64,000 nucleotides of DNA from Hyphomicrobium sp. CS1BSMeth3 (GTDB taxonomy: Bacteria; Pseudomonadota; Alphaproteobacteria; Rhizobiales; Hyphomicrobiaceae), in assembly GCF_900117415.1 (NCBI RefSeq), contig NZ_FPEI01000006.1, positions 1,860,001-1,924,000 on the forward strand, in the 5' to 3' direction. Both the position numbers and the translations under genes were made by a program. Below the pieces are notes generated by a model. It was not told where the DNA came from. It did no database searches and worked only from the letters and a program-made list of their open reading frames with translations. Below are positions 1-64,000 of this stretch, piece by piece; within the stretch, counting starts at the first letter, position 1; each line of letters opens with the position of its first letter.

Positions 1-485
1 TCGCTGCACTGTGCAAGGCCTTCGGCATGAAGGTGATCGCAACGCGCCGCAACACGGCGGCCGGCGCAGGTGCCGCTGACGAGGTCGTGGCCGACAGCGC
101 GCTGATGAGCAAGCTGCCCGAAGCCGACTTCGTCGTGCTCACCTGCCCGCTGACGCCGGAGACGACGAACCTCATCTCGGGGCCGCAGATCGCTGCGATG
201 AAGCCGACCGCCTACCTCGTGAACGTCGCGCGCGGCAAGGTCGTGGATGAGCCGGCCATCACAACCGCACTCAAGGAGAAGCGCATCCGCGGTGCCGCCC
301 TCGACGTGACAGTGGAGGAACCGCTGCCCGCATCTTCGCCGCTCTGGTCCATGCCGCACGTCATCATCACGCCGCACTCGGCGGGCGAGACTGTCCGCTA
401 TGAGGACCGCGTGATCGACCTGCTCATCGAGAACGCCGACCGCCTCGCACGCGGCGAGACCAAGCTCGTCAACGAGATCGTGTAG
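1..485 (+). CDS. D-2-hydroxyacid dehydrogenase, C-terminal part (cut by window edge)
   Basis: The reading frame is already open at base 3, so the gene starts outside the window; about 160 residues are visible. They match the NAD-binding and C-terminal half of D-isomer-specific 2-hydroxyacid dehydrogenases, which reduce 2-keto acids with NAD(P)H in the cytoplasm. The three family landmarks are present in order: NVARGKVVDE with the substrate-binding Arg, DVTVEEPLP with the Glu of the catalytic relay, and ITPHSAG with the acid/base His. The substrate cannot be told from this part; glyoxylate/hydroxypyruvate, phosphoglycerate-like and formate dehydrogenase-like members share these motifs. The gene is followed by a candidate small RNA and a strong terminator. 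Confidence 0.85.
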   Translation, partial: AALCKAFGMKVIATRRNTAAGAGAADEVVADSALMSKLPEADFVVLTCPLTPETTNLISGPQIAAMKPTAYLVNVARGKVVDEPAITTALKEKRIRGAALDVTVEEPLPASSPLWSMPHVIITPHSAGETVRYEDRVIDLLIENADRLARGETKLVNEIV

Positions 486-487
486 AT

Positions 488-606
488 TTTCTTTGCTTGC
501 CGTGGGCTGCTGGGAAAAGGTGCTGTCGCACCTTGCGGTGGTGCTATGCCCGCGACCGCCATGCGGACGGGTCAACCGGGAGGACACCTCCCGGCCCGCT
601 TTTTTG
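488..606 (+). ncRNA. Candidate structured small RNA ending in a terminator
   Basis: The gap between the dehydrogenase and the convergent tlpA gene shows successive hairpins on the plus strand. A 7-bp stem (AAGGTGC/GCACCTT, TGTC loop) lies near 515-532, then GCGGT/ACCGC, then an 8-bp terminator stem followed by T residues. No protein frame in it looks real. It could be an independent sRNA or simply the structured 3' UTR of the dehydrogenase. It lacks the SRP RNA core and does not match any riboswitch I recognise. Confidence 0.3.
576..606 (+). terminator. Rho-independent terminator
   Basis: A perfect 8-bp stem CCGGGAGG/CCTCCCGG with a three-base loop (576-594) is followed by CCCGC and a run of six T (600-605). 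It ends transcripts from the dehydrogenase or the putative sRNA. Confidence 0.8.
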
Positions 607-802
607 TTTGGAATTCAATGCCCCCGGCACGATTTCCGCGCGCGAGAGACGGATTTGACCGGCTGACACGTTTGTCCGTCGGGGCCCGTATGCAAGCGCC
701 GGTCCCCCCCTCTAGCCTATGCCACGGAGGGGAGGTGAGGGGCGGTCAATATGCCATCGACTCCACAGGGCCGCCCCTCGCTCAGACCATCAGCAGGCGC
801 AC

Positions 803-1513
803 CTATTTCAGAGCGGCCCTGATCAGCGCAATGGCTTCAGGCGTGTCCCATTCGGCGGGGCCGACCATCCGGCCGATCTCGCGGCCATCCGCATCGATCA
901 GCAGCGTCGCCGGCAGGCCTATCGCCTTGAGCGTCGATGCCATGCGCGCATTCGGGTCCGCGAGAACGGCGAGATTGCGCGCATTGACCTGCTCGAGAAA
1001 CTTCCTGGCGCCATCTATGCCGGTGCGATCCACGCTGACGGCAACCACCTCGAATTTCCCCGAACCAAGCTTCGCCTGAAGGCGGTCGAGACCCGGCATC
1101 TCCTTGCGGCAAGGCGCACACCAGGTCGCCCAGAGATTGAGAAGGACGACCTTGCCCTTCCAGTCGGCCAGCGTGCGCTCACGGCCGTCGGCATCGACAA
1201 ACGGCGCGCTCGGCAGATCCTCAGGCGCGCTCTTGAAGACAAAGGAAGCCATCTGGCCAACGCTGAGCGCATTCCGCCCCGGCCCCGTGGGTAGCGATGC
1301 AGAGGGCTTCGCCTCGGTCGCCGACGATGGCCCTGTCGGCACGACTTTGGCAACCACCTCCGTGCCTTTGCGATTGTCAGGCTCCCCCAGGGTCACGTAT
1401 ACCGCGCCAAATCCGATCAGCGCGAAAACAGCCGCGACCGCGATATACGCTATGAAGGGCAGCCCTCTGGGCGCGGCCTTCTCGGCCTCGCCGCTACGTT
1501 CGTTGCTGCTCAT
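803..1513 (-). CDS. tlpA: TlpA-like thiol:disulfide oxidoreductase
   Basis: The 236-residue protein has one N-terminal membrane anchor (about residues 19-42) followed by a periplasmic thioredoxin-like (redoxin) domain with the active site WCAPC (Cys132 and Cys135). TlpA-type proteins reduce disulfides in the periplasm, classically for cytochrome oxidase copper-site maturation and cytochrome c biogenesis. The region between anchor and domain (about residues 45-95) is a Pro/Ser/Ala-rich linker. The gene is divergent from argH with only about 54 bp between the starts, an arrangement often conserved in Rhizobiales. The ATG at 1513 is followed at once by the polar leader and anchor. Confidence 0.88.
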   Translation of the reverse strand: MSSNERSGEAEKAAPRGLPFIAYIAVAAVFALIGFGAVYVTLGEPDNRKGTEVVAKVVPTGPSSATEAKPSASLPTGPGRNALSVGQMASFVFKSAPEDLPSAPFVDADGRERTLADWKGKVVLLNLWATWCAPCRKEMPGLDRLQAKLGSGKFEVVAVSVDRTGIDGARKFLEQVNARNLAVLADPNARMASTLKAIGLPATLLIDADGREIGRMVGPAEWDTPEAIALIRAALK

Positions 1514-1567
1514 GCTTGTCCTTCTGGCTTCCCAGCTACGCCAGCGTTCGATTGAAGAGGCCCCGCC

Positions 1568-2977
1568 GTGACCCGTTCCGACGCAAACAAGATGTGGGGT
1601 GGCCGCTTCGCAATGTCACCCGCCGAACTGATGGTCGAGATAAATGCCTCCATCGGCTTCGACAAGGCCATGGCACCGCAGGATATTGCGGGCTCCAAGG
1701 CGCACGCCGAAATGCTTGCTCGCCAAGGCATCATCTCCAAGACCGATGCACGCGAGATTATAAAGGGTCTCGAGCAGGTTCGGAGCGAGATCGAGCGCGG
1801 CGAATTCGCCTTTTCGCAAGCACTCGAAGATATTCATATGAACGTCGAAAGCCGGCTTGCCGAGCTGATCGGGCCGGCTGCGGGGCGGCTCCATACAGCC
1901 CGCTCGCGCAATGATCAGGTGGCGCTCGACTTCCGGTTGTATGTCCGCGACAGCCTCGACGCGTTCGACAGCACGCTGCACAGCCTCCAGCAGGTGCTGG
2001 CGACGAAGGCGGAAACTCACGCCGATGTCGTGATGCCGGGCTTCACCCATCTCCAGCCCGCCCAGCCGGTGACCTTCGGCCACCATCTGCTCGCCTATGT
2101 CGAGATGCTGGGACGCGACCGCGGCCGCTTTGCCGATGCGAGGAAGCGGCTCAATGAAAGCCCGCTCGGCTCGGCGGCGCTTGCCGGCACATCCTTCCCG
2201 ATCGATCGGGAGGCAACCGCCGAGGCCTTGGGCTTCGACCGGCCGACCGCGAATTCCCTAGACGGCGTCTCGGACCGCGATTTTGCGCTGGAAACGCTTG
2301 CCGCCGCGGCGATTTCGGCCATGCACCTCTCGCGGCTCGCCGAGGAGATCGTGATCTGGATGACGCCGCAGTTCGGCTTCGTCCGGCTTTCCGACAAGTG
2401 GACGACCGGCTCCTCCATCATGCCGCAGAAGCGCAACCCGGATGCCGCCGAGCTCTGCCGGGCCAAGGTCGGGCGCATTGCTGGCGCCTTCCAGGGCCTG
2501 CTCATGGTCATGAAGGGCCTGCCGCTGACCTATTCCAAGGACATGCAGGAGGACAAGGAAGCCACCTTCGACGCGCTCCGCGCCTTTGCCGTGGCCGCCG
2601 CCGCCATGCGCGGCATGATCGAGGATCTGGAGCCTGTCCCCGAGACCATGCGCGCTGCCGCGGGCCGCGGCTACTCCACCGCCACGGACCTCGCCGATTG
2701 GCTCGTGCGCACCCTCGGCCTCCCCTTCCGCGAGGCCCACCACGTCACGGGGACCATCGTCAAACGGGCCGAGAGCAAGGGCATGGCCCTCGAAGACCTC
2801 TCGCTCGCCGAGATGCAGGCCGTCGAGCCACGGATCACCAAAGACGTGTTCAGCGTCCTTTCGGTTGATGCCTCGGTCAGGAGCCGCACGAGCTATGGGG
2901 GAACTGCGCCACAGAACGTCCGCAAAATGGCGCGACGCTGGATAAAGCGGTTGGAAAAGGCACCGGGTAAGGCCTAA
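1568..2977 (+). CDS. argH: Argininosuccinate lyase
   Basis: The last step of arginine synthesis: cleavage of argininosuccinate to arginine and fumarate in the cytoplasm. The 469-residue product has the usual length and carries the fumarase/aspartase-superfamily signature [12 protein letters not shown] near residue 281, with the catalytic Ser in the GSS loop. The N-terminal MWGGRF and the [10 protein letters not shown] block are also typical. Translation starts at GTG 1568 with GAAGAGG just upstream. The gene leads an operon with the small lipoprotein gene and lysA. Confidence 0.97.
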
Positions 2978-3044
2978 TAGGGTTGTGTGCGCTCGATCTT
3001 GCGCACCGGTCCGGCTCGTACCGGACACTACTGAACGGACGGAC

Positions 3045-3254
3045 ATGATCGCTCGGGTTGCAGGTGTCGGCATTGTACTGGGCTTGCTGGCGGTTTCGCT
3101 GGCCGGCTGCGGCGTGCGCGGTCCGCTGGATGGCCCATCGGCTAATCAGCAGGGTCAGGCCCGCAATGGGACGCTGACGACGCCGGCCAAAGCCGGCGAG
3201 CCGGCGACCAAACCGCCGCATCGCGATTTCTTCCTCGACGGCCTGCTCCGCTAG
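3045..3254 (+). CDS. lptM: Small LptM-like lipoprotein
   Basis: A 69-residue lipoprotein. Its signal peptide ends in the lipobox LAGC, followed by GVRGPLDGP, the hallmark CGxRGPL of the LptM (formerly YifL) family, which assists assembly of the LptD-LptE LPS translocon in enterobacteria. The rest is short and disordered. I chose the ATG at 3045 because it begins directly with the hydrophobic signal; the frame is open upstream to 2985 but adds an unlikely Cys/Arg-rich extension. It sits between argH and lysA, the usual location for this gene in proteobacteria. Confidence 0.85.
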   Translation: MIARVAGVGIVLGLLAVSLAGCGVRGPLDGPSANQQGQARNGTLTTPAKAGEPATKPPHRDFFLDGLLR

Positions 3255-3369
3255 TTCCGATCCGCTAGCTTCCCCGGCATTCCCGCTGTAATTGACAGAC
3301 ACGCCGTCACTGAGCGCGAGACTTCCCGCGCCCGGACGCATTGCCGCCACGCCCGACCCGAGCTCTCAA

Positions 3370-4656
<1,287 letters not shown>

Positions 4657-4901
4657 CCGGCCACGATCCCGCCGCAGTACGCGTTAATCCTCGCCCTGAA
4701 CGCAAATTGATCGAGATGCTGGATCGTTTTGCAGCGCGGCATACGTGAAGCGTGTTAGGAACTATGTGCCGGGGCGTGGGTACGACCGGTATGCGGATGC
4801 CTATCCCGGCCCACGCTGAATGTTGTGCACGAAAGCTGAACGCGGAGATCTCGGGCTCTTGGACTTGCCCCCGCTCCGCGGTTTCGCATTAAGGTGCGCC
4901 T

Positions 4902-7550
4902 ATGGCTGATCTGACGACCCCGCCGCGGTCGACCACCGCCGCGGTGTTCGAGCGCAAGATCCGGTTGAGCCGCTGGGCCCAGCTGTTCGAGCGGCTTTGG
5001 CCGCGAACCTGGGCGCTGCTGGCCGTCGCCGCCCTCTTCGTCATCGTTTCGCTGGCGGGTCTCTGGCCGCGCCTTCCCGAGGCCGCCCACTACACCCTTC
5101 TCGGCGCCTTCGGCCTTGCGGCCCTCGCAGCCCTCCTCTGGATGGCCCGCACACCCTTTCCGACCCGCGAGGAAGCCCTTCGCCGCCTCGAGCAGCGCTC
5201 GGCCATGCCGCACCGGCCAGCCTCCTCCTATGAGGACACACTTTCCGCGCCCGGCGTAGGCGGCGCCACCCAGGCCCTCTGGGAAGCGCACCGCGCGCGC
5301 CTCGCCGCGACCCTCGCCAAGCTCCGCGTCGGCACGCCCTCGCCGCGCGCCGATCGCGCCGATCCCTGGGCGCTCCGCGCCGTGCTGCTCATCGGCGTCG
5401 GCGTGCTCGCGGCGGCAGCCGGCGACGGCTTCATGGACCGCCTTTCGCAGGCCTTCCGCTTTGGCACGCCCGCGACCACCGTCAGCACCGCCCGCCTCGA
5501 TGCCTGGGTGACGCCGCCGGCCTATACGGCGCGGCCGCCGCTCATGCTCGTCGATGGCTCGCGTGCGAGCGCACCGTCCGTGCTCGGCGAGGCCAGCCCC
5601 TCGTTCGAGGTGCCGGTCAAAAGCGCGCTCGTCGTGCGCGCCAGCGGCGAGCGTGCCTCGGGCCTGACGCTCGAAGTCACGGACGACGCCGGCAAGGTCG
5701 AGATCCTCTCGCCGAAGAAACCGGACCTCCCGCCGGGCCTCACCATGACGAGCGAGGTCGCCGAGATCCGCATGGAGCTCATGCGCCCCGTCACGGTGCG
5801 CGCCCGCGGTGTCGCCGGCGAGCCTCATTGGGCCTTCCGCATCATCCCCGACCACCCGCCGAAGATCGCCCTCTCCAAGGATCCCGAGCGCATGCCGCGC
5901 GGCTCCTTGAAGCTGACGTACAAGGTCGAGGACGACTACGGCATCGCGAGCGCCGAGGCGCGCATCACCCGCATTAGGCCCAAGCCCGGCGATCCGGCAA
6001 CGAGCTGGGCGCGGCCGAAGAAAAAGGGCGCGCGTCCCCCGCTCGAGAAGCCGCCTGTGCTGACGCTGCGTCTCCCCCGCGCAAATGCCAAGCAGGCCGA
6101 GGGCACGAGCTATCACGAGCTCTCCGGCCACCCGTGGGCCGGCATGCGCGTGCGCATGATCCTCTCGGCCAAGGATCAGGCTGGTCAGGTCGGCAAGAGC
6201 GAGCCCGTCGAGTTCATCCTCCCGCAGCGCCGCTTCGAAAATCCGATCGCGCGCGCCGTCGTCGAGCAGCGCCGCAACCTCATCGAGGATCCGCGCAACC
6301 GCGATCAGGTAGTCATCGCCCTCGATGCGATCGCCACCGAGCCCGAAGGCTTCTTCCCGGACTACAGCGCCTACATCAACCTGCGCGCCGCCTACTGGCG
6401 CCTCATGCGCGACAGGTCACGCGAGGGCATGAAGAACGTCGTCGACCAGCTCTGGCATGTCGCCATCCGGCTCGAGGACGGCAATCTCTCCGAGGCCGAG
6501 CGTCGCCTGCGCCAGGCCCAGGAGGACCTCGCCAAGGCGCTCCAGGAAGGCGCGAGCGACGAAGAGATCCAGCGCCTCATGAACGAGCTGCGCCAGGCGC
6601 TCAACCAGTTCATGGAGCAGCTTGCGCGCCAGGCCGAAGGCCAGCAGCCACAGCCCATGCCGCAAGGCCAGCAGAACCAGATGCTGAGCCAGCGCGATCT
6701 CGAGCGCATGATGCGCGACATCGAGAACATGGCGCGCCAGGGCTCACGCGAGAACGCGCAGCAAATGCTGAGCCAGCTCCGCGATCTGCTGGAGCGGCTT
6801 CAGTCTGGTCGCATGGCCCGTCAGCAAGGCCAGCAGAACCAGCAAATGATGCAGATGATGGACCAGTTCGGGGACATGATCCGCCAGCAGCAGCAGCTTC
6901 TCGACGATACCTTCAGCGAGCAGCGCCAGGCTGGTGAGGATGGCCAGGACGGTCAGCAGGGCCAACAGGGTCAGCAAGGTCAGCGCGGCCAGCAGGGACA
7001 AGGCCAACAGGGCCAACGCGGGCAGCGTGGCCAGAGAGGCCAACAGGGTCAGGGTCAACAAGGGCAGCAGGGACAGCAGGGCCGTGGCTATGGCGATCTG
7101 AGCCGCCGCCAGGGCGAGCTGCGCAACCGCCTCGGACAGCTCGGCCAGGGCCTCCAGCAGTTCGGCATGCAGCCTCCATCCCAGTTCGGCGGCGCCCAGC
7201 GCTCCATGGAGGAAGCCGAGCAGGCGCTGCGCGAGGGCAATCTCGATGGCGCCGCGCGCGCCGAGCAGCGCGCCCTCGAACAGCTCCGCCAGGGCGCCCA
7301 GCAGATGGCGCAGCAGATGCTGCGCCAGATGCCCGGCCAGTTCGGCCGCTCTGCGGATGTGCCGCTCGATCCCATGGGTCGCCCGCAGCGCACCGAAGGC
7401 CCGGATCTCGGCACTTCCGTCAAGGTGCCGGAAGAGATCGACATCCAGCGCGCCCGCGAGATCCTGGAAGAGCTGCGCCGCCGCCTCGGCGATCAGCAGC
7501 GCCCGCTCCTCGAGCTCGACTACATCGAGCGCCTGCTGCGGCGGTTCTGA
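4902..7550 (+). CDS. TIGR02302 / DUF4175 family membrane protein with Gln/Gly repeat region
   Basis: An 882-residue protein of the alphaproteobacterial TIGR02302 family, function unknown. There are hydrophobic segments near residues 31-50, 65-83 and 150-172, then a long extracytoplasmic or cytoplasmic body. A Gln/Met-rich coiled region (from about residue 560) passes into a low-complexity block of QQGQ/QRGQ units (about residues 680-727) and then a helical C-terminus ending in RPLLELDYIERLLRRF. Following lysA is the family's common position in Rhizobiales. The low-complexity block is expected for the family; its exact length probably varies by strain. Confidence 0.85.
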   Translation: MADLTTPPRSTTAAVFERKIRLSRWAQLFERLWPRTWALLAVAALFVIVSLAGLWPRLPEAAHYTLLGAFGLAALAALLWMARTPFPTREEALRRLEQRSAMPHRPASSYEDTLSAPGVGGATQALWEAHRARLAATLAKLRVGTPSPRADRADPWALRAVLLIGVGVLAAAAGDGFMDRLSQAFRFGTPATTVSTARLDAWVTPPAYTARPPLMLVDGSRASAPSVLGEASPSFEVPVKSALVVRASGERASGLTLEVTDDAGKVEILSPKKPDLPPGLTMTSEVAEIRMELMRPVTVRARGVAGEPHWAFRIIPDHPPKIALSKDPERMPRGSLKLTYKVEDDYGIASAEARITRIRPKPGDPATSWARPKKKGARPPLEKPPVLTLRLPRANAKQAEGTSYHELSGHPWAGMRVRMILSAKDQAGQVGKSEPVEFILPQRRFENPIARAVVEQRRNLIEDPRNRDQVVIALDAIATEPEGFFPDYSAYINLRAAYWRLMRDRSREGMKNVVDQLWHVAIRLEDGNLSEAERRLRQAQEDLAKALQEGASDEEIQRLMNELRQALNQFMEQLARQAEGQQPQPMPQGQQNQMLSQRDLERMMRDIENMARQGSRENAQQMLSQLRDLLERLQSGRMARQQGQQNQQMMQMMDQFGDMIRQQQQLLDDTFSEQRQAGEDGQDGQQGQQGQQGQRGQQGQGQQGQRGQRGQRGQQGQGQQGQQGQQGRGYGDLSRRQGELRNRLGQLGQGLQQFGMQPPSQFGGAQRSMEEAEQALREGNLDGAARAEQRALEQLRQGAQQMAQQMLRQMPGQFGRSADVPLDPMGRPQRTEGPDLGTSVKVPEEIDIQRAREILEELRRRLGDQQRPLLELDYIERLLRRF
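6940..7086 (+). repeat. Coding tandem repeat of Gln/Gly units
   Basis: Inside the TIGR02302 gene, near-identical short units (variants of CAGGGCCAACAGGGTCAG) encode alternating QQGQ, QRGQ and QGQ. The DNA is repetitive enough for slippage, while synonymous changes between units show that it is under some coding constraint. Confidence 0.8.
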
Positions 7551-7555
7551 TCACG

Positions 7556-7597
7556 CTCCCCTCTCCCCGCTTGCGGGAGAGGGCCAGGGTGAGGGGC
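7556..7597. repeat. REP-like palindrome copy 1
   Basis: CTCTCCCCGC-TTGC-GGGAGAG followed by GGCCAGGGTGAGGGGC. The stem and trailing GGGTGAGGGGC recur at 28744-28790, so this is an interspersed family in this genome. Confidence 0.65.
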
Positions 7598-7751
7598 AGC
7601 GACAATCGCGACATCGGCGGCTTGCGTTCGCGCCTTCAGCGCGACGGGGCTTTAATGAGTCGCGCGCCGCTGGCGCGACCGCCCCTGGCCCCAATCGGGG
7701 AGACCCCGAACCCCCTCCTTTTTATGACTTGGCGTTCGCCGCGAGCGCACC

Positions 7752-7792
7752 ATCATCCCCTCTCCCCGCCCTTGCGGGGAGAGGGGGAAGTG
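7752..7792. repeat. REP-like palindrome copy 2
   Basis: CCCTCTCCCCGC and GCGGGGAGAGGG arms surround a short loop, followed by GGAAGTGGGG. It is the same family as the copy about 200 bp to the left. Confidence 0.65.
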
Positions 7793-8040
7793 GGGCGCGT
7801 CATAGGCCGCGCTGTCGCTCTGGCCGCCGCGGGCATGGCACCACGATGGGAGGCGGCAGCACCCCTTCCCGGCAGCCCGCGGCACTAAAACAGACCACTG
7901 CCGCGAGCACAGCATGATCCACTCTCTCCGCTCGCGGGCGAAGAGACGCAATTGGCACAGGCGCGCGACCGTCATGAGCGCGCGACTGCGCGCCGGCCGG
8001 TAGGCCGTGCCAGGAAGCAGCCCGCGGCACTAAGAAAAAT

Positions 8041-9759
8041 CTAAGAAGAACTCCCCGACCGCCCTGACGCGATCGCCTGATGCAGCGCCAGCACCGGCAG
8101 CAGTCCCACCAGCACGATCAGCAGCGAGCTGAGCCCCGCGCTCTCGAACAGCTCGAGCGAGGCGAGGCTGTAGACGTGCGTCGCCAGCGTCTCGAAATTG
8201 AAGGGCCGGAGCAGCAGCGCCGCCGGCAGCTCCTTCATGGCATCGACGAACACGAGCAGCCCCGCACTTCCGAGCGCCGGCAGCAGCAGCGGCAGATGCA
8301 CGTGCACCATGGTCGCGAACGGCGTCGAGCCGAGCGTGCGCGCGGCCGCATCCAGGTTCGGCGACACGCGCTCCATGCCCGCTTCGATCGCGCCGAGCGA
8401 CACCGCCAGGAAGCGGATCGCGAACGCCAGCACCAGCGCGAACAGCGTCCCCGTCATGAGCAGGCCGAGCGGCAGCCCGAACAACGCCCGCGAAAGCGCA
8501 TCAATGCGATTGTCCAGGGACGCAAGCGGGATCAGCAGCCCGAGCGCCAGCACCGTACCGGGCAGCGCGTAGCCCACGCCCGCGAGCCGCACGGCAAACC
8601 GCATGAACGGCCCGCCCACAATGCGGCGCGCATAAGCGAGGATCACCGCAAGCACCACCGTCGCGGCCGCGGCCAGCACGGCGAGCAACATGCTGTTTCC
8701 GGCCGCGCGCCAGAGCGCCGTCCAACCCGCATCGTCCGTGAAATGGAGCGCGTTGTAGGCAAGCACCAGGCACGGCAGCACGAACCCGACGACGACCGGA
8801 ATGAGGCACGCAATGATCGCGCCCACTGCCCACCAGCCGGACAGCTCGGAGAAGGGGATCGAGCGATAGCGCCCCGTCGTATGATGGAACTGCTTCCGCC
8901 CGCGCGCGTGCCGCTCGATGGCGAAAAGGATCAGCACGACCGCCAGCGCGGCAAGCGCAATCTGCGCCGCACCGCCGAGGCTCGATCGCTGCAGCCAGGT
9001 TGCATAGAGCGCCGCCGAAAGCGTCTCCACGCCGAGGTGCTGCACAGCCCCGAGATCATTGAGGCATTCCATGAGCACGAGCGCGACGCCTGCCGCCAGC
9101 GCAGGCCGGGCGAGCGGCAATGCGACGCTGATGAAGGTCCCCCAAGGCGTCCGCCCGAGCGTGCGCGCGACCTCGAGCACGCAGATGGACTGCTGCACGA
9201 AGCTCGCCCGCGCCGCCAGATACACATACGGGTAGAGCACGCTCGCCAGCAGAAAGATCGCGCCGGTCGTCGACCGGATGTCCGGGAACCAGTAGTCGCG
9301 CGGCGTGCGCCATTCGAAGAACGCCCTGAGCGCACCCTGTACGGGCCCAGCATAGCCCAGAAGATCGACGTAGCAGTACGCGGCAATATAGGTCGGCACC
9401 GCGAGCGGGATCACCAGCAGCCGGTCGAGCAGGCCCCGTCCCGGGAAGCGATACATGGTGATGATCCAGGCCGTGCCCGCGCCCACCACCAGCGTGATCG
9501 TGGCGACGCCCGCCATCACCATCAGCGTCGTCGCCAGCGCGCCCGGCAGGATCGTGCGCAAGAGATGCGGCCAGGTCTCGAAGCCGGCCGAGAGCGCCAG
9601 CACGGTGATCGCCGCGACCGGCAGGGCCACGAGCCCCGCAATGATCCCGACGGCGATCGCCCAGCCCGGCGAAACCCGGCGTCGCGCGCGCCAGGAACCT
9701 CGGCCATGGGCCGGAAAGCGCCCCGTTCGCCCGGATGTCGAGAGATCGCTGCTCTGCAT
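8041..9759 (-). CDS. Fused iron-type ABC transporter permease (FbpB/SfuB/ThiP family)
   Basis: A polytopic inner-membrane protein with about 12 hydrophobic segments in two similar halves, each with the binding-protein-dependent permease EAA-type loop (VARTLGRTPWGTF and AARTLGSTPFATM). This two-domain architecture is typical of ferric iron (FbpB/SfuB) and thiamine (ThiP) uptake systems. No ATPase or binding-protein gene is adjacent, so the substrate is inferred only from family resemblance. I set the start at the ATG at 9759 (MQSSDLST), giving 572 residues; the frame is open to 9957, but the extra part is Arg-rich and unlike permease N-termini. Confidence 0.8.
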   Translation of the reverse strand: MQSSDLSTSGRTGRFPAHGRGSWRARRRVSPGWAIAVGIIAGLVALPVAAITVLALSAGFETWPHLLRTILPGALATTLMVMAGVATITLVVGAGTAWIITMYRFPGRGLLDRLLVIPLAVPTYIAAYCYVDLLGYAGPVQGALRAFFEWRTPRDYWFPDIRSTTGAIFLLASVLYPYVYLAARASFVQQSICVLEVARTLGRTPWGTFISVALPLARPALAAGVALVLMECLNDLGAVQHLGVETLSAALYATWLQRSSLGGAAQIALAALAVVLILFAIERHARGRKQFHHTTGRYRSIPFSELSGWWAVGAIIACLIPVVVGFVLPCLVLAYNALHFTDDAGWTALWRAAGNSMLLAVLAAAATVVLAVILAYARRIVGGPFMRFAVRLAGVGYALPGTVLALGLLIPLASLDNRIDALSRALFGLPLGLLMTGTLFALVLAFAIRFLAVSLGAIEAGMERVSPNLDAAARTLGSTPFATMVHVHLPLLLPALGSAGLLVFVDAMKELPAALLLRPFNFETLATHVYSLASLELFESAGLSSLLIVLVGLLPVLALHQAIASGRSGSSS

Positions 9760-10050
9760 GGGATGCCGGATGCTCCGCCGCCCAACGGAAGAAGAAGGTT
9801 TACGCGCGGCCGCCCAGACGGCTGCAGATGGCTCCTCATAGCCCTTCCCGACCGCCGTGGTCGAGTATCTTGACTGCCCCTTGAAGGAAAGGCCTCTTTT
9901 GGCAGCGCACAAAACCGGTTCGCGCACGCTGTCAATGCGTTGACCGAACATAGTCAACGGACTGGTCAGCTTGGCCCCTGTCGGCTAGTAGTCATGCGGA
10001 GCGCTTACATCACAATCAGCGCCGAGACGGATGATGAGCAGGGAGGTTGC

Positions 10051-11073
10051 ATGGCCGCCACAAGCCACACAGGAAACGGCCAGTTCCCGGACGCCGGCAC
10101 GCCGGTTCAATTCACGCGCGACGAGGAGCTGACCGCCTATCGCGAGATGCTGCTGATCCGCCGCTTCGAGGAGAAGGCGGGCCAGCTCTACGGCATGGGC
10201 TTCATCGGCGGCTTCTGCCATCTCTACATCGGGCAGGAGGCGGTCGTCGTCGGCATGCAGATGGCGATCAAGCCCGGTGACCAGGTGATCACGACCTACC
10301 GCGATCACGGCCACATGCTGGCGACCGGCATGGACGCGAAGGGCGTCATGGCCGAGCTGACCGGCCGCAGTGGGGGCTACTCCCGCGGCAAGGGCGGCTC
10401 CATGCATATGTTCTCCAAGGAGAAGAATTTCTACGGCGGCCACGGCATCGTCGGCGCCAACGTGCCGCTCGGCGCGGGCCTCGCCTTTGCCAACAAATAT
10501 CGCGGCAACGACAATGTCTGCCTCACGTACTTCGGCGACGGCGCCGCGAACCAGGGGCAGGTCTACGAAGCCTTCAACATGGCGAAGCTCTGGCATCTGC
10601 CGGTGATCTTCATCATCGAGAACAACCGCTATGCCATGGGTACGGCCATCGAGCGCGCAGCCGCGACGACGGACTTCTCGCGCCGCGGTGCCTCCTTCGA
10701 CATCCCCGGCGAGCAGGTCGACGGCATGGACGTGCGTGCTGTGCGCGCGGCCGGCGAGCGAGCCGTCAAGCGCGCCCGTGCCGGCGAGGGCCCGTGCATT
10801 CTCGAGATGCTCACGTACCGCTATCGCGGTCACTCGATGTCGGATCCCGCCAAGTACCGCACGCGTGAGGAAGTCGAGCGCGTGCGCGAGGAGCGCGATC
10901 CGATCGAGCGCGTGCGCCGGCGGATGCTCGAAGCCGGCATGATCAAGGAGGACGAGCTGAAGAAGATCGACGGCGAGATCCGTTCGATCGTCAACGCCGC
11001 CGCCGAGTTCGCCCAGAACGATCCCGAGCCCGATGCGTCCGAGCTTTGGACGGACGTGCTGCTGCCGGCGTGA
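10051..11073 (+). CDS. pdhA: Pyruvate dehydrogenase E1 component, alpha subunit
   Basis: E1 alpha forms a heterotetramer with E1 beta and decarboxylates pyruvate on thiamine diphosphate. The 340-residue product shows the TPP/Mg motif GDGAANQGQ near residue 162, ENNRYAMGT, and the loop YRYRGHSMSDPAKYRT that is typical of pyruvate-specific E1 alpha. The ATG at 10051 is preceded by CAGGGAGG; the frame is open upstream to 9940 but without homology. It heads the pdh cluster, which is interrupted by two small genes before pdhB. Confidence 0.96.
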   Translation: MAATSHTGNGQFPDAGTPVQFTRDEELTAYREMLLIRRFEEKAGQLYGMGFIGGFCHLYIGQEAVVVGMQMAIKPGDQVITTYRDHGHMLATGMDAKGVMAELTGRSGGYSRGKGGSMHMFSKEKNFYGGHGIVGANVPLGAGLAFANKYRGNDNVCLTYFGDGAANQGQVYEAFNMAKLWHLPVIFIIENNRYAMGTAIERAAATTDFSRRGASFDIPGEQVDGMDVRAVRAAGERAVKRARAGEGPCILEMLTYRYRGHSMSDPAKYRTREEVERVREERDPIERVRRRMLEAGMIKEDELKKIDGEIRSIVNAAAEFAQNDPEPDASELWTDVLLPA

Positions 11074-11080
11074 GGGGGGC

Positions 11081-11317
11081 ATGAAGAAAGAGGACCTGGA
11101 GCACATCGTCGTTGAAGCGCTCAATGAAGCCGGCGGATCAGCTTCTCTTGTCGAAGTCGCTAAGTACATCTGGCGTACTAGAGAGCAGGAGCTGCGAGAG
11201 AGCGGCGACCTCTTTTATACGTGGCAATACGACATGCGCTGGGCAGCTCAGAGACTGCGGGACAGAGGAGTGCTGCAATCTGCTTCCCCAGCCGAACGCA
11301 ACTGGGCGCTTGCCTAA
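11081..11317 (+). CDS. Small winged-helix-like protein in the pdh operon
   Basis: A 78-residue protein starting at ATG 11081, 7 bp after the pdhA stop, with the GGGGGG after that stop as a possible ribosome site. Its pattern (helix EDLEHIVVEALNEAGG, then SASLVEVAKYIW, then YDMRWAAQRLRDRGVL) resembles a winged helix-turn-helix domain such as those at the N-terminus of Mrr-like proteins. No catalytic domain is present. It is not part of known pdh operons. It could be a small DNA-binding regulator or cargo of an insertion; no function is assigned. Confidence 0.6.
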   Translation: MKKEDLEHIVVEALNEAGGSASLVEVAKYIWRTREQELRESGDLFYTWQYDMRWAAQRLRDRGVLQSASPAERNWALA

Positions 11318-11342
11318 ACCTAGCAGAGCAAAGAGCGTAGAA

Positions 11343-11402
11343 ATGCCCACCCTGGTATTCACGCCCGCCCTGCACCCGACCATCGAGGAGGGCGGGCGAT
11401 GA
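11343..11402 (+). pseudogene. Relic lipoyl-domain start (19 codons) coupled to the cupin gene
   Basis: The frame encodes [19 protein letters not shown] and stops. It aligns with the first residues of both pdhB and pdhC ([19 protein letters not shown] and [19 protein letters not shown]). By hand count, 39 of the first 51 bases match pdhB and 35 match pdhC. Its TGA overlaps the ATG of the cupin gene (ATGA), so if translated it would couple to that gene. It reads as a decayed copy of the pdhB start left by a duplication or insertion. Confidence 0.65.
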
Positions 11403-11785
11403 ACGAAATAGTGCGACAGCCCAATCTCGATGCGGCTTTTGGGCAGCTTTCCGAATTCTGGTCGCCGCGTGTCGTCGCGGCGGCGAACGGGCAGTACGTG
11501 AAGGTGGCAAAGGTCAAAGGCGAGTTCGTCTGGCACGCGCACGCCGATGAGGATGAATTCTTCCTCGTCCATCGCGGCGAGTTGACGATCCGCTATCGCG
11601 ACCGCCCGGACGTGGTGCTGCGCGAAGGCGATTTCCACGTCGTGCCGAAGGGCGTCGAGCATAATCCATGTGCCGCTGACGAGTGCTGGGTCGTGCTCGT
11701 CGAGCCGGCTCAGACCAAGCATACCGGAGAGACGATCTCCGACATGACGAAGCCGATCGAACAACAAGCAGCGCCACTCGGCTGA
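11399..11785 (+). CDS. Cupin-domain protein inserted in the pdh operon
   Basis: A 128-residue single-domain cupin. The metal-binding motif 1 is visible as [19 protein letters not shown] and motif 2 as [14 protein letters not shown], so all expected His/Glu ligands are present. Small cupins of this type (the mannose-6-phosphate isomerase-like fold) are of varied or unknown function. It starts in an ATGA overlap with the relic lipoyl peptide and ends 40 bp before pdhB. Its location in the operon suggests co-expression with PDH, but no metabolic link is known to me. Confidence 0.8.
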
Positions 11786-11825
11786 TACTCGCGCCGACGG
11801 AAGCATCAGGGACGAACCGACCACC

Positions 11826-13196
11826 ATGCCCACCCAGATTCTCATGCCGGCACTCTCTCCGACCATGGAGGAGGGCAAACTCGCCAAGTGGCTCGTGAAA
11901 AGCGGTACGCACATAAAACCCGGCGATATCATCGCCGAGATCGAGACCGACAAGGCGACCATGGAGGTCGAGGCCGTCGACGAGGGCACCGTCTCGGAGC
12001 TGCTGATCGCCGAAGGCACCGAGGGCGTGAAGGTCAATACGCCGATCGCCGTGGTCGTCGGTGATGGTGAGGGCAGCGGTACCGCCACCCCGAGCGCACC
12101 ACCGCGGGCCCCGCCGCCTCAGGCAGCGCCCGCAACGCCGGTGAATGCCGTGCCCGCCGCCCCGCAGCCGCCGCCGGCACCGGCGATCATCGACACGAGC
12201 ATCGCGCCCGGCACCGAGATGGTCACGCAGACCATGCGCGAAGCCCTCCGCGATGCCATGGCCGAGGAAATGCGCCGCGACCCGGACGTGTTCCTCATGG
12301 GCGAGGAAGTGGCGCAGTACCAGGGCGCCTACAAGGTCAGCCAGGGCCTTCTCGACGAGTTCGGCGCGCGCCGCGTGATCGACACCCCCATCACCGAGCA
12401 GGGGTTTGCCGGCATCGGCGTGGGCGCCGCCATGGCAGGCCTCAAACCCATCGTCGAGTTCATGACCTGGAACTTCGCCATGCAGGCGATCGACCAGATC
12501 ATCAACTCCGCGGCCAAGACGCTTTACATGTCGGGCGGCCAGATGGGCTGCCCGATGGTGTTTAGAGGCCCGAACGGCGCCGCCGCCCGCGTCGCGGCCC
12601 AGCACTCGCAGTGCTACTCGTCGTGGTATGCGCACGTCCCCGGCCTCAAGGTGGTCGTGCCGTCCAATCCGGCCGACGCCAAGGGCCTCCTGAAGAGCGC
12701 CATCCGCGATCCCAACCCCGTGCTCGTGCTCGAGAACGAGATCCTCTACGGCATGCATGGACCGGTGCCGAAGGTCGAGGACTGGCTCGTGCCCATCGGC
12801 AAGGCGCGCATCGCCCGCGAGGGCACCGACGTCACGATCGTCTCGTTCGCGCGCGGGATGCAGTATGCGCTCGCTGCCGCCGAGAAGCTCGCGGAAGAGG
12901 GCATCAGCGCCGAGGTGATCGACCTGCGCTCGCTGCGCCCCATCGACTGGGACACGATCCTGACGTCGATCAGGAAGACGAGCCGCATCGTCACGGTCGA
13001 GGAAGCTTGGCCTGTCTGCTCGATCGGCTCGGAGATCTGCGCGCAGGCTGCGATCCAGGCCTTCGACTATCTCGACGCGCCGCCGGCCAAGGTATCGGGC
13101 GCCGACGTGCCCATGCCCTATGCCGCAAACCTCGAGAAGCTTGCGCTGCCGAGCGCCGACCAAGTCGTCGCGGCCGTGAAGTCGGTGATGGCGTAA
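11826..13196 (+). CDS. pdhB: Pyruvate dehydrogenase E1 beta with N-terminal lipoyl domain
   Basis: 456 residues. An N-terminal lipoyl domain (about 1-83, lipoylated Lys43 in ETDKATMEV), a Pro/Ala linker (about 84-125), then the E1 beta transketolase-type domain from about residue 135 ([44 protein letters not shown]). A lipoyl domain fused to E1 beta is a known alphaproteobacterial feature, seen for example in rhizobia and Zymomonas. Its lipoyl domain is almost the same as that of pdhC in this operon, so the two probably derive from one duplication. Confidence 0.96.
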
Positions 13197-13210
13197 ACGA
13201 AAAGCGAGCC

Positions 13211-13600
13211 ATGGCACGATCCGCCACACACTCCGTTACGATCAAGAAGCGCGCCGAGGCGGCTCCCATCGAGCTGCGCGCGGGCGAGACAACGCTCGGC
13301 GCGCTGCGCAACGTGGCGGGCGCGGCCGGTGACAGCGCCACCATGAGCGGGCTTTTCACGCACGCACCGGCCTATGCCGACTTCACCGATCGCTTTCTCG
13401 CCCTCGCCTCTGCACTCAAGGCCGACGATGCAGCAACGGCCGCCGCGATGCAGACCGAGATCGAGGCCGCGGGCGTGCACGTCTATCATCTTCAGCACGA
13501 CATGCGTATCGACCGGCCCGCAAGCGTGCAGATCATCGGCGGCGAAGTGCGCTTCTCGCCGAACGACGCCTACCTGATGATGCGCACAGGGGGCCTCTAA
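13211..13600 (+). CDS. Hypothetical protein between pdhB and pdhC
   Basis: A 129-residue soluble protein that I do not recognise. It starts at ATG 13211, 14 bp after pdhB. It has a basic N-terminus, an Ala-rich helical middle (YADFTDRFLALASALKADD...AMQTEIEAAG) and a C-terminal segment rich in beta-type residues (VYHLQHDMRID, ASVQIIGGEVRFSPNDAYLMM). There is no signal peptide or TM segment. Its place between the E1 and E2 genes makes translation with the complex likely, and an accessory or regulatory role is possible but unproven. Confidence 0.7.
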   Translation: MARSATHSVTIKKRAEAAPIELRAGETTLGALRNVAGAAGDSATMSGLFTHAPAYADFTDRFLALASALKADDAATAAAMQTEIEAAGVHVYHLQHDMRIDRPASVQIIGGEVRFSPNDAYLMMRTGGL

Positions 13601-13699
13601 CGCGGAACCGGCCATGCCGAGACCGAGGTGGACGGCGCACCACCTTCTGGTCGAGAATGGCGCGAACGACGAAAATCGAGCGACAAGCAGGAAACGACC

Positions 13700-15061
13700 A
13701 TGCCGACGGAAATCCTGATGCCCGCCCTCTCCCCGACGATGGAGGAAGGCAAGCTCGCCAAGTGGCTTGTGAAGGAAGGGCAGAAGGTGCGCTCCGGCGA
13801 CATCATCGCCGAGATCGAGACCGACAAGGCAACCATGGAAGTCGAGGCCGTGGACGAGGGCACGGTCGGCTCGCTGCTGATCGCCGAAGGCACGGACAAG
13901 GTGAAGGTCAACACGCCGATCGCCGTCCTGCTCGGTGAGGGCGAGAGCGCCAGCTCTGCCAAGACCGCAGCGCCGGCTCCAAAGCCCGCAGCGGCACCTG
14001 CTCCTGCACCAGCCGCTGCCGCGCCGAAGCCGCAGGCAGCCCCGGCAGCCGCCGCGCCATCTCCTGCGCCCGCGCCTGCAGCGCCCGCAGCCGAGCCCGC
14101 CACCAACGGTCACGCTGCCGGCGAGCGGATCTTCGTTTCGCCGCTCGCGCGCCGTCTCGCCAAGGAAGCGGGCCTCGATCTCGCCCGCATCGCCGGCACA
14201 GGCCCGCACGGCCGCATTGTGCGCCGTGACATCGAGGCTGCTGCCAAGGGTGGCACCGCCAAAGCCGCTCCGGCGCCGAGCACGGCGCTCGCCCCAGCGG
14301 CCGCTACGTCCGCCATGGCTGCGCCCATGGCCGACTCCAAGATCCTCGCGCTCTACGAGCAGGGTAGCTACGAGGTCGTGCCGCATGACGGCATGCGCCG
14401 CGTCATCGCCGAGCGCTTGACGCAGTCCAAGCAGACCATCCCGCACTTCTATCTCTCGCTCGACTGTCGCCTCGATGCCCTCCTCGCCGCCCGCGAGCGC
14501 ATCAACGCCGCCGCGCCCAAGGAAGGCCCGCGCGCGTTCAAGCTCTCGGTCAACGACTTCGTCATCAAGGCGCTCGCACTCGCGCTCCAGCATGTGCCTG
14601 CCGCCAATGCGACATGGACCGCCGAGGGCATGCTGCGCCACCGCCACTCCGATGTCGGCGTTGCCGTGGCCATCGAAGGCGGGCTCTTCACACCCATCAT
14701 CCGTCACGCTGAGCTGAAGACGCTCGGCGAGATCTCGAACGAGATGAAGGACCTCGCGAGCCGCGCCCGTAAGCGCCGCCTCGCGCCGCACGAGTACCAG
14801 GGCGGCACGACCTCGATCTCGAACCTCGGCATGTACGGCATCAAGAGCTTCGACGCCGTGATCAACCCGCCGCACGCCACCATCCTGGCCGTCGGCGCGG
14901 GCGAGAAGCGCGCCGTCGTCGTCGGCGACCGCATCGAGGCCGCCACCATCATGAGCTGCACGCTCTCCTGCGACCACCGCGTCGTCGATGGTGCCATCGG
15001 GGCCGAATTGCTGAACGCCTTCCGGGCCTTGATCGAAGATCCCGTCAAGATGCTGGTCTGA
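13700..15061 (+). CDS. pdhC: Dihydrolipoamide acetyltransferase (PDH E2)
   Basis: 453 residues. A lipoyl domain (1-83, Lys43), an Ala/Pro linker, a peripheral-subunit-binding domain near residues 145-184 ([17 protein letters not shown] ... [13 protein letters not shown]) and the catalytic acetyltransferase domain ending with [16 protein letters not shown] (active His near 426). It transfers acetyl from lipoamide to CoA and forms the core of the complex. I chose ATG 13700, preceded by GCAGGAAA, because the lipoyl domain starts there. E3 (lpd) does not follow in this window. Confidence 0.96.
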
Positions 15062-15209
15062 GGCGAGTCCGAGGCCAATCTGAGGTTCTGGTGCCTCTCC
15101 TGCCAAACGGCTGTCGGCAGAACCGGCATTGCGACGGATTGTTGCGCTTGGGAGCGCCTTATTGGCGTGCTAAGCCACGCCGAACCAACGACAGCAAGGA
15201 TCCCAGCCG

Positions 15210-16394
15210 ATGACCGTGAGCAACGGCCGCCAGTTCCTGTCCATTCCCGGTCCCACGAACATCCCCGACGAGGTCCTGCAGGCCATGAACCGGCCGGCCA
15301 TCGACCTCTATTCGGGCAGTATGCTGGGCATCACCTACAGCCTGATCGAAGACCTGCCGAAGCTCTTCAAGACCGCCGGGCGCGTCTACATGTACGCGGC
15401 CAACGGGCACGGCGGCTGGGAAGCTGCCTACACGAACGTGCTCTCGCGCGGTGATCACGTGCTCGTCCTCGAAAGCGGCCGCTTCGCCATTGGCTGGGGC
15501 GAGATGGCGCGCCTCATGGGCGCCGAGATCGAGGTATTGCCGCAGAGCGGCCGCAAGGCCGTCGATCCTGCTGCTGTCGAAGCCCGCCTCAAGGCCGACA
15601 CCAAGCATTCGATCAAAGCGATCTTCGTCGTGCAGATCGACACGGCGACGAGCGTCGTCAACGACCTGCCCGCCATTCGCAAGGCGATCGACGCGGCCGG
15701 CCACCCGGCCCTGCTCATGGTCGACACCGTCGCCTCGCTCGGCTGCATGCCCTACGAGATGGACGCCTGGGGTATCGACGTGACCATGTGCGGCTCGCAG
15801 AAGGGCCTCATGACCCCACCGGGCCTCGCGCTCGTCGCCGCCGGGCCGCGCGCCATGGAGGCGCACAAGACCGCCAACATGCGCACGATGTATTGGGACT
15901 GGACCTTCCGCGACGGCCCCGAGCATTACCAGAAGTACTGCGGCACACCGCCCGAGCACACGATCTTTGCACTCAGGAAAGCCGTCGATCTCCTGTTCGC
16001 GGAAGGCCTCGAGAATGCGCACCGCCGCCACGCCCTGCTCGCGGAAGCGACACGGCGCGCCGTCGCGAAATGGGCCGAGGGGCAGGTGCTCTCGTTCAAC
16101 ATCACCGATCCGGCCCAGCGCGCGAACTCGGTGACGAACGTCCTCGTCAACGGCTTCAATCCGCAGATCATCCTCGACTACTGCCGCGAGAAGTGCGGCG
16201 TCGTGCTCGGCGTCGGCATCGGCGATCTGACCGGCAAGGCCTTCCGCATTGCCCACATGGGGCACACGAACGCGCCCATGGTGCTCGGCACGCTCGCTGC
16301 TGTCGAAATGGCGCTGAAAGCGCTGAAAATCCCGCACGGCTCAGGCGGCGTGCAGGCCGCCATCGAGTATCTCGGCAGCGAAGTAGCGCCCTGA
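15210..16394 (+). CDS. sgaA: Serine-glyoxylate aminotransferase (class V)
   Basis: A 394-residue PLP enzyme of the alanine-glyoxylate/serine-glyoxylate aminotransferase family. It carries the N-terminal IPGPTNIPDEVL typical of this group and the PLP Lys in GSQKGLMTPPG (about residue 198). It converts serine plus glyoxylate to hydroxypyruvate plus glycine, a step of the methylotrophic serine cycle and of glyoxylate detoxification. A hydroxypyruvate reductase gene (18843-19799) lies nearby, consistent with a shared route. The stop codon lies in a hairpin shared with the convergent prfB. Confidence 0.9.
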   Translation: MTVSNGRQFLSIPGPTNIPDEVLQAMNRPAIDLYSGSMLGITYSLIEDLPKLFKTAGRVYMYAANGHGGWEAAYTNVLSRGDHVLVLESGRFAIGWGEMARLMGAEIEVLPQSGRKAVDPAAVEARLKADTKHSIKAIFVVQIDTATSVVNDLPAIRKAIDAAGHPALLMVDTVASLGCMPYEMDAWGIDVTMCGSQKGLMTPPGLALVAAGPRAMEAHKTANMRTMYWDWTFRDGPEHYQKYCGTPPEHTIFALRKAVDLLFAEGLENAHRRHALLAEATRRAVAKWAEGQVLSFNITDPAQRANSVTNVLVNGFNPQIILDYCREKCGVVLGVGIGDLTGKAFRIAHMGHTNAPMVLGTLAAVEMALKALKIPHGSGGVQAAIEYLGSEVAP

Positions 16395-16405
16395 TCGGGC
16401 GCTAC
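16383..16405. terminator. Bidirectional hairpin spanning both stop codons of sgaA and prfB
   Basis: GTAGCGCCC-TGATC-GGGCGCTAC is a perfect 9-bp stem. The sgaA TGA lies in its loop and the prfB stop in its right arm. There is no T-run, so terminator efficiency is uncertain, but the placement between convergent genes fits. Confidence 0.55.
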
Positions 16406-17530
16406 TCGATATCCTCGACATCGACCGCGCCGCCCTTGACGCGCTGCGCCAGGGCGGCCTCGATGAAGGGGTCGATATCGCCGTCCATCACGGCCGAGAC
16501 ATCGCTCGTCTGCACGCCCGTGCGCAGATCCTTCACCATCTGATAGGGCTGAAACACGTACGAGCGGATCTGGTGGCCCCAGCCGATGTCGGTCTTGGAC
16601 GCCGCCTCGGCCTGCGCCTTCTGCTCGCGCTTCTGCAGCTCGAGCTCATAAAGGCGCGCCTTGAGGCGCTTCATGCCGGCATCGCGGTTCTGATGCTGCG
16701 AGCGCCCTTCCTGCGAGAAGATCACGATGCCCGACGGCTTGTGCACGATGCGCACGGCCGATTCAGTACGGTTCACGTGCTGGCCGCCCGCGCCGCTCGA
16801 TCGCGTGAAGGACACATCGATATCGTCCGGCCTGATCTCGATCTCGATGTTGTCATCGACGATCGGATAGACCCACACACTCGAGAAGGACGTGTGCCGG
16901 CGCGCATTCGAGTCGAACGGCGAGATGCGCACGAGACGATGCACGCCCGACTCCGTCTTCAGCCAGCCATAGGCGTTCTCGCCTTTGATCTCGAGCGTCG
17001 CCGACTTGATGCCCGCTTCTTCGCCGGGACTCTCGTCGATGAGCGTTACCTTGTAGCCGCGTCCCTCGGCCCAGCGCATGTACATGCGCAGAAGCATCTG
17101 CGCCCAGTCCTGGCTTTCCGTGCCGCCGGCGCCGGCGTGGACTTCGAGATAGGTGTCCAGGGTGTCGGCCTCGCCCGAGAGCAGCGCCTCGACCTCGAGC
17201 CGCTTCACCTTTGCAAGAAGGTTCTTGAGGCCCGCTCCACCTTCCTCGACGGTCGCGCTATCATCCTCGGCCTCGCCGAGCTCGACGAGCGTCACGACGT
17301 CGTCGAGCTCCTGCTCGATCTTCTTGTAGCCGTTGACCGCGCTTTCCAGCGACTGGCGCTGGCGCATTACCTTCTGTGCGCGCGCCGGATCATTCCAGAG
17401 CGAGGGATCCTCCGCCTGGCGATTGAGATCGCCGAGGCGCATATCGGCTGTATCCCAGTCAAAGAGACCTCCGGAGCAGGGCCATGGACTCCTTGATCTC
17501 GGAAACGAGAGCTGTGTGCTCGGCGCGCAT
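16402..17530 (-). CDS. prfB: Peptide chain release factor 2, with programmed +1 frameshift
   Basis: RF2 reads UGA and UAA stops. The zero frame starts at ATG 17530 and encodes 23 codons to an in-frame UGA (17461-17459). After a +1 shift it continues 352 codons to 16402, giving 375 residues. The SPF recognition motif ([11 protein letters not shown]) and the catalytic GGQ ([12 protein letters not shown]) are present. Annotating only the long frame from 17442 would lose the N-terminus. The frameshift makes expression autoregulated by RF2 level, as in most bacteria. Confidence 0.95.
17458..17473 (-). promoter_or_regulatory. RF2 programmed frameshift site
   Basis: On the minus strand a Shine-Dalgarno-like CGGAGG (17473-17468) precedes the slippery CTT TGA C (17464-17458). 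This is the canonical prfB arrangement: the ribosome pauses at the poorly decoded UGA, and the upstream SD pushes it +1 onto TTT/GAC. Confidence 0.93.
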
Positions 17531-17722
17531 TTTTGGCCTCCTCAGGCGAATTCAGGTGCTCGGCGCGGCTTATAGGTGGCCGGCGCCGGGTTGTAAACGC
17601 GCGGGCGGCCTCCACGGGCCTACAGTACAAGCGCGCGGCCCCTTGGGGCGTGCGGCTACTCCCCGATTATGGTACGCGGAGCGCGTAGTTTCCTGGCCCA
17701 AAATGAGCGAAGGAGATGCCCC

Positions 17723-18103
17723 GTGGTCAAGGTCGTCACACTCAAGAACATCCCGATCATGCCGGCCGAGGGGGCCGCCGAGCAAACCGCAGGATGGACC
17801 GGACCGGTTCACCGGACCCGCCAGACCATCATCGAACCTGGCGACTCCAAGGAATTCACCTGCTCCGTGGTCAACTTCAGCCAAGGCTGCAACACGGGAT
17901 GGCATGTCCACGATTGCGATCAAATCCTGATCGTGACTTCCGGCTCCGGGATCGTGGCGACGGAGAATGAGGAGCACGAGATCAACGTCGGCGATGTTGC
18001 GCACATCACGGCCGGTGAGCGCCACTGGCACGGCGCCAAGGCGGATTCGACCATGGGGCACATCACCATCATGCTCGTCGGCGCCAAGTCCACCTGGGGA
18101 TAG
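17723..18103 (+). CDS. Cupin-domain protein
   Basis: A 126-residue single cupin. Motif 1 is GWHVHDCDQILIVTSGSGIV and motif 2 GDVAHITAGERHWHGA, giving a full set of likely metal ligands. The start is taken at GTG 17723 (MVKVVTLKNIP), with AAGGAGA just upstream; the frame is open to 17669. It stands alone between prfB and a GST gene. Its substrate is unknown; related small cupins bind Fe or Mn and some act as dioxygenases. Confidence 0.75.
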   Translation: MVKVVTLKNIPIMPAEGAAEQTAGWTGPVHRTRQTIIEPGDSKEFTCSVVNFSQGCNTGWHVHDCDQILIVTSGSGIVATENEEHEINVGDVAHITAGERHWHGAKADSTMGHITIMLVGAKSTWG

Positions 18104-18191
18104 TCCCACCTGGGATAGTCGGGCCGATGTTCGATGGCGGCGCGATCACGATTGCGCCGCCTCGAAACGTCGCCGAGCGGATTTTTCAATC

Positions 18192-18821
18192 TTACGCCGA
18201 TTTCGCGGCAGCCATCAGCTTCTGGTCGATGGCCATGGCGCGCTGGCGCGCCGGCCGCTCGTTCAGGCGCGCCACATAGCGCTTGAAGGTCTCACGCTCA
18301 GGCAGAAGCTTGAACTGCAGGCCCCAGGCAATGGCCGATCCCACATAGACATCAGCCGCCGAATAGCGCTCGCCCAGGAACCACGGCCCCTTCTCGATGG
18401 CCTTCTCGAGCGTATCGACCGTCGTTTCGTACGTGCCGTACGGCATCATACCACGCCGCCCCGGCTCGCGCTTCAGCACGTGATCGATGATCGCGGGCTC
18501 CAGGCAGCTCCCCTGGAAGAACATCCAGCGGAAATAAGCGCCGCGTAGCGGATCGCCGGGCGGCGGCGCCAGATTTGCCGCAGGAAATGCATCGGCCAGG
18601 TAGGCGCAGATGGCGCCGGCCTCGGTAATGACCTGCCCTTCATGCTCGATGGCCGGCACCTTGCCCATGGGATTGATGGCCAGATACTCGGGCCGATACT
18701 GCTCCTCCTTCTGAAGGTCCAGCACATCGAGCTCGTAGGGCGCGCCGATCTCCTCGATCATGAAGAGCGCAGTCGATGAGCGGCTCGGCGCCGCGTGGTG
18801 AAGAATGATCTTGCCGCTCAT
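18192..18821 (-). CDS. Glutathione S-transferase family protein
   Basis: 209 residues with a thioredoxin-fold N-terminal domain (about 1-82; Ser near residue 13-16 in PSRSSTALFMIEE as the probable catalytic residue, and NPMGKVPAIEHEG, ITEAGAICAYLAD as the glutathione-binding segments) and an all-helical C-terminal domain. Cytoplasmic; substrate unknown. The gene ends 21 bp from the downstream minus-strand gene start region and shares orientation with ghrA, so the two may be co-transcribed. Confidence 0.88.
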   Translation of the reverse strand: MSGKIILHHAAPSRSSTALFMIEEIGAPYELDVLDLQKEEQYRPEYLAINPMGKVPAIEHEGQVITEAGAICAYLADAFPAANLAPPPGDPLRGAYFRWMFFQGSCLEPAIIDHVLKREPGRRGMMPYGTYETTVDTLEKAIEKGPWFLGERYSAADVYVGSAIAWGLQFKLLPERETFKRYVARLNERPARQRAMAIDQKLMAAAKSA

Positions 18822-18842
18822 GACAGCCTCCGTCCGGTGTGT

Positions 18843-19799
18843 TCAGTATCCGCGGACGCGATCCACCACATTCTGCAACGGCGCGCCGCGCTCATAGGCT
18901 TCGATCTGCGCAACCACGTAGTCGGACACCGCCTCGGGATCGCTATCGGCGGCATTGTGAGGCGTGATCGTGGCCTTGGGGTGGCTCCACAGCGGATGCT
19001 CGGCCGGCAGCGGCTCGGTATTGAACACGTCGAGCGTAACTGCTCCGAGCGTACCGTCGTTCAATGCCGCAACGATGTCATCCTCGACTTGCAATCCGCC
19101 ACGCCCGGCGTTGATCAGCACCGGCGCGCCGAGCACGCCGTCGCGCGCGAGCATCCTGAACAAAGACGCATTGAGAATGCCTTTGGTTTCCGGTGTCAGC
19201 GGCACGAGCACGACAAGAATGTCGGTCCGCGCGAGGAATGCCGGAAGCTGATCCATGCCGGCATAGCATTCGATGCCCGGCACTTCCCGCTTCGAGCGGC
19301 TCCACCCCGCTACCTGGAATCCGAGCCGCGCGAGCACCTCCGCACTGTCACGCCCGAGCTCGCCGAGGCCCATGATGCCGACCCGGACGGCCGACGCCGC
19401 CCGCTGATCCGGCGTGTCCCACTGCTTCTCGCGCTGCGCGGCATCGAGGCGGCGCTGCTGGCGATGGTGCATGAGGACGTGCAGCACCACGTACTCCGTC
19501 ATGCGCTTGGTGAGATCGCTCACCGCCACTCGGACCAGCGGCACGTTTGGGAGAGTTGCATCCGCGACGAGGGCATCGACGCCCGCACCCAGATTGAAGA
19601 TCACTTCGAGGTTCGGGAACGTCTCGAGCAGACCGGGCGGCGGCTTCCACACGGCGACGAAGCGCACGCTCTCGGGCGCCGGCGTATCCTTCGGCCAGAG
19701 CGCGACCGGCATGGACTTGAGGCGCGCTGCGAAGCGCTGCCGCCACGGCTCGGCAGACCAGTTCTCGCCCGCCCCCTGCACGACAATGAGGAGTGTCAT
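18843..19799 (-). CDS. ghrA: Glyoxylate/hydroxypyruvate reductase A-like
   Basis: 318 residues of the D-2-hydroxyacid dehydrogenase superfamily, GhrA subgroup. Features are FNLGAGVDAL, the Rossmann glycine motif GLGELG (near residue 153), INAGRGG with the catalytic Arg, DVFNTEPLP with Glu, and ITPHNAAD with the catalytic His. It would reduce hydroxypyruvate or glyoxylate with NAD(P)H. It complements the serine-glyoxylate aminotransferase encoded 2.5 kb away. It precedes the GST gene on the same strand with a 21-bp gap. Confidence 0.88.
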   Translation of the reverse strand: MTLLIVVQGAGENWSAEPWRQRFAARLKSMPVALWPKDTPAPESVRFVAVWKPPPGLLETFPNLEVIFNLGAGVDALVADATLPNVPLVRVAVSDLTKRMTEYVVLHVLMHHRQQRRLDAAQREKQWDTPDQRAASAVRVGIMGLGELGRDSAEVLARLGFQVAGWSRSKREVPGIECYAGMDQLPAFLARTDILVVLVPLTPETKGILNASLFRMLARDGVLGAPVLINAGRGGLQVEDDIVAALNDGTLGAVTLDVFNTEPLPAEHPLWSHPKATITPHNAADSDPEAVSDYVVAQIEAYERGAPLQNVVDRVRGY

Positions 19800-19944
19800 C
19801 TATTTTTTCCGGCACTCGGTTGATGCTGCTAGCCAGAAGGCCGCTCGGGAGCGCGACGTCAAGTGCAAAGGCCCCGGCCGTGCTATAGAGGAAGCCCTCG
19901 CCACGGGCCTGCTCTCATCGGATAGCCCCGACTTTCACCGCCAT

Positions 19945-20841
19945 ATGTCCTCTGACGTCATATCCAGGATCAAAGCCCCTTTCAGCCGGGTGGCCGCATT
20001 TCTTTGCCGGAAACTGCGCCCGGCCGCGGCACCGTCCGAGGACGGCTCGAGTGCCGATGCGCATAAGGAGATCCGCAGCACCATCGAGCTGCAGGCGACC
20101 GAAGGCGCCGTTACGCCGCACGATGCCGAGATGCTCGGCGGCGTCCTCGACCTGAGCGAGCTTCAGGTCCTCGACATCATGGTCCACCGCACGAAGATGG
20201 CGACCATCGACATCGGCGAGCCGGTGGACAGGATCATCGATGCCGTGCTCGCGAGCCAGTACTCGCGAATGCCCGTCTGGCGCGAGGCGCCGGACAATTT
20301 CGTCGGCGTCCTGCACAGCAAGGACCTGCTGAAAGCATTGCGCGATGCCGGCTGGTCACCCGATCGCGTCGATCTGGGAACCCTCCTCAGCCCGCCCTGG
20401 TTCGTGCCCGACACCACCGGCGTCAACGAACAGTTGAGCCAGTTCCTCAAGCGCAAATCACAGCTCGCCCTCGTCGTCGACGAGTACGGCGAGGTCCGCG
20501 GCCTCGTCACACTCGAGGATATCCTCGAAGAGATCGTTGGTCAGATCGCGGACGAGCACGACATCGGCGAGGTGCACGTCCGCACGCAAGTCGACGGATC
20601 GGTGCTGGTCGAGGGAACGCTGCCCATACGCGATCTCAACCGCGAAACCGGCTGGAGCCTCCCGGACGACGCCGCCACCACAGTTGCCGGCCTCGTCATG
20701 CACGAAGCCCAGACCATCCCCGAGGCCGGGCAGGTGTTCACCTTTCACGGCTTCCGCTTCGAGATCGCCCGCAAGGTCCGCAACCGCATCACGGCCGTCC
20801 GCATTCGTCCGACCCTGCCGCCGGTCCCGCCAGCCCCATGA
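19945..20841 (+). CDS. HlyC/CorC-family CBS-domain protein lacking the DUF21 membrane domain
   Basis: 298 residues starting at ATG 19945. The segment ELQATEGAVTPHDAEMLGGVLDLSELQVLDIMVHRTKM is the junction normally found between a DUF21 transmembrane domain and the CBS pair. Here it begins near residue 46, so the DUF21 domain is absent. Two CBS motifs (about 75-190) and a C-terminal CorC/HlyC transporter-associated domain (about 205-290) follow. Full-length relatives are involved in magnesium/cobalt efflux or membrane functions. Whether this form is soluble and functional or truncated by deletion cannot be told here. Confidence 0.8.
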   Translation: MSSDVISRIKAPFSRVAAFLCRKLRPAAAPSEDGSSADAHKEIRSTIELQATEGAVTPHDAEMLGGVLDLSELQVLDIMVHRTKMATIDIGEPVDRIIDAVLASQYSRMPVWREAPDNFVGVLHSKDLLKALRDAGWSPDRVDLGTLLSPPWFVPDTTGVNEQLSQFLKRKSQLALVVDEYGEVRGLVTLEDILEEIVGQIADEHDIGEVHVRTQVDGSVLVEGTLPIRDLNRETGWSLPDDAATTVAGLVMHEAQTIPEAGQVFTFHGFRFEIARKVRNRITAVRIRPTLPPVPPAP

Positions 20842-21012
20842 GACCTGCCGCCTCCGCCATTTGCAGGCGGGATGGCTGCCTGCATGGAATGGCCAACAGC
20901 CGGCCCTGTTGGTATGCTTGTCTGGATTTTGGCCGCAAAACGGCCTGATGCCTGCACCCCCATTCCGGGCGCGCGGCCAATGGCCTGCGCGCCGCCCGAG
21001 AGGAGGCCCGCT

Positions 21013-22083
21013 TTGTCGACGAACCACATCATCGACCTCTATAGCGACACTCAGACCCGGCCCTCGGCCGGCATGCGCAAGGCGATGGCCGACGCCGAGG
21101 TCGGCGACGAGCAACGCGGCGAGGACCCCTCGACCAACCTGCTGCAGGAGCGCGTTGCAGATCTCCTCGGCAAGGAAGCCGCGCTGTTCCTTCCCTCCGG
21201 CACCATGTGCAATCAGATTGCCATGCTCGTGCACTGCCGCCAGGGTGACGAGATCATCGGCGCGGAGGTGACGCACCTCTTCACGTCGGAGGCTGGCGGC
21301 GCCTCGGCACTCGCGGGCGCCCAGACCTGGCCCATTCGCTGCGAGCGCGGCATTTTCACCGGCGCCGATGTTACCGCCGCCGTGCGCGCGCCGGGCCGCC
21401 ACAACCCCATCTCGCGCGTCGTCGTCATCGAGCAGACGGTGAACCGTGGCGGCGGCGCCATCTGGTCGGTCGACGAGATCGCCGATGTCGCCAAGGCCAC
21501 GCACCAGCACGGTCTCATCCTGCACATGGACGGTGCGCGCCTGATGAACGCCGCGGTCTCGTCCGGCATTCCGGCAAAGGATATGACGGCGCATGTCGAC
21601 ACCGCCTGGACAGACTTGTCGAAGGGTCTCGGCTGCCCGGTCGGCGGCGTGCTCGTCGGCTCGCGCGCCTTCATCGACGAGGCTTGGCGCTGGAAGCACC
21701 GGCTCGGCGGCGCCCTGCGCCAGTCGGGCATTCTCGCGGCAGCCGGCCTCTATGCGCTCGACCACAACATTCAGGAACTCGCCAAGGACCACGAGAACGC
21801 CGTCGCGCTCGGTGAGGCGGTGGCGGCCGTGGAAGGGCTCAAGCTCTTCTCGCCGCGCATCGAGAGCAACATGGTGTTCTTCGAGTCGACATTGCCCGAG
21901 ATCAGCTCCCGCCAGATCTTCGAGACGCTGCTCGCACGCGGCGTGCGCATGGGCATGACCTACGGCAACATGATCCGCGCCGTAACCCACCTCGACGTCT
22001 CGCGCGACGACATCACGCGAGCCGGCGAGATCCTCGGCCAGGTCGTCGCGGATCTCAAGGCTGGCCTGCGCAAGGCTTCGTGA
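21013..22083 (+). CDS. ltaE: Low-specificity L-threonine aldolase
   Basis: A 356-residue PLP fold-type I enzyme that splits threonine/allothreonine to glycine and acetaldehyde. Marks are DLYSDTQTRPSAGMR at the start, EQTVNRGGGAIWS, MDGARLMNA and the PLP Lys in DLSKGLGCPVGG. Translation probably starts at TTG 21013, six bases after a consensus AGGAGG at 21001-21006; no ATG fits the family N-terminus. It feeds glycine to the same C2/C3 pool as sgaA and ghrA. Confidence 0.9.
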   Translation: MSTNHIIDLYSDTQTRPSAGMRKAMADAEVGDEQRGEDPSTNLLQERVADLLGKEAALFLPSGTMCNQIAMLVHCRQGDEIIGAEVTHLFTSEAGGASALAGAQTWPIRCERGIFTGADVTAAVRAPGRHNPISRVVVIEQTVNRGGGAIWSVDEIADVAKATHQHGLILHMDGARLMNAAVSSGIPAKDMTAHVDTAWTDLSKGLGCPVGGVLVGSRAFIDEAWRWKHRLGGALRQSGILAAAGLYALDHNIQELAKDHENAVALGEAVAAVEGLKLFSPRIESNMVFFESTLPEISSRQIFETLLARGVRMGMTYGNMIRAVTHLDVSRDDITRAGEILGQVVADLKAGLRKAS

Positions 22084-22146
22084 CTACGGGGAGGTCTCGA
22101 CCTCCCTCATCGCCCTTAACTTCTCAATAAAAACAGGAAACTGCCC

Positions 22147-23331
22147 ATGCCCTTCGAGCCTGCGAGCGACGTGCTCTCGCAATACACCGTCCTTGACCTC
22201 ACGCGCGTCCGCTCGGGCCCGACGTGCGTGCGCCAGCTCGCCGACTGGGGCGCGAATGTCATCAAGATCGAGGATCCGGAATCCGACAAGATCGGTCTCG
22301 GCGGCGCGCGCTCGGGCTCAGACTTCCAGAACCTGCATCGCAACAAGCGCTCGATGACGCTGAACCTCAAGACCAAGGAGGGCATCGCGATCTTCATGGC
22401 GCTCGCCAAGAAGGCCGATGTGATCGTCGAGAACTACCGCCCTGACGTGAAGCGCCGCCTCGGCATCGACTACGACGCGATCTCCAAGATCAACCCACGC
22501 ATCGTCTATGCCTCGATCTCGGGCTTCGGGCAGGATGGCCCGCTCGCCAACCGGCCGGGCTTTGACCAGATCGCGCAGGGCATGGGTGGCCTCATGTCCA
22601 TCACCGGCGAGCCGGGCAAAGGTCCCATGCGCGTCGGCATCCCGATTGCCGACCTGACTGCCGGCATTTTCTGCTCGCAGGGCATCCTGCTGGCGCTCAT
22701 GGAGCGCGAGCGTTCGGGCAAGGGCCAGTGGGTGCAGACCTCGCTCCTGCAGGCCCAGGTCTTCATGCTCGACTTCCAGGCCTCGCGCTGGCTCATGGAC
22801 CAGGAGATCCCGCCCCAGGCCGGCAACGATCACCCGACCTCGATCCCGACCGGCGTGTTCAAGACCTCCGATGGCTACATCAACATCGCCGTCGCCGGCC
22901 AGAAGATGTGGGAGAAGTTCAAGTCGCTGTTCAACGATCCGGCCTTCGACAGCCCCGACTATGCCGAGGCCAAAGGACGCTCCAAGAACCGCAAGGCCCT
23001 CAACGCGCTGATCGAGAACCACACGTCCAAGAAGACCGCCGCGGAATGGATCGCCATCTTCAATGAGGCCGGCGCACCGGCCGGCGAGATCAACGACATC
23101 AAGCAGGTCTTCGATCTCGAGCAGGTCCGCCACCTCGGCCTCGCGCAGCCCATGAACAGCCAGGAGCGCGGCGCCACCGAGGTCGTCGGCCAGCCGATCC
23201 TCATGAGCCGCTCGAAGGCTTCCGTTCGCCGGCCGCCGCCGACGCTCGGCCAGCATACGGGCGAAATCCTTGCCGACATCGGCTATGGCCCCGAGGACGT
23301 GAAGAAGCTCGCCAAAGACGGCGTGATCTGA
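22147..23331 (+). CDS. CaiB/BaiF-type CoA-transferase
   Basis: A 394-residue family III CoA-transferase that moves CoA between carboxylic acids. It has the N-terminal LDLTRVRSGPTCVRQLADWGA, RNKRSMTLNLK, and the conserved GIPIADLTAG with the Asp expected to form the acyl intermediate. It is 30 bp upstream of an enoyl-CoA hydratase gene, so the two probably form a catabolic pair (CoA activation, then hydration). The substrate is not evident from sequence; formyl-CoA transferase is only one of many functions of the family. Confidence 0.88.
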   Translation: MPFEPASDVLSQYTVLDLTRVRSGPTCVRQLADWGANVIKIEDPESDKIGLGGARSGSDFQNLHRNKRSMTLNLKTKEGIAIFMALAKKADVIVENYRPDVKRRLGIDYDAISKINPRIVYASISGFGQDGPLANRPGFDQIAQGMGGLMSITGEPGKGPMRVGIPIADLTAGIFCSQGILLALMERERSGKGQWVQTSLLQAQVFMLDFQASRWLMDQEIPPQAGNDHPTSIPTGVFKTSDGYINIAVAGQKMWEKFKSLFNDPAFDSPDYAEAKGRSKNRKALNALIENHTSKKTAAEWIAIFNEAGAPAGEINDIKQVFDLEQVRHLGLAQPMNSQERGATEVVGQPILMSRSKASVRRPPPTLGQHTGEILADIGYGPEDVKKLAKDGVI

Positions 23332-23361
23332 CACCCGACACGACACAACGAGGAAAAGAAC

Positions 23362-24177
23362 ATGAGCAAGCCCGCAGCGGCCGAGGTCCCGGACGAAGAG
23401 AAGATGCTCGGCCTGAAGAATGGACCCGTCGCCGAGATCGTGTTCAACAATCCAGCCCGCCACAATGCCGTCTCCCTCGATATGTGGGAGCGCATGACGA
23501 AGCTGCTCGCGGAGTTTGCGGCCGATCCGGCCATCCGTGCGCTCGTCGTCAGCGGTGCGGGCGGCAAGGCCTTCGTCTCGGGGGCTGACATCTCGAAGTT
23601 CGAGAGCCAGCGCTCCACCGCCGAGGGCGTCGCGCACTACAACGCCACGAGCGCGAAGGCCTACGAGACGCTCTATAAATTCCCGAAACCGACGATCGCC
23701 AAGATCCAGGGCTACTGCATCGGCGGCGGCATGAACGTCGCCGTCTGCTGCGATGTGCGCATTGCCACGGACAACTCGAAGTTCGGCATTCCGGCCGCCA
23801 AGCTCGGCCTCGGCTACGGCTATGGCGGCGTCAAGCGCCTCTCCGAGATCGTCGGGCTCTCCAAGGCCATGGAGCTCTTCTACACTGCACGTCAGTTCAC
23901 GGCGGCAGAGGCCGAGGCCATGGGCTTCCTCAATCAAGTTGTATCCGCTGAGCATCTCGATGCAGCCGTGGACACCATGACCGACCAGATCGCCGAGAAC
24001 GCGCCGCTGACGATCGCGACCATCAAGGCCGTCGCGCGCGAGATCGGCCGCCCCTCGTCCGAGCGCGATCTCGCCAAGCTCGACCGCATGGTCGCCGACT
24101 GCTTCGCCTCGGAAGACTACATCGAGGGCCGCCGCGCCTTCATGGAGAAGCGTAAACCACAGTTCAAAGGGCGCTGA
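23362..24177 (+). CDS. Enoyl-CoA hydratase/isomerase family protein
   Basis: A 271-residue crotonase-fold protein. The oxyanion-hole segments are seen as GKAFVSGADISKF and KIQGYCIGGGMNVAVCCD. The usual catalytic Glu pair of ECH is not obvious in the second segment (GIPAAKLGLGYGYGGVKRL), so isomerase, lyase or another crotonase reaction is possible. It is coupled to the preceding CoA-transferase and ends in a terminator hairpin, closing a two-gene operon. Confidence 0.85.
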   Translation: MSKPAAAEVPDEEKMLGLKNGPVAEIVFNNPARHNAVSLDMWERMTKLLAEFAADPAIRALVVSGAGGKAFVSGADISKFESQRSTAEGVAHYNATSAKAYETLYKFPKPTIAKIQGYCIGGGMNVAVCCDVRIATDNSKFGIPAAKLGLGYGYGGVKRLSEIVGLSKAMELFYTARQFTAAEAEAMGFLNQVVSAEHLDAAVDTMTDQIAENAPLTIATIKAVAREIGRPSSERDLAKLDRMVADCFASEDYIEGRRAFMEKRKPQFKGR

Positions 24178-24187
24178 AAGGCGCCCT
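24168..24187 (+). terminator. Terminator-like hairpin at the end of the enoyl-CoA hydratase gene
   Basis: AGGGCGC-TGAAAG-GCGCCCT, a 7-bp GC stem that includes the stop codon of the upstream gene in its loop. No long T-run follows. Confidence 0.5.
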
Positions 24188-24292
24188 CACTCGCCACCTT
24201 CTTGAGTTCGCCACACTATTGTTCAAGTACTGGATAACTCGGCTATTCCATCGTAAGACCAAGGCCTTGAGCTTCCAGGACCGTGCGGGGAG

Positions 24293-25162
24293 ATGCGTAA
24301 CACCATTGCCATCATGAACACCAAGGGCGGGGTCGGAAAATCGACCATCGTCCTTGCGGTAGCCGAGACCCTCTCGGTCTACCATGGCAAGAACGTGCTC
24401 GTGATCGATTCCGACGCACAGGCCAGCATCAGCACCATGCTGATGGCGACCGACAGTCTGCGGAAGCTGCAGAACGAAGGCCGCACCATCGTCGACTATC
24501 TGGTGTCTCAGGTTCTCAAAGGAACACCCGTCGAATGGACGGAGTTCGTCGTCGGGGGCGTCTCGGACGTCGACGACGCGCGCTCGGTTTATCTCATGCC
24601 GAGCGACATGCAGCTCACGCTGCTCGAGCGCGAGGTCTCCAAGGAGAGCCAGCACGCGCGCCTGCGCACGGCCATCGGCGGACTGCTCAGCCGCGCGCGC
24701 ATCGTCTTCGATATCGTGTTGATCGATTGCCCGCCGGGCCTCTCGGTGCTGACCGAGAGCTGGCTTCGCGAAGCGGACTTCCACGTCTCGCCGACCAAGC
24801 CCGACTACGTGTCCGTATGCGGCCTCGATGTCTTCCGCCGTTTCCGCGATCTGAACCCCGAAATGGGCTTTGCCGAAAACCTCGGCGTCGTCGTGAACAT
24901 GAAGGACCAGGGCGCCGCGCTCGAGGAGGAATATCACCGCTGGCTCGCGGCTGACGCGAACAACCGCTGTTTCAAGCACGCTCTGCCGCGCATCCACGCC
25001 ATGCAGCAGGCCGGCCATTTCCAGCCGAGCGAGCGTTCCTACATCGCGAAGTATCCAGGCGACGTCGGCGTGGCCGTGCGCGGCCTCACGGACGAAATCC
25101 TCGCACGCGTCACGGCCAGCTCCGAGGCCCCACAGGCACAAGCTGCAGGAAGGCGCGCCTAA
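24293..25162 (+). CDS. ParA/MinD-like ATPase
   Basis: 289 residues with a deviant Walker A motif KGGVGKST at the N-terminus, VLVIDSDAQAS (A' motif) and DIVLIDCPPGL (Walker B/switch II). This is the SIMIBI ParA family, which positions DNA, protein clusters or polar structures. No parB, parS cluster or min partner is adjacent, so it is an orphan ParA-like protein. The C-terminal part (FKHALPRIHAMQQAGHFQ) has no recognisable extra domain. The gene is convergent with the polyprenyl synthase, with stops only 3 bp apart. Confidence 0.85.
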   Translation: MRNTIAIMNTKGGVGKSTIVLAVAETLSVYHGKNVLVIDSDAQASISTMLMATDSLRKLQNEGRTIVDYLVSQVLKGTPVEWTEFVVGGVSDVDDARSVYLMPSDMQLTLLEREVSKESQHARLRTAIGGLLSRARIVFDIVLIDCPPGLSVLTESWLREADFHVSPTKPDYVSVCGLDVFRRFRDLNPEMGFAENLGVVVNMKDQGAALEEEYHRWLAADANNRCFKHALPRIHAMQQAGHFQPSERSYIAKYPGDVGVAVRGLTDEILARVTASSEAPQAQAAGRRA

Positions 25163-25165
25163 ATC

Positions 25166-26191
25166 TCAATGCGCCCGTGCAATGCAGAAGGCGACGGCCT
25201 CCGCCAGCGCTGACCGCGGCGTGCTTTCCGGGAAGATGGCCAGCGCATCCGACGCAATCGCACCGTAATGGCGCGCACGCTCCAGCGTTGCCTCGATGGC
25301 CTTGTGGCGGCGCATCAGCCCGATGGCATGCTCGAGATCGCCATCGCGGATGTCACCACCCGAGAGCGTACGCTGCCAGAACTCGCGCTCGGCATCGTTG
25401 CCGCGCCGATAGCACAGGATGACCGGCAGCGTGATCTTCCCCTCGCGGAAGTCGTCACCCACGGACTTGCCGAGGCGCGCGCTGTCACCCGCATAGTCGA
25501 GCGCATCATCGACGAGCTGGAAGGCCACGCCGAGGTTGCGCCCGTACGAGCGCAACGCTGCCTGCTCGGCCGCCGGCCGGTTGGCAATCGCGGGACCGAC
25601 TTCCGCCGCTGCCGCGAACAGCGCCGCAGTCTTGGCATTGATGATGGCGAGGTACTCGTCCTCGGTCGTGCCCATGTTCTTGGCGGCCGAGAGCTGCATG
25701 ACCTCGCCTTCGGCGATCACCGCCGCGGCATTCGACAGAATGCGCAGCGCCGACAGCGAGCCGACATCGACCATCATGCGGAAGGCCTGCCCAAGCAGGA
25801 AATCGCCGACGAGCACACTCGCCTGATTGCCCCACAGGCGCCGCGCCGAGGCCTTGCCCCGCCGTACGTCGCTCTCATCGACGACGTCGTCATGGAGCAG
25901 GGTCGCCGTGTGCATGAACTCGACGGCGGCCGCGAGCCGCACGTGTCCCTCGCCCCCATAGCCGGACAGCTTGGCGGCCGCGATGGTCAGCATGGGGCGA
26001 AGCCTCTTGCCGCCCGAGTCGATCAGATGGTGGGCGAGCTCGGGAATGAGCTCGACGTCGGACACCGCCTTGTCGAGGATGATCCGGTTTACCCCCGCCA
26101 TCTCGGCGCTCACGAGATCGAGCAGCGGCTTCAGGCTCGCAGCAGGATCGCGCGCGCCATCAATGGAGACCACAACACCCAATGTGCTCAT
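25166..26191 (-). CDS. ispB: Polyprenyl diphosphate synthase
   Basis: A 341-residue trans-isoprenyl diphosphate synthase. The first Asp-rich motif is LLHDDVVDESDVRRG and the second LVDDALDYAGD, with GGKRLRPML and the KTAALFAAAAEVG segment between. Family members make the side-chain precursor of ubiquinone (octa- to decaprenyl). Chain length cannot be fixed by eye, so the symbol is a best guess. It starts at ATG 26191. Confidence 0.88.
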   Translation of the reverse strand: MSTLGVVVSIDGARDPAASLKPLLDLVSAEMAGVNRIILDKAVSDVELIPELAHHLIDSGGKRLRPMLTIAAAKLSGYGGEGHVRLAAAVEFMHTATLLHDDVVDESDVRRGKASARRLWGNQASVLVGDFLLGQAFRMMVDVGSLSALRILSNAAAVIAEGEVMQLSAAKNMGTTEDEYLAIINAKTAALFAAAAEVGPAIANRPAAEQAALRSYGRNLGVAFQLVDDALDYAGDSARLGKSVGDDFREGKITLPVILCYRRGNDAEREFWQRTLSGGDIRDGDLEHAIGLMRRHKAIEATLERARHYGAIASDALAIFPESTPRSALAEAVAFCIARAH

Positions 26192-26393
26192 TCCTCATTC
26201 TGTGTCCGCCACATCAAAGGTCATAGTCCGTTCATGTAGCAGCCCGGTCAAGCGGCTTTCGCTCCGTGCCTCCGCATACGTCCCATCGCCCGCGCGCCTT
26301 GACGGCCGGCGGTCGGGCAGGCACGAAAGGGATAACCGCCCCGCCCTCTGTCGAGGGTCAGAGGTCGCCTGTCAAGATGACGAGGGACGCTCC

Positions 26394-27554
26394 ATGAACG
26401 ACCGTTACTTGCGCACCGGGGTCTTCCTGGCCCCCTTCCACGCGCTCGGCGAGAACCCGACACTTGCGCTCGACCGCGACATGGACCTCGTGGTCCATCT
26501 CGACCGGTTGAACTATCACGAAGCCTGGATCGGCGAGCATCACTCGGGCGGCTTCGAGATCATCGCCTGCCCGGAGATGTTCATCGCCGCTGCCGCGCGC
26601 GAGACGCGCCATATCCGCCTCGGCACGGGCGTCGTGTCGCTGCCTTATCACCATCCCTTCACGCTCGCGAGCCGCATGATGCAGCTCGACCATATGACGC
26701 GCGGACGCGCCATGTTCGGCGTCGGCCCCGGCTCGCTCATCTATGACGCCGAGAAGATCGGCCTCAAGGCCGCCGACCAGCGCCGGCGCATGGACGAAGC
26801 GCTCGACTGCCTCATGCCGCTCATGCAGGGCGAGATGGTCACACGCAAGACCGACTGGTTCACGCTGCAGGAGGCCAAGCTCCAGCTCGTGCCGTACTCG
26901 CGCCCGCACATCGAGATGGCGGTCGCTTCCTCCCGCTCGCCGGTCGGCGCCGTCGCCTCCGGCAAGCACGGCATTGGCATGCTCTCGATCGGCGGCACCT
27001 CGGACGAAGCTCTCGCCGCCCATGCCAAGAACTGGGCCATCCACGAGGACGCGGCCCGCGAGGCCGGCAAGACCACGGACCGCTCGCGCTGGCGCATCGT
27101 CACCTTCGCCCACGTCGCCGAGACGCGCGAGAAGGCACGCGCCGACATGGCCTATGGCCTCGCGGACTTCAATCGCTACTTCAATGATGTCGCGACCTTC
27201 CCGATCGTGCCGACAGGCATCGAGGACCCACTGAACTATCTGACCGAGAGCGGCCTCGCCTGCATCGGCACGCCGGACGACTGCATCCGCCACTTCGAGC
27301 GGCTGTGGAAGGGCTCCAATGGCGGCTTCGGCGCCGTTCTTCTACTCGCGCACAACTGGGCCGACTGGGAGGCGACGAAGCGCAGCTACGAGCTCATGGC
27401 GCGCTATGTCCATCCGCATTTCCAGCGCGGCGCCAACAGCCTCCGCCAGTGGAGCTACGACGACGCCAAGACCAAGCGCGCGACTGCCGGCATCGAGAAC
27501 CAGGCCGCCATTCAGGCCGAGATCGACAAATACAAGGCGCGCAAAGGCGGCTGA
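26394..27554 (+). CDS. LLM-class flavin-dependent monooxygenase (limonene monooxygenase-like)
   Basis: A 386-residue bacterial luciferase-like TIM-barrel. Marks are RTGVFLAPFHALGENPTLAL, YHEAWIGEHHSGGFE, RLGTGVVSLPYHHPF and GRAMFGVGPGSL, closest in my recollection to LimB-type limonene 1,2-monooxygenase and related two-component FMNH2 oxygenases. A flavin reductase partner is not adjacent. The start is at ATG 26394; the frame is open upstream across the polyprenyl synthase gene but is shadow. It is 47 bp upstream of an FAD oxidase gene, so the two are likely co-transcribed. Confidence 0.85.
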   Translation: MNDRYLRTGVFLAPFHALGENPTLALDRDMDLVVHLDRLNYHEAWIGEHHSGGFEIIACPEMFIAAAARETRHIRLGTGVVSLPYHHPFTLASRMMQLDHMTRGRAMFGVGPGSLIYDAEKIGLKAADQRRRMDEALDCLMPLMQGEMVTRKTDWFTLQEAKLQLVPYSRPHIEMAVASSRSPVGAVASGKHGIGMLSIGGTSDEALAAHAKNWAIHEDAAREAGKTTDRSRWRIVTFAHVAETREKARADMAYGLADFNRYFNDVATFPIVPTGIEDPLNYLTESGLACIGTPDDCIRHFERLWKGSNGGFGAVLLLAHNWADWEATKRSYELMARYVHPHFQRGANSLRQWSYDDAKTKRATAGIENQAAIQAEIDKYKARKGG

Positions 27555-27600
27555 AGGCCGTCCGCAAGCGCGCTTATGAGCCAAGAAACCAGGAAACCAA

Positions 27601-28704
27601 ATGACTGCTGATGTTGAAACGGTTGTCGTCGGCGCCGGCGTCGTCGGCCTCGCCATTGCACGCGCGCTCGCCATGGCGGGGCGCGAGGTGATGGTCCTCG
27701 AGCAGCACGACATCATCGGCTCCGAGACCAGCTCGCGCAACAGCGAGGTCATTCATGCGGGCATCTACTATCCGCCGGGCTCGCTGCGCGCCAAGCTGTG
27801 CGTCGATGGCAAGGCGCAGCTCTACAAGTTCTGCGACGAGAACGGCGTCGCCCACCAGCGCATCACCAAGCTCCTCGTTGCAACGAATGAAGCACAGGTT
27901 CCGAAGCTCAAGGCCATCCAGGAGACCGCGATCCGCAATGGCGTGACGGACCTTCAGCCGCTCATGGGGAACGAGGCGCGCGCCATCGAGCCCGAAGTCT
28001 CCTGCGTTGCAGCTCTGCTCTCACCCTCCACCGGCACGATCGATACGCACGCCTATATGCTCGCGCTCGAAGGCCATGTCGAAGCGCACGGCGGCAACGT
28101 CGTTCTGAATACACCCGTCGAGCGCGTCTCGCGCCGCGCCGATGGACTCTTCGAGGTCGTCACCGCGGGCGAGGCACCGGCGACCATAACGGCCAAGGAG
28201 CTGGTTCTCTCTCCGGGCCTGCACGCCACCAAGCTCGCCCGCACGATGAGCTTTCCATCGGGCTACACGCCGCCCGAGACCTACTACGCCATCGGCCAGT
28301 ACTACGCCTACACGGGCCGCTCGCCGTTCAGTCGCCACATCTATCCCATGCCGGACGGCGCCTGGCTCGGCCTGCATGTGACGGTGGATCTCGGCGGGCG
28401 CTGCAAGTTCGGCCCCGACATCGAGTGGATCCCCGAGATCGACTACACCTTCAAGCCGGAGAAGCTCGAAAAGTTCCTGGGCTTCATCCGCACGTACTAC
28501 CCGGCCCTCGATCCCGACCGCCTGCACCCGGACTACACCGGCATCCGCCCCAAGCTCTATCGCGAGGGCGAGCCCGTGCCGGACTTCGTCTTCCACGGGC
28601 CGAAGCAGCACGGCGTCGACGGCCTCGTCATGCTCTTCGGCATCGAAAGCCCGGGCCTCACCTCATCTCTCGCCATCGGCGATCTCGTGCGCGACCTGCT
28701 GTAG
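27601..28704 (+). CDS. FAD-dependent oxidoreductase (L-2-hydroxyglutarate oxidase-like)
   Basis: A 367-residue DAO-fold flavoprotein. It has an N-terminal FAD-binding GAGVVGLAIARALAMAG, SRNSEVIHAGIYYPPGSLRAKLC and a C-terminal HGVDGLVMLFGIESPGLTSSLAIG. This pattern matches LhgO-type L-2-hydroxyglutarate dehydrogenases, which feed electrons to the respiratory chain. The substrate is by resemblance only. It directly follows the LLM oxygenase gene. Confidence 0.85.
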   Translation: MTADVETVVVGAGVVGLAIARALAMAGREVMVLEQHDIIGSETSSRNSEVIHAGIYYPPGSLRAKLCVDGKAQLYKFCDENGVAHQRITKLLVATNEAQVPKLKAIQETAIRNGVTDLQPLMGNEARAIEPEVSCVAALLSPSTGTIDTHAYMLALEGHVEAHGGNVVLNTPVERVSRRADGLFEVVTAGEAPATITAKELVLSPGLHATKLARTMSFPSGYTPPETYYAIGQYYAYTGRSPFSRHIYPMPDGAWLGLHVTVDLGGRCKFGPDIEWIPEIDYTFKPEKLEKFLGFIRTYYPALDPDRLHPDYTGIRPKLYREGEPVPDFVFHGPKQHGVDGLVMLFGIESPGLTSSLAIGDLVRDLL

Positions 28705-28740
28705 TCGCGCCTTCAGGTTGGCGCCAGCCGCGAGCACATC

Positions 28741-28862
28741 ACAATCCCCTCTCCCCGCTCTTGCGGGGAGAGGGTTAGGGTGAGGGGCGGCGGCATACGC
28801 CGACGTCGCATGTGTCGCCGCCCCTCATCCCGGCCTTCTCCCCGTGAGAACGGGGAGAAGGA
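28741..28862. repeat. Two REP-like palindromes
   Basis: Copy 3 (28744-28790) reads CCCTCTCCCCGCTCTTGCGGGGAGAGGG and then TTAGGGTGAGGGGCGGC. Copy 4 (28823-28862) reads CCCCTCATCCCGGCCTTCTCCCC-GTGAGAAC-GGGGAGAAGG in the opposite sense. They lie head to head between the FAD oxidase and hupE and belong to the same family as 7556-7792. Confidence 0.65.
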
Positions 28863-28953
28863 GCAGCAAACCTCCGCGCAAAGCGGCTTGATCCGCGGCC
28901 GCCCGCGCGGGCATGATGGCGCTCACGGCATACTGGCCCCAGACCATCCGAGG

Positions 28954-29589
28954 ATGAACATGACGCAGAACACGTTCAAGCGGCTTGGCCTCGCTGCGGT
29001 CCTTCTGATGGCTGGCATCAGCTCGGCGGCGGCACATCACGCCATGGGCGGCACGACACCGACCACGTTCATGGATGGATTCCTGTCCGGCATCGGCCAC
29101 CCGGTGATCGGCATCGACCATCTCGCCTTCATCGTTGCCATCGGCATCGCCGCGGCCTTCGTCAGCGGCGGCTTCGGCATCATCGCCGGCTTCATCGCGG
29201 CCTCCTCGATCGGCGTGCTCGCGCATGTCATCGAGCTGAACGTACCGCTCGTCGAGCTCCTCGTGGCCGCCAGCGTGATCGTGGCTGGTGCCGCCCTGGC
29301 CATCGGCCTCACGGGCGCGCGCGGTGGCTGGTTGATGCTCGCGATCATCGCCGGCCTCTTCCACGGCTATGCCTTCGGCGAGACGGTCGTCGGTGCCGAG
29401 CGTAATGTGATCGGCGGCTACCTGATCGGCCTCGCGATCATCCAGGCCGTCATTGCCACGCTCGCCATGCTGGCATCTCGTCGTTTCCTCGTATCGGCGG
29501 AGCAGAGCCCAATGGGTCTGCGCGCCGCCGGTGGCGCACTCACGGCGCTCGGGCTTTTCCTGCTCGTCATCAGTCTGGTGGAGACCTGA
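28954..29589 (+). CDS. HupE/UreJ-family metal (nickel/cobalt) permease
   Basis: 211 residues with a cleavable signal-like N-terminus ending AAAHH and about six further TM segments. The family motif HPVIGIDHLAF is present near residue 45, with GLFHGYAFGE further on. HupE and UreJ deliver nickel for hydrogenase or urease, and related proteins move cobalt. Neither hydrogenase nor urease genes are in the window. It lies 3 bp before the next gene (stop 29589, GTG at 29593), suggesting co-transcription. Confidence 0.85.
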   Translation: MNMTQNTFKRLGLAAVLLMAGISSAAAHHAMGGTTPTTFMDGFLSGIGHPVIGIDHLAFIVAIGIAAAFVSGGFGIIAGFIAASSIGVLAHVIELNVPLVELLVAASVIVAGAALAIGLTGARGGWLMLAIIAGLFHGYAFGETVVGAERNVIGGYLIGLAIIQAVIATLAMLASRRFLVSAEQSPMGLRAAGGALTALGLFLLVISLVET

Positions 29590-29592
29590 GCC

Positions 29593-29988
29593 GTGACGGC
29601 AGAGGCGAACACGGATCGCGTGATCGGGCTCTTCGAGCGTTTGCCGGCCCTCGTCGAGGCCAACGCGGATCTCGTCAAACGCGGCCGCTTTCTCACCACC
29701 GACTTCGCACTCGTCGTCGGCGCAACGCCGCTGCTCGTGCGCGTCGAGGCGGGCCGTGTGACTTCGGTCGCGCGCGGCCCCTTCCTGCTCAGGCCCTGGA
29801 CGTTCTCGATCACGGCCGCGCCCGAGACCTGGCTCAAGCTGCTGAAGCCCGTGCCCGATCCTGGCACGCACGACCTCATGGCGCTCTCGAAAGTCGGCCT
29901 CGCGCGCATCGAGGGCAACCTGCAGCCCTTCATGGCCAACCTTCAGGTCATCAAAGACATCGTCACTGCGCCGCGCGCGCTGATGTGA
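29593..29988 (+). CDS. SCP2-like hypothetical protein
   Basis: 131 residues starting at GTG 29593. The pattern LVVGATPLLVRVEAGRVTSVARGP ... FSITAAPETWLKLL ... LARIEGNLQPFMANLQVIKDI resembles the sterol-carrier-protein-2 fold, which binds lipids or hydrophobic ligands. There is no signal or TM. It is followed, 13 bp on, by an alpha/beta hydrolase gene and then a cyclase gene, so it may be a binding or accessory subunit of that pathway. The SCP2 link is by pattern only. Confidence 0.55.
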   Translation: MTAEANTDRVIGLFERLPALVEANADLVKRGRFLTTDFALVVGATPLLVRVEAGRVTSVARGPFLLRPWTFSITAAPETWLKLLKPVPDPGTHDLMALSKVGLARIEGNLQPFMANLQVIKDIVTAPRALM

Positions 29989-30001
29989 GGAGGCGCGGTC
30001 C

Positions 30002-30865
30002 ATGAAATCATCCCAGAAGGCCACCTTCGAGCCGATCAGCGGCCGCTACGCTCACCTCACGCTCTCCGGCCGCCCACATCGCCTCTACATCGAGGAGGCA
30101 GGCAGCGGCATCCCGCTCGTCTGCCTGCACACGGCCGGCGCCGATGGCCGCCAGTTCCGTCACATCCTCAATGACGCGACGATCACACGCGACTACCGCG
30201 TCATCGTCTTCGACATGCCCTGGCATGGAAAGTCGCTGCCGCCCACGGGCTTCGAGACCGAGGAGTACCAGCTCACGACCGCGAGCTACACGCAGATGGT
30301 GCTCGACGTGTGCGATGCGCTGGAGCTTGAGCGCCCCGTGGTCATGGGCTGCTCGATTGGCGGGCGTCTCGTGCTCAATCTCGCCGCCGATCATCCCGAG
30401 CGCTTCCGCGCGCTCATCGGCCTCGAGTCCGCCGCCCATCAGCAGCCCTGGTACGATACGGAATGGCTCCACCGGCCCGACGTGCACGGCGGCGAAGTCT
30501 GTGCCGCGCTCGTCTCGGGCATGATGGCACCGCAGAGCCCGGCCGAAAGCCGCCACGAGACGCTCTGGATGTACAAATGCGGCGGACCGGGCATCTTCAA
30601 GGGCGATCTCTACTTCTACCGCGTCGACGGCGATCTGCGCGAGAAGATCGCCCGCATCGATACGGCGCGCTGCCCGCTCTACATGCTCACGGGCGAGTAT
30701 GATTTCTCCTGCACGCCCGAGGACACGCAGCGCACGGCCGCGCAGATCAAAGGTGCCGACGTCACGATCATGAAGGAGCTCGGCCACTTCCCCATGAGCG
30801 AGAACCCGGCCCAGTTCCGCCGCTACATCCTGCCTGTGCTCGAGAAGATCAAGGCGGCGACTTAG
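30002..30865 (+). CDS. Alpha/beta hydrolase
   Basis: A 287-residue alpha/beta hydrolase. The nucleophile elbow is GCSIGG (Ser near 119), the acid is probably Asp in GEYDFSCTPED, and the catalytic His lies in ELGHFPMSENP. Oxyanion segment LVCLHTAGADGRQF is at about residues 39-52. It is in a tight operon with the SCP2-like and cyclase genes. The substrate is unknown; the context suggests cleavage of a ring, amide or ester intermediate. Confidence 0.87.
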   Translation: MKSSQKATFEPISGRYAHLTLSGRPHRLYIEEAGSGIPLVCLHTAGADGRQFRHILNDATITRDYRVIVFDMPWHGKSLPPTGFETEEYQLTTASYTQMVLDVCDALELERPVVMGCSIGGRLVLNLAADHPERFRALIGLESAAHQQPWYDTEWLHRPDVHGGEVCAALVSGMMAPQSPAESRHETLWMYKCGGPGIFKGDLYFYRVDGDLREKIARIDTARCPLYMLTGEYDFSCTPEDTQRTAAQIKGADVTIMKELGHFPMSENPAQFRRYILPVLEKIKAAT

Positions 30866-30889
30866 AGGCCCAACCGAGTCGGAGCAGCC

Positions 30890-31672
30890 ATGGCGCGCCG
30901 CATTGTCGATCTCTCCGTTGCGCTCGAAGCCGACATCGCCTCCGATCCTCCCGGCAACGAGCCGAAGATCACCTACATCGCGCACAAGGATCCGGCCGCG
31001 CTCTCGCGCATGCTGCCGCACTTTCCCGGGCTCACGGCTGAAGAGCTGCCGGGCGGCGAGGCCTGGGCCGTCGAGCAGCTCGTCGTCTCGACGCACAACG
31101 GCACGCATCTCGACGCGCCCTATCACTTCCACTCGACCATGGACGGGGGAAAACGCGCCTGGACCATCGACGAAGTGCCGCTCGAGTGGTGCATGGGCCG
31201 CGGTGTGAAGCTCGACTTCCGCCATCTGCCGGACGGCTACGTCGCAACGCCCGGCGATGTCGAGGCCGAGCTCGAGCGCGCGGGCGTCACGCTCCAGCCC
31301 TTCGACATCGTGCTCGTGAACACCGCCGCCGGCGCCCGCTACGGCGAACCCGACTACGTCTCACGCGGATGCGGCATGGGCCGCGCCGCAACGCTTTGGC
31401 TCACCGAGCGCGGCGTGAAGATCACCGGCACGGATGCCTGGAGCTGGGACGCCCCTTTTGTTCATACTGCGAAAAAGTACGCCACCACGCGCGATGCTTC
31501 CCTCATCTGGGAAGGACACCGCGCCGGTATCGAGCGCGCCTACTGCCACATAGAAAAGCTCGCGAACCTCGAGCAGCTTCCCGCGACCGGCTACACGGTC
31601 TGCTGCTTCCCCTTCAAGATCAAGCGCGCCTCGGCCGGCTTCACGCGCGTCGTCGCGATCTTCGAAACGTAA
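30890..31672 (+). CDS. Cyclase family protein (kynurenine formamidase-like metal hydrolase)
   Basis: 260 residues of the cyclase/KynB family. The metal-binding motif HNGTHLDAPYHF is near residue 66, and a second conserved region is GCGMGRAATLWLTERGVKITG. Members hydrolyse amides or lactones using Zn or Mn, for example N-formylkynurenine. No other kynurenine-pathway gene is present, so a function in tryptophan breakdown is not supported. Last gene of the 29593-31672 set. Confidence 0.83.
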   Translation: MARRIVDLSVALEADIASDPPGNEPKITYIAHKDPAALSRMLPHFPGLTAEELPGGEAWAVEQLVVSTHNGTHLDAPYHFHSTMDGGKRAWTIDEVPLEWCMGRGVKLDFRHLPDGYVATPGDVEAELERAGVTLQPFDIVLVNTAAGARYGEPDYVSRGCGMGRAATLWLTERGVKITGTDAWSWDAPFVHTAKKYATTRDASLIWEGHRAGIERAYCHIEKLANLEQLPATGYTVCCFPFKIKRASAGFTRVVAIFET

Positions 31673-31876
31673 GCCGGCGCATGAATCTGTGGCGCTCTGG
31701 CATCATTCTAAAAGAAACCCGCAGGCAACCGCCCTTCGGCCCCCTGGAATTTGAGCTGGCGCAAGCAGCCGCCGCAATCGGCGCCTGAGAGTTGGCTATA
31801 CTGCACGTCGATTCGGGATGGGCACTTCCCGCATCGCATCGGTTGCAGATGTTTCACTTGCAGGGAGCAGAGTGAC

Positions 31877-32374
31877 ATGAACAGGACGACGATGGGTCTT
31901 GCGGCAGGCCTTTTCGGCATCGGTATTGCAGCGGGCTTCGCGAGCGCGCCCTCGACGACCGCGCACGCGCAGGCAGCAAGATCGCTCATCGGCACGCTGA
32001 CCTGCAAGGGCGGCGCGCACGTCGGCATGATCGTCGGCTCGCAGCAGACACTGGATTGCTCCTATCAGCCAGTCGGCAACAGCCGCCCGCGCGGCTACAC
32101 CGCGACCATCACCAAGGTCGGCGTCGACATCGGCTTCAAGAACGAGACCACGCTAATCTGGCAGGTGATCGGCTCGACCGACATGCGCAAGGGCCCGCTG
32201 CTGGTCGGTGACTACGGCGGCGTCTCGGCGGAAGCCTCGGTCGCGCTTGGCGTCGGCGCCAATGCGCTCGTCGGCGGCAGCAACAAGTCGGTTGTGCTTC
32301 AGCCGATCAGCGTGCAGGGCCAGACAGGCCTCAATGTTGCGCTCGCCGTGACCAGCATGACGCTCCGCCGCTAA
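31877..32374 (+). CDS. Secreted DUF992 family protein
   Basis: 165 residues with a signal peptide (about 1-32, ending AHAQA) and a DUF992-type beta-rich domain. The segment LIGTLTCKGGAHVGMIVGSQQTLDCSY is the typical start of the domain, with two Cys. The Gly/Val-rich tail (SVALGVGANALVGGSNKSVVLQPISVQGQTGLNVALAVTSM) is also characteristic. Periplasmic, function unknown. The start is set at ATG 31877, after CAGGGAGCAGAG. Ends in a strong terminator. Confidence 0.85.
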   Translation: MNRTTMGLAAGLFGIGIAAGFASAPSTTAHAQAARSLIGTLTCKGGAHVGMIVGSQQTLDCSYQPVGNSRPRGYTATITKVGVDIGFKNETTLIWQVIGSTDMRKGPLLVGDYGGVSAEASVALGVGANALVGGSNKSVVLQPISVQGQTGLNVALAVTSMTLRR

Positions 32375-32402
32375 CACGAATTCGAGGGCGTTGGAAACAG
32401 AG

Positions 32403-32430
32403 CGGCCGGCACCCAAGGTGCCGGCCGTTT
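32403..32430 (+). terminator. Rho-independent terminator after the DUF992 gene
   Basis: An 11-bp stem CGGCCGGCACC/GGTGCCGGCCG with a CAA loop, then TTTCTGCT. It also stands between the convergent TPP enzyme gene and may stop both. Confidence 0.75.
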
Positions 32431-32446
32431 CTGCTCGTGGCGTCGA

Positions 32447-34093
32447 TCAGGTCGAGTAGTTCGTGAAGGCCGTCGTCGTCGCGCGCGCGTTATGATCGGT
32501 GACGACGCAGACGAGCGCGGGCTTGCCGGACTTCACCGCCTTCATGGCGCGTTCGAGCGCGGGGCGAATGTCGTCCGGCTTGTCGACCCACTCACCGTGA
32601 CCACCGAAGGCTTCGGCGAACTTGTCGAGGCGCGGATAGCCGAGATCGCGGCCCGGCTTCTCCTTGTTGGGATCGCCCGTCCAGCCACCGTTCTGGCTGA
32701 TGATCGTCAGGATCGGCAGGCCATGACGCACGGCCGTGTCGAACTCCATGGCGTTCATGCCGAACGAGCCGTCACCGTGCAACACGATCACCTGCTTGTC
32801 GGGGCAGGCGACCTTGGCGCCGATGCCGAACGGCATGCCAACGCCCATGGTGCCGAAGGCGCCCGAGTTGATGCGATGGCGCGCCGTGTATTGCGGAATG
32901 GCCTGGCGGCCATAGTTCAGGATCTCCTGCCCGTCCACGCAGAGCACGCAGTCGCGATCCATGAAGTCGCGTACTTCCTTGCACAAGCGCAGCGGGTGGA
33001 TCGGCGTTGCTGGATTGGAGAGCGTCTGCTCGGCCTCAGCCGTCTTCTGCACATTGCGCGCGCGCAGGCGCTCGCGCCACGTCTCGTAGGTCGCGGGCGT
33101 CACCTTGCCGGCAATCGCGGCCGTGAGCTGCTGGAAGGCGGCCCGCGCATCCGCGATCACGCCGACGGCCAGATTGCGCGGCGAGGATGCGATCTCGATC
33201 GGATCGATGTCCACGCGCACGATCTTCGCGTTGGCATTCCAGCGCGGTGGCGCGGCGTGGCCGATGATGTAGTTCATGCGCGTGCCGACGACGAGAATGA
33301 GATCGGCATCGCGGAAGGCGGCCGCGCGCGAGGTCAGGTAGCAGTATTTGTGGTCCTCCGGGATCACGCCACGGCCCTGCGGCGTCGTATAGAAGGGCAC
33401 GCCCGCCGCCTCGACGAAGGCCAGCATCTCGCGCTCGGCCTCGGACCACTGCACGCCCGAACCGGTAATCAGCACGGGGTTCTTGGCCTTCGAGAGCAAC
33501 TCGACGATAGCCGAGAGATCGTTCGCGCTGACTGCAGGCCGCGGCCGCTTCGCATGATCATAAGGATCCGGGTACTCGATCTTGGACTCGTCCACCTCGG
33601 CATAGAGGATGTCGCCGGGGCAATCGAGATAGACGGGGCCGGGCTTCCCGCTCATGGCGTGTTTGACCGCGAGATTGATCAGCTCGGGAATACGCTTCGT
33701 GTGGTGAATGCGGTCCGACCATTTCGTGCACGGCTTGAACATCGAGAGCTGGTCGATGTCCTGGAAAGCGCCGTGATGCCACGTCACGACCGGCGCGGCA
33801 CCGCCGAGCGCGATGACCGGTGTGCAGTCGGCCCAAGCGTGCGCAATGCCCGTAATGAGGTTCGTCACCGCCGGGCCCGAAGCCGCCATGCAGAACGCGG
33901 GCTTATTCAGCAGGCGCGCATAGGCGAAGCCGGCCATGGCAGCAGCTTGCTCATGACGCACGTCGACGCCGCGCAGCCCGAGCTTCATCGCCGATTTCTC
34001 GACGGCCATCATGGGGGCGCCCATGATGTAGAAGAAATCGCTTACGCCTTCGTTCTTCATCGCCTTCGCGATGATATCCGAGCCAATTGCCAT
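32447..34093 (-). CDS. TPP-dependent oxalyl-CoA decarboxylase / 2-hydroxyacyl-CoA lyase-like
   Basis: A 548-residue thiamine diphosphate enzyme of the acetolactate synthase/oxalyl-CoA decarboxylase class. The TPP-activating Glu lies in RHEQAAAMAGFAY (Glu48), and the Mg/TPP motif is GDGSFGMNAMEF followed by SQNGGWTGD. The neighbour upstream is a CaiB-type CoA-transferase, the classic companion of oxalyl-CoA decarboxylase and of bacterial 2-hydroxyacyl-CoA lyases. Either reaction is possible. The motif near the second TPP site (SQNGGW) is unlike E. coli acetolactate synthase, and no small regulatory subunit is present. Confidence 0.8.
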   Translation of the reverse strand: MAIGSDIIAKAMKNEGVSDFFYIMGAPMMAVEKSAMKLGLRGVDVRHEQAAAMAGFAYARLLNKPAFCMAASGPAVTNLITGIAHAWADCTPVIALGGAAPVVTWHHGAFQDIDQLSMFKPCTKWSDRIHHTKRIPELINLAVKHAMSGKPGPVYLDCPGDILYAEVDESKIEYPDPYDHAKRPRPAVSANDLSAIVELLSKAKNPVLITGSGVQWSEAEREMLAFVEAAGVPFYTTPQGRGVIPEDHKYCYLTSRAAAFRDADLILVVGTRMNYIIGHAAPPRWNANAKIVRVDIDPIEIASSPRNLAVGVIADARAAFQQLTAAIAGKVTPATYETWRERLRARNVQKTAEAEQTLSNPATPIHPLRLCKEVRDFMDRDCVLCVDGQEILNYGRQAIPQYTARHRINSGAFGTMGVGMPFGIGAKVACPDKQVIVLHGDGSFGMNAMEFDTAVRHGLPILTIISQNGGWTGDPNKEKPGRDLGYPRLDKFAEAFGGHGEWVDKPDDIRPALERAMKAVKSGKPALVCVVTDHNARATTTAFTNYST

Positions 34094-34141
34094 CGGGTGT
34101 TCCTCTCCAATCGAATTCAGTTTCAGCAGGCAGGTGCGGTG

Positions 34142-35380
34142 CTAAATGACCTGCTCTTTCTTGAGCGCGTCGAGATCGCCCTTCGACAAGCCGAGCCATT
34201 CGCCATAGACGTCGGCATTGTCGGCGCCGAGAATGGGCGAGGACTTCACCGGCACATAGCTGTCGGAAAGCTTCACCGGCCAGCCCGGAATGACCACCTT
34301 GCCACGCGCCGGGTGATCCACCTCGACGAAGATCTCGCGCTCGCGCATGCTCGGCTCGTTCATCAGCTCGTCCGTATCGAGCACGGCGCCGCACGGCACC
34401 CCCTGCTCGCCGAGGATCTGCATGGCCTCGTGCTTGGTGTAGTCCTTGGTCCAGGCCTGGATGTAGCCGTTGATCTCGTCGACGATCTTGACGCGAAGCT
34501 GAGGCGTCGCGAAGCGCTCGTCCGACTTCAGATCCTCACGACCAATCACCTTCAGCAGACGCTCCCACTGAATGTTATTGGCGCGGCTCGTATAGATATA
34601 GACGTAGTCATTGGGCCCGCCCGGCTTGCACTTGAAGACATCCGACGGCGCATTCGTGCCGAGCACGACCTGATTGCCCATGCGCGGGCAGGGCTTTTTG
34701 TGCAGGAGCTGCGAGGCGTAGGCGATGCGGCAGTAGTTGACCATCGCATCCTGCATCGCGACCTCGACCTTCTGGCCGCGGCCCGTGGCCGTGCGCTGGT
34801 AGAGCGCAGCGAGCACACCTATGCAAGCGTGCAGTCCCGTGCCGGTATCGCCGAGCGTGACGCCGGGCTTAATCGGCTTGCCGTCACCCTCGCCGGTGAT
34901 GCTCATCACGCCGCCGGCCGCCTGCGCGATCATGTCGAAGGCCAGATGCTTCTCGTATGGGCTCCCCTTTCCGAAGCCCTTGACCGTCGCATAGATGATG
35001 CGCGGATTGATGCGCGAAACCTCTTCGTATGAAAAGCCGAGCTTCTCGATCACGCCGGGCGCGAAGTTCTCGGCGAAGATGTCCGCCTTCGCGATCAGCT
35101 TGCGCAGCATGTCCTTGCCGCGCGCGTCCTTGAGATTGAGTGTGACCGAGCGCTTGTTGGCGTTGAGCAGCATGAAGTAGTAGCTGTCGACGCCCTTGAT
35201 ATCGGTCGACGCGCCGCGGCCCTGCTCGCCGCCAACCGGATTTTCGATCTTGATGACGTCGGCGCCGAGCCACGCGAGCGTCTCGGTGATCGACGTACCG
35301 GCCTCGAACTGCGTGAGATCGACGACCTTGATACCAGCAAGCGCAGTGCGCCCGGCTTCTTCCCTGCCTGGGGACGACAT
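34142..35380 (-). CDS. CaiB/BaiF-type CoA-transferase
   Basis: A 412-residue family III CoA-transferase. It has GIKVVDLTQFEAGTSITETLAWLGA, NPRIIYATVKGFG and the LGDTGTG segment with the likely catalytic Asp. It lies 48 bp upstream of the TPP enzyme on the same strand, so the transferase would activate the acid and the TPP enzyme would cleave the CoA ester. The start is placed at ATG 35380, which has GGGAGG a few bases upstream; the frame is open to 35446. Confidence 0.88.
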   Translation of the reverse strand: MSSPGREEAGRTALAGIKVVDLTQFEAGTSITETLAWLGADVIKIENPVGGEQGRGASTDIKGVDSYYFMLLNANKRSVTLNLKDARGKDMLRKLIAKADIFAENFAPGVIEKLGFSYEEVSRINPRIIYATVKGFGKGSPYEKHLAFDMIAQAAGGVMSITGEGDGKPIKPGVTLGDTGTGLHACIGVLAALYQRTATGRGQKVEVAMQDAMVNYCRIAYASQLLHKKPCPRMGNQVVLGTNAPSDVFKCKPGGPNDYVYIYTSRANNIQWERLLKVIGREDLKSDERFATPQLRVKIVDEINGYIQAWTKDYTKHEAMQILGEQGVPCGAVLDTDELMNEPSMREREIFVEVDHPARGKVVIPGWPVKLSDSYVPVKSSPILGADNADVYGEWLGLSKGDLDALKKEQVI

Positions 35381-35500
35381 GGCTCCTCCCGGAAGCTCGT
35401 TGTTTTGGCTATCCGGGAGTTTGCTTCGTGCGCGGAGCGTGCGCAAGACCGCAACGCCCCGTGCATGACAGGTAGACGATCGACCGCACGCCGTGGGGCA

Positions 35501-36886
35501 TCAAGCGCGCCGCTGCGGTCCCCAATCGACGATCCATACCGAGAATGCAGTTGCGGCGCCGTAGACCGCCATGGCGACGCCAACGAGCGCAAACAATTGC
35601 CACGCCGGCGCATTCGCGCTGACCAGCCATATTCCGCCGATGAGCACGACGAGAAGGCGCGCCGTTCCCGCGAGCACGGGCCCGAGGATTTTGCCCGAGC
35701 CCTGCGAAGCAAAATACAGACAAAGGCCGAGGCCGAACAGGCCATAGAACGGGCCGGCCCAGCGCAGGTACGTGCTCGCAGATGCGAGAATGGCTGGATC
35801 GCTCGTGAACAGGCCGGCCCAGAGCAACGGATAGAGCGCGACGATGAGGCCGATGAGCGTGAGCCCCGCGGTCGCGACCGCGCCCGCCATCCAGGCAACG
35901 CGCCGCGCCCGTGCGACATCTCCGGCGCCGACCGCCATACCGACCATCGGCACGCTGGCCACCCCGATCGCGAAGGTGATCGGGATCAGCAGGAACTCGA
36001 GCCGCGCGCCAATGCCATAGCCGGCGAGCGCGTCCGTACCGAGTGCCGAGACGAGGCGCGTGATGATGAGGATCGACAGAATTGTCTGCACCGGCGAGAT
36101 GCACGCGACCGCACCGACCTTGAGAATATCGCGCAGGATATCCCAGGAGACGGAGATACTGGACAACCGCAGCGTGATGCGCGCGCGCCCGGAAGCCAGG
36201 TGCCAATAGAGATAGAACGCCCCCGCGGAAAAGGCGATGACCTGACCGAGTGCGACACCGGCCATGCCGAGGCGCGGTACAGGCCCGAGGCCTAGTCCGA
36301 GCGTACCTCCGAGCACGATCTGTGCGCCCGCAACGGCAAGGAGCGCGACCGACGGCACCACCATGTTCCCCGTGCCCCGCAGGATGGATGCGAACGTATT
36401 CGCGAGCCAGATGGCCGGCGCGCCGAAGAACACGACATTCGAATAGGCAAGCGCCTCGGCAAGCACACCGTCGCGTCCCCCGAGAAGTGAATAGATCGGC
36501 GAACCAGCAAGCTGGAAGACGACGAAGAAGAAGATGCCGGCTGAGCTTCCGATCAGGAAGGCGTGCTGAGCGATCGCAGCCGCACGGTCCACATTGCCGG
36601 CCCCGAGCGCGCGGCTGACCGCCGAGGATATGCCGCCGCCCATGGCCCCGGCCGACATGGTCTGCTGGAGCATGACCATGGGAAAGACGAGCGCGAGGCC
36701 GGCGAGCGGCAACTTGCCGAGCAGGCCGACATAGGCGGTCTCGGCAATGGCGACGAGCGCGGTCGCCACCATCGCGATGCTCGTCGGCAGCGCGAGGCGC
36801 AGGAGCGTCGGCAGGATCGCTCCGGCAAGCAGCGGGTGGGGCGCTGCACCGCCTGCTGGCGGTGGCGCGATCGTCGTCGTGGTCAT
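35501..36886 (-). CDS. MATE-family efflux transporter
   Basis: A 461-residue protein with about 12 TM segments in two similar bundles, starting PLAGLALVFPMVMLQQTMSAGAMGGGISSAVSRALG, which resembles MATE Na+/H+-drug antiporters. It starts at ATG 36886 (MTTTTIAPPP), 10 bp after the MFS stop. It is the last gene of the marR-thioesterase-MFS-MATE unit, so it is likely controlled by the MarR protein encoded upstream. The substrate is unknown. Confidence 0.87.
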   Translation of the reverse strand: MTTTTIAPPPAGGAAPHPLLAGAILPTLLRLALPTSIAMVATALVAIAETAYVGLLGKLPLAGLALVFPMVMLQQTMSAGAMGGGISSAVSRALGAGNVDRAAAIAQHAFLIGSSAGIFFFVVFQLAGSPIYSLLGGRDGVLAEALAYSNVVFFGAPAIWLANTFASILRGTGNMVVPSVALLAVAGAQIVLGGTLGLGLGPVPRLGMAGVALGQVIAFSAGAFYLYWHLASGRARITLRLSSISVSWDILRDILKVGAVACISPVQTILSILIITRLVSALGTDALAGYGIGARLEFLLIPITFAIGVASVPMVGMAVGAGDVARARRVAWMAGAVATAGLTLIGLIVALYPLLWAGLFTSDPAILASASTYLRWAGPFYGLFGLGLCLYFASQGSGKILGPVLAGTARLLVVLIGGIWLVSANAPAWQLFALVGVAMAVYGAATAFSVWIVDWGPQRRA

Positions 36887-36896
36887 GTCAGCTCTC

Positions 36897-38129
36897 TCAG
36901 GCTCTGCTGGTGGCGCTCGCTGCTGCAGCGACACGCGGGACCGGACGTTCGGCAATCGGCCAGTGCAGCAGGGCCGAGATCACGCCGAGGGCAACCGAGA
37001 GCCACCACATGGCGTCATAGGATTTCGTGAGATCGAACAGACGTCCGCCGAGCCAGACACCGGCGAACGCGCCGACCTGATGCGAGAGGAAGACGAAGCC
37101 GAACAGCATCGACATCCACTGCGTGCCGAAGAACGTCGCAACGAGACCGCTCGTCGGCGGGATCGTCGACAGCCAGAAGATGCCGAGCAGCCCACACAGC
37201 GTGATGACCGTCACCGGGGTCATCGGCAGGAAGAGAAAGCCGAGGAACAGCACCGCGCGCGCGAAGTAGATGAGGCTCAGAAGTCGGCGCTTCTCGATGT
37301 ACCGGCCCGATTGCCCGGCGAGGAAGGTGCCGACAATGTTGGCAATGCCGACGACCGAGAGCGCGACCGGCCCCACCCAGCCCGGCAAGCCTTGATCCAC
37401 GGTGAAAGCCGGCAGGTGCACCATGATGAACGACACATGGAAACCGCAGACGAAGAAGCCTGCCGTCAGCAGCCAGTAGCTCGGATGCCTGAAGGCTTCG
37501 GCAAGTGCCTCCCGCACGGACTGGTCGCGCGCGGGGCCATCGACGCGGACGGGCTTGCCGCCGATCGGCCACGCAATCGGAATCAGCAGCGCCGTAATGA
37601 CCATCAGCCAGACGAGGCTCTGCTGCCAGCCGACGAACTCGATGAGAAAGTGCATGACCGGCAGCGCGACGAAGCCGCCGATGCCGGCCGCCATGCCGAT
37701 CGAGGCGATCGCAGAAAGGCGTTTGTCCGGCGGTGCGAGGCGGCCAATGGTGCCGACGAGCGACGTCACGCCCGTACCGCTGACGCCAATACCCATGAGC
37801 ATACCGCTGATCACGAGATCAGACGGCGACGTGGCGGCGTACATGAAATAGAGCCCCGCAATCGTCGCGAGCACGCACGCGACAACGACGCGCCCGGCGC
37901 CGAAGCTGTCGATCAGGGCGCCGGAAAAGGGGGCGCCGAGGCCCATCATGAGCTGCGTGAGAGCCATGGCGAGTGCGAACGGCTCACGGCCGATGCCAAG
38001 GGCAGCTGTAACGGGCTGGAGGTAGAGGCCCATGGATTGCGAGCGGCCCATGGAAATGCCGACGATCGTGCCGACGATCAGAATGAGCAGCCAGAGCGGC
38101 ATAAGGGATTGGGAGGAGGAAGAGCGCAT
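36897..38129 (-). CDS. MFS transporter
   Basis: A 410-residue, 12-TM major facilitator protein. A signature-like loop is seen as FGAGRVVVACVLATIAGLYFM between TM2 and TM3, and a central loop with PARDQSVREALAEA separates the halves. The sequence resembles monocarboxylate/OFA-type MFS members, with an N-terminal GRSQSMGLYLQPVTAALG. It lies between the thioesterase and MATE genes, all on the minus strand. Confidence 0.86.
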   Translation of the reverse strand: MRSSSSQSLMPLWLLILIVGTIVGISMGRSQSMGLYLQPVTAALGIGREPFALAMALTQLMMGLGAPFSGALIDSFGAGRVVVACVLATIAGLYFMYAATSPSDLVISGMLMGIGVSGTGVTSLVGTIGRLAPPDKRLSAIASIGMAAGIGGFVALPVMHFLIEFVGWQQSLVWLMVITALLIPIAWPIGGKPVRVDGPARDQSVREALAEAFRHPSYWLLTAGFFVCGFHVSFIMVHLPAFTVDQGLPGWVGPVALSVVGIANIVGTFLAGQSGRYIEKRRLLSLIYFARAVLFLGFLFLPMTPVTVITLCGLLGIFWLSTIPPTSGLVATFFGTQWMSMLFGFVFLSHQVGAFAGVWLGGRLFDLTKSYDAMWWLSVALGVISALLHWPIAERPVPRVAAAASATSRA

Positions 38130-38180
38130 ATGCTGACCTCGAGCAAAGGAATGATGCAGCAGTTCGCTTGCGAGTGAGCG

Positions 38181-38696
38181 TCAGCCCGCGGGGATCGGCA
38201 TGACGAGGCACGTCGTGGTGCCGTGGGCATAGAGCTTGCCTTCGGCATCGACGAGGCGCGCTTCCGCAGTTGCAATGCGCCCGCCGACGTGGATCACCTT
38301 CGCCTCGCACCTCAACTTGCCGCTGCTCTGGTGCACGGCGCGCACGAAGCTGACGGCAAGATCGACCGTCGTGAAGCCTTGGCCCGCCTTGAGCGTCGAA
38401 TGCACGGCGCAGCCCAAGGCCGAGTCGAGAACGGTCGACATCCAGCCGCCGTGCACCGTGCCGAGCGGGTTGCGGAAGCGGTCGGAGGGCAGGCCCTCGA
38501 ATATGACGCGGCCGTGCTCGGCTTCGACGAGAATGAAGTCGAGGACCTCGCAGATCGGCGGCGCAGGAAACGTGCCGCTGATCATTGCGTGCAGAAACTC
38601 GAGGCCGGACATCGAGGTCGCCGTCTTGAAATCGGACACGCCGAACGTCACCGGTCGTCCGGCGAGACGCTCGATTGGGCTCATTTCCTTGCTCAT
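38181..38696 (-). CDS. PaaI-family thioesterase (hotdog fold)
   Basis: A 171-residue hotdog-fold protein. The catalytic region is seen as PLGTVHGGWMSTVLDSALGCAVHS, with the HGG motif of PaaI/4HBT thioesterases. It would hydrolyse acyl-CoA or aryl-CoA. Its gene is preceded 18 bp upstream by a copy of the MarR operator, so it is probably repressed by the adjacent MarR protein, and the MFS and MATE genes follow downstream. Confidence 0.87.
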   Translation of the reverse strand: MSKEMSPIERLAGRPVTFGVSDFKTATSMSGLEFLHAMISGTFPAPPICEVLDFILVEAEHGRVIFEGLPSDRFRNPLGTVHGGWMSTVLDSALGCAVHSTLKAGQGFTTVDLAVSFVRAVHQSSGKLRCEAKVIHVGGRIATAEARLVDAEGKLYAHGTTTCLVMPIPAG

Positions 38697-38713
38697 GATC
38701 GTCGCTCCATTTC

Positions 38714-38725
38714 CTGCATATGCAG
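38714..38725. promoter_or_regulatory. Putative MarR operator, upstream of the thioesterase gene
   Basis: The perfect palindrome CTGCATATGCAG; with flanks it reads CCTGCATATGCAGATATA, the reverse complement of the site at 39205-39224. It is 18 bp before the thioesterase start and close after the marR stop. Confidence 0.7.
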
Positions 38726-38747
38726 ATATAGGGGCCGGTTTTGCTCT

Positions 38748-39206
38748 CTATTCGGCGAAGCGCTCCAGCACATAGTCGAGCGTGTCGTGCAGTGCGGCTG
38801 TTTCATCATCGCCGATCAGCTTGCGGACATGGTTCTGCGCCTCGCGCCATGCGGGGCGCGCATTCTCGAAAGTCTGGCGCCCGGCATCGGACAGGCTGAC
38901 CCAGCGCACGCGGCGATCGCGCCGATCCGGCTCGATCACCACGAGGCCCTTGCGGTGCAGCGGTTGCAGATTGCGCGTGAGCGTCGTCGGATCCATCAGG
39001 AGTTGCTCGGCGAGCCCGCCGATCGCGACGCGTCCGGCCACCAAGAGATTGGCGAGAACACCATATTGCGTGATCGTCAGGCCCGTCGCCTCGAGATGAC
39101 GATCATAGATCTGGGTAACGCGCCGCGCCGCCTTCCTCAGGCGCATGGCCGTGCACCCTCGTGCGCGCCGCGGCTGTTCTGAAGTCTTTGCTTCCATGAT
39201 GCCCAT
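38748..39206 (-). CDS. MarR-family transcriptional regulator
   Basis: About 152 residues from the ATG at 39206 (MGIMEAKTSEQ); the ATG at 39197 gives 149. It has the winged-helix core TITQYGVLANLL ... IGGLAEQLLMDPTTLTRNLQPLHRKGLVVIEPDRRDRRVRWVSL, the typical recognition helix and wing. Likely a ligand-responsive repressor of the thioesterase-MFS-MATE genes. Its own start is within a few bases of the operator, which suggests autoregulation and perhaps a leaderless transcript, since no clear ribosome site is visible. Confidence 0.86.
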   Translation of the reverse strand: MGIMEAKTSEQPRRARGCTAMRLRKAARRVTQIYDRHLEATGLTITQYGVLANLLVAGRVAIGGLAEQLLMDPTTLTRNLQPLHRKGLVVIEPDRRDRRVRWVSLSDAGRQTFENARPAWREAQNHVRKLIGDDETAALHDTLDYVLERFAE

Positions 39207-39224
39207 ATATCTGCATATGCAGGC
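39205..39224. promoter_or_regulatory. Putative MarR operator at the marR start
   Basis: ATATATCTGCATATGCAGGC, with the perfect 12-bp palindrome at 39211-39222. The same 17-18 bp (TATATCTGCATATGCAGG) occurs reversed at 38714-38731. Its position over the marR start fits repression by steric block. Confidence 0.7.
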
Positions 39225-39283
39225 ATTGGCAAGCTGCGCGCGCGTGATTGGGCACCCCGCCAGACGCAAAGCGGTGCACCCCG

Positions 39284-39730
39284 CTACGCGCCGGCAGCGG
39301 GGCCAGCCGCGGCTTCATCAGTGACAACAAGAAGATAGCCGCCCTCTGCGCCGACAACGCGGACCCAGGTGCCGACAGCACAATCCGGCCCCCGGGCGCG
39401 CCAGACCGAGTCGCCGACGCGGACTTTCCCCTCGCCGCCGGAAATGGGCTCCACGACGCGCACGACGCGGCCGATGGTCTGCGCCTCGCGCCGATTGAGG
39501 AGCGGCTCTTCGCTGCGCCCGCGCGCTCGCCGGGCCCAAAAAAGGTCGATCAGAAAATCGAGTGCCAGAAGTCCGGCTGCAGCAACGATCAGCCACCACC
39601 CGCTCGCACTTCCCTTGATTGCCGTGAACACGCCGTAGACGCCGAGCGGCACCGCGATCCACGGCAGCATCATGCCCAGCAGGCCCGTGAGCCAGGCAAT
39701 CCCACCGGGTTCGTTCTCAGGCCGAGACAC
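39284..39730 (-). CDS. NfeD-like membrane protein with OB domain (downstream copy)
   Basis: A 148-residue protein with two TM segments (about 13-35 and 43-64) and a C-terminal OB-like NfeD domain (EGKVRVGDSVWRARGPDCAVGTWVRVVGAEG). NfeD proteins partner with SPFH/stomatin-type scaffold proteins in membrane microdomains. Its start overlaps the end of the next NfeD gene by 14 bp, so the two are translated together. Confidence 0.8.
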   Translation of the reverse strand: MSRPENEPGGIAWLTGLLGMMLPWIAVPLGVYGVFTAIKGSASGWWLIVAAAGLLALDFLIDLFWARRARGRSEEPLLNRREAQTIGRVVRVVEPISGGEGKVRVGDSVWRARGPDCAVGTWVRVVGAEGGYLLVVTDEAAAGPAAGA

Positions 39731-40172
39731 GCTCCACCATTAGCACGGCATCATGGACGTCTTTTACCCGAACGCGCGTACCTGCGGGCACATCCTCGCC
39801 TTCGGCCTGCCAGAGCGTGTCGCCGACCCGCACACGCCCGCGACCGCCCTTGATGGCTTCAGCGACGACGAACTCGCGCCCGACATACTGATGGCTGCGC
39901 ACATTCAGATCGGGGACATCGGTGATGTTCACGTGAGAACGCGCATACTTCCGTACGGCAAATGCCGTGGCGACGGAGATCGCCGCGAAGATGACGAGCT
40001 GCCACGGCCAGGAAATATCCGTCGCGAAGACGATACCGCCGACGACGAGCGCCGCCGTCCCGAACCAGACCATATTGACGCCCGGCACGACGGCCTCGAG
40101 CGCGTAGAGAACCAATGCAAGAATGAGCCAGTTCCAGGGCCCGAGACCGGAGAGAAAGGACATCAATGACAT
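39717..40172 (-). CDS. NfeD-like membrane protein (upstream copy)
   Basis: A 151-residue protein from the ATG at 40172 (MSLMSFLSGLGPWNW). It has TM segments near residues 11-35 and 38-70, and a C-terminal OB-fold domain with RVRVGDTLWQAEGEDVPAGTRVRV. It follows the paraslipin gene on the same strand and overlaps the second NfeD gene. The pair is unusual: the common arrangement has one short NfeD per paraslipin. Confidence 0.83.
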   Translation of the reverse strand: MSLMSFLSGLGPWNWLILALVLYALEAVVPGVNMVWFGTAALVVGGIVFATDISWPWQLVIFAAISVATAFAVRKYARSHVNITDVPDLNVRSHQYVGREFVVAEAIKGGRGRVRVGDTLWQAEGEDVPAGTRVRVKDVHDAVLMVERVSA

Positions 40173-40296
40173 GGCGCAAACCCAGCTTGCCTGCCTGAGC
40201 GCACGGACGTGCAGCGGCGGCGACCGCACGCGCAGAATACAGGGGAGACAGCCCGTCAGGTAAGAGCCCGGCAGTCACGCCGGGCTCAAATCGTCA

Positions 40297-41322
40297 TCAC
40301 GCGCCGGCGCGCGGCACGCTACCTGAATTGGGCCGCCCGCCCGTCGGCCGCGGCGGAGCCCCCTCCCGGTTGCCGAACGCCGCGCCGGCAATCTCGGCGA
40401 TGCCCGCAATGGAGCCGATCACCGAGGCTGCCTCGAGCGGCATCATCAGCACCTTCTGATTGGGCGAGCGCGCGATCTGCTCCAGCGCCTTCATATAGTT
40501 GTTCGCAACGAAGTAGTTGATGGCCTGAACGTCACCGGCCGCAATGGCCTGCGAGACCATGCGGGTTGCCTCGGCTTCGGCCTGGGCCGCGCGCTCGCGC
40601 GCCTCGGCTTCGCGGAAGGCTGCTTCCTTCTTGCCTTCTGCTGCGAGAACCACCGCCTGCTTCTCGCCCTCGGCCTTGAGGATATCGGCCTGGCGTTCAC
40701 CCTGCGCCTTGAGGATCGCGGCCTCGCGCAGGCCTTCGGACTCGAGGATCTGAGCGCGCTTCTCGCGCTCGGCCTTCATCTGGCGGGCCATGGAGTCGAC
40801 GAGATCACGCGGCGGCGCGATGTCCTTGATCTCGATGCGCGTCACCTTCACGCCCCAGGCCTCGGTCGCGTGATCGACGACGTCGAGCAGCTTCGCGTTG
40901 ATCGTATCGCGATTGGAGAGCAGCTCGTCGAGGTCCATCGAGCCCATGACCGTGCGGATGTTGGTCATGGTCAGATTGATGATCGCCGCTTCGAGGCCCT
41001 CGACCTCGTAGGCCGCCTTGGCGGCGTTGAGCACCTGGAAGTAGGTCACGCCGTCGACGCGGACCATGGCGTTGTCGCGCGTGATGACATCCTGGCTCGG
41101 GATCTCCATCACCTGCTCTTTCATGTTCATCTTGTAGCCGACGCGTTCCATGACCGGGATCAGGATGTGCAGGCCCGGCGTCAGCGTCCGCGTGTAGCGG
41201 CCGAAGTTCTCGATCGTCCAGTTATAGCCTTGCGGGACGATCTTCACGGTCGACCATAGCGCCACCGCCGCAAGGACGATCAGCAACAGGCCGAATATCT
41301 CGAAGCCACCAAAGGGTTGCAT
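40297..41322 (-). CDS. SPFH/Band 7 protein, paraslipin type (QmcA-like)
   Basis: A 341-residue protein with one N-terminal TM anchor (about 7-27), an SPFH/PHB domain (about 30-185: VPQGYNWTIENFGRYTRTLTPGLHILIP) and a long charged, Glu/Ala/Lys-rich coiled coil. It assembles into membrane scaffolds and is linked to quality control by FtsH-type proteases in other bacteria. The start is at ATG 41322 (MQPFGG). The two NfeD genes follow on the same strand. Confidence 0.9.
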   Translation of the reverse strand: MQPFGGFEIFGLLLIVLAAVALWSTVKIVPQGYNWTIENFGRYTRTLTPGLHILIPVMERVGYKMNMKEQVMEIPSQDVITRDNAMVRVDGVTYFQVLNAAKAAYEVEGLEAAIINLTMTNIRTVMGSMDLDELLSNRDTINAKLLDVVDHATEAWGVKVTRIEIKDIAPPRDLVDSMARQMKAEREKRAQILESEGLREAAILKAQGERQADILKAEGEKQAVVLAAEGKKEAAFREAEARERAAQAEAEATRMVSQAIAAGDVQAINYFVANNYMKALEQIARSPNQKVLMMPLEAASVIGSIAGIAEIAGAAFGNREGAPPRPTGGRPNSGSVPRAGA

Positions 41323-41471
41323 TGTTCCAGTCCTTCCTAGAGCGCCGCACTGTCGAAACACGCACGAATCTTCGTGCTTCTCCTGTCTGAAACAGTCAAA
41401 ACAAGGTAAATGAACAGTAAACTAATTTTTTGAAGAAAGTCGGACATTGCGAAACGGCAGCAGCAAGATCC

Positions 41472-41500
41472 ATAAAATGCACCTGCAAATCGCATTTTAT
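41472..41500. repeat. Short AT-rich inverted repeat
   Basis: ATAAAATGC and GCATTTTAT (9-bp perfect arms) with an 11-bp spacer, between the hemH stop (41541) and the paraslipin start. It could end hemH transcripts, or be an operator; there is no strong T-run in the minus sense. Confidence 0.4.
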
Positions 41501-41540
41501 CACGCGCTGAATTGACGGCCGAACGGCCGGCACATGTTCC

Positions 41541-42581
41541 TCAGATCCAGCCCTGCAGCTCGCGCCGCACGACGGTCTCGATCACAGAAATGCCCTCGGG
41601 ATCGTCATTGAGGGCCGTGAGATAGGCGAATTTCTCGCCGCCATTTTCCATGAAGTAGTGGCGGTTTTCGACGTCGAGCTCCTCGAGCGTCTCAAGACAG
41701 TCGGCGGTGAAGCCGGGGGCTACCAGCGCGAGCCGGCGCACGCCTTCGCGGGCAAGACGCTTGACGGTCTCGTCCGTATACGGCTGCAGCCAGATGTCGT
41801 TGCCGAAACGCGATTGGAATGTCGTGAGCCAGCGCCCTTCGTCCCAACCGAACGCGGCGCGCAGAAGGCGCGATGTTTTCTGGCACTGACAATAATAGGG
41901 ATCGCCCTGATGGAGATACTTTTCGGGCATTCCGTGAAAGGTCACGATAATCCGCTCGGGCTCGAAATCCAGTTTTGCCAATTGCCGGCGCATCGATGCC
42001 GCCAGCGCCTCGATATAAGCCGGATCATCGTGCCACGCCGGGGCAACGCGAATGGCCGGTTGCCAGCGCATGTCCATGAGCGCGCGGAAGGCCTGATCGC
42101 ACGCCGTCGCGGTCGTCGCAGCCGCATACTGCGGATAGAGCGGCACGATCAGAATGCGCTCGCACCCCTGCGACATGAGCCATTCGAGCCGGCTCGCCGT
42201 GGCCGGGCTCGCATAGCGCATGGCCCAGTCGACGACGATACCCGGCTTGTCCTGCAGGGCTGCGGCGAGCTTCTCCGCCTGCGATCGCGTGATCGTTTTC
42301 AGCGGGCCTTCGTCGCGCTCCTTGTTCCAGATGGAGTCGTAATCGCGCCCTTTGGGACCCGGCCGCACCGTCAGGATGATGAAATTGAGGATCGGCCACC
42401 ACTTCCAGCGCGGCTCCTCGATGACGCGCCTATCGGACAGGAACTCCTTGAGATAGCGGCGCATGGACCAGTAGTCGGTCGCATCGGGCGTGCCGAGGTT
42501 GAGGAGCAGCACGCCGACCTTGCCGTGCGCCACCTTTGGGTGCGCGGCCGGGAGCGTCGACGATGAAGTCTCGCGTTGCAT
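41541..42581 (-). CDS. hemH: Ferrochelatase
   Basis: The last step of heme synthesis: insertion of Fe2+ into protoporphyrin IX. The 346-residue protein has the usual length and shows GVLLLNLGTPD at the start, the central LYPQYAAATTA, and the active-site region IVTFHGMPEKYLHQGDPYYCQCQ with the conserved His. The start is taken at ATG 42581; the frame is open to 42662. It follows ntrX on the same strand, but two large palindromes and over 200 bp separate them. Confidence 0.95.
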   Translation of the reverse strand: MQRETSSSTLPAAHPKVAHGKVGVLLLNLGTPDATDYWSMRRYLKEFLSDRRVIEEPRWKWWPILNFIILTVRPGPKGRDYDSIWNKERDEGPLKTITRSQAEKLAAALQDKPGIVVDWAMRYASPATASRLEWLMSQGCERILIVPLYPQYAAATTATACDQAFRALMDMRWQPAIRVAPAWHDDPAYIEALAASMRRQLAKLDFEPERIIVTFHGMPEKYLHQGDPYYCQCQKTSRLLRAAFGWDEGRWLTTFQSRFGNDIWLQPYTDETVKRLAREGVRRLALVAPGFTADCLETLEELDVENRHYFMENGGEKFAYLTALNDDPEGISVIETVVRRELQGWI

Positions 42582-42624
42582 AGGGCTCACTTTGATGCCG
42601 CTCGGTGCGCTCTGCGACTCCGCT

Positions 42625-42696
42625 AGTGTGATGATCGAGAAATTCGCCAGATCGTTCGGCACGGTAGGGAGCGAATTTCTCGATCTGAATCACACT
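42625..42696. repeat. Long palindromic element R1 (first of a pair)
   Basis: Outer arms AGTGTGAT/ATCACACT, inner arms GATCGAGAAATTCGC/GCGAATTTCTCGATC (15 bp perfect), and a 23-base loop. Only 15 bp separate it from R2. See the finding on the palindrome family. Confidence 0.85.
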
Positions 42697-42711
42697 TGCA
42701 AGTCTATGATT

Positions 42712-42789
42712 CTAGTGTCCCTTTTGATTCCGAAGTTCGCTCGGGACGCCAGCATCGAGGTCAAGCGAACTTCGGAATCGGGACACTAG
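42712..42789. repeat. Long palindromic element R2 (second of the pair)
   Basis: Outer arms CTAGTGTCCC/GGGACACTAG, inner arms GATTCCGAAGTTCGCT/AGCGAACTTCGGAATC, loop 22 bases. Its right end overlaps the TAG stop codon of ntrX (42786-42788 on the minus strand). Confidence 0.85.
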
Positions 42790-44165
42790 GAAGCGCGCTG
42801 CTCCGACCCGACGCCCAGTGCGCGCAGCTTGCGGTGCAGCGCCGAGCGCTCCATGCCGACGAACTCCGCCGTGCGCGAGATATTGCCGCCAAAGCGGTTG
42901 ATCTGCGCGAGCAGATACTCACGCTCGAAGATCTCGCGCGCCTCGCGGAGCGGCAGCGACATCAGGTGCTCGGCACCGCCGTTCACCGGCAGCGGCACGT
43001 TCGAGCCGATCTCCTCGGGCAGCATGTCGGCCGTGATCACCGTGCCGGGATCACCGCCCGCAAGGATCATCAGGCGCTCGATGTTGTTCCTGAGCTCGCG
43101 CACATTGCCCGGCCAGTCGTGCGCCTGGAGAACGGCGACGGCATCGTCGCCGATGCGGCGCGGCGAAAGACCCGAGGCGGTCGCCACCTGCTGGACAAAG
43201 TACTCGATGAGCGACGGAATATCATCGCGCCGCTCGGCTAGGCTCGGCACCCGCAGCGGCACCACATTGAGGCGGTGATAGAGGTCGTTGCGGAAACGCT
43301 CCTCCTGCATTTCCCGCTCGAGATCGCGGCTCGTCGAGGAAATGATCCTCACGTCCACGGCCACCTTGGGTCCGCCGCCAATGCGCTGGAACTTCTGCTC
43401 GACGAGAACGCGGAGCACCTTGCCCTGCGTCTCGAGCGGCATGTCCGCCACCTCGTCAATATAGAGCGTGCCGCCGTGCGCCTCCTCGAGCGCACCAACC
43501 TTGCGCGGACCCGAGCGGTCCTCCGTGCCGAAGAGCTCTTCCTCGACGCGATCCGGCGCCATGGCGGCGGCATTGAGCACGACGAAGGGGCCATCAGCGC
43601 GGCTCGACTTCGCGTGGATCACACGCGCGGCCAGCTCCTTGCCGGAGCCCGAAGCACCGCGGATGAGTATGCGGCTGTTGGTCGGCGCGACGCGCTCGAT
43701 CTGATTGCGGAGCTGGTTGATCGCGGCCGACTTGCCGACCATCTCCGAGCTCTGCACGGAGCGCTCGCGCAGCGTCTTGACCTCGCGACGGAGCTGCGAG
43801 GCTTCGAGCGCGCGCAGCGTGACGAGAACGAGCCTGTCAGCCTTGAACGGCTTCTCGATATAGTCGTAGGCGCCGCGCCGGATGGCCGTCACCGCGGTTT
43901 CGATATTGCCGTGCCCCGAGATGATGACAACGGGCAGGTCGGGATGCTGCTTCTTGATGGCCGAGAGCATCTCGAGACCGTCGAGGCGGCTTCCCTGCAG
44001 CCAGATGTCCAGAATGATGAGATGGGGGCGGCGCTCCTCGATGGCCTTCAGTCCCTCGTCGGCATCGCGCGCCATGCGGGTACTGTGGCCCTCGTCCTCC
44101 AGGATGCCCGAGACGAGCTCACGGATATCCGCCTCGTCATCGACGATCAGAATGTCGGCTGCCAT
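42786..44165 (-). CDS. ntrX: Nitrogen-regulation response regulator NtrX
   Basis: A 459-residue response regulator. The receiver domain has Asp53 (LIILDIWLQ), followed by an AAA+ domain (Walker A GASGSGKE, near residue 170) and a Fis-type HTH (NISRTAEFVGMERSALHRKLR) at the C-terminus. The GAFTGA loop needed to contact sigma-54 is not present in the expected place (GTEDRSGPRKVGALEEAHGG), as usual for NtrX. It receives phosphate from NtrY, whose gene is 25 bp upstream. ATG 44165 is the start. Confidence 0.94.
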   Translation of the reverse strand: MAADILIVDDEADIRELVSGILEDEGHSTRMARDADEGLKAIEERRPHLIILDIWLQGSRLDGLEMLSAIKKQHPDLPVVIISGHGNIETAVTAIRRGAYDYIEKPFKADRLVLVTLRALEASQLRREVKTLRERSVQSSEMVGKSAAINQLRNQIERVAPTNSRILIRGASGSGKELAARVIHAKSSRADGPFVVLNAAAMAPDRVEEELFGTEDRSGPRKVGALEEAHGGTLYIDEVADMPLETQGKVLRVLVEQKFQRIGGGPKVAVDVRIISSTSRDLEREMQEERFRNDLYHRLNVVPLRVPSLAERRDDIPSLIEYFVQQVATASGLSPRRIGDDAVAVLQAHDWPGNVRELRNNIERLMILAGGDPGTVITADMLPEEIGSNVPLPVNGGAEHLMSLPLREAREIFEREYLLAQINRFGGNISRTAEFVGMERSALHRKLRALGVGSEQRAS

Positions 44166-44190
44166 CGGTTCTTCCCTCGAACTCAGTTGG

Positions 44191-46506
44191 TCATGCGGTT
44201 TGGCGCTGGCGCAGCTCTTTGGGCTGCTCCGTCGCCGCGGTCTGATGGTCTGTACCGGCCGTCGGCCGGCCGAGTGGTAGCGTGATGGAGATGCGCGCGC
44301 CACCCTGCACGCCGTCGGGCGCGGCAGGTGCGTCATCGAGGACGAGCGCGCCCCCGTGCTGCTCCACGATCTTCTGCACGATCGCGAGACCGAGGCCCGT
44401 GCCCTTTCGGCCTTTGGTCGTCACGTAGGGCTCGAGCAGTCGCGAACGGTTCTGCTTCGGCAAGCCGGGGCCGTTGTCGATGACTTCAATGGTCACGCGC
44501 TCGTCATTTTTGCTCACGATGGCGCGCACGCGACCGCGGAAACCTTCCGGTGCATCAGGCGCCTCGGCGCGCGTCTGCACAGCCTCGGTTGCATTCTTGA
44601 CGAGGTTGGTCAGCGCCTGCGCGAGCAGCCGCCCGTCGCACGGGATGACGACCGCCTCGGACGGCAGGTCCATCTCGTAGGCGATGCCGGGATGGGACTC
44701 GCGATACTGGATCATCGGCTCCTGCACGACCTCGCGAATGTCCTGGGGCGCGAACGTGGGCTGCGGCACGCGCGCGAACGCGGCGAACTCGTCGACCATC
44801 GTCTTGATGTCCCCGACCTGGCGGACAATCGTGTCCGTCAGCTTGTCGAAGGTCTCGCGATCCTCGTGAATGACGCGGCCATACTTGCGGCGAATGCGCT
44901 CGGCCGAAAGCTGGATCGGCGTCAGCGGATTCTTGATCTCGTGGGCAATGCGGCGAGCGACATCGCCCCAGGCGGACGTGCGCTGCGCGGCAATGAGCTC
45001 GGTGATGTCGTCGAACGTCACGACACTGCCCTGGTCGCTGCCCTCGGCCTGCGCCTTCTCCTTGGTCATCTGGACGGCGAAGACGCGCTCCTCATCGCCG
45101 ACCATCATGGAGACTTGGCCGTGCGCACGCCCCTTGCTGTGCGCCTGCTCGGCCGCCTCCGTGCAGTGCGATCCAAGGGCCGGGATCGCCTCGGCGATCG
45201 GACGGCCAAGAAGGTCGTCGGCCTTGATGCCGAGAAGACGCTCGGCAGAAGGGTTGGCAATGCGGATTATTCCCGCCGCATCGAGACCGATCACGCCTGC
45301 ACTGACGCCCGAGAGCATGGCCTCCATGAAGCGGCGGCGCTCGTCGAGAGCACTACGCTGACGATGAAGCTCACGCGTCATCAGGTTGAAGTCGTTCGAG
45401 AGGCGCCGCAGATCGCCTTCGCCGCGATAGAGCGGCAGCTCCACGCTCAGATCACCCGTCGCGACCTGCTGCGCGGCGCGGATCAGGCGGCGGATCGGCG
45501 CCACGAGTTGGCTCGCAAACCAGAGGCCCACCCAGATCGCCGCCAGGACGCCGGTCAGCGACAGCATGAAGTACATGAGGCCGTGCACGAGCTTGAGACC
45601 GCCGCGCGCCTGCAGCAGCCGCTCGTACTCGGCAACGCCGGCCTCCGTGCGCGTGAGATGCCCGACGACGCGCGGATTTACGCGGCGGGCAACATAGAGA
45701 TAGTGGCCGGGATAACGTGTAAGCTTGGCAACGGCGGCAATGCGATAGCTGTCCCTCGGCAGCAGCAGCGGGACGTGACCAGCCTCGGCCTGCGTGATGA
45801 CATCCGATCCTGGCGGCTCGTAGGCGATGCCACCGTTCATGGCCGTCGAGAAGACCACGTTCCCCTTGGCATCGATCACGGAGACGAGCGTCAGGTCGCG
45901 CAAGCCCGCCTGAGCCAGCACGAGATTGCGCCAGGCCTGATCATTACCGGGATCCGTCGTGCCGGGCGGGGTCGCATCGTCGAGGTCCTTCGCCATGTTG
46001 ACGATGTCGGTCCGAATGACCTGGCCATGCTCGGCGACGTAGGCGTGGGCGACGTCCAGCGAGTTGGCGACGATCGTCCGCGTGCGCGAGGCAAACCAGT
46101 TGTCCAGCGAGCGCGAGAAGGTGGTCGTCGCAGCAAGCGCCAGCAGCAGCGCCGGCAGCGCCGAGATCAGCGTGAACAGCAAGACGATCCGGATGTGCAC
46201 CCGCGCGCCCGGGAGCCGCGAGCGCCAGGCGCGCCACAGGCCATAAGCCTGAGCGCCGATCACGGCCAGCATGGCGATGATCAGCACCACGTTGACCATC
46301 AGCACCAGCAGCACGACGTCATTGCGCGGGGCGATGGGCGTCAGCCCGGTCAGGATGAGGTAGGTCGCGAAACCCGAGACGAGCGAGAGGACGACGATCG
46401 CGAGGCCAAACCAGAAGGCGCGCGGGCTCGATCCCGGCAAACCCGATTCGGGTACGCCGGAAAGCAACGAACGTCGGTTGGTTGTGTCCTGTGTGCCCAT
46501 ACTCAC
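44191..46506 (-). CDS. ntrY: Nitrogen-regulation sensor kinase NtrY
   Basis: A 771-residue membrane sensor kinase. There are three N-terminal TM segments (about 30-50, 60-80, 100-125), a periplasmic domain, a further TM segment near residue 315-335, HAMP (about 340-390), PAS (about 400-500), HisKA with [19 protein letters not shown] and an HATPase domain with NKNATEAV-like N box and ETKGRKGTGLGLA. It partners with NtrX in control of nitrogen and, in other alphaproteobacteria, cell-envelope or oxygen responses. Confidence 0.94.
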   Translation of the reverse strand: MSMGTQDTTNRRSLLSGVPESGLPGSSPRAFWFGLAIVVLSLVSGFATYLILTGLTPIAPRNDVVLLVLMVNVVLIIAMLAVIGAQAYGLWRAWRSRLPGARVHIRIVLLFTLISALPALLLALAATTTFSRSLDNWFASRTRTIVANSLDVAHAYVAEHGQVIRTDIVNMAKDLDDATPPGTTDPGNDQAWRNLVLAQAGLRDLTLVSVIDAKGNVVFSTAMNGGIAYEPPGSDVITQAEAGHVPLLLPRDSYRIAAVAKLTRYPGHYLYVARRVNPRVVGHLTRTEAGVAEYERLLQARGGLKLVHGLMYFMLSLTGVLAAIWVGLWFASQLVAPIRRLIRAAQQVATGDLSVELPLYRGEGDLRRLSNDFNLMTRELHRQRSALDERRRFMEAMLSGVSAGVIGLDAAGIIRIANPSAERLLGIKADDLLGRPIAEAIPALGSHCTEAAEQAHSKGRAHGQVSMMVGDEERVFAVQMTKEKAQAEGSDQGSVVTFDDITELIAAQRTSAWGDVARRIAHEIKNPLTPIQLSAERIRRKYGRVIHEDRETFDKLTDTIVRQVGDIKTMVDEFAAFARVPQPTFAPQDIREVVQEPMIQYRESHPGIAYEMDLPSEAVVIPCDGRLLAQALTNLVKNATEAVQTRAEAPDAPEGFRGRVRAIVSKNDERVTIEVIDNGPGLPKQNRSRLLEPYVTTKGRKGTGLGLAIVQKIVEQHGGALVLDDAPAAPDGVQGGARISITLPLGRPTAGTDHQTAATEQPKELRQRQTA

Positions 46507-46874
46507 TTCACTTCCGGCCGGCGCCGCGGATCGTCATAAGGACGTGTGTCCGCCTCGAGCGGCGGCGCGGCAACGGCTTCCGGAGCGATCCTCCGCAGGC
46601 CCCGATTGCGTCTCGAAAGCCCTCAATTATCTTCCGACTTCAGGCAGTTGGATCGGGTTAGCAGCTGCAGCGTGATATCCGTTCCCGCGCAGATGATGCC
46701 GCCCGAGCACCTTCGCTCGATGTCGCGCCAGCCAATATGACACAAACTGTGTCTTTCTGGCGACAAGGCCGGTCACACCTTTATGTGACCGGCCGCACTG
46801 CCCGTTTCTGTGGATAGGAGGTGGACGGCGCCGCACGCCTGAAGCAGGGGCGTGCTGCAACGTCGGATCGACGA
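46507..46874. other. ntrC-ntrY intergenic region (368 bp)
   Basis: No gene is seen here. It should hold the ntrYX promoter, which is usually separate from ntrBC. It contains the hairpin at 46767-46794 and the short palindrome GACACA-AAC-TGTGTC at 46739-46753, possibly an operator. Confidence 0.5.
46767..46794 (-). terminator. Strong hairpin downstream of ntrC
   Basis: An 11-bp perfect stem GGCCGGTCACA/TGTGACCGGCC with a six-base loop, then TTGTC on the minus strand. Likely a terminator or attenuating hairpin after ntrC. Confidence 0.55.
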
Positions 46875-48326
46875 TCAGGCCTGGGGTCCCTTGAAGACCT
46901 GGATGTCGAGGCTCTGGATCTTCTCGCGCAGCGTATTGCGATTGAGACCGAGGAGTTCCGCGGCCCTGATCTGGTTGCCGCGCGTCGCTGCAAGGGCGGC
47001 CGTGATCAGCGGCATCTCGACTTGGCGCAAAATGCGCCGATAGAGCCCCGGAGGCGGGAGGTCCTTCCCGAAGCCGGCGAAATGGCGGGCCAGATAGCCC
47101 TCGACCAACTCGGAAAGAGCGCGCGACGTATCCGACGCCGCATCGGGCTCGTGCGCCGCCGGCGACAGCTCGGCAAGCTCGCCATCGACGATCTCCGCGC
47201 TGATGGTGTCCTGCGAGTAGAGCGCAGCCAGGCGGCGGACGAGGTTCTCGAGCTCGCGCACGTTCCCCGGCCAGGAATGCTTGCGCAGTCGATCGAGGGC
47301 GCCGGGCGCCAGCGTTTTTTGGCCAAGACCTTCGCGTGCTGCAATGCGCAGGAAGTGGCGCGCAAGATCGCCGATGTCCTCGGCCCGCTCGCGCAAGGGC
47401 GGCAGACGAACAGGCACGACATTGAGGCGGTAGTAGAGATCCTCGCGGAAAGCGCCCTGCTGGATCTGCTGACGGAGGTCGCGGTGCGTCGCTGCAATGA
47501 TCCGCACGTTGGTCTTGATCGGCGTGCGCCCGCCAACCGTCGTGTACTCACCCTCCTGGAGCACGCGCAGCAATCGCGTCTGCGCCTCGAGCGGCATGTC
47601 GCCGATCTCGTCGAGGAAGAGCGTGCCGCCTTCGGCCTGCTCGAAGCGGCCCTGCGTGCGCACCTGCGCGCCCGTGAAGGCTCCCTTCTCGTGACCGAAG
47701 AGCTCGCTCTCGATGAGCTCGCGCGGGATCGCCGCCATGTTGATCGCAACGAACGGCCCAGCGCGGCGCTTGGAAAAGTCGTGGAGCACGCGCGCGACGA
47801 GCTCCTTGCCCGTGCCGGACTCGCCGGTGATCATCACCGTGAGATCGGTCTGCGTGAGACGCGCAATGACCCGGTAGATCTCCTGCATGGCGGCCGAGCG
47901 ACCGATGAGCGGGAGCTCCTCGTTGTCGCCGTCCGTGCTGCGCTCGCGCTTTCGGCCGGGCTCGGAGAGCGCACGCCCTACGACGCCGACGAGCTCGGAG
48001 AGATCGAATGGCTTCGGCAGATACTCGTAGGCGCCCTTCTCGGCCGCAGTGATCGCCGTCATCAGCGTGTTCTGCGCGCTCATGACGATGACCGGCAGCT
48101 CGGGCCGCGCCTTCTTGATCCGTGGGATGAGGTCGAAGGCGCTCTCATCGGGCATGATCACGTCGGTGATGACGACATCGCCCTCGCCCTGCGAGACCCA
48201 GCGCCACAGCGTCGCCGCGTTGCCGGTTGCGCGTGGCGAGTAGCCGGCCCGCGCCAGTGCCTGATTGAGCACCGTGCGAATGGCCGCATCGTCGTCAGCA
48301 ATGAGGATGGTTCCGCGTGCCATCAT
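46875..48326 (-). CDS. ntrC: Nitrogen-regulation response regulator NtrC
   Basis: A 483-residue sigma-54 activator (482 if it starts at the second ATG, 48323). The receiver has Asp54 ([10 protein letters not shown], counting from MARGTIL), the AAA+ domain has GESGTGKE and [11 protein letters not shown] (the sigma-54-contacting GAFTGA loop) and a Fis-type HTH ([21 protein letters not shown]). It activates glnA, amt and other nitrogen genes in response to NtrB. The start overlaps the ntrB stop (ATGATGA-type coupling). Confidence 0.95.
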
Positions 48327-49480
48327 AAGCCTCTCTTGGTCGGGTCGCCCGCGCGTTCCTGCATGGGCAGGAGTACGCGGAAGACAGTCTTGCGGGGCTC
48401 GCTGTCGCACTCGATGATGCCGCCGTGATCGCCGACGATCTTGGCGACCAGCGCGAGGCCGAGACCGGTGCCGGTCCGCTTGGTAGTGACGAAGGGATCG
48501 AAGAGATGCGAGCGGACGGCCTCGGCGATGCCAGGGCCGTTGTCCTCGATCTCGATCATGAGCGGCAGCGCGACGCGCGCCTGCGAGCCCGGGACCGAGA
48601 GGCGCACGCCAGGCCGGAAGGCCGTGGTGAGGATGATGCGCCCGCCGTCGCGAGTCTCGCCAAGCGCTTCGGCAGCGTTCTTGACGAGATTGAGGAAGGC
48701 CTGGACGAGCTTGTCGCGATTGCCGGGAATGGGCGGCAGCGAGGGATCGTACTGCTCCTGAATGCGGATGCCACGGGCAAAGCCGCTCTCGGCGATGCGC
48801 TTCACGTGATCCAGCACGTCGTGGATGTTGACCGGCTCGGTCGCGAGCGGCCGCTCGTCGCCGAACACCTCCATGCGATCGACGAGATTGCGGATGCGAT
48901 CGGTCTCGGAGCAGATGAGGCGTGCGAGCGCGCGGTCCTCATCAGACAGCGAGGGCTCGAGGAGCTGGGCCGCGCCGCGAATGCCGGAAAGCGGGTTCTT
49001 GATCTCGTGCGCGAGCACCGCGGCGAGACCCGACACCGAGCGCGCCGCCGCGCGATGCGTGAGCTGACGCTCGATCATCTGCGCCATCGAGCGCTGCTGG
49101 AGCATCAGCAGGACGAGGTCGGGCGCGTCGGGAAGCGGGCCGCCATAGATGTCGACGAGACGGGGCGCCTGCACCTTCGGCGTCGAGATCAGAACGCCGT
49201 ATTCGTTGACCGTCGAGCCGGTGCGCGCGACCTGGCGCGCGAGGGAGATGAGGGGGCAGTCGTCGCTGACGATCGAGCCGATCTGCTGGCGCTTCAGGAC
49301 GGCCTGGCTCGACTGGAAGAACGTCTCGGCCGCGACATTGGCGTAGATGACGCGTTCGTCGGCTGCGAGCACGATGATCGGGTGGGGAAGGGCGCCAACG
49401 AGCACATCGTGCTCGATATGGCGTCGTGTCGTAATTGGCGGCAACGGCGGCACCCGATCGGCCGTGCTCTCCGTGCTCAT
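48323..49480 (-). CDS. ntrB: Nitrogen-regulation sensor kinase NtrB
   Basis: A 385-residue soluble histidine kinase. It has an N-terminal PAS domain (about 25-135), HisKA with His158 in [19 protein letters not shown], and an HATPase domain with [10 protein letters not shown] (N box) and [15 protein letters not shown]. It phosphorylates NtrC under nitrogen limitation, controlled by PII. It overlaps the dusB gene by 4 bp (ATGA), consistent with the nifR3-ntrBC operon of alphaproteobacteria. The start is ATG 49480. Confidence 0.95.
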
Positions 49481-50553
49481 GCTGCGGCCCCCTCGAGTTG
49501 CGGAACCGACGCATAGAAATGCGCCAGTCCCGCGAGCAGTCGTGCGGGATCGGTCTCCGTGCACAGGCGTTGGCGGTTCGCCTTGACGACGGCGGGCGGT
49601 GCACCGCTCGTCTCGAGGTACCAGCCAATATGCTTGCGAGCGTTCCTCAGCCCGAGGAACGCGCCGTAATGGCTGAGCATCGCCTCGACGTGACCGAGGG
49701 CGATCGCGCACTGCGCCGCGAGCGCCGGCGGCCCCGGGTCGTTGCCGGTTGTGAGGAAGGTGTTGACGCGCGCAGGCAGCCACGGTGCGCCATAAGCGCC
49801 GCGCCCGATCATCACGCCATCGGCCCCCGAAGCAGCAAGCGCAGCCTGGGCATCCTCCGGCGTGCAGATGTCGCCGTTCACGATAACTGGGATCCCCACC
49901 GCCTCCTTCACGCGGCGGACGAAGTGCCAGTCGGCGTTGTCCTTGAAGAACTGGCAGCGCGTGCGGCCATGCACCGTGACGAGCGCAATGCCCGCTGCTT
50001 CGGCGCGCCGCGCGAGCTCGGGGGCATTGAGGTTCGCATGATCCCAGCCCATGCGCATCTTCAAGGTCACGGGAACGCGGACAGCACCGATCGTTTCATC
50101 GATCAATCCAATGGCGTGATCAAGATCACGCATCAACGCGCTGCCGGAGAGCTTGCCGGTCACCTCACGTGCGGGGCAGCCCATGTTGAGGTCGATGATG
50201 TCGGCGCCCAGGCCCTCGGCAATGCGCGCGCCCTCAGCCATCCAGCGCGCCTCGCGTCCGGCAAGCTGCATGACGAATGGGCGCTCGCCGGCAAACGCTG
50301 TTCGCCGCAGAACGTCGGGGCGCTCGCGTACGAGCTCCTCGCTCGCGACCATCTCCGAGACGACATACTCCGCGCCACAATGTTGCGCGGCCTGCCGGAA
50401 GGGCAGATCGGACACCCCCGACATCGGCGCGAGGAGAACGCGTCCGGCAACAATGGTCGAGCCAATTGCCAATTCAGGCGTGCGTCCAGACGAAGGGGCG
50501 CTCCCCCCGCCTGCCTGCCCGCCCCGATTGCTGTCCGGCCTTCCGTTCATCAC
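49477..50553 (-). CDS. dusB: tRNA-dihydrouridine synthase (DusB/NifR3)
   Basis: A 358-residue FMN TIM-barrel that reduces uridine in tRNA D-loops. The proton-donor Cys is Cys126 in [20 protein letters not shown], and the start of the barrel is [16 protein letters not shown] Gly/Pro/Ser-rich N-terminal extension (about 1-25) precedes it. It is the first gene of the ntr operon, and its overlap with ntrB indicates translational coupling. It is divergent from ispDF, with the paired palindromes R3 and R4 between them. Confidence 0.94.
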
Positions 50554-50697
50554 CTGCCCTATTTTTGAGCAACGTTACACCGTGCCCAATAATTATTCAA
50601 ACTAGAGAAGGACGACGGCCTTCGCAAGTGCGAAATTGCAGTGCAGCGTGTGGCCCTTGCGCAGGACCTGGGCTGGTCCTATGAGCATTTGCACGAG

Positions 50698-50766
50698 AGC
50701 GTCGGACCTCGAATCCGACCTGCAGTTCGGGTTGGGCCCAAGTCGCATCCGAGGTCCAAAGACGCT
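50698..50766. repeat. Long palindromic element R3 (first of a pair)
   Basis: Outer arms AGCGTC/GACGCT, inner arms GGACCTCGAATCCGAC/GTCGCATCCGAGGTCC (imperfect), loop 22 bases. It is the reverse-oriented relative of R7. Confidence 0.8.
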
Positions 50767-50784
50767 TTAGATTTAATGGGTTCT

Positions 50785-50855
50785 AAAGCAGCGGGGACTT
50801 GAAATTCGCTCCCCGCCCGGCATCAAGGTGAGGCGAATTTCAAGTCCGTTGCTTT
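50785..50855. repeat. Long palindromic element R4 (second of the pair)
   Basis: Outer arms AAAGCAGCGG/CCGTTGCTTT, inner arms GGACTTGAAATTCGC/GCGAATTTCAAGTCC (15 bp perfect), loop 23 bases. R4 is in the opposite orientation to R5 and R6. Confidence 0.87.
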
Positions 50856-50930
50856 CGCATTGGATTTGGTTACTTTTTGCCGGCGCGCGCATTTTCATCG
50901 ACGCTCGCCCGCTTCCCGGGGGCAGGGGCC

Positions 50931-52112
50931 GTGTCAACCATAGCCATTATCGTCGCCGCCGGACGCGGCAGCCGGGCCGGCTCGGCCACCATCCCGAAGC
51001 AGTACGCGGACCTCGGCGGCGTGCCGATGCTCACGCGGACGCTCGAGGCCTTTGCCGGCCATCCGAGCATCGATCACGTGATGGCGGTCATCCACCCCAA
51101 TGACATGCTTCGTTATCAGGCCGCCGCACAGCGCGTCTCCGGCAAGCTGCTGCCCCCGGCAATCGGCGGCGCGAGCCGGCAGATTTCCGTCCACAATGGC
51201 CTCGAAGCGCTGCTCAGCCACAATCCGTCGCGCGTGCTGATCCACGATGCGGCACGGCCATTCGTTACGCCCGCGCTGATCGACCGCGTGATCGCGGCGC
51301 TCGCGACCTCACCGGGCGCGCTGCCGGCGCTTCCTGTTCCCGATACCCTCAAGCGCGCCGATGCAGCAGGAAATGTCGCCGGCACTGTCGACCGGAACGG
51401 CCTCTGGCGCGCCGAGACTCCCCAGGGCTTCCGCTATCCTGAAATCCTGGCCGCCCACAGGGCGGCGGAGGCGTCAGGACGCAATGAATTCACCGACGAT
51501 TCGAGTCTCGCGGAATGGCACGGCGTGACTTGCGCCCTGGTCAATGGCGAGGCACGCAACATCAAGATCACGAGCGCGGAGGATCTCGCCTTGGCCCAGC
51601 AGTCGTTCGGCCGCGCCGCCCCGAGCATCACGGACGTGCGCCACGGCACCGGCTTCGATGTGCACCGCTTCGGTGCCGGCGATCATGTCTGGCTCTGCGG
51701 GGTATCGATCCCGCACACGCACGCGCTCGACGGCCACTCGGATGCCGACGTCGGCCTTCACGCACTCACCGATGCCCTCTTCGGCGCCATCGGCGACGGC
51801 GACATCGGCCAGCACTTCCCGCCGAGCGACATGCGCTGGAAGGGCGCGCGCTCGGAGATCTTTCTCGCAGAAGCCGTGCGTCGCGTGACGGCCGCCGGCT
51901 ATACGATCGGCAACGTCGATGTGACGATCATCTGCGAAGCGCCACGCGTCGGGCCGCACCGTGATGCCATGCGCCGCGAGATTGCGCGCATTATCGGCAT
52001 CGACGTTGGCCGCGTCGGCGTGAAAGCGACCACCACGGAAACGCTTGGCTTCACAGGGCGGCGCGAAGGCATTGCCGCAATGGCAAGCGCAACGCTCATC
52101 CGGCGCGGATGA
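50931..52112 (+). CDS. ispDF: Bifunctional MEP cytidylyltransferase / MECDP synthase
   Basis: A 393-residue fusion for two steps of the MEP isoprenoid pathway. The IspD half (about 1-230) begins TIAIIVAAGRGSRAG and has the CTP-binding Lys in PKQYADLGG. The IspF half (from about 235) begins GTGFDVHRFG and has GHSDADVGLHALTDALFGA, with the metal-binding Asp/His. Fused ispDF is typical of alphaproteobacteria. Start GTG 50931 is chosen; TTG 50877 in frame is less likely. The gene supplies precursors to the polyprenyl synthase encoded elsewhere in the window. Confidence 0.95.
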   Translation: MSTIAIIVAAGRGSRAGSATIPKQYADLGGVPMLTRTLEAFAGHPSIDHVMAVIHPNDMLRYQAAAQRVSGKLLPPAIGGASRQISVHNGLEALLSHNPSRVLIHDAARPFVTPALIDRVIAALATSPGALPALPVPDTLKRADAAGNVAGTVDRNGLWRAETPQGFRYPEILAAHRAAEASGRNEFTDDSSLAEWHGVTCALVNGEARNIKITSAEDLALAQQSFGRAAPSITDVRHGTGFDVHRFGAGDHVWLCGVSIPHTHALDGHSDADVGLHALTDALFGAIGDGDIGQHFPPSDMRWKGARSEIFLAEAVRRVTAAGYTIGNVDVTIICEAPRVGPHRDAMRREIARIIGIDVGRVGVKATTTETLGFTGRREGIAAMASATLIRRG

Positions 52113-52159
52113 CACGAGTTCGCGCCCGCTGCGCGAGCAGAGCCGCAATCGACAGCGCT

Positions 52160-52230
52160 AAAGCGTCCTTGGACTTGAAATTCGCCTCACCTCGATGCGG
52201 GGCGGGAGCGAATTTCAAGTTCGTTGCTTC
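52160..52230. repeat. Long palindromic element R5 (single)
   Basis: Outer arms AAAGCG/GTTGCTT, inner arms GGACTTGAAATTCGC/GCGAATTTCAAGTTC, loop 22 bases whose sequence is the near-reverse complement of the R4 loop. Its end runs into the stop codon of the PagL-like gene. Confidence 0.85.
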
Positions 52231-52804
52231 AGTTGAACCTGTAGCCGACGCGCACGCCGGCGCTGGTGATGCCGCTGTTGTGGTCGCAGAGGTTCGCGTT
52301 CGACATGTGGGCGATCATGCCATAGACCGTCCAGGCGTCATTGAGCGCATATCCGACCGAGAACGACTCGCGGAAGTTCACCGAGCAACCGTAAAGGTCC
52401 GGCGCGGCGCCGTGGGTCGGCCCGTCGTGCCAAGCGCCGCCAAAGGACGCTTCGAGCGAAATTCTTTGAGTGATCTTCAGATCCCAGGTCAGCCCAACGT
52501 AGATTTGGCTGGTGTCTCCGATCGTGTTGATCGCGGCGCCAGCATGCACGCGGGGCCTGAGGAAGAAATTCGCCAAGGCATCACGATAGGAGATGCTCGG
52601 CCGGCGGAAGAGCACTTCCACGTTGATGTCCGCGCCGCCTTCTGACTGACCACTTTCGATGCTATGGGCAAGAACGCCCAGCCGCACTTCATCGAGCAGT
52701 GATTGAGCTTTCGCGTCAGACGTAACCACAGAAATGCCGACCGCTGCTGCGGCAGCAATCGCAAGCTTCCTGGTCAAATGCCCGGCCCGCCTCATAGCGC
52801 GCAT
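52229..52804 (-). CDS. PagL-like lipid A 3-O-deacylase (acyloxyacyl hydrolase family)
   Basis: A 191-residue outer-membrane beta-barrel. A signal peptide (about 1-33) is followed by alternating beta-strand type sequence ending in an aromatic/Phe-Asn C-terminus (RVGYRFN). The family motif is seen as YGMIAHMSNAN (His166, Ser168), with NFRESFSVGY upstream. PagL removes the 3-O acyl chain from lipid A. It lies next to a multi-PAS sensor kinase, but no regulatory link is shown. Confidence 0.82.
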   Translation of the reverse strand: MRAMRRAGHLTRKLAIAAAAAVGISVVTSDAKAQSLLDEVRLGVLAHSIESGQSEGGADINVEVLFRRPSISYRDALANFFLRPRVHAGAAINTIGDTSQIYVGLTWDLKITQRISLEASFGGAWHDGPTHGAAPDLYGCSVNFRESFSVGYALNDAWTVYGMIAHMSNANLCDHNSGITSAGVRVGYRFN

Positions 52805-52936
52805 CCCGCATCATCTGTGTGTTTATCATTACACTGTTCGATTGCGAACGCACGACACTTGACGAATCGGACACGAAACTAGCACGGCGTGTTGCATCGC
52901 GATCACGCTCGTGGACGAGTTGTACGCAGCTTTGCT

Positions 52937-55336
52937 TCACTTCACGGATGCGTCTGCCGTTTTCTCGGCCGCCTGATGCATCGGCAGCTCGATAATGAAC
53001 GTCGCTCCAATGCCCGGCTGGCCGTCGGCATCGATCGACCCGCCATGACGCTCGACGATCTTGCGAACCGTGGCGAGGCCCACGCCAGTGCCTTCGTATT
53101 CGAGGCGTCCGTGCAGGCGCTGGAAGATCGTGAAGATCTGCTCCTTGTATTTATTGTCGAAGCCGATGCCGTTGTCCCGGATTTCGATGCGCAAGTGCGG
53201 AGAGCGGTGGCCGGGACCTGAGCGGTCGGCGTCAGTCGAGCACGTGATATCGATCTCGGGCTTCACATCGGCTTTGCGGAACTTGAGCGCGTTCGCGAGC
53301 ACGTTCTGAAGCAACTGGCGCATCTGCGTTGCATCCGCGTCGACCGCAGGCAGCACCTCCGACTTGATAACGGCGCCGGTCTCCTCGATGCGGATCTGGA
53401 GGTCGGAGAGCACGCCGCTCAACACCTCGCCGAGCTCCACTCGCGTGAACGGTTTTGCCTTCGTGGTCACGCGTGAGTAGTCGAGCAGGTCGTTGATGAG
53501 GCGCCGCATCCTGCCGGCAGCATTCTGCATCCGGTCGAGGAACATCCTTCCGTCATCGGGGAGATCCTTGCCGAAGCGCGTGACGAGGCGGTCGCCGAAA
53601 GCCTCGATCTTGCGCAGCGGCTCCTGCAGATCGTGCGACGCCACGTAGGCGAAATCCTGAAGCTCGCGGTTCGATCGCTCGAGCTTCTGCGTATAGTCGC
53701 GCATCTGCTCGGCGTGCCGCTCGCTGTCGGACACGTCCATGCAGGTGGCGATCGTCCCGCCGTCCGGCATCGGCTCGCTGACGACCGCGATCACGCGCCC
53801 ATCGCGCAAATGCTGCTTGAAGGTGCGGCGCGTCTTCTGATGGCGGGTCTCGTGCCGCTCCTTCAGAACGCGGTGCGCCTCTTCCTCAGTGTAGTTGCCG
53901 ACGCTGGCGCTGTGCATCATGACATCGCCCAGCGCGACGCCCGGCTTCACCACGTCCGGCGACAGGCAGTACATTTCGAGATAGCGGCGATTGCAGATGA
54001 TCAAGCGCTGCTCCGCATCGTACATGGCGACACCCTGCACCATGTTGTGCATGACGGCGTCGAGCTGCATGTGCTGGGCGGCGAAGCGCGCATTCAGCTT
54101 CTCGCGTTGCGTGATGTCTTCATGCGTGCTGACGAGGCTGCCGTCCGGCATGGGGAGCCGCAGGACGGCAATGGAGCGCCCATCGGCCAATCTCAGGACC
54201 GTAGAAACTTTCTCCCTGAAGGTGGCGACGCCATCCTCCACGAATCGCTGACCATCGATGCTTCCGTAAACGCCGGTTGCGACGCGGGCCTCCAGAATAG
54301 CCTTCAAGCTGGTGCCGGGCTTGATGTGCTCCGGCGCCAGGCCATAGATCTCTGCGTAGCGGCGATTGGCGAAAACGACATTCTGGTCGGCATCGAACAG
54401 GCACAGACCCTGGGACATGTTGTCCAGGAGAATGTCGAACATCTTGTTCCGCGAATGCAGTTCGCGAGTGACACGGACGAGGTCGGCCTCGCGCTGCTTG
54501 AGATGCGTGATATCGGAGCGCGTCTGCACGTTCTCGCCACGAGAGGTGCGCATCTCGTTGACCAGGTGCCAGCGGCCGTCGGCAAGGCGGACCTCGGTGG
54601 GAATGCCAAGCCTACGATGGTGCTTGAGGGCAGCGGCGAGATAGGTCTCGGCCGTGTGGCCCCTCATGTCAAAGCCGCCGCGGCGAATCTCCTCCGCGAG
54701 CAGAGCCTCGTAGGACGCACCGCGCACGATGAGCTCGCCGATGAGCGACCGGCACTCCACGTACTTGCGATTGAAGACGACGAGCTTCTCGTCGGCATCG
54801 AAGAGCGCGAAGCCCTCCGCCATGACGTCGAGCGCGTGGGTCATGCGCTGGCGCGCGTTCGCGGCAATCTGGGCAAACTGCACGTTGAGGTCCGTCACGG
54901 TCGCCGACGGCTCCACTTCGCGGACGGTCTCGATGAGCGTGCCGCTTTCGAGGCACGAGCGGTGCACCTCGACGAGCTTGGCATTCGGGGCGACGTAGCG
55001 CAGCGCGTCGTGCGAACCCGGGGCAATGCCGTCCATGACGGCCTTCATGCGGTCCGCGATCTGCTCGTCCGAGAGTTCCTGCCGCTCGAGGACGCGGCGC
55101 ACGAGATCGACGAATCGGGCACCGATCACGACCTCCTCCGGCGTATGGCCGCGGAGCACGCGATAGGTATCATTGCAGGCGATGAGGCGCAGTTCCTTGT
55201 CGAACATCGCAAGGCCAACGCTCGCGCCCGCGAGCAGCGCTCCAGTGCCCTCTACGGGCCCGGCGCCAGCGACACCGTGATCATGGCTCGGCACTTCCAC
55301 CCCTGACAGTGCCAAAGCGCCAGACAGAACGGTCAT
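52937..55336 (-). CDS. Multi-PAS soluble sensor histidine kinase
   Basis: A 799-residue kinase without TM segments. Four or five PAS-type domains occupy about residues 25-560; three of them show the repeated pattern MFDKELRLIACNDTY, LFDADEKLVVFNRKY and LFDADQNVVFANRRY. The HisKA domain has DFAYVASHDLQEPLRKIEAFG with the phospho-His, and an HATPase domain follows (DNGIGFDNKYKEQIF, YEGTGVGLATV). A response regulator gene is not adjacent, so the partner is unknown. The start is set at 55336 by the first in-frame ATG. Confidence 0.9.
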   Translation of the reverse strand: MTVLSGALALSGVEVPSHDHGVAGAGPVEGTGALLAGASVGLAMFDKELRLIACNDTYRVLRGHTPEEVVIGARFVDLVRRVLERQELSDEQIADRMKAVMDGIAPGSHDALRYVAPNAKLVEVHRSCLESGTLIETVREVEPSATVTDLNVQFAQIAANARQRMTHALDVMAEGFALFDADEKLVVFNRKYVECRSLIGELIVRGASYEALLAEEIRRGGFDMRGHTAETYLAAALKHHRRLGIPTEVRLADGRWHLVNEMRTSRGENVQTRSDITHLKQREADLVRVTRELHSRNKMFDILLDNMSQGLCLFDADQNVVFANRRYAEIYGLAPEHIKPGTSLKAILEARVATGVYGSIDGQRFVEDGVATFREKVSTVLRLADGRSIAVLRLPMPDGSLVSTHEDITQREKLNARFAAQHMQLDAVMHNMVQGVAMYDAEQRLIICNRRYLEMYCLSPDVVKPGVALGDVMMHSASVGNYTEEEAHRVLKERHETRHQKTRRTFKQHLRDGRVIAVVSEPMPDGGTIATCMDVSDSERHAEQMRDYTQKLERSNRELQDFAYVASHDLQEPLRKIEAFGDRLVTRFGKDLPDDGRMFLDRMQNAAGRMRRLINDLLDYSRVTTKAKPFTRVELGEVLSGVLSDLQIRIEETGAVIKSEVLPAVDADATQMRQLLQNVLANALKFRKADVKPEIDITCSTDADRSGPGHRSPHLRIEIRDNGIGFDNKYKEQIFTIFQRLHGRLEYEGTGVGLATVRKIVERHGGSIDADGQPGIGATFIIELPMHQAAEKTADASVK

Positions 55337-55582
55337 CCCACGTTCCTCGATTTACCCCCGGAGATCCTGAGGCCGATCAATGGCACATGGCCATTTAAGA
55401 ACTGCTAAGCGAACTTGCCGGGGGAGCCATCATCGGCTGGCCATCACGCAACACGCCCGTAACATCATGATTTTAAATAATAAATATCCGAGCGCCGCGA
55501 CCGACAGATTGGCTTTGCGGCAGACCGACGATCAGACCGGTGATGTCGGAAAGGCCGGGCAGGCGACGCCGAACCTCTGGCC

Positions 55583-56317
55583 TCAGACAAGTCCGAGACT
55601 GCGTGCCGTCCTCCCGCGCCAGCCTTCGGCCTCGAAGCTCGCGACGAGCACCTGGGGGTCATAGACGGCGTCCAGCCACTCCCCGAACGGGATCGGCGTT
55701 CGGGCATGGTGCTCGAGGTACGTCTCGAAGAGGTGATCGAGGATGCCGGTCTTGGTGAGGCTCACATGGCCGTAACGCAGGGATAGTTGGTGCCGCGCCT
55801 CATCGACGGGCACGCCCTCGCGAAAAATGAGATAGAGCGCGCAGAAGAGGCCTGTGCGGTCGGATCCGGACTTGCAGTGAATGAGCGTCGGGCCGTCGAT
55901 CTCCGCAATCAAGGTCCGCATGGTGGCAATGTCATTGCGCGTCGGGGCCGCACGCGACCTCAGGCGGAGGTTGATCAGATCGAGCCCCAGCCGCGCGCAG
56001 GTCTCCTGCTCGAGCCAAAACCCGCCGTGCTCTTCCTCGCCGCGCAGATTGATGACCTTGCGAACACCGCGCCCTGCCGCCGCCCGCAAATGGCGCGGCG
56101 CCGGCTGTGCCGAACGCCAAATACCCTCGGCGACCTGGTGAACGTTGCAATAGACTTCGCGGACCACGCCGTAGTCGATCAGCCAGAGATCGAGATGGTG
56201 CACCGCCGGACCGAACCGGTTCACCAGCCACCGTGGCAGGGTGGCAGCCGTCTGGGCCTGCCACGCACGCGCGGCTTTGCGAAGGCGCCGCCGTTGTTGT
56301 CCCGCCAGCTTTCCCAT
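55583..56317 (-). CDS. Tyrosine/dual-specificity protein phosphatase
   Basis: About 244 residues from the ATG at 56317 (MGKLAGQQRR); an ATG at 56359 would add 14. The catalytic P-loop is HCKSGSDRTGLFCALYLI, matching C-X5-R with Cys at residue 148 from the shorter start. The general-acid Asp is probably in the region upstream of it. No signal or TM is present. Phosphatases of this type resemble DSP/PTP of bacteria and act on proteins or phosphoinositides. It lies next to the multi-PAS kinase gene on the same strand. Confidence 0.82.
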   Translation of the reverse strand: MGKLAGQQRRRLRKAARAWQAQTAATLPRWLVNRFGPAVHHLDLWLIDYGVVREVYCNVHQVAEGIWRSAQPAPRHLRAAAGRGVRKVINLRGEEEHGGFWLEQETCARLGLDLINLRLRSRAAPTRNDIATMRTLIAEIDGPTLIHCKSGSDRTGLFCALYLIFREGVPVDEARHQLSLRYGHVSLTKTGILDHLFETYLEHHARTPIPFGEWLDAVYDPQVLVASFEAEGWRGRTARSLGLV

Positions 56318-56806
56318 AGGGCGATCGTGACCAGTTCTATTGCCATGCACCGGGGGCAAAGGCGCGCCACTCGAAACCCAGGCACGCGCCAGCTTTTCCG
56401 CAACCCGGCTTCCCCCACCCCTTGGCGAACGTCATTATCGCCTGTATCGATGACAAGCAAATGCGGTTGCGGTCGCACGGCTGTCGGCGCCGCACGAGGC
56501 TAACCGCGGGGACCGCCGAGCGCGGCGATATGGCACCGGACGGGCGCGCCAATTTAGGTCTAAAGGGACCAACTGCGTCAGAACGACGCCCCGTCCACGG
56601 CGTTGCCGGAGCGGTGGCGTCTGGTCTGCAGCACGATCGATCTGCGCCAGCCGGAAACGTGTTTGGCTGCACCTCGTACTTGGAGAGTCTCGTTTGCAGG
56701 CCGAAGTTCCAACCGGAACACAGAGCGGACTTCCACATGCGGGCACGCTCATCGTCCATGTCGTCGCGCGTCTCGCATTCTTGGCGGTGCTAGGGAGCGT
56801 GGCGGC
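56318..56806. other. Divergent intergenic stretch (about 490 bp)
   Basis: Between the phosphatase and waaA. Frames here are not convincing genes. No strong palindrome, tRNA or repeat is visible. It holds the promoters for both flanking genes. Confidence 0.4.
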
Positions 56807-58117
56807 ATGAGCAGCCGGGCCGCAATCAGCGAACGTCATTCCCTCCCCTTGGGCCTGCACGCCTATCGCGCCGTGATGTCGCTCGCCCGGCCGGCACTCT
56901 GGCTGCTCCTGCGCCGCCGGGCCGAACGCGGCAAGGAGGATCAGGCGCGTCGAGCCGAGCGTTACGGGATCGCCGGCCTTGCGCGCCCCGACGGCGATCT
57001 CCTTTGGCTGCACGCGGCGAGCGTCGGCGAGACCAATGCCGTACTTCCCCTGATCGAGCGCCTGCTCGCCGCCCGCAAGAGCCTCACCATTCTTCTCACC
57101 ACCGGCACGGTGACCTCTGCCGGTCTCGCGGCGAAGCGTTTGCCGGCACGCGCACTGCACCAATATCTCCCCCTCGACTCCGTGCCGTACGTGCGGCGGT
57201 TTCTCGATCACTGGCGGCCGACGGTCGCCGTGCTGACCGAGCAGGAGATCTGGCCGAACCTCATTCTCGAAGCTCACGCGCGCGGCATACGCCTCGCCCT
57301 CATCAACGCCCGCATGTCCGGGCGCAGCCTTGCGCGCTGGCAGGGCAAGCCGAATGTCGCCAAGGCCCTCTTCGGCCGTCTCGATGCCGTCCTCGCCCAG
57401 AATGAGCAGCTCGCCGGTGCGCTGGCCTCGCTCGGTGCCATGAATGCGGCGGCTGTCGGCAATCTCAAGCTCGACGCCCCGCTCCTCCCCGTCGACGCGG
57501 CAGCGGCAAAGGCGCTCAGCGAGGGCCTCGCAGGCAGGCCACGCTTTCTTGCCGCCAGCACACACCCCGGCGAAGAGGCCGTCATCGCCGACGCCCACCG
57601 CATTATGCGGTCGACCTTGCCCGATCTCTGCACGATCATCGCACCACGCCATCCGCACCGCGGCCCTCAGATCGCCGCCGATCTCTCCGCCGCCGGTCAT
57701 GTGGTTTCTGTTCGCTCGCGCGGCGAGCTGCCTCGATCCGATGTCGGCATCTACATCGCCGATACGATCGGCGAGCTCGGCACGCTTTATTCCGTCGCTC
57801 GCACTGCATTCATCGGCGGCTCGCTCGTGGAGCGGGGTGGCCAGAACCCGATTGAAGCTGCGCGTCTCGGCGCGAGCGTGCTCGTCGGCCCCTCGCGTTC
57901 GAGCTTCCTCGACATCTACGAGCCGCTGCTCGCGGCCGGCGGCGCAGTCGAAGTCGGCAACAGCGAGGACGTCGCGCACCAAGTGCTCGCATGGATCAAG
58001 GATCCGGCGAGCCGCGATGCCGTCGCGGCCACCGCGACGTCGACTCTCGATCGTCTCTCGGGCGGCCTCGAGCGAACCACCCAGGCCATCATCGCCATGC
58101 TGAATCAACGGACTTGA
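56807..58117 (+). CDS. waaA: 3-deoxy-D-manno-octulosonic acid (Kdo) transferase
   Basis: A 436-residue GT-B glycosyltransferase that adds Kdo to lipid IVA in the inner membrane. It has an N-terminal hydrophobic segment, LWLHAASVGETNAVLPLIERLL, TEQEIWPNLILEA and a C-terminal GGSLVERGGQNPIEAARLGASV, the Kdo-transferase signature. The start is at ATG 56807; the frame is open upstream but without homology. The stop codon (58115-58117) lies inside palindrome R6, so the last residues are encoded by the repeat. Confidence 0.93.
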   Translation: MSSRAAISERHSLPLGLHAYRAVMSLARPALWLLLRRRAERGKEDQARRAERYGIAGLARPDGDLLWLHAASVGETNAVLPLIERLLAARKSLTILLTTGTVTSAGLAAKRLPARALHQYLPLDSVPYVRRFLDHWRPTVAVLTEQEIWPNLILEAHARGIRLALINARMSGRSLARWQGKPNVAKALFGRLDAVLAQNEQLAGALASLGAMNAAAVGNLKLDAPLLPVDAAAAKALSEGLAGRPRFLAASTHPGEEAVIADAHRIMRSTLPDLCTIIAPRHPHRGPQIAADLSAAGHVVSVRSRGELPRSDVGIYIADTIGELGTLYSVARTAFIGGSLVERGGQNPIEAARLGASVLVGPSRSSFLDIYEPLLAAGGAVEVGNSEDVAHQVLAWIKDPASRDAVAATATSTLDRLSGGLERTTQAIIAMLNQRT

Positions 58118-58166
58118 AATTCGCCTCACCTTGAGGCGGGGCCGGGAGCGAATTTCAAGTCCGTTG
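58106..58166. repeat. Long palindromic element R6 (first of a pair)
   Basis: CAACGGACTTGAAATTCGC and GCGAATTTCAAGTCCGTTG (19-bp perfect arms) with a 23-base loop. It overlaps the waaA stop codon. Confidence 0.9.
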
Positions 58167-58183
58167 CTCTAGAGCCATTGCGT

Positions 58184-58261
58184 CTAAAGCGTCTTCGGAC
58201 CTCGAATGCGACTTCGAGCCCGACCCGAACCGCGGGTTGCATTCGAGGTTCGATGCTTTAG
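58184..58261. repeat. Long palindromic element R7 (second of the pair)
   Basis: Outer arms CTAAAGCGTC/GATGCTTTAG, inner arms GGACCTCGAATGCGAC/GTTGCATTCGAGGTTC, loop about 23 bases, related to R3. It begins 17 bp after R6. Confidence 0.87.
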
Positions 58262-58357
58262 CGAAACCGCGGGTTACCTGGGCAGCACACACGCCGCCCG
58301 AGCGCGCTTCACCTGTCAGAGGAATCGCGCAGCAGCTCCGTCCGACACGGTGACGCT

Positions 58358-58957
58358 CTAGGCGTGTCCGGCCTCGCTATGGAGATGAGAGAGCTCGATG
58401 CCGATCTTGGAAAGCGCACGGACATACTTGAGCTCGAGGTCCGTATCGAAAATCAAATCGCGGTCGGCTGGACAGTGCAGCCACCCGTTGGCGCCGATCT
58501 CGGCCTCGAGCTGACCAGCCCCCCACCCCGCGTAGCCGAGCGCCAGCACCGAGCGGCGCGGGCCTTGCCCGGAAGCCATGGCTTTCAAGATCTCGATCGT
58601 CGCCGTCAGGCAGATGCCATCGCTGATGGCGAGCGTGGCCTCCTCGGCAAAGTAGTCATTGGTGTGGAGGACGAAGCCGCGCTCCGTCGAGACCGGACCG
58701 CCGTTCAGCACGCTCTGCTCCAGGAACGCCTCGGCCCCGCCCTCGCCGATCCCGAGCTGCTCGACGAGATCGCCGAGCGATACATCCGACGAGCGCTGAT
58801 TGACGATGAGCCCCATCGCCCCCTCGGACGAATGCGAGCACATGTAAATCACGGACCGGCGAAACCGGCGGTCGCCCATCGTCGGCATGGCGACGAGAAG
58901 CTGCCCGCTGAGATAGCTCGGCCCCGAGACGCGACGTTTGCGTGCCTGATCCATCAT
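58358..58957 (-). CDS. YqgE/AlgH family protein
   Basis: A 199-residue soluble protein of the UPF0301 (YqgE/AlgH, formerly DUF179) family. It starts [36 protein letters not shown] and has the central [15 protein letters not shown] and [20 protein letters not shown], both typical. Function is still unknown despite its wide distribution. It is divergent from the DsbD-alpha-like gene. Confidence 0.93.
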
Positions 58958-59141
58958 CCGACATTAACGCTTGCCGCCACCTGCTGTGAAGTCGTGTTTT
59001 GCGTTGCAACGTCGCCATGGTGTTGCCATAGCGTTGAAAGTGCGTTGTGACATTGTACGCACTTAAACTTGATCTGCCGCGAGCGGAACGTCACTTCACT
59101 TCACGAGGCGCCACGCTACGATCCGCGCCGAGGAGGCCAAC

Positions 59142-59999
59142 GTGCACCGTTTCCTGACGACCTTTATCGCCGGAGCTCTGCTCTTCGCGACCGCGCAAGT
59201 CAGCGTCGCCGAGCCTGCAGCTCTCGCTTCTGCGTGGACTGGCGAAAATCATACGCGCGCCCGTCTCATTGCGGGCGGCCCCGCAGCGGACAGCCCCCGT
59301 GGCACAATAGCCGTCGGCGTCGAGATTGAGCTGGCGGACGGCTGGAAGACCTACTGGCGCAATCCAGGCTCGTCCGGCGTGCCGCCGCAGATCGACTGGG
59401 CAGCCTCATCGAACCTGGCCTCGGCAGAGCTGCGCTATCCTGCCCCCACGCGCTACACGGAGCGCGAGGGCGATATCATCGGCTACAAGAAGCGACTGAT
59501 CTTTCCGGTCGCCGTTCGGCCCGCTGATCCGACGCGCGACGTCAAGCTCGTCCTCGCGATCGAGTACGGCGTCTGCAAGGACATCTGCATACCTGTGCAG
59601 ACGCGCCTCGAGATCGCTCTTCCACCCGGGGCTGCCGAGCAGTCGATGGGCAGCCAGCTCGCCAAGGCTTTCGACCGGGTACCGCGGCCACGCGACGCAC
59701 GTCGCCCGAACGATCCGGAGCTGCGCAAAGCCAAGATCGAGCTCGATGGGCCTCAGCCCATGATTCGCCTTGATGTCGCTTTCCCGGGAGGCACCGAAGG
59801 CGCCGACGTGTTCGTCGAGGTCCCCGACGGCATGTGGATCCCGATGGCGAAGCCGGCAGGGGCGCCGCAGGGCGATACGGCGAGCTTCGTGGTCAACCTG
59901 GCGGACGGCGCCGATGTCAGCAGTCTCAAGGGCAAGAGCGTGCGTGTCACGCTGGTCTCGCCCCGTGGCCAATCCGAGGCCTCTCTGAAGCTCGACTGA
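59142..59999 (+). CDS. Periplasmic DsbD-alpha-like protein
   Basis: A 285-residue exported protein. The signal peptide is about residues 1-23 (ending SVAEP), and the start is GTG 59142. The N-terminal domain resembles the alpha domain of DsbD/ScsB (GWKTYWRNPGSSGVPPQ ... IGYKKRLIFPV ... EYGVCKDICIPV), with a pair of Cys (Cys145, Cys149). No TM or thioredoxin domain follows, so it is a stand-alone alpha domain. It probably exchanges electrons with a membrane reductase encoded elsewhere, as DsbD does for TlpA-type partners. Confidence 0.85.
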   Translation: MHRFLTTFIAGALLFATAQVSVAEPAALASAWTGENHTRARLIAGGPAADSPRGTIAVGVEIELADGWKTYWRNPGSSGVPPQIDWAASSNLASAELRYPAPTRYTEREGDIIGYKKRLIFPVAVRPADPTRDVKLVLAIEYGVCKDICIPVQTRLEIALPPGAAEQSMGSQLAKAFDRVPRPRDARRPNDPELRKAKIELDGPQPMIRLDVAFPGGTEGADVFVEVPDGMWIPMAKPAGAPQGDTASFVVNLADGADVSSLKGKSVRVTLVSPRGQSEASLKLD

Positions 60000-60101
60000 G
60001 TGGAATTTCTCTGCGCAGGCACGCTTGCACTCCTGGGGGACGCACTATATGGTCCGCCCGCCGCTAGATCCGGGCCTCCTGCAGGTTTCGGGCGCGGTTC
60101 C

Positions 60102-60191
60102 GGAGAGGTGGCAGAGTGGTCGATCGCGCCGCACTCGAAATGCGGAGTACGGGCAACCGTACCGGGGGTTCGAATCCCTCCCTCTCCGCCA
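60102..60191 (+). tRNA. tRNA-Ser (CGA anticodon)
   Basis: A 90-base tRNA with a long variable arm, as expected for Ser. Acceptor GGAGAGG/CCTCTCC (60102-60108 and 60181-60187), discriminator G, then a coded CCA (60189-60191). The anticodon loop CTCGAAA sits between CCGCA and TGCGG. The T arm has GGTTCGAATCC. It borders the phage-like region, so its 3' end is a likely integration site. Confidence 0.95.
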
Positions 60192-60285
60192 GAAAAATTT
60201 CATACGCGCTTGATAATACTGGATAATTATTGGAAATTCTATATTTGATCCAGCGTCGGCCCCAGCGTTGGTTATAGGTATCCTG

Positions 60286-60846
60286 CTACGTGTCTCCCGC
60301 CGACCGCTGTCGCTCGCGTTCCGCATGCCACCGCTCCAGAGCCGGCATCCCGAACGTAGCGATAGGACCAAGACGCCTCTGTAGCGAACAGAGCGGCGGG
60401 ATATCGGTAGGATCTCCGCCTCGTGCGCGCGTCTCCTCGCCATCGGCCCAGATCTCTACAAGTTGCTTGCACGTGGGCTCGTCCGCCTCAATGCTTAGTC
60501 GGCGCGCCTTGGCCTCCCTTAGGTTTTCTGGCGTGGGCTTCCATCTCTCGATTTCTTCCGCCAAGTTCGTGAAGCGCCTGCACAAATCGTCGTACTGCGC
60601 GGCGACCTTCTCTGTCTTCACAAAGTAGTCCGCCGTTGAGGCGAGCGCGACAAGTGCGCTTAAGGCCGCCGCAGCTCCAGGCCACCACCACATCGCACTA
60701 GCGAAAGCCACCGATGAGAATACGATATTGCCAAGCAAGATGAACTGATGCGTGCTCCTATAAAAGTCGCGCATCTTCGCGTGATAGCGACGGCTCTTAT
60801 GAACACCGAACGAGGTCTCATAGTACGGGCTTTCGTCCCAGCTCAT
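60286..60846 (-). CDS. SLATT-like two-TM protein
   Basis: 186 residues. An N-terminal segment (YYETSFGVHKSRRYHAKMRDFYRSTHQF) leads into two TM helices (about residues 35-54 and 57-75), followed by a coiled, charged region (KTEKVAAQYDDLCRRFTNLAEEIERW). This matches the general pattern of SLATT-type 2TM proteins, proposed membrane-acting effectors in SMODS/SLOG systems and also found in phage elements. No nucleotide cyclase or SLOG partner is adjacent here. The start at 60846 has GGAGG a few bases upstream. Confidence 0.7.
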   Translation of the reverse strand: MSWDESPYYETSFGVHKSRRYHAKMRDFYRSTHQFILLGNIVFSSVAFASAMWWWPGAAAALSALVALASTADYFVKTEKVAAQYDDLCRRFTNLAEEIERWKPTPENLREAKARRLSIEADEPTCKQLVEIWADGEETRARGGDPTDIPPLCSLQRRLGPIATFGMPALERWHAERERQRSAGDT

Positions 60847-60876
60847 CCGCGGCCTCCGTGGCCCGCTTGCTCCGTC

Positions 60877-61017
60877 CTATGGGCGCTTCGGACGTGGCTT
60901 CCTCCAATCGGGAACTTTGGCAGTTTTCTTAGCCGCCTTCTTGGCGCCACGCACTCTCTTGGAAGCGGCCTTATTGATGCGCTTCCCGGATTTGCCAGCG
61001 GACTTGTTTTTCGCCAT
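60877..61017 (-). CDS. DWRKP micro-protein 3 (46 aa)
   Basis: A short frame from ATG 61017 to TAG 60877, 46 residues and Lys/Ala/Arg rich, ending in VPDWRKPRPKRP. Too short for usual ORF callers. It shares the DWRKP motif with the two genes upstream. It lies directly upstream of the SLATT-like gene (31 bp gap). A clear ribosome site is not visible. Function unknown; very basic, so it may bind nucleic acid or membranes. Confidence 0.6.
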   Translation of the reverse strand: MAKNKSAGKSGKRINKAASKRVRGAKKAAKKTAKVPDWRKPRPKRP

Positions 61018-61033
61018 GGCAGGCTGCGTTAGA

Positions 61034-61159
61034 TCACTTTGATTTGCCAGCCGGCTTCGACACAGGAGGCTTCGGCGGTGGTGCCGGCTTTCTCCAGTCC
61101 ATAGTATTTTGTCGTATTGGCTTGCTCGCGGGGCGTCGAGCGTCAGGTGCTTTTGCCAT
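61034..61159 (-). CDS. DWRKP micro-protein 2 (41 aa)
   Basis: 41 residues from ATG 61159 with an AGGAGAG ribosome site 7 bases upstream. It is MAKAPDARRPASKP then TMDWRKPAPPPKPPVSKP, and is Pro/Lys rich at the C-terminus. The frame is open to 61279, but the ribosome site and the MAK start favour 61159. It is the middle gene of three with the shared motif. Confidence 0.65.
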   Translation of the reverse strand: MAKAPDARRPASKPIRQNTMDWRKPAPPPKPPVSKPAGKSK

Positions 61160-61220
61160 TGAAATCTCTCCTGCAGCAGTCAACGGACATGAACAGTCCC
61201 ATACCGCGGACGCGCTTCGG

Positions 61221-61337
61221 TCACTCGCGCGGCTTGGGTTTGGCCGGCGGTTTCGGCTTGCGCCAATCCGATGTTGCATCCCCTGGGGGTTTGTCCATCG
61301 GTTTGATCACTCTGTCGTCGCCAGAGCCTCTTGCCAT
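61221..61337 (-). CDS. DWRKP micro-protein 1 (38 aa)
   Basis: 38 residues from ATG 61337 with the ribosome site AAGGAGG nine bases upstream. The start is MARGSGDDRVIKPMDKP and the motif is TSDWRKPKPPAKPKP. It is in a different reading frame from the overlapping longer frames and was found by hand. It is the first gene of the trio in transcription order. Confidence 0.6.
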   Translation of the reverse strand: MARGSGDDRVIKPMDKPPGDATSDWRKPKPPAKPKPRE

Positions 61338-61408
61338 TGAACCCTCCTTCGGTCGATTTTGCTTGCGGCAATATGAATCTTCTCCAGTGATTCGGCCCCA
61401 TACGCAAA

Positions 61409-61435
61409 GGCCCCGCCAGCATCGCCAGCGGGGCC
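61409..61435 (-). terminator. Terminator after the 118-aa gene
   Basis: On the minus strand GGCCCCGC/GCGGGGCC (8 bp) around a 12-base loop, then TTTGCG. It separates the 61460-61816 gene from the DWRKP trio. Confidence 0.6.
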
Positions 61436-61459
61436 GATCTCGTCGAACGTTAGTTTACG

Positions 61460-61816
61460 TCAAGCGGCTCGCGCTCGATCTCCGAGTGAGTAGATCGGAT
61501 TCCGCACCGCGAGCAGCTTGCGAATGGCCTCCTGAGCGGTCCAGCTCACGGCCATCGTCTGCTCGTTGTGCTCACCCCACTCATGCGGATTGGACATTGC
61601 CATGTCGATCGTGCGCAGCAGGAACACTGCCTCGTCGAGCTGATCGACGATATCGACAGCATTGTCTCGGCCGACATCGAAGCCGGCGGAGATCTTCGGC
61701 GTCTCCAGCGAGCTACGACGCGGATCGCGCTGACCAAGAGCCGCGCGTGTGCTAGGTTTCTGCGCCATCTTTCGGGCCGGCTTCCGCGCAGGTTGCTTGT
61801 TCGATTTCTTGGCCAT
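61460..61816 (-). CDS. Hypothetical phage-region protein (118 aa)
   Basis: 118 residues. The basic N-terminus (MAKKSNKQPARKPARKMAQKP) is followed by a helical region (NAVDIVDQLDEAVFLLRTIDMAMSN and QTMAVSWTAQEAIRKLLAVRN) that resembles small phage-borne helical proteins. It starts only 6 bases before the stop of the preceding gene, so it is translated in the same unit. No function recognised. Confidence 0.65.
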   Translation of the reverse strand: MAKKSNKQPARKPARKMAQKPSTRAALGQRDPRRSSLETPKISAGFDVGRDNAVDIVDQLDEAVFLLRTIDMAMSNPHEWGEHNEQTMAVSWTAQEAIRKLLAVRNPIYSLGDRARAA

Positions 61817-61821
61817 CGTAG

Positions 61822-62097
61822 CTACCTCAGCGTCCGTGTTTGATGCTGCCCCCAGACCAACGTTCCCAGATCAGGGTGCGTGACGATCAGCTCCTGGCCG
61901 GACCACATCGCCTGCAAATTATTGGTTTGCCGCCGCTCGGACGCAATGGCCTGCGCGACCACCTGACGGACGAGATGCCGGCGTGCGGGCGCATCCTCAC
62001 CGAGGCCGACACATATCATATCAGCCGGAAGCCCGGCCGCATCCCAAGCGTACTGACACACGTTCTCGGGCTTCGAGAGCTCAACGTCGTCCAGCAT
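61822..62097 (-). CDS. Hypothetical phage-region protein (91 aa)
   Basis: 91 residues from ATG 62097 (MLDDVELSKPENVCQYAWDAAG), starting 1 base after the stop of the preceding gene. It has no TM or signal and no motif I recognise. The frame is open upstream to 62178, but the tight coupling to the gene at 62308-62099 favours 62097. Confidence 0.6.
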   Translation of the reverse strand: MLDDVELSKPENVCQYAWDAAGLPADMICVGLGEDAPARRHLVRQVVAQAIASERRQTNNLQAMWSGQELIVTHPDLGTLVWGQHQTRTLR

Positions 62098-62098
62098 C

Positions 62099-62308
62099 TC
62101 ACGCTCTCCCTTCGCCTGAAGCGCACAGATAGGCCCAGCGCCAAGCCGGGCTCGCGTGCCGATCGATGGGTTCCCCAATCAGGCCGGCGCGCCAGCCTGA
62201 CAGTATGTCGGGAATCTCGTCCGAACGAAGATTTGGAGGTGGAGGCGGTACGGCCGGCGCGTTGCAAGACGCGCGCGAACGCGCTACTGCCGAAGCAGTC
62301 GTCATCAT
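62099..62308 (-). CDS. Hypothetical small phage-region protein (69 aa)
   Basis: 69 residues starting MMTTASAVARS after GGAGTGA. The C-terminus, GWRAGLIGEPIDRHASPAWRWAYLCASGEGR, faintly resembles ribosome-modulation-factor-like small proteins found in phages, but this is only a pattern impression. It is coupled to the next gene with a 1-base gap. Confidence 0.5.
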   Translation of the reverse strand: MMTTASAVARSRASCNAPAVPPPPPNLRSDEIPDILSGWRAGLIGEPIDRHASPAWRWAYLCASGEGRA

Positions 62309-62455
62309 GGGTCACTCCATGGTTGCGATCAGCCCTCGGTCGGCGCTTCCAACACCGGCCGGGGGCGCCCGCTCGATCGAGCAGGCCCGCAAATCACGAA
62401 CTGATCCGGTTACTAAAGTCTTAATGGCCTGCGGGCGGGCGACCGACGCGGCAGC

Positions 62456-62752
62456 TCAGCCATCGGCTTGCCTCTGCGACAACCAGTGAGGGAGTTCCTT
62501 GTGCGCCGCTTCCTGCTGCGTGTCGAGCCATTCTGCGAGATGAGTGATGGCCACGTACTTCGCGGTCTTCTGACTGTTCGGATCAATGCGCGTGATCGGC
62601 AAGGCGATCTCGCCCGCCGTAGTCTTTTGCAGGAGCTTCGCCGGTGTGAGGTGGCCGAAGAAATCACGACAGACGTCCTCGACAGGTATGAGCGGCGTCG
62701 GGCCGTACAAGGCCATCAGGAAAAAAATGGTTTTCGAGCGGTCTTGCTCCAT
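62456..62752 (-). CDS. Pyocin activator PrtN-like protein
   Basis: 98 residues of the PrtN family. The start IFFLMALYGPTPLIPVEDVCRDFFGHLTP and LLQKTTAGEIALPITRID are typical; PrtN activates pyocin gene transcription in Pseudomonas. In phages the family occurs as small putative regulators. A ribosome site AGAGGTG precedes ATG 62752. It is 18 bp after the polyvalent-type protein gene. Confidence 0.8.
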   Translation of the reverse strand: MEQDRSKTIFFLMALYGPTPLIPVEDVCRDFFGHLTPAKLLQKTTAGEIALPITRIDPNSQKTAKYVAITHLAEWLDTQQEAAHKELPHWLSQRQADG

Positions 62753-62770
62753 TCCGCACCTCTGCCAATG

Positions 62771-64000
62771 CTACTTGCCCATCCGCCCCATGAGATACTC
62801 GATCGGCATCACGTCCTCGCCCTCGGACTGGCGCTTGTGAGCACCCATCAGGCGATTGATCTGTACGGCCGGCAGGCCGGTCGCGAGGCCCGTCGCATTG
62901 ATCGTCGCGCGCAGCAGGCCCCAATCGACTTCGCCCTGCCCGATCTGCAACGGCAGGTCGGCCGCCTCCTTCGTGATCGAGCCGTAGGCGCCGCCGCCCT
63001 GGAACCCTTGCAGAGGACCGGCAACGTCGCGAACGACGGGGATCGTGGCCATGAAGGACAGGCCGGTCTCTTTGGCCAGGAACCAGAGCCAGCTTTCGTC
63101 CTCGTCCTCGTCCGGCAGCCGTCCCCTGATCGCCGCGACAAGCAGCGCTTCGAGCGTGAACAGCAATGCCATGTCCAGCGTCCACGACATCACCTCCTGC
63201 GCCGACCTTGTGCTGACGCCTTCCTGCGCGATCGTGCGCTTGGCCTTCGCAGTCCGCTCATACGCCACATTGAACTTGGCGAACATGTACGAAGCCAGCG
63301 TCGTGAACAACCGCGTCACGTCGCTCTGCCGAGATGTGCGGGAGGCTGAGCCGCGCTCGACCGCCGACCGATCCGAGAACAGGCCCGATGCCTGGGAGCG
63401 CTTCACGACGGCATCAGCATGTGCGACGGCCTTCGCCTCAATATTCTTGAACTGCCGAAGGCCCTGATGATAGCCGGCAAGCCACGTCGGCACATCGACC
63501 ACGTGCCACTGCACCTTCGTCATTAGCCAGAAGCCATACTTCCCGATCAGGTCGGACCGGATCTTCGCCCACCGCGATGCGACCGGCCCAGCGAGCGGAT
63601 CGTTGTACAGGTCGTAGATGTCCTTGTTGAACGTGGTCTGGCGGGATCGCATGAAGGGCGACTTTGCCACGATCTCATCGATCACACCGGGCCGGAAAGC
63701 AGCCTGCACGCCGCGCGCGAAATCCTGCTTCCCGAGAACGACCATCGATTGCGCGAGGCCTGTCACCTGGATTGCGACCGTCCCGAAGTTGAACGCCAGC
63801 TTCGCGGCAGTGAAGTTCGTCTTCGCCACCCGCGCCATGCGCTGTCGAATATCTCCGGCACGTAGCTCGCCCTCGGCAACATCCTTCAGCCAGGTTTCGA
63901 GCGCCTCGAAGTCTGCCTGCCTGCCAGCCTCGGTGAACTGCCCGCGCACGCGCCCGTCCTGAAGGATACGCCAAGCATTGGTGACGGGCTCGCTCATCTC
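62771..64000 (-). CDS. C-terminal part of a large polyvalent-type phage protein (runs off the window)
   Basis: At least 409 residues; the frame continues past the right edge, so the true start is not seen. It has AADAVV-type helices (AVAHADAVVKRSQASGLFSDRSAVERG), two or three TM-like segments (LDMALLFTLEALLVAAI and GLSFMATIPVVRDVAGPL) and a final Gly-rich segment (GFQGGGAYGSI). This pattern is known from the ends of phage large polyvalent proteins or internal virion proteins. An assignment to a named domain would need a profile search. Confidence 0.6.
   Translation of the reverse strand, partial: EMSEPVTNAWRILQDGRVRGQFTEAGRQADFEALETWLKDVAEGELRAGDIRQRMARVAKTNFTAAKLAFNFGTVAIQVTGLAQSMVVLGKQDFARGVQAAFRPGVIDEIVAKSPFMRSRQTTFNKDIYDLYNDPLAGPVASRWAKIRSDLIGKYGFWLMTKVQWHVVDVPTWLAGYHQGLRQFKNIEAKAVAHADAVVKRSQASGLFSDRSAVERGSASRTSRQSDVTRLFTTLASYMFAKFNVAYERTAKAKRTIAQEGVSTRSAQEVMSWTLDMALLFTLEALLVAAIRGRLPDEDEDESWLWFLAKETGLSFMATIPVVRDVAGPLQGFQGGGAYGSITKEAADLPLQIGQGEVDWGLLRATINATGLATGLPAVQINRLMGAHKRQSEGEDVMPIEYLMGRMGK

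Follow-up and report, generated by a model that had tools for sequence, protein, structure and literature searches.

Seven long palindromes (R1 to R7) lie in the window, which is the whole 64,000-nucleotide stretch of Hyphomicrobium sp. CS1BSMeth3 that was analysed, and they raise the question of what kind of element they are and how such elements spread. The preliminary description took them for one family. All seven were found in the window, the inner arms matched those quoted and each paired with its own partner, and the orientations of R4, R5 and R6 and the common loop core GCATC(A/G)AGGT were as described. The sequences fell into two families (A and B) instead of one, and the spacers, previously given as 15-18 bp, measured 11-13 nt from tip to tip. 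The positions are listed in Table 1.

Table 1. Hairpins R1-R7 and the complete elements in the window.
Feature	Position	Strand	Description
R1	42623..42698	+	hairpin A1 of A element; outer arm CTAGTGTGAT, inner arm GATCGAGAAATTCGC, loop, 3-nt inward bulge TGA
R2	42712..42789	+	hairpin A2, same A element as R1; outer arm CTAGTGTCCC, inward bulge TTTT, inner arm GATTCCGAAGTTCGC
R1-R2	42623..42789	+	complete A element, 167 bp; hemH / ntrX intergenic
R3	50694..50770	+	hairpin B2 of B element; left tip degenerate
R4	50783..50857	+	hairpin B1, same B element as R3
R3-R4	50694..50857	+	complete B element; dusB / ispDF intergenic
R5	52158..52232	-	solitary B-type hairpin directly past ispDF; tips taken from sequence
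R6	58100..58172	-	hairpin B1 of B element; tips taken from sequence
R7	58184..58261	-	hairpin B2, same B element as R6; tips taken from sequence

Architecture of the two families

Both families are dispersed, and each element measures approximately 160-168 bp. R1-R2 represents family A, and R3-R4 and R6-R7 represent family B, while R5 is a lone hairpin of B type whose outer left arm matches that of the other B hairpin. Elements of both families were built of two hairpins standing face to face. Each hairpin, about 75-79 nt long, consisted of a 10-bp outer arm tipped CTA..TAG, an inner arm of 14-16 bp and a loop. On the inward strand 3-4 bases usually stayed unpaired; such a bulge was not in every hairpin, the best pairing being without it in 6 of 125 A1 and 1 of 115 A2 hairpins. 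The 5' end of R6 provides the final codons and the TGA stop of a kdtA-like reading frame (56603-58117).

The hairpin pair is the usual unit. Inverted polarity of the paired hairpins was found in 21 of 22 pairs of the host genome and in 94 of 95 pairs from other genomes, and A hairpins gave 198 adjacent pairs versus 35 solitary matches (overlapping loci were counted repeatedly, and 17 of the listed solitary ones are B inner hairpins). Two further pairs in G007 had unrelated arms and the same layout. Among 45 host A rows, the left end was CTAG in 32, CTCG in 10 and other in 3, and the right end was CTAG in 38, with six single variants and one unreadable; the B tips were CTAA/TTAG. Eight host copies carried CTCG at the left tip, CTAG at the right tip and CGAG at the inner tip, and a tree of the host A copies gave no resolution of whether the CTCG tips were inherited.

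The pattern GAAATTCGC..GCGAATTTC had 4 matches in the window and 0 in 100 shuffles. A search for the layout (10-bp outer arm, one-sided bulge of 1-5 nt, inner arm, loop of 19-27), at thresholds that recover R1-R4 and miss R5-R7, returned 49 matches in 623 kb of host sequence, about 160 kb of which had been picked for holding elements; two of the matches were unrelated hairpins, and a Markov-simulated set of equal size gave 0. Rfam search of the window returned a single tRNA and nothing else.

Copy number and genomic context

Copies were found outside the window, both in the host genome and in relatives, so that the family withstood the refutation by confinement to this stretch that the preliminary description had set. 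The A query hit at least 41 places in the host genome and the B query at least 40, some of them partial, and 45 distinct A rows were examined in host sequence. Across 30 genomes, the A query matched 12, the host included, comprising 12 of the 18 genomes of the host's family and 0 of the 12 from other families; G000-G004, G006, G007 and G009-G011 were among the carriers, and G005, G008, G012 and G014-G016 were without the repeat. Neither query matched any of 72,556 plasmid records, pSymB included, and phage and viral-contig searches likewise gave no match. Literature searches turned up nothing on such repeats in Hyphomicrobium.

As counted with a home-made, crude gene caller and with elements less than 600 bp from a locus end left out, 33 of 43 host A elements were intergenic versus 59 of 300 random positions, and positions between convergent genes accounted for 0 of 33 host A elements and, in other genomes, for 4 of 54 elements, versus 34 of 222 intergenic regions; B showed no such depletion (3 of 15). 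Family A carried 3.1 GANTC per element (44 copies) versus 0.23 expected, and Caulobacter CIR repeats also carry GANTC, according to PMC2229807, which would suit repeated sites of the host chromosome serving, for instance, CcrM (the GANTC methylase) or a nucleoid protein. Such a role is hardly likely at all, given that B carried 0.8 GANTC per element (22 copies) and that the positions were not conserved across congeners.

Empty sites, junctions and nesting

A and B are mobile; dispersal, presence or absence in congeners, insertion of B into A and CTAG-linked junctions were all demonstrated. In four host stretches, 13 of 17 elements had an element-free alignment across the junction to a congener, with identity of 65-89%, and both G004 elements in the compared stretches were missing from G000 and G003. 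The A element R1-R2 was missing from the congener G004, where CTAG stands at that place, and G003 had a lone B2-type hairpin there. G001, G003 and G004 all lacked the B element R3-R4 at the orthologous position, and R5 was missing from G004. The site bases in relatives were CTAG (two sites), CTCG, CTGG, CTTG and CTGC, plus less clear ones. G004 holds a remnant at one empty site, and some empty sites could be deletions. One B was nested within an A at CTAG, and in G007 an A element and a hairpin pair whose arms are different had a single CTAG in common. The genome-wide copies, the relatives, the arm covariation described below and the empty and nested sites bear out the earlier proposal of a REP/BIME-like or MITE-like mobile family with kept pairing; membership of the classical REP/RAYT system is not supported, on the evidence given further below.

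IS630-type MITEs (RUP/Correia) are small and non-autonomous and have TA/CTAG at each end, features that A and B appear to share, and the A and B junctions can be read as C-TA-[body]-TA-G. A DDE transposon of the IS630/Tc1 or IS5/IS427 type, duplicating the TA within CTAG/YTAR, could be the parent from which A and B derive as MITEs. For Brucella IS711, PMC2266754 describes duplication of the TA of YTAR and a reported preference for palindromic Bru-RS repeats. Descent from such a transposon is nevertheless unlikely. A and B differ from IS630-type MITEs in their two internal bulged hairpins, and among six genomes searched DDE_3 (PF13358) had no match in G000, G002, G004 and G011, the host genome thus being without it, and matches in G006 and G010. 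The flanks at several empty sites were too diverged to place the junction, so that these sites did not discriminate between duplication of 4 bp, duplication of TA and a single tip carried by the element; the eight host copies with CTCG left and CTAG right argue against plain duplication, and TA duplication does not fit them.

Pairing in the arms

Covariation of the A arms exceeded both controls, with 41 double-change cells versus 4.3 shuffled in the first test and 30 versus 3.1 in the second. The A1 set comprised 46 of 53 selected rows together with L077 and the window, and the A2 set 43 of 50 together with L076 and the window. Among those omitted from A1 were L051, L102, L119 and L155, which are shorter and three of which are without the TGA bulge, and L069, which has a deletion. 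Compensated arms could arise via template switching within the palindrome, without selection.

Pairing is kept without G.U preference. Mismatches across both A hairpins were G.T 60 versus A.C 55 (18 versus 25 in A1 and 42 versus 30 in A2), in a count that omitted hairpins with fewer than 21 of 25 pairs (3 of 125 in one set, 3 of 115 in the other). Since G.T was not clearly commoner than A.C, the pairing looks kept as DNA, and the structured-RNA family considered in the preliminary description is disfavoured. Action as RNA, with the elements as terminators or mRNA stabilisers kept for transcript pairing, could draw on the very stable folds (DNA parameters; z of -9.7 for R1-R2 and -6.1 for R7-R6), on the slight G.T excess in A2 alone and on the presence of B between convergent genes. 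It is rendered quite improbable by the near-equal mismatches of the two hairpins together, by the few A and other genomes' elements in convergent-gene gaps, by 7 terminator-like sites versus 7.6 expected and by the rapid turnover of elements.

Search for a mobilising enzyme

REP, BIME and REPIN elements follow the same logic as A and B: their palindromes stand in inverted pairs, are often bulged and have a tetranucleotide tag at the foot. A stem bulge is needed by E. coli TnpA-REP, as stated in PMC8266576. Mobilisation of A and B as REP/REPIN elements by a RAYT (Y1 HUH) transposase is nonetheless very unlikely. Their tip is CTAG/CTAA and not GTAG/CGTC, their hairpins are much longer, and PF01797 had no match in the A-carrying genomes G000, G001-G004, G006, G009, G010 and G011 in a search with matches in 4 of 20 genomes and positive controls in 5 of 14. 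The RAYT/TnpA-like transposase that the preliminary description had suggested seeking was thus missing as a Y1 match from the host genome and four congeners, and REP/RAYT was rejected on this ground. The only Y1 in any genome where the repeat was seen was L052 of G007, which is IS200-like, has an in-frame TAG and abuts the tip of another two-hairpin element; it was read as a neighbour and rejected as mobiliser.

IS91-type Y2 HUH (PF04986) was found in none of G000, G001, G002 and G004, with one partial match in G003, in a search positive in 0 of 14 controls and 6 of 18 relatives, and no such hairpin was present at eight Y2 loci examined. The Y1, Y2 and DDE_3 searches thus returned no mobiliser in the host genome, and these three likely enzymes are excluded there. 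Tip pairing as a guide, in the style of IS608, was consistent with nine host CTCG/CGAG copies and with L033, the single such IS200/IS605-like guide case (CTGG at the G003 and G004 sites, inner tip CCAG). G006 does not fit it: where the inner tip had changed and the right tip could be read, CTAG was kept in 12 of 12 A rows (35 of 67 rows were unreadable).

Proposed mechanism and related repeats

A and B are probably non-autonomous mobile DNA elements in which an inverted hairpin pair is moved into CTAG-like sites by a trans-supplied enzyme recognising folded DNA. The moving unit would be the pair of inverted, usually bulged hairpins, and the enzyme, supplied in trans, would recognise the fold as single strand or cruciform, the cues probably being the loop, the CTA(G) tip and, 10 bp away from that tip, the inward bulge. 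Insertion would take place at CTAG-like (CTNG) sites, with one short stretch common to target and element. With the fold as the thing recognised, the sequence of the arms could vary provided that pairing is maintained. More tentatively, and with some doubt, A and B may belong to a Hyphomicrobiaceae-wide class of selfish two-hairpin DNAs, whose trans enzyme would fall outside the known REP, IS91 and IS630 types, read the bulged hairpin mainly by shape and insert at CTAG, the arms having diversified (A, B and two G007 types) with the shape fixed.

The closest kin in build are the Caulobacter CIR and, by eye only, a Sinorhizobium meliloti repeat. PMC2229807 presents CIR (CcrM-associated intergenic repeats), which have relatives in other alphaproteobacteria, as two-armed intergenic repeats whose mechanism of spread is unexplained. 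Compared by description, they have, like A and B, two long inverted repeats and a linker and an intergenic location; they also carry GANTC, of which A had 3.1 and B 0.8 per element, and unlike A and B they measure about 110 bp. For A and B, a CTAG-like insertion site, the inverted hairpin pair as unit and pairing kept at the DNA level are in hand, and G006 provides a genome with near-identical copies; together with the exclusion of three likely enzymes in the host genome, this makes the search for the mobiliser concrete. The rhizobial and Caulobacter two-armed repeats might be in the same class as A and B.

The two-hairpin repeat of S. meliloti pSymB, unannotated in the record, is one that we take to be RIME1. 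BLAST gave no match between pSymB and A or B, and a layout search of 300 kb of pSymB gave 1 match at relaxed settings, versus 1 and 2 in simulated sequence, and 0 at stricter ones; these matches do not exceed simulation, and layout alone is therefore no evidence of kinship with A and B. The repeat differs from A and B in its length of about 117 bp, its 3-nt loop and a differently built left hairpin. One copy (L258:30046-30162), examined by eye, resembled A and B in having CTAG at its left end, two hairpins and a short linker, and its right hairpin showed an outer arm paired at 8 of 10 positions, a TTT inward bulge and an inner arm paired at 13 of 14. Seven similar places, some partial, were found in the 300 kb.

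Hairpin architecture and arm pairing

The window spans bases 1,860,001-1,924,000 of contig 2 in a genome of 6.02 Mb. The preliminary description had placed most of its palindromes in pairs, and this pairing held: R1 and R2 formed one element of family A, R3 with R4 and R7 with R6 formed two elements of family B, while R5 was a lone hairpin. In both dispersed families the first hairpin ran from an outer arm (10 bp) through an inner arm (14-16 bp) to the loop, and back through the inner arm and the extra bases to the outer arm; a spacer of mostly 11-14 nt followed, and then a mirror-image hairpin (A1 and A2, or B1 and B2). The extra unpaired bases (the bulge) lay on the spacer-facing strands in 21 of the 22 pairs of the own genome and in 94 of the 95 from other genomes; we think that the own exception is the nested insertion (table), which brings the second hairpin of B next to that of A. 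The bulge was not universal among A hairpins. Of 125 A1 hairpins, 117 had a bulge of 3 nt and 6 had none; of 115 A2 hairpins, 92 had 4 nt, 17 had 3 nt, 5 had 5 nt, and 1 had none. In a few A1 hairpins the TGA bulge was missing and pairing was perfect, such as those at L051 (own genome), L102 and L119 (WBUE), and L144 (genome G006). The loop motif GC-N-(G/T)-C occupied a fixed offset in 86 of the 125 A1 and 62 of the 115 A2 hairpins.

A search for this layout over 623 kb of the own genome gave 49 matches, including two unrelated hairpins; simulated sequence gave none. The unselected own sequence (400 kb) contained two A pairs. Other genomes gave 244 matches (about 230 A-type), diverged hairpin pairs were found at L103 and L089, and genome G007 had two pairs with arms of other sequence (table).

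The earlier proposal that stem pairing is kept while sequence changes was borne out by double changes in excess of shuffles in both hairpins. A1 (48 hairpins, several genera) had 97.0% of cells paired, with both-side changes at 13 pairs against 3.4 shuffled and in 41 cells against 4.3, and A2 (45 hairpins, 44 distinct) had 96.8% paired, with 12 pairs against 2.7 and 30 cells against 3.1; the alignment rows are related, so the shuffle counts are not probabilities. Sliding the A1 register reduced pairing to 22-43%. Compensated arms could also arise by template switching inside palindromes. Mispairs, G.T against A.C, numbered 13 and 17 (A1) and 19 and 17 (A2) in the alignments, and 18 and 25 (122 A1) and 42 and 30 (112 A2) in well-registered hairpins. 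Arm pairing looks to be kept at the DNA level, since an RNA function would show a clearer G.U preference.

Coordinates of the elements and associated features
Feature	Location	Description
R1	window 42623-42698	A element, with R2
R2	window 42712-42789	A element, with R1
R3	window 50694-50770	B element, with R4
R4	window 50783-50857	B element, with R3
R5	window 52158-52232	lone hairpin
R6	window 58100-58172	B element, with R7
R7	window 58184-58261	B element, with R6
kdtA-like frame end	window 58100-58117	last codons and stop supplied by R6
tRNA gene	window 60102-60188	sole Rfam match at gathering score in the window
Third repeat family	window 28737-28871; L213:5560-5690	CCCCTCACCCTAACCCTCTCCCC type
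Nested insertion	L213:14515-14842	B within A, at the CTAG closing hairpin A1
Hairpin pairs, unrelated arms	L052:2006-2173; L063:736-904	G007
Y1 gene	L052:1450-2175	G007; IS200-like gene with in-frame TAG, range including the adjoining two-hairpin element
Chimeric hairpin	L163:4204-4286	G006; lone, its two arms drawn from different halves of an A element
S. meliloti repeat	pSymB 30046-30162	CTAG left end

The chimeric hairpin is as expected if a deletion joined the two loops of an A element.

Insertion sites and tips

Seventeen elements in four own stretches (41-60 kb of the window and loci L212-L214, 20 kb each) were compared with congeners G001, G003, and G004. For 13 of the 17, a relative lacked the element and could be aligned over the junction (identity 65-89%); among the remaining four, one had a right-end remnant in G004 (L042), one was the B nested in A, and two had no match. 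Two A elements of G004 were missing from the own genome and G003. Judged by these comparisons, A and B elements appear to insert into new sites. The R1-R2 site reads CCGCTAGGATG in G004 and CCG-[CTAG...CTAG]-GAAG in the own genome; in G003 a single hairpin of the B2 type occupies the place. Other sites in a relative showed CTAG (L027/L134), CTCG (L125/L096), CTGG (L033/L236), CTTG (L025/L237), and CTGC (L142/L214); at sites harder to read, the bases were GTTG, CGGA, or CTGA, or could not be made out.

CTAG, although it is element tip and insertion site, is rare in the own genome (0.475 per kb over the 400 kb sampled, where base composition predicts about 3.2). In G007 (L063) an A element and a hairpin pair with different arms had one CTAG in common, as did two A elements in G011 (L075), a very similar pair that may stem from tandem duplication. 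Among 45 own A rows, the left tip read CTAG in 32 and CTCG in 10; the right tip read CTAG in 38, differed in six (each variant occurring once), and could not be read in one. These counts fit, but do not prove, a model in which the element carries its left tip along and the target supplies the right one.

Copy number and distribution

The A query was found at at least 41 places on the query strand of the own genome (40 of 160 first-look candidates scored) and the B query at at least 40. The A query was positive in 12 of 30 genomes, own included, comprising 12 of 18 of the host's family and 0 of the 12 belonging to other families in the order. The A1 hairpin pattern occurred in at least 86 stretches of named genomes; carriers among the matches listed were Hyphomicrobium, Hyphomicrobiaceae, and unplaced Rhizobiales, Hyphomicrobiales, and Pseudomonadota MAGs, plus one MAG titled Hyphomonadaceae (JAIEQJ), which matches G006, of the host's family. 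The A copies had a median pairwise identity of 0.87 in the own genome and 0.70 in G006 (95th percentile 0.98; 62 rows, some mis-extracted), where several A loops were identical; we read the G006 copies as a recent burst.

Candidate mobilisers and known repeats

PMC8266576 and PMC3733652 describe REP elements and RAYT. Membership of the A and B elements in REP/RAYT was tested and rejected: Y1 (PF01797), with matches in 4 of 20 genomes, was missing from the own genome and four congeners. Y2 (PF04986) matched in 6 of 18 genomes, with none in the own genome or three of four congeners, and eight Y2 loci had no hairpin of the A/B kind. DDE_3 (PF13358) was present in G006 and G010 and absent from the own genome, G002, G004, and G011. 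Within reach of these Pfam models, all three likely enzymes were excluded as mobiliser for the own genome. The Y1 gene in G007 directly adjoins a two-hairpin element with other arms, meeting it at the tip; such tips are perhaps IS200 targets. We file the A and B elements as working like REPIN or MITE.

In build we liken them to CIR repeats, which PMC2229807 describes as pairs of long inverted repeats connected by a linker, measuring about 110 bp, containing GANTC sites and having an unsettled mobility mechanism. GANTC numbered 3.1 per A element (expected 0.23) and 0.8 per B element, and its frequency in own A elements was about 13 times that of the 400 kb sample; a link of A-element GANTC to CcrM is possible. 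The S. meliloti repeat, which we take to be RIME1, could be read by eye as two hairpins, of which the right-hand one had a TTT inward bulge; A and B are not members by sequence. This likeness is a lead only, since a relaxed layout search of 300 kb of pSymB gave this single match against 1 and 2 in simulation. Our confidence is slightly lower because the bulge is not universal and this rhizobial link was no better than the control. PMC2573895 names RIMEs and AB/C palindromes as repeats annotated in S. meliloti, and PMC2266754 names Bru-RS palindromes as possible hot spots of IS711, which duplicates the TA of YTAR.

Gene context

By a crude gene caller, 33 of 43 own A elements were intergenic (10 in predicted genes) against 59 of 300 random own positions, as were 15 of 19 own B elements (3 in genes, 1 unassignable) and 54 of 81 in other genomes (27 in genes); those between convergent genes numbered 0 of 33, 3 of 15, and 4 of 54, respectively, with a baseline of 34 of 222 intergenic regions. 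The region had 7 terminator-like sites against 7.6 in shuffles.

Pfam-named genes round the elements were hemH, ntrX, ntrY, ntrC, an ntrB-like kinase, dusB, ispDF, pagL-like, kdtA-like, and DUF179/AlgH-like; past domain content, the ntr names are our interpretation. Where the own kdtA-like frame ends in the B element, G003 and G004 have a C-terminal tail. The third repeat family, self-complementary and about 120-137 bp, had 10 near-full rows in the own sequence covered, with two places entered once per strand, and occurred at many places in G003.
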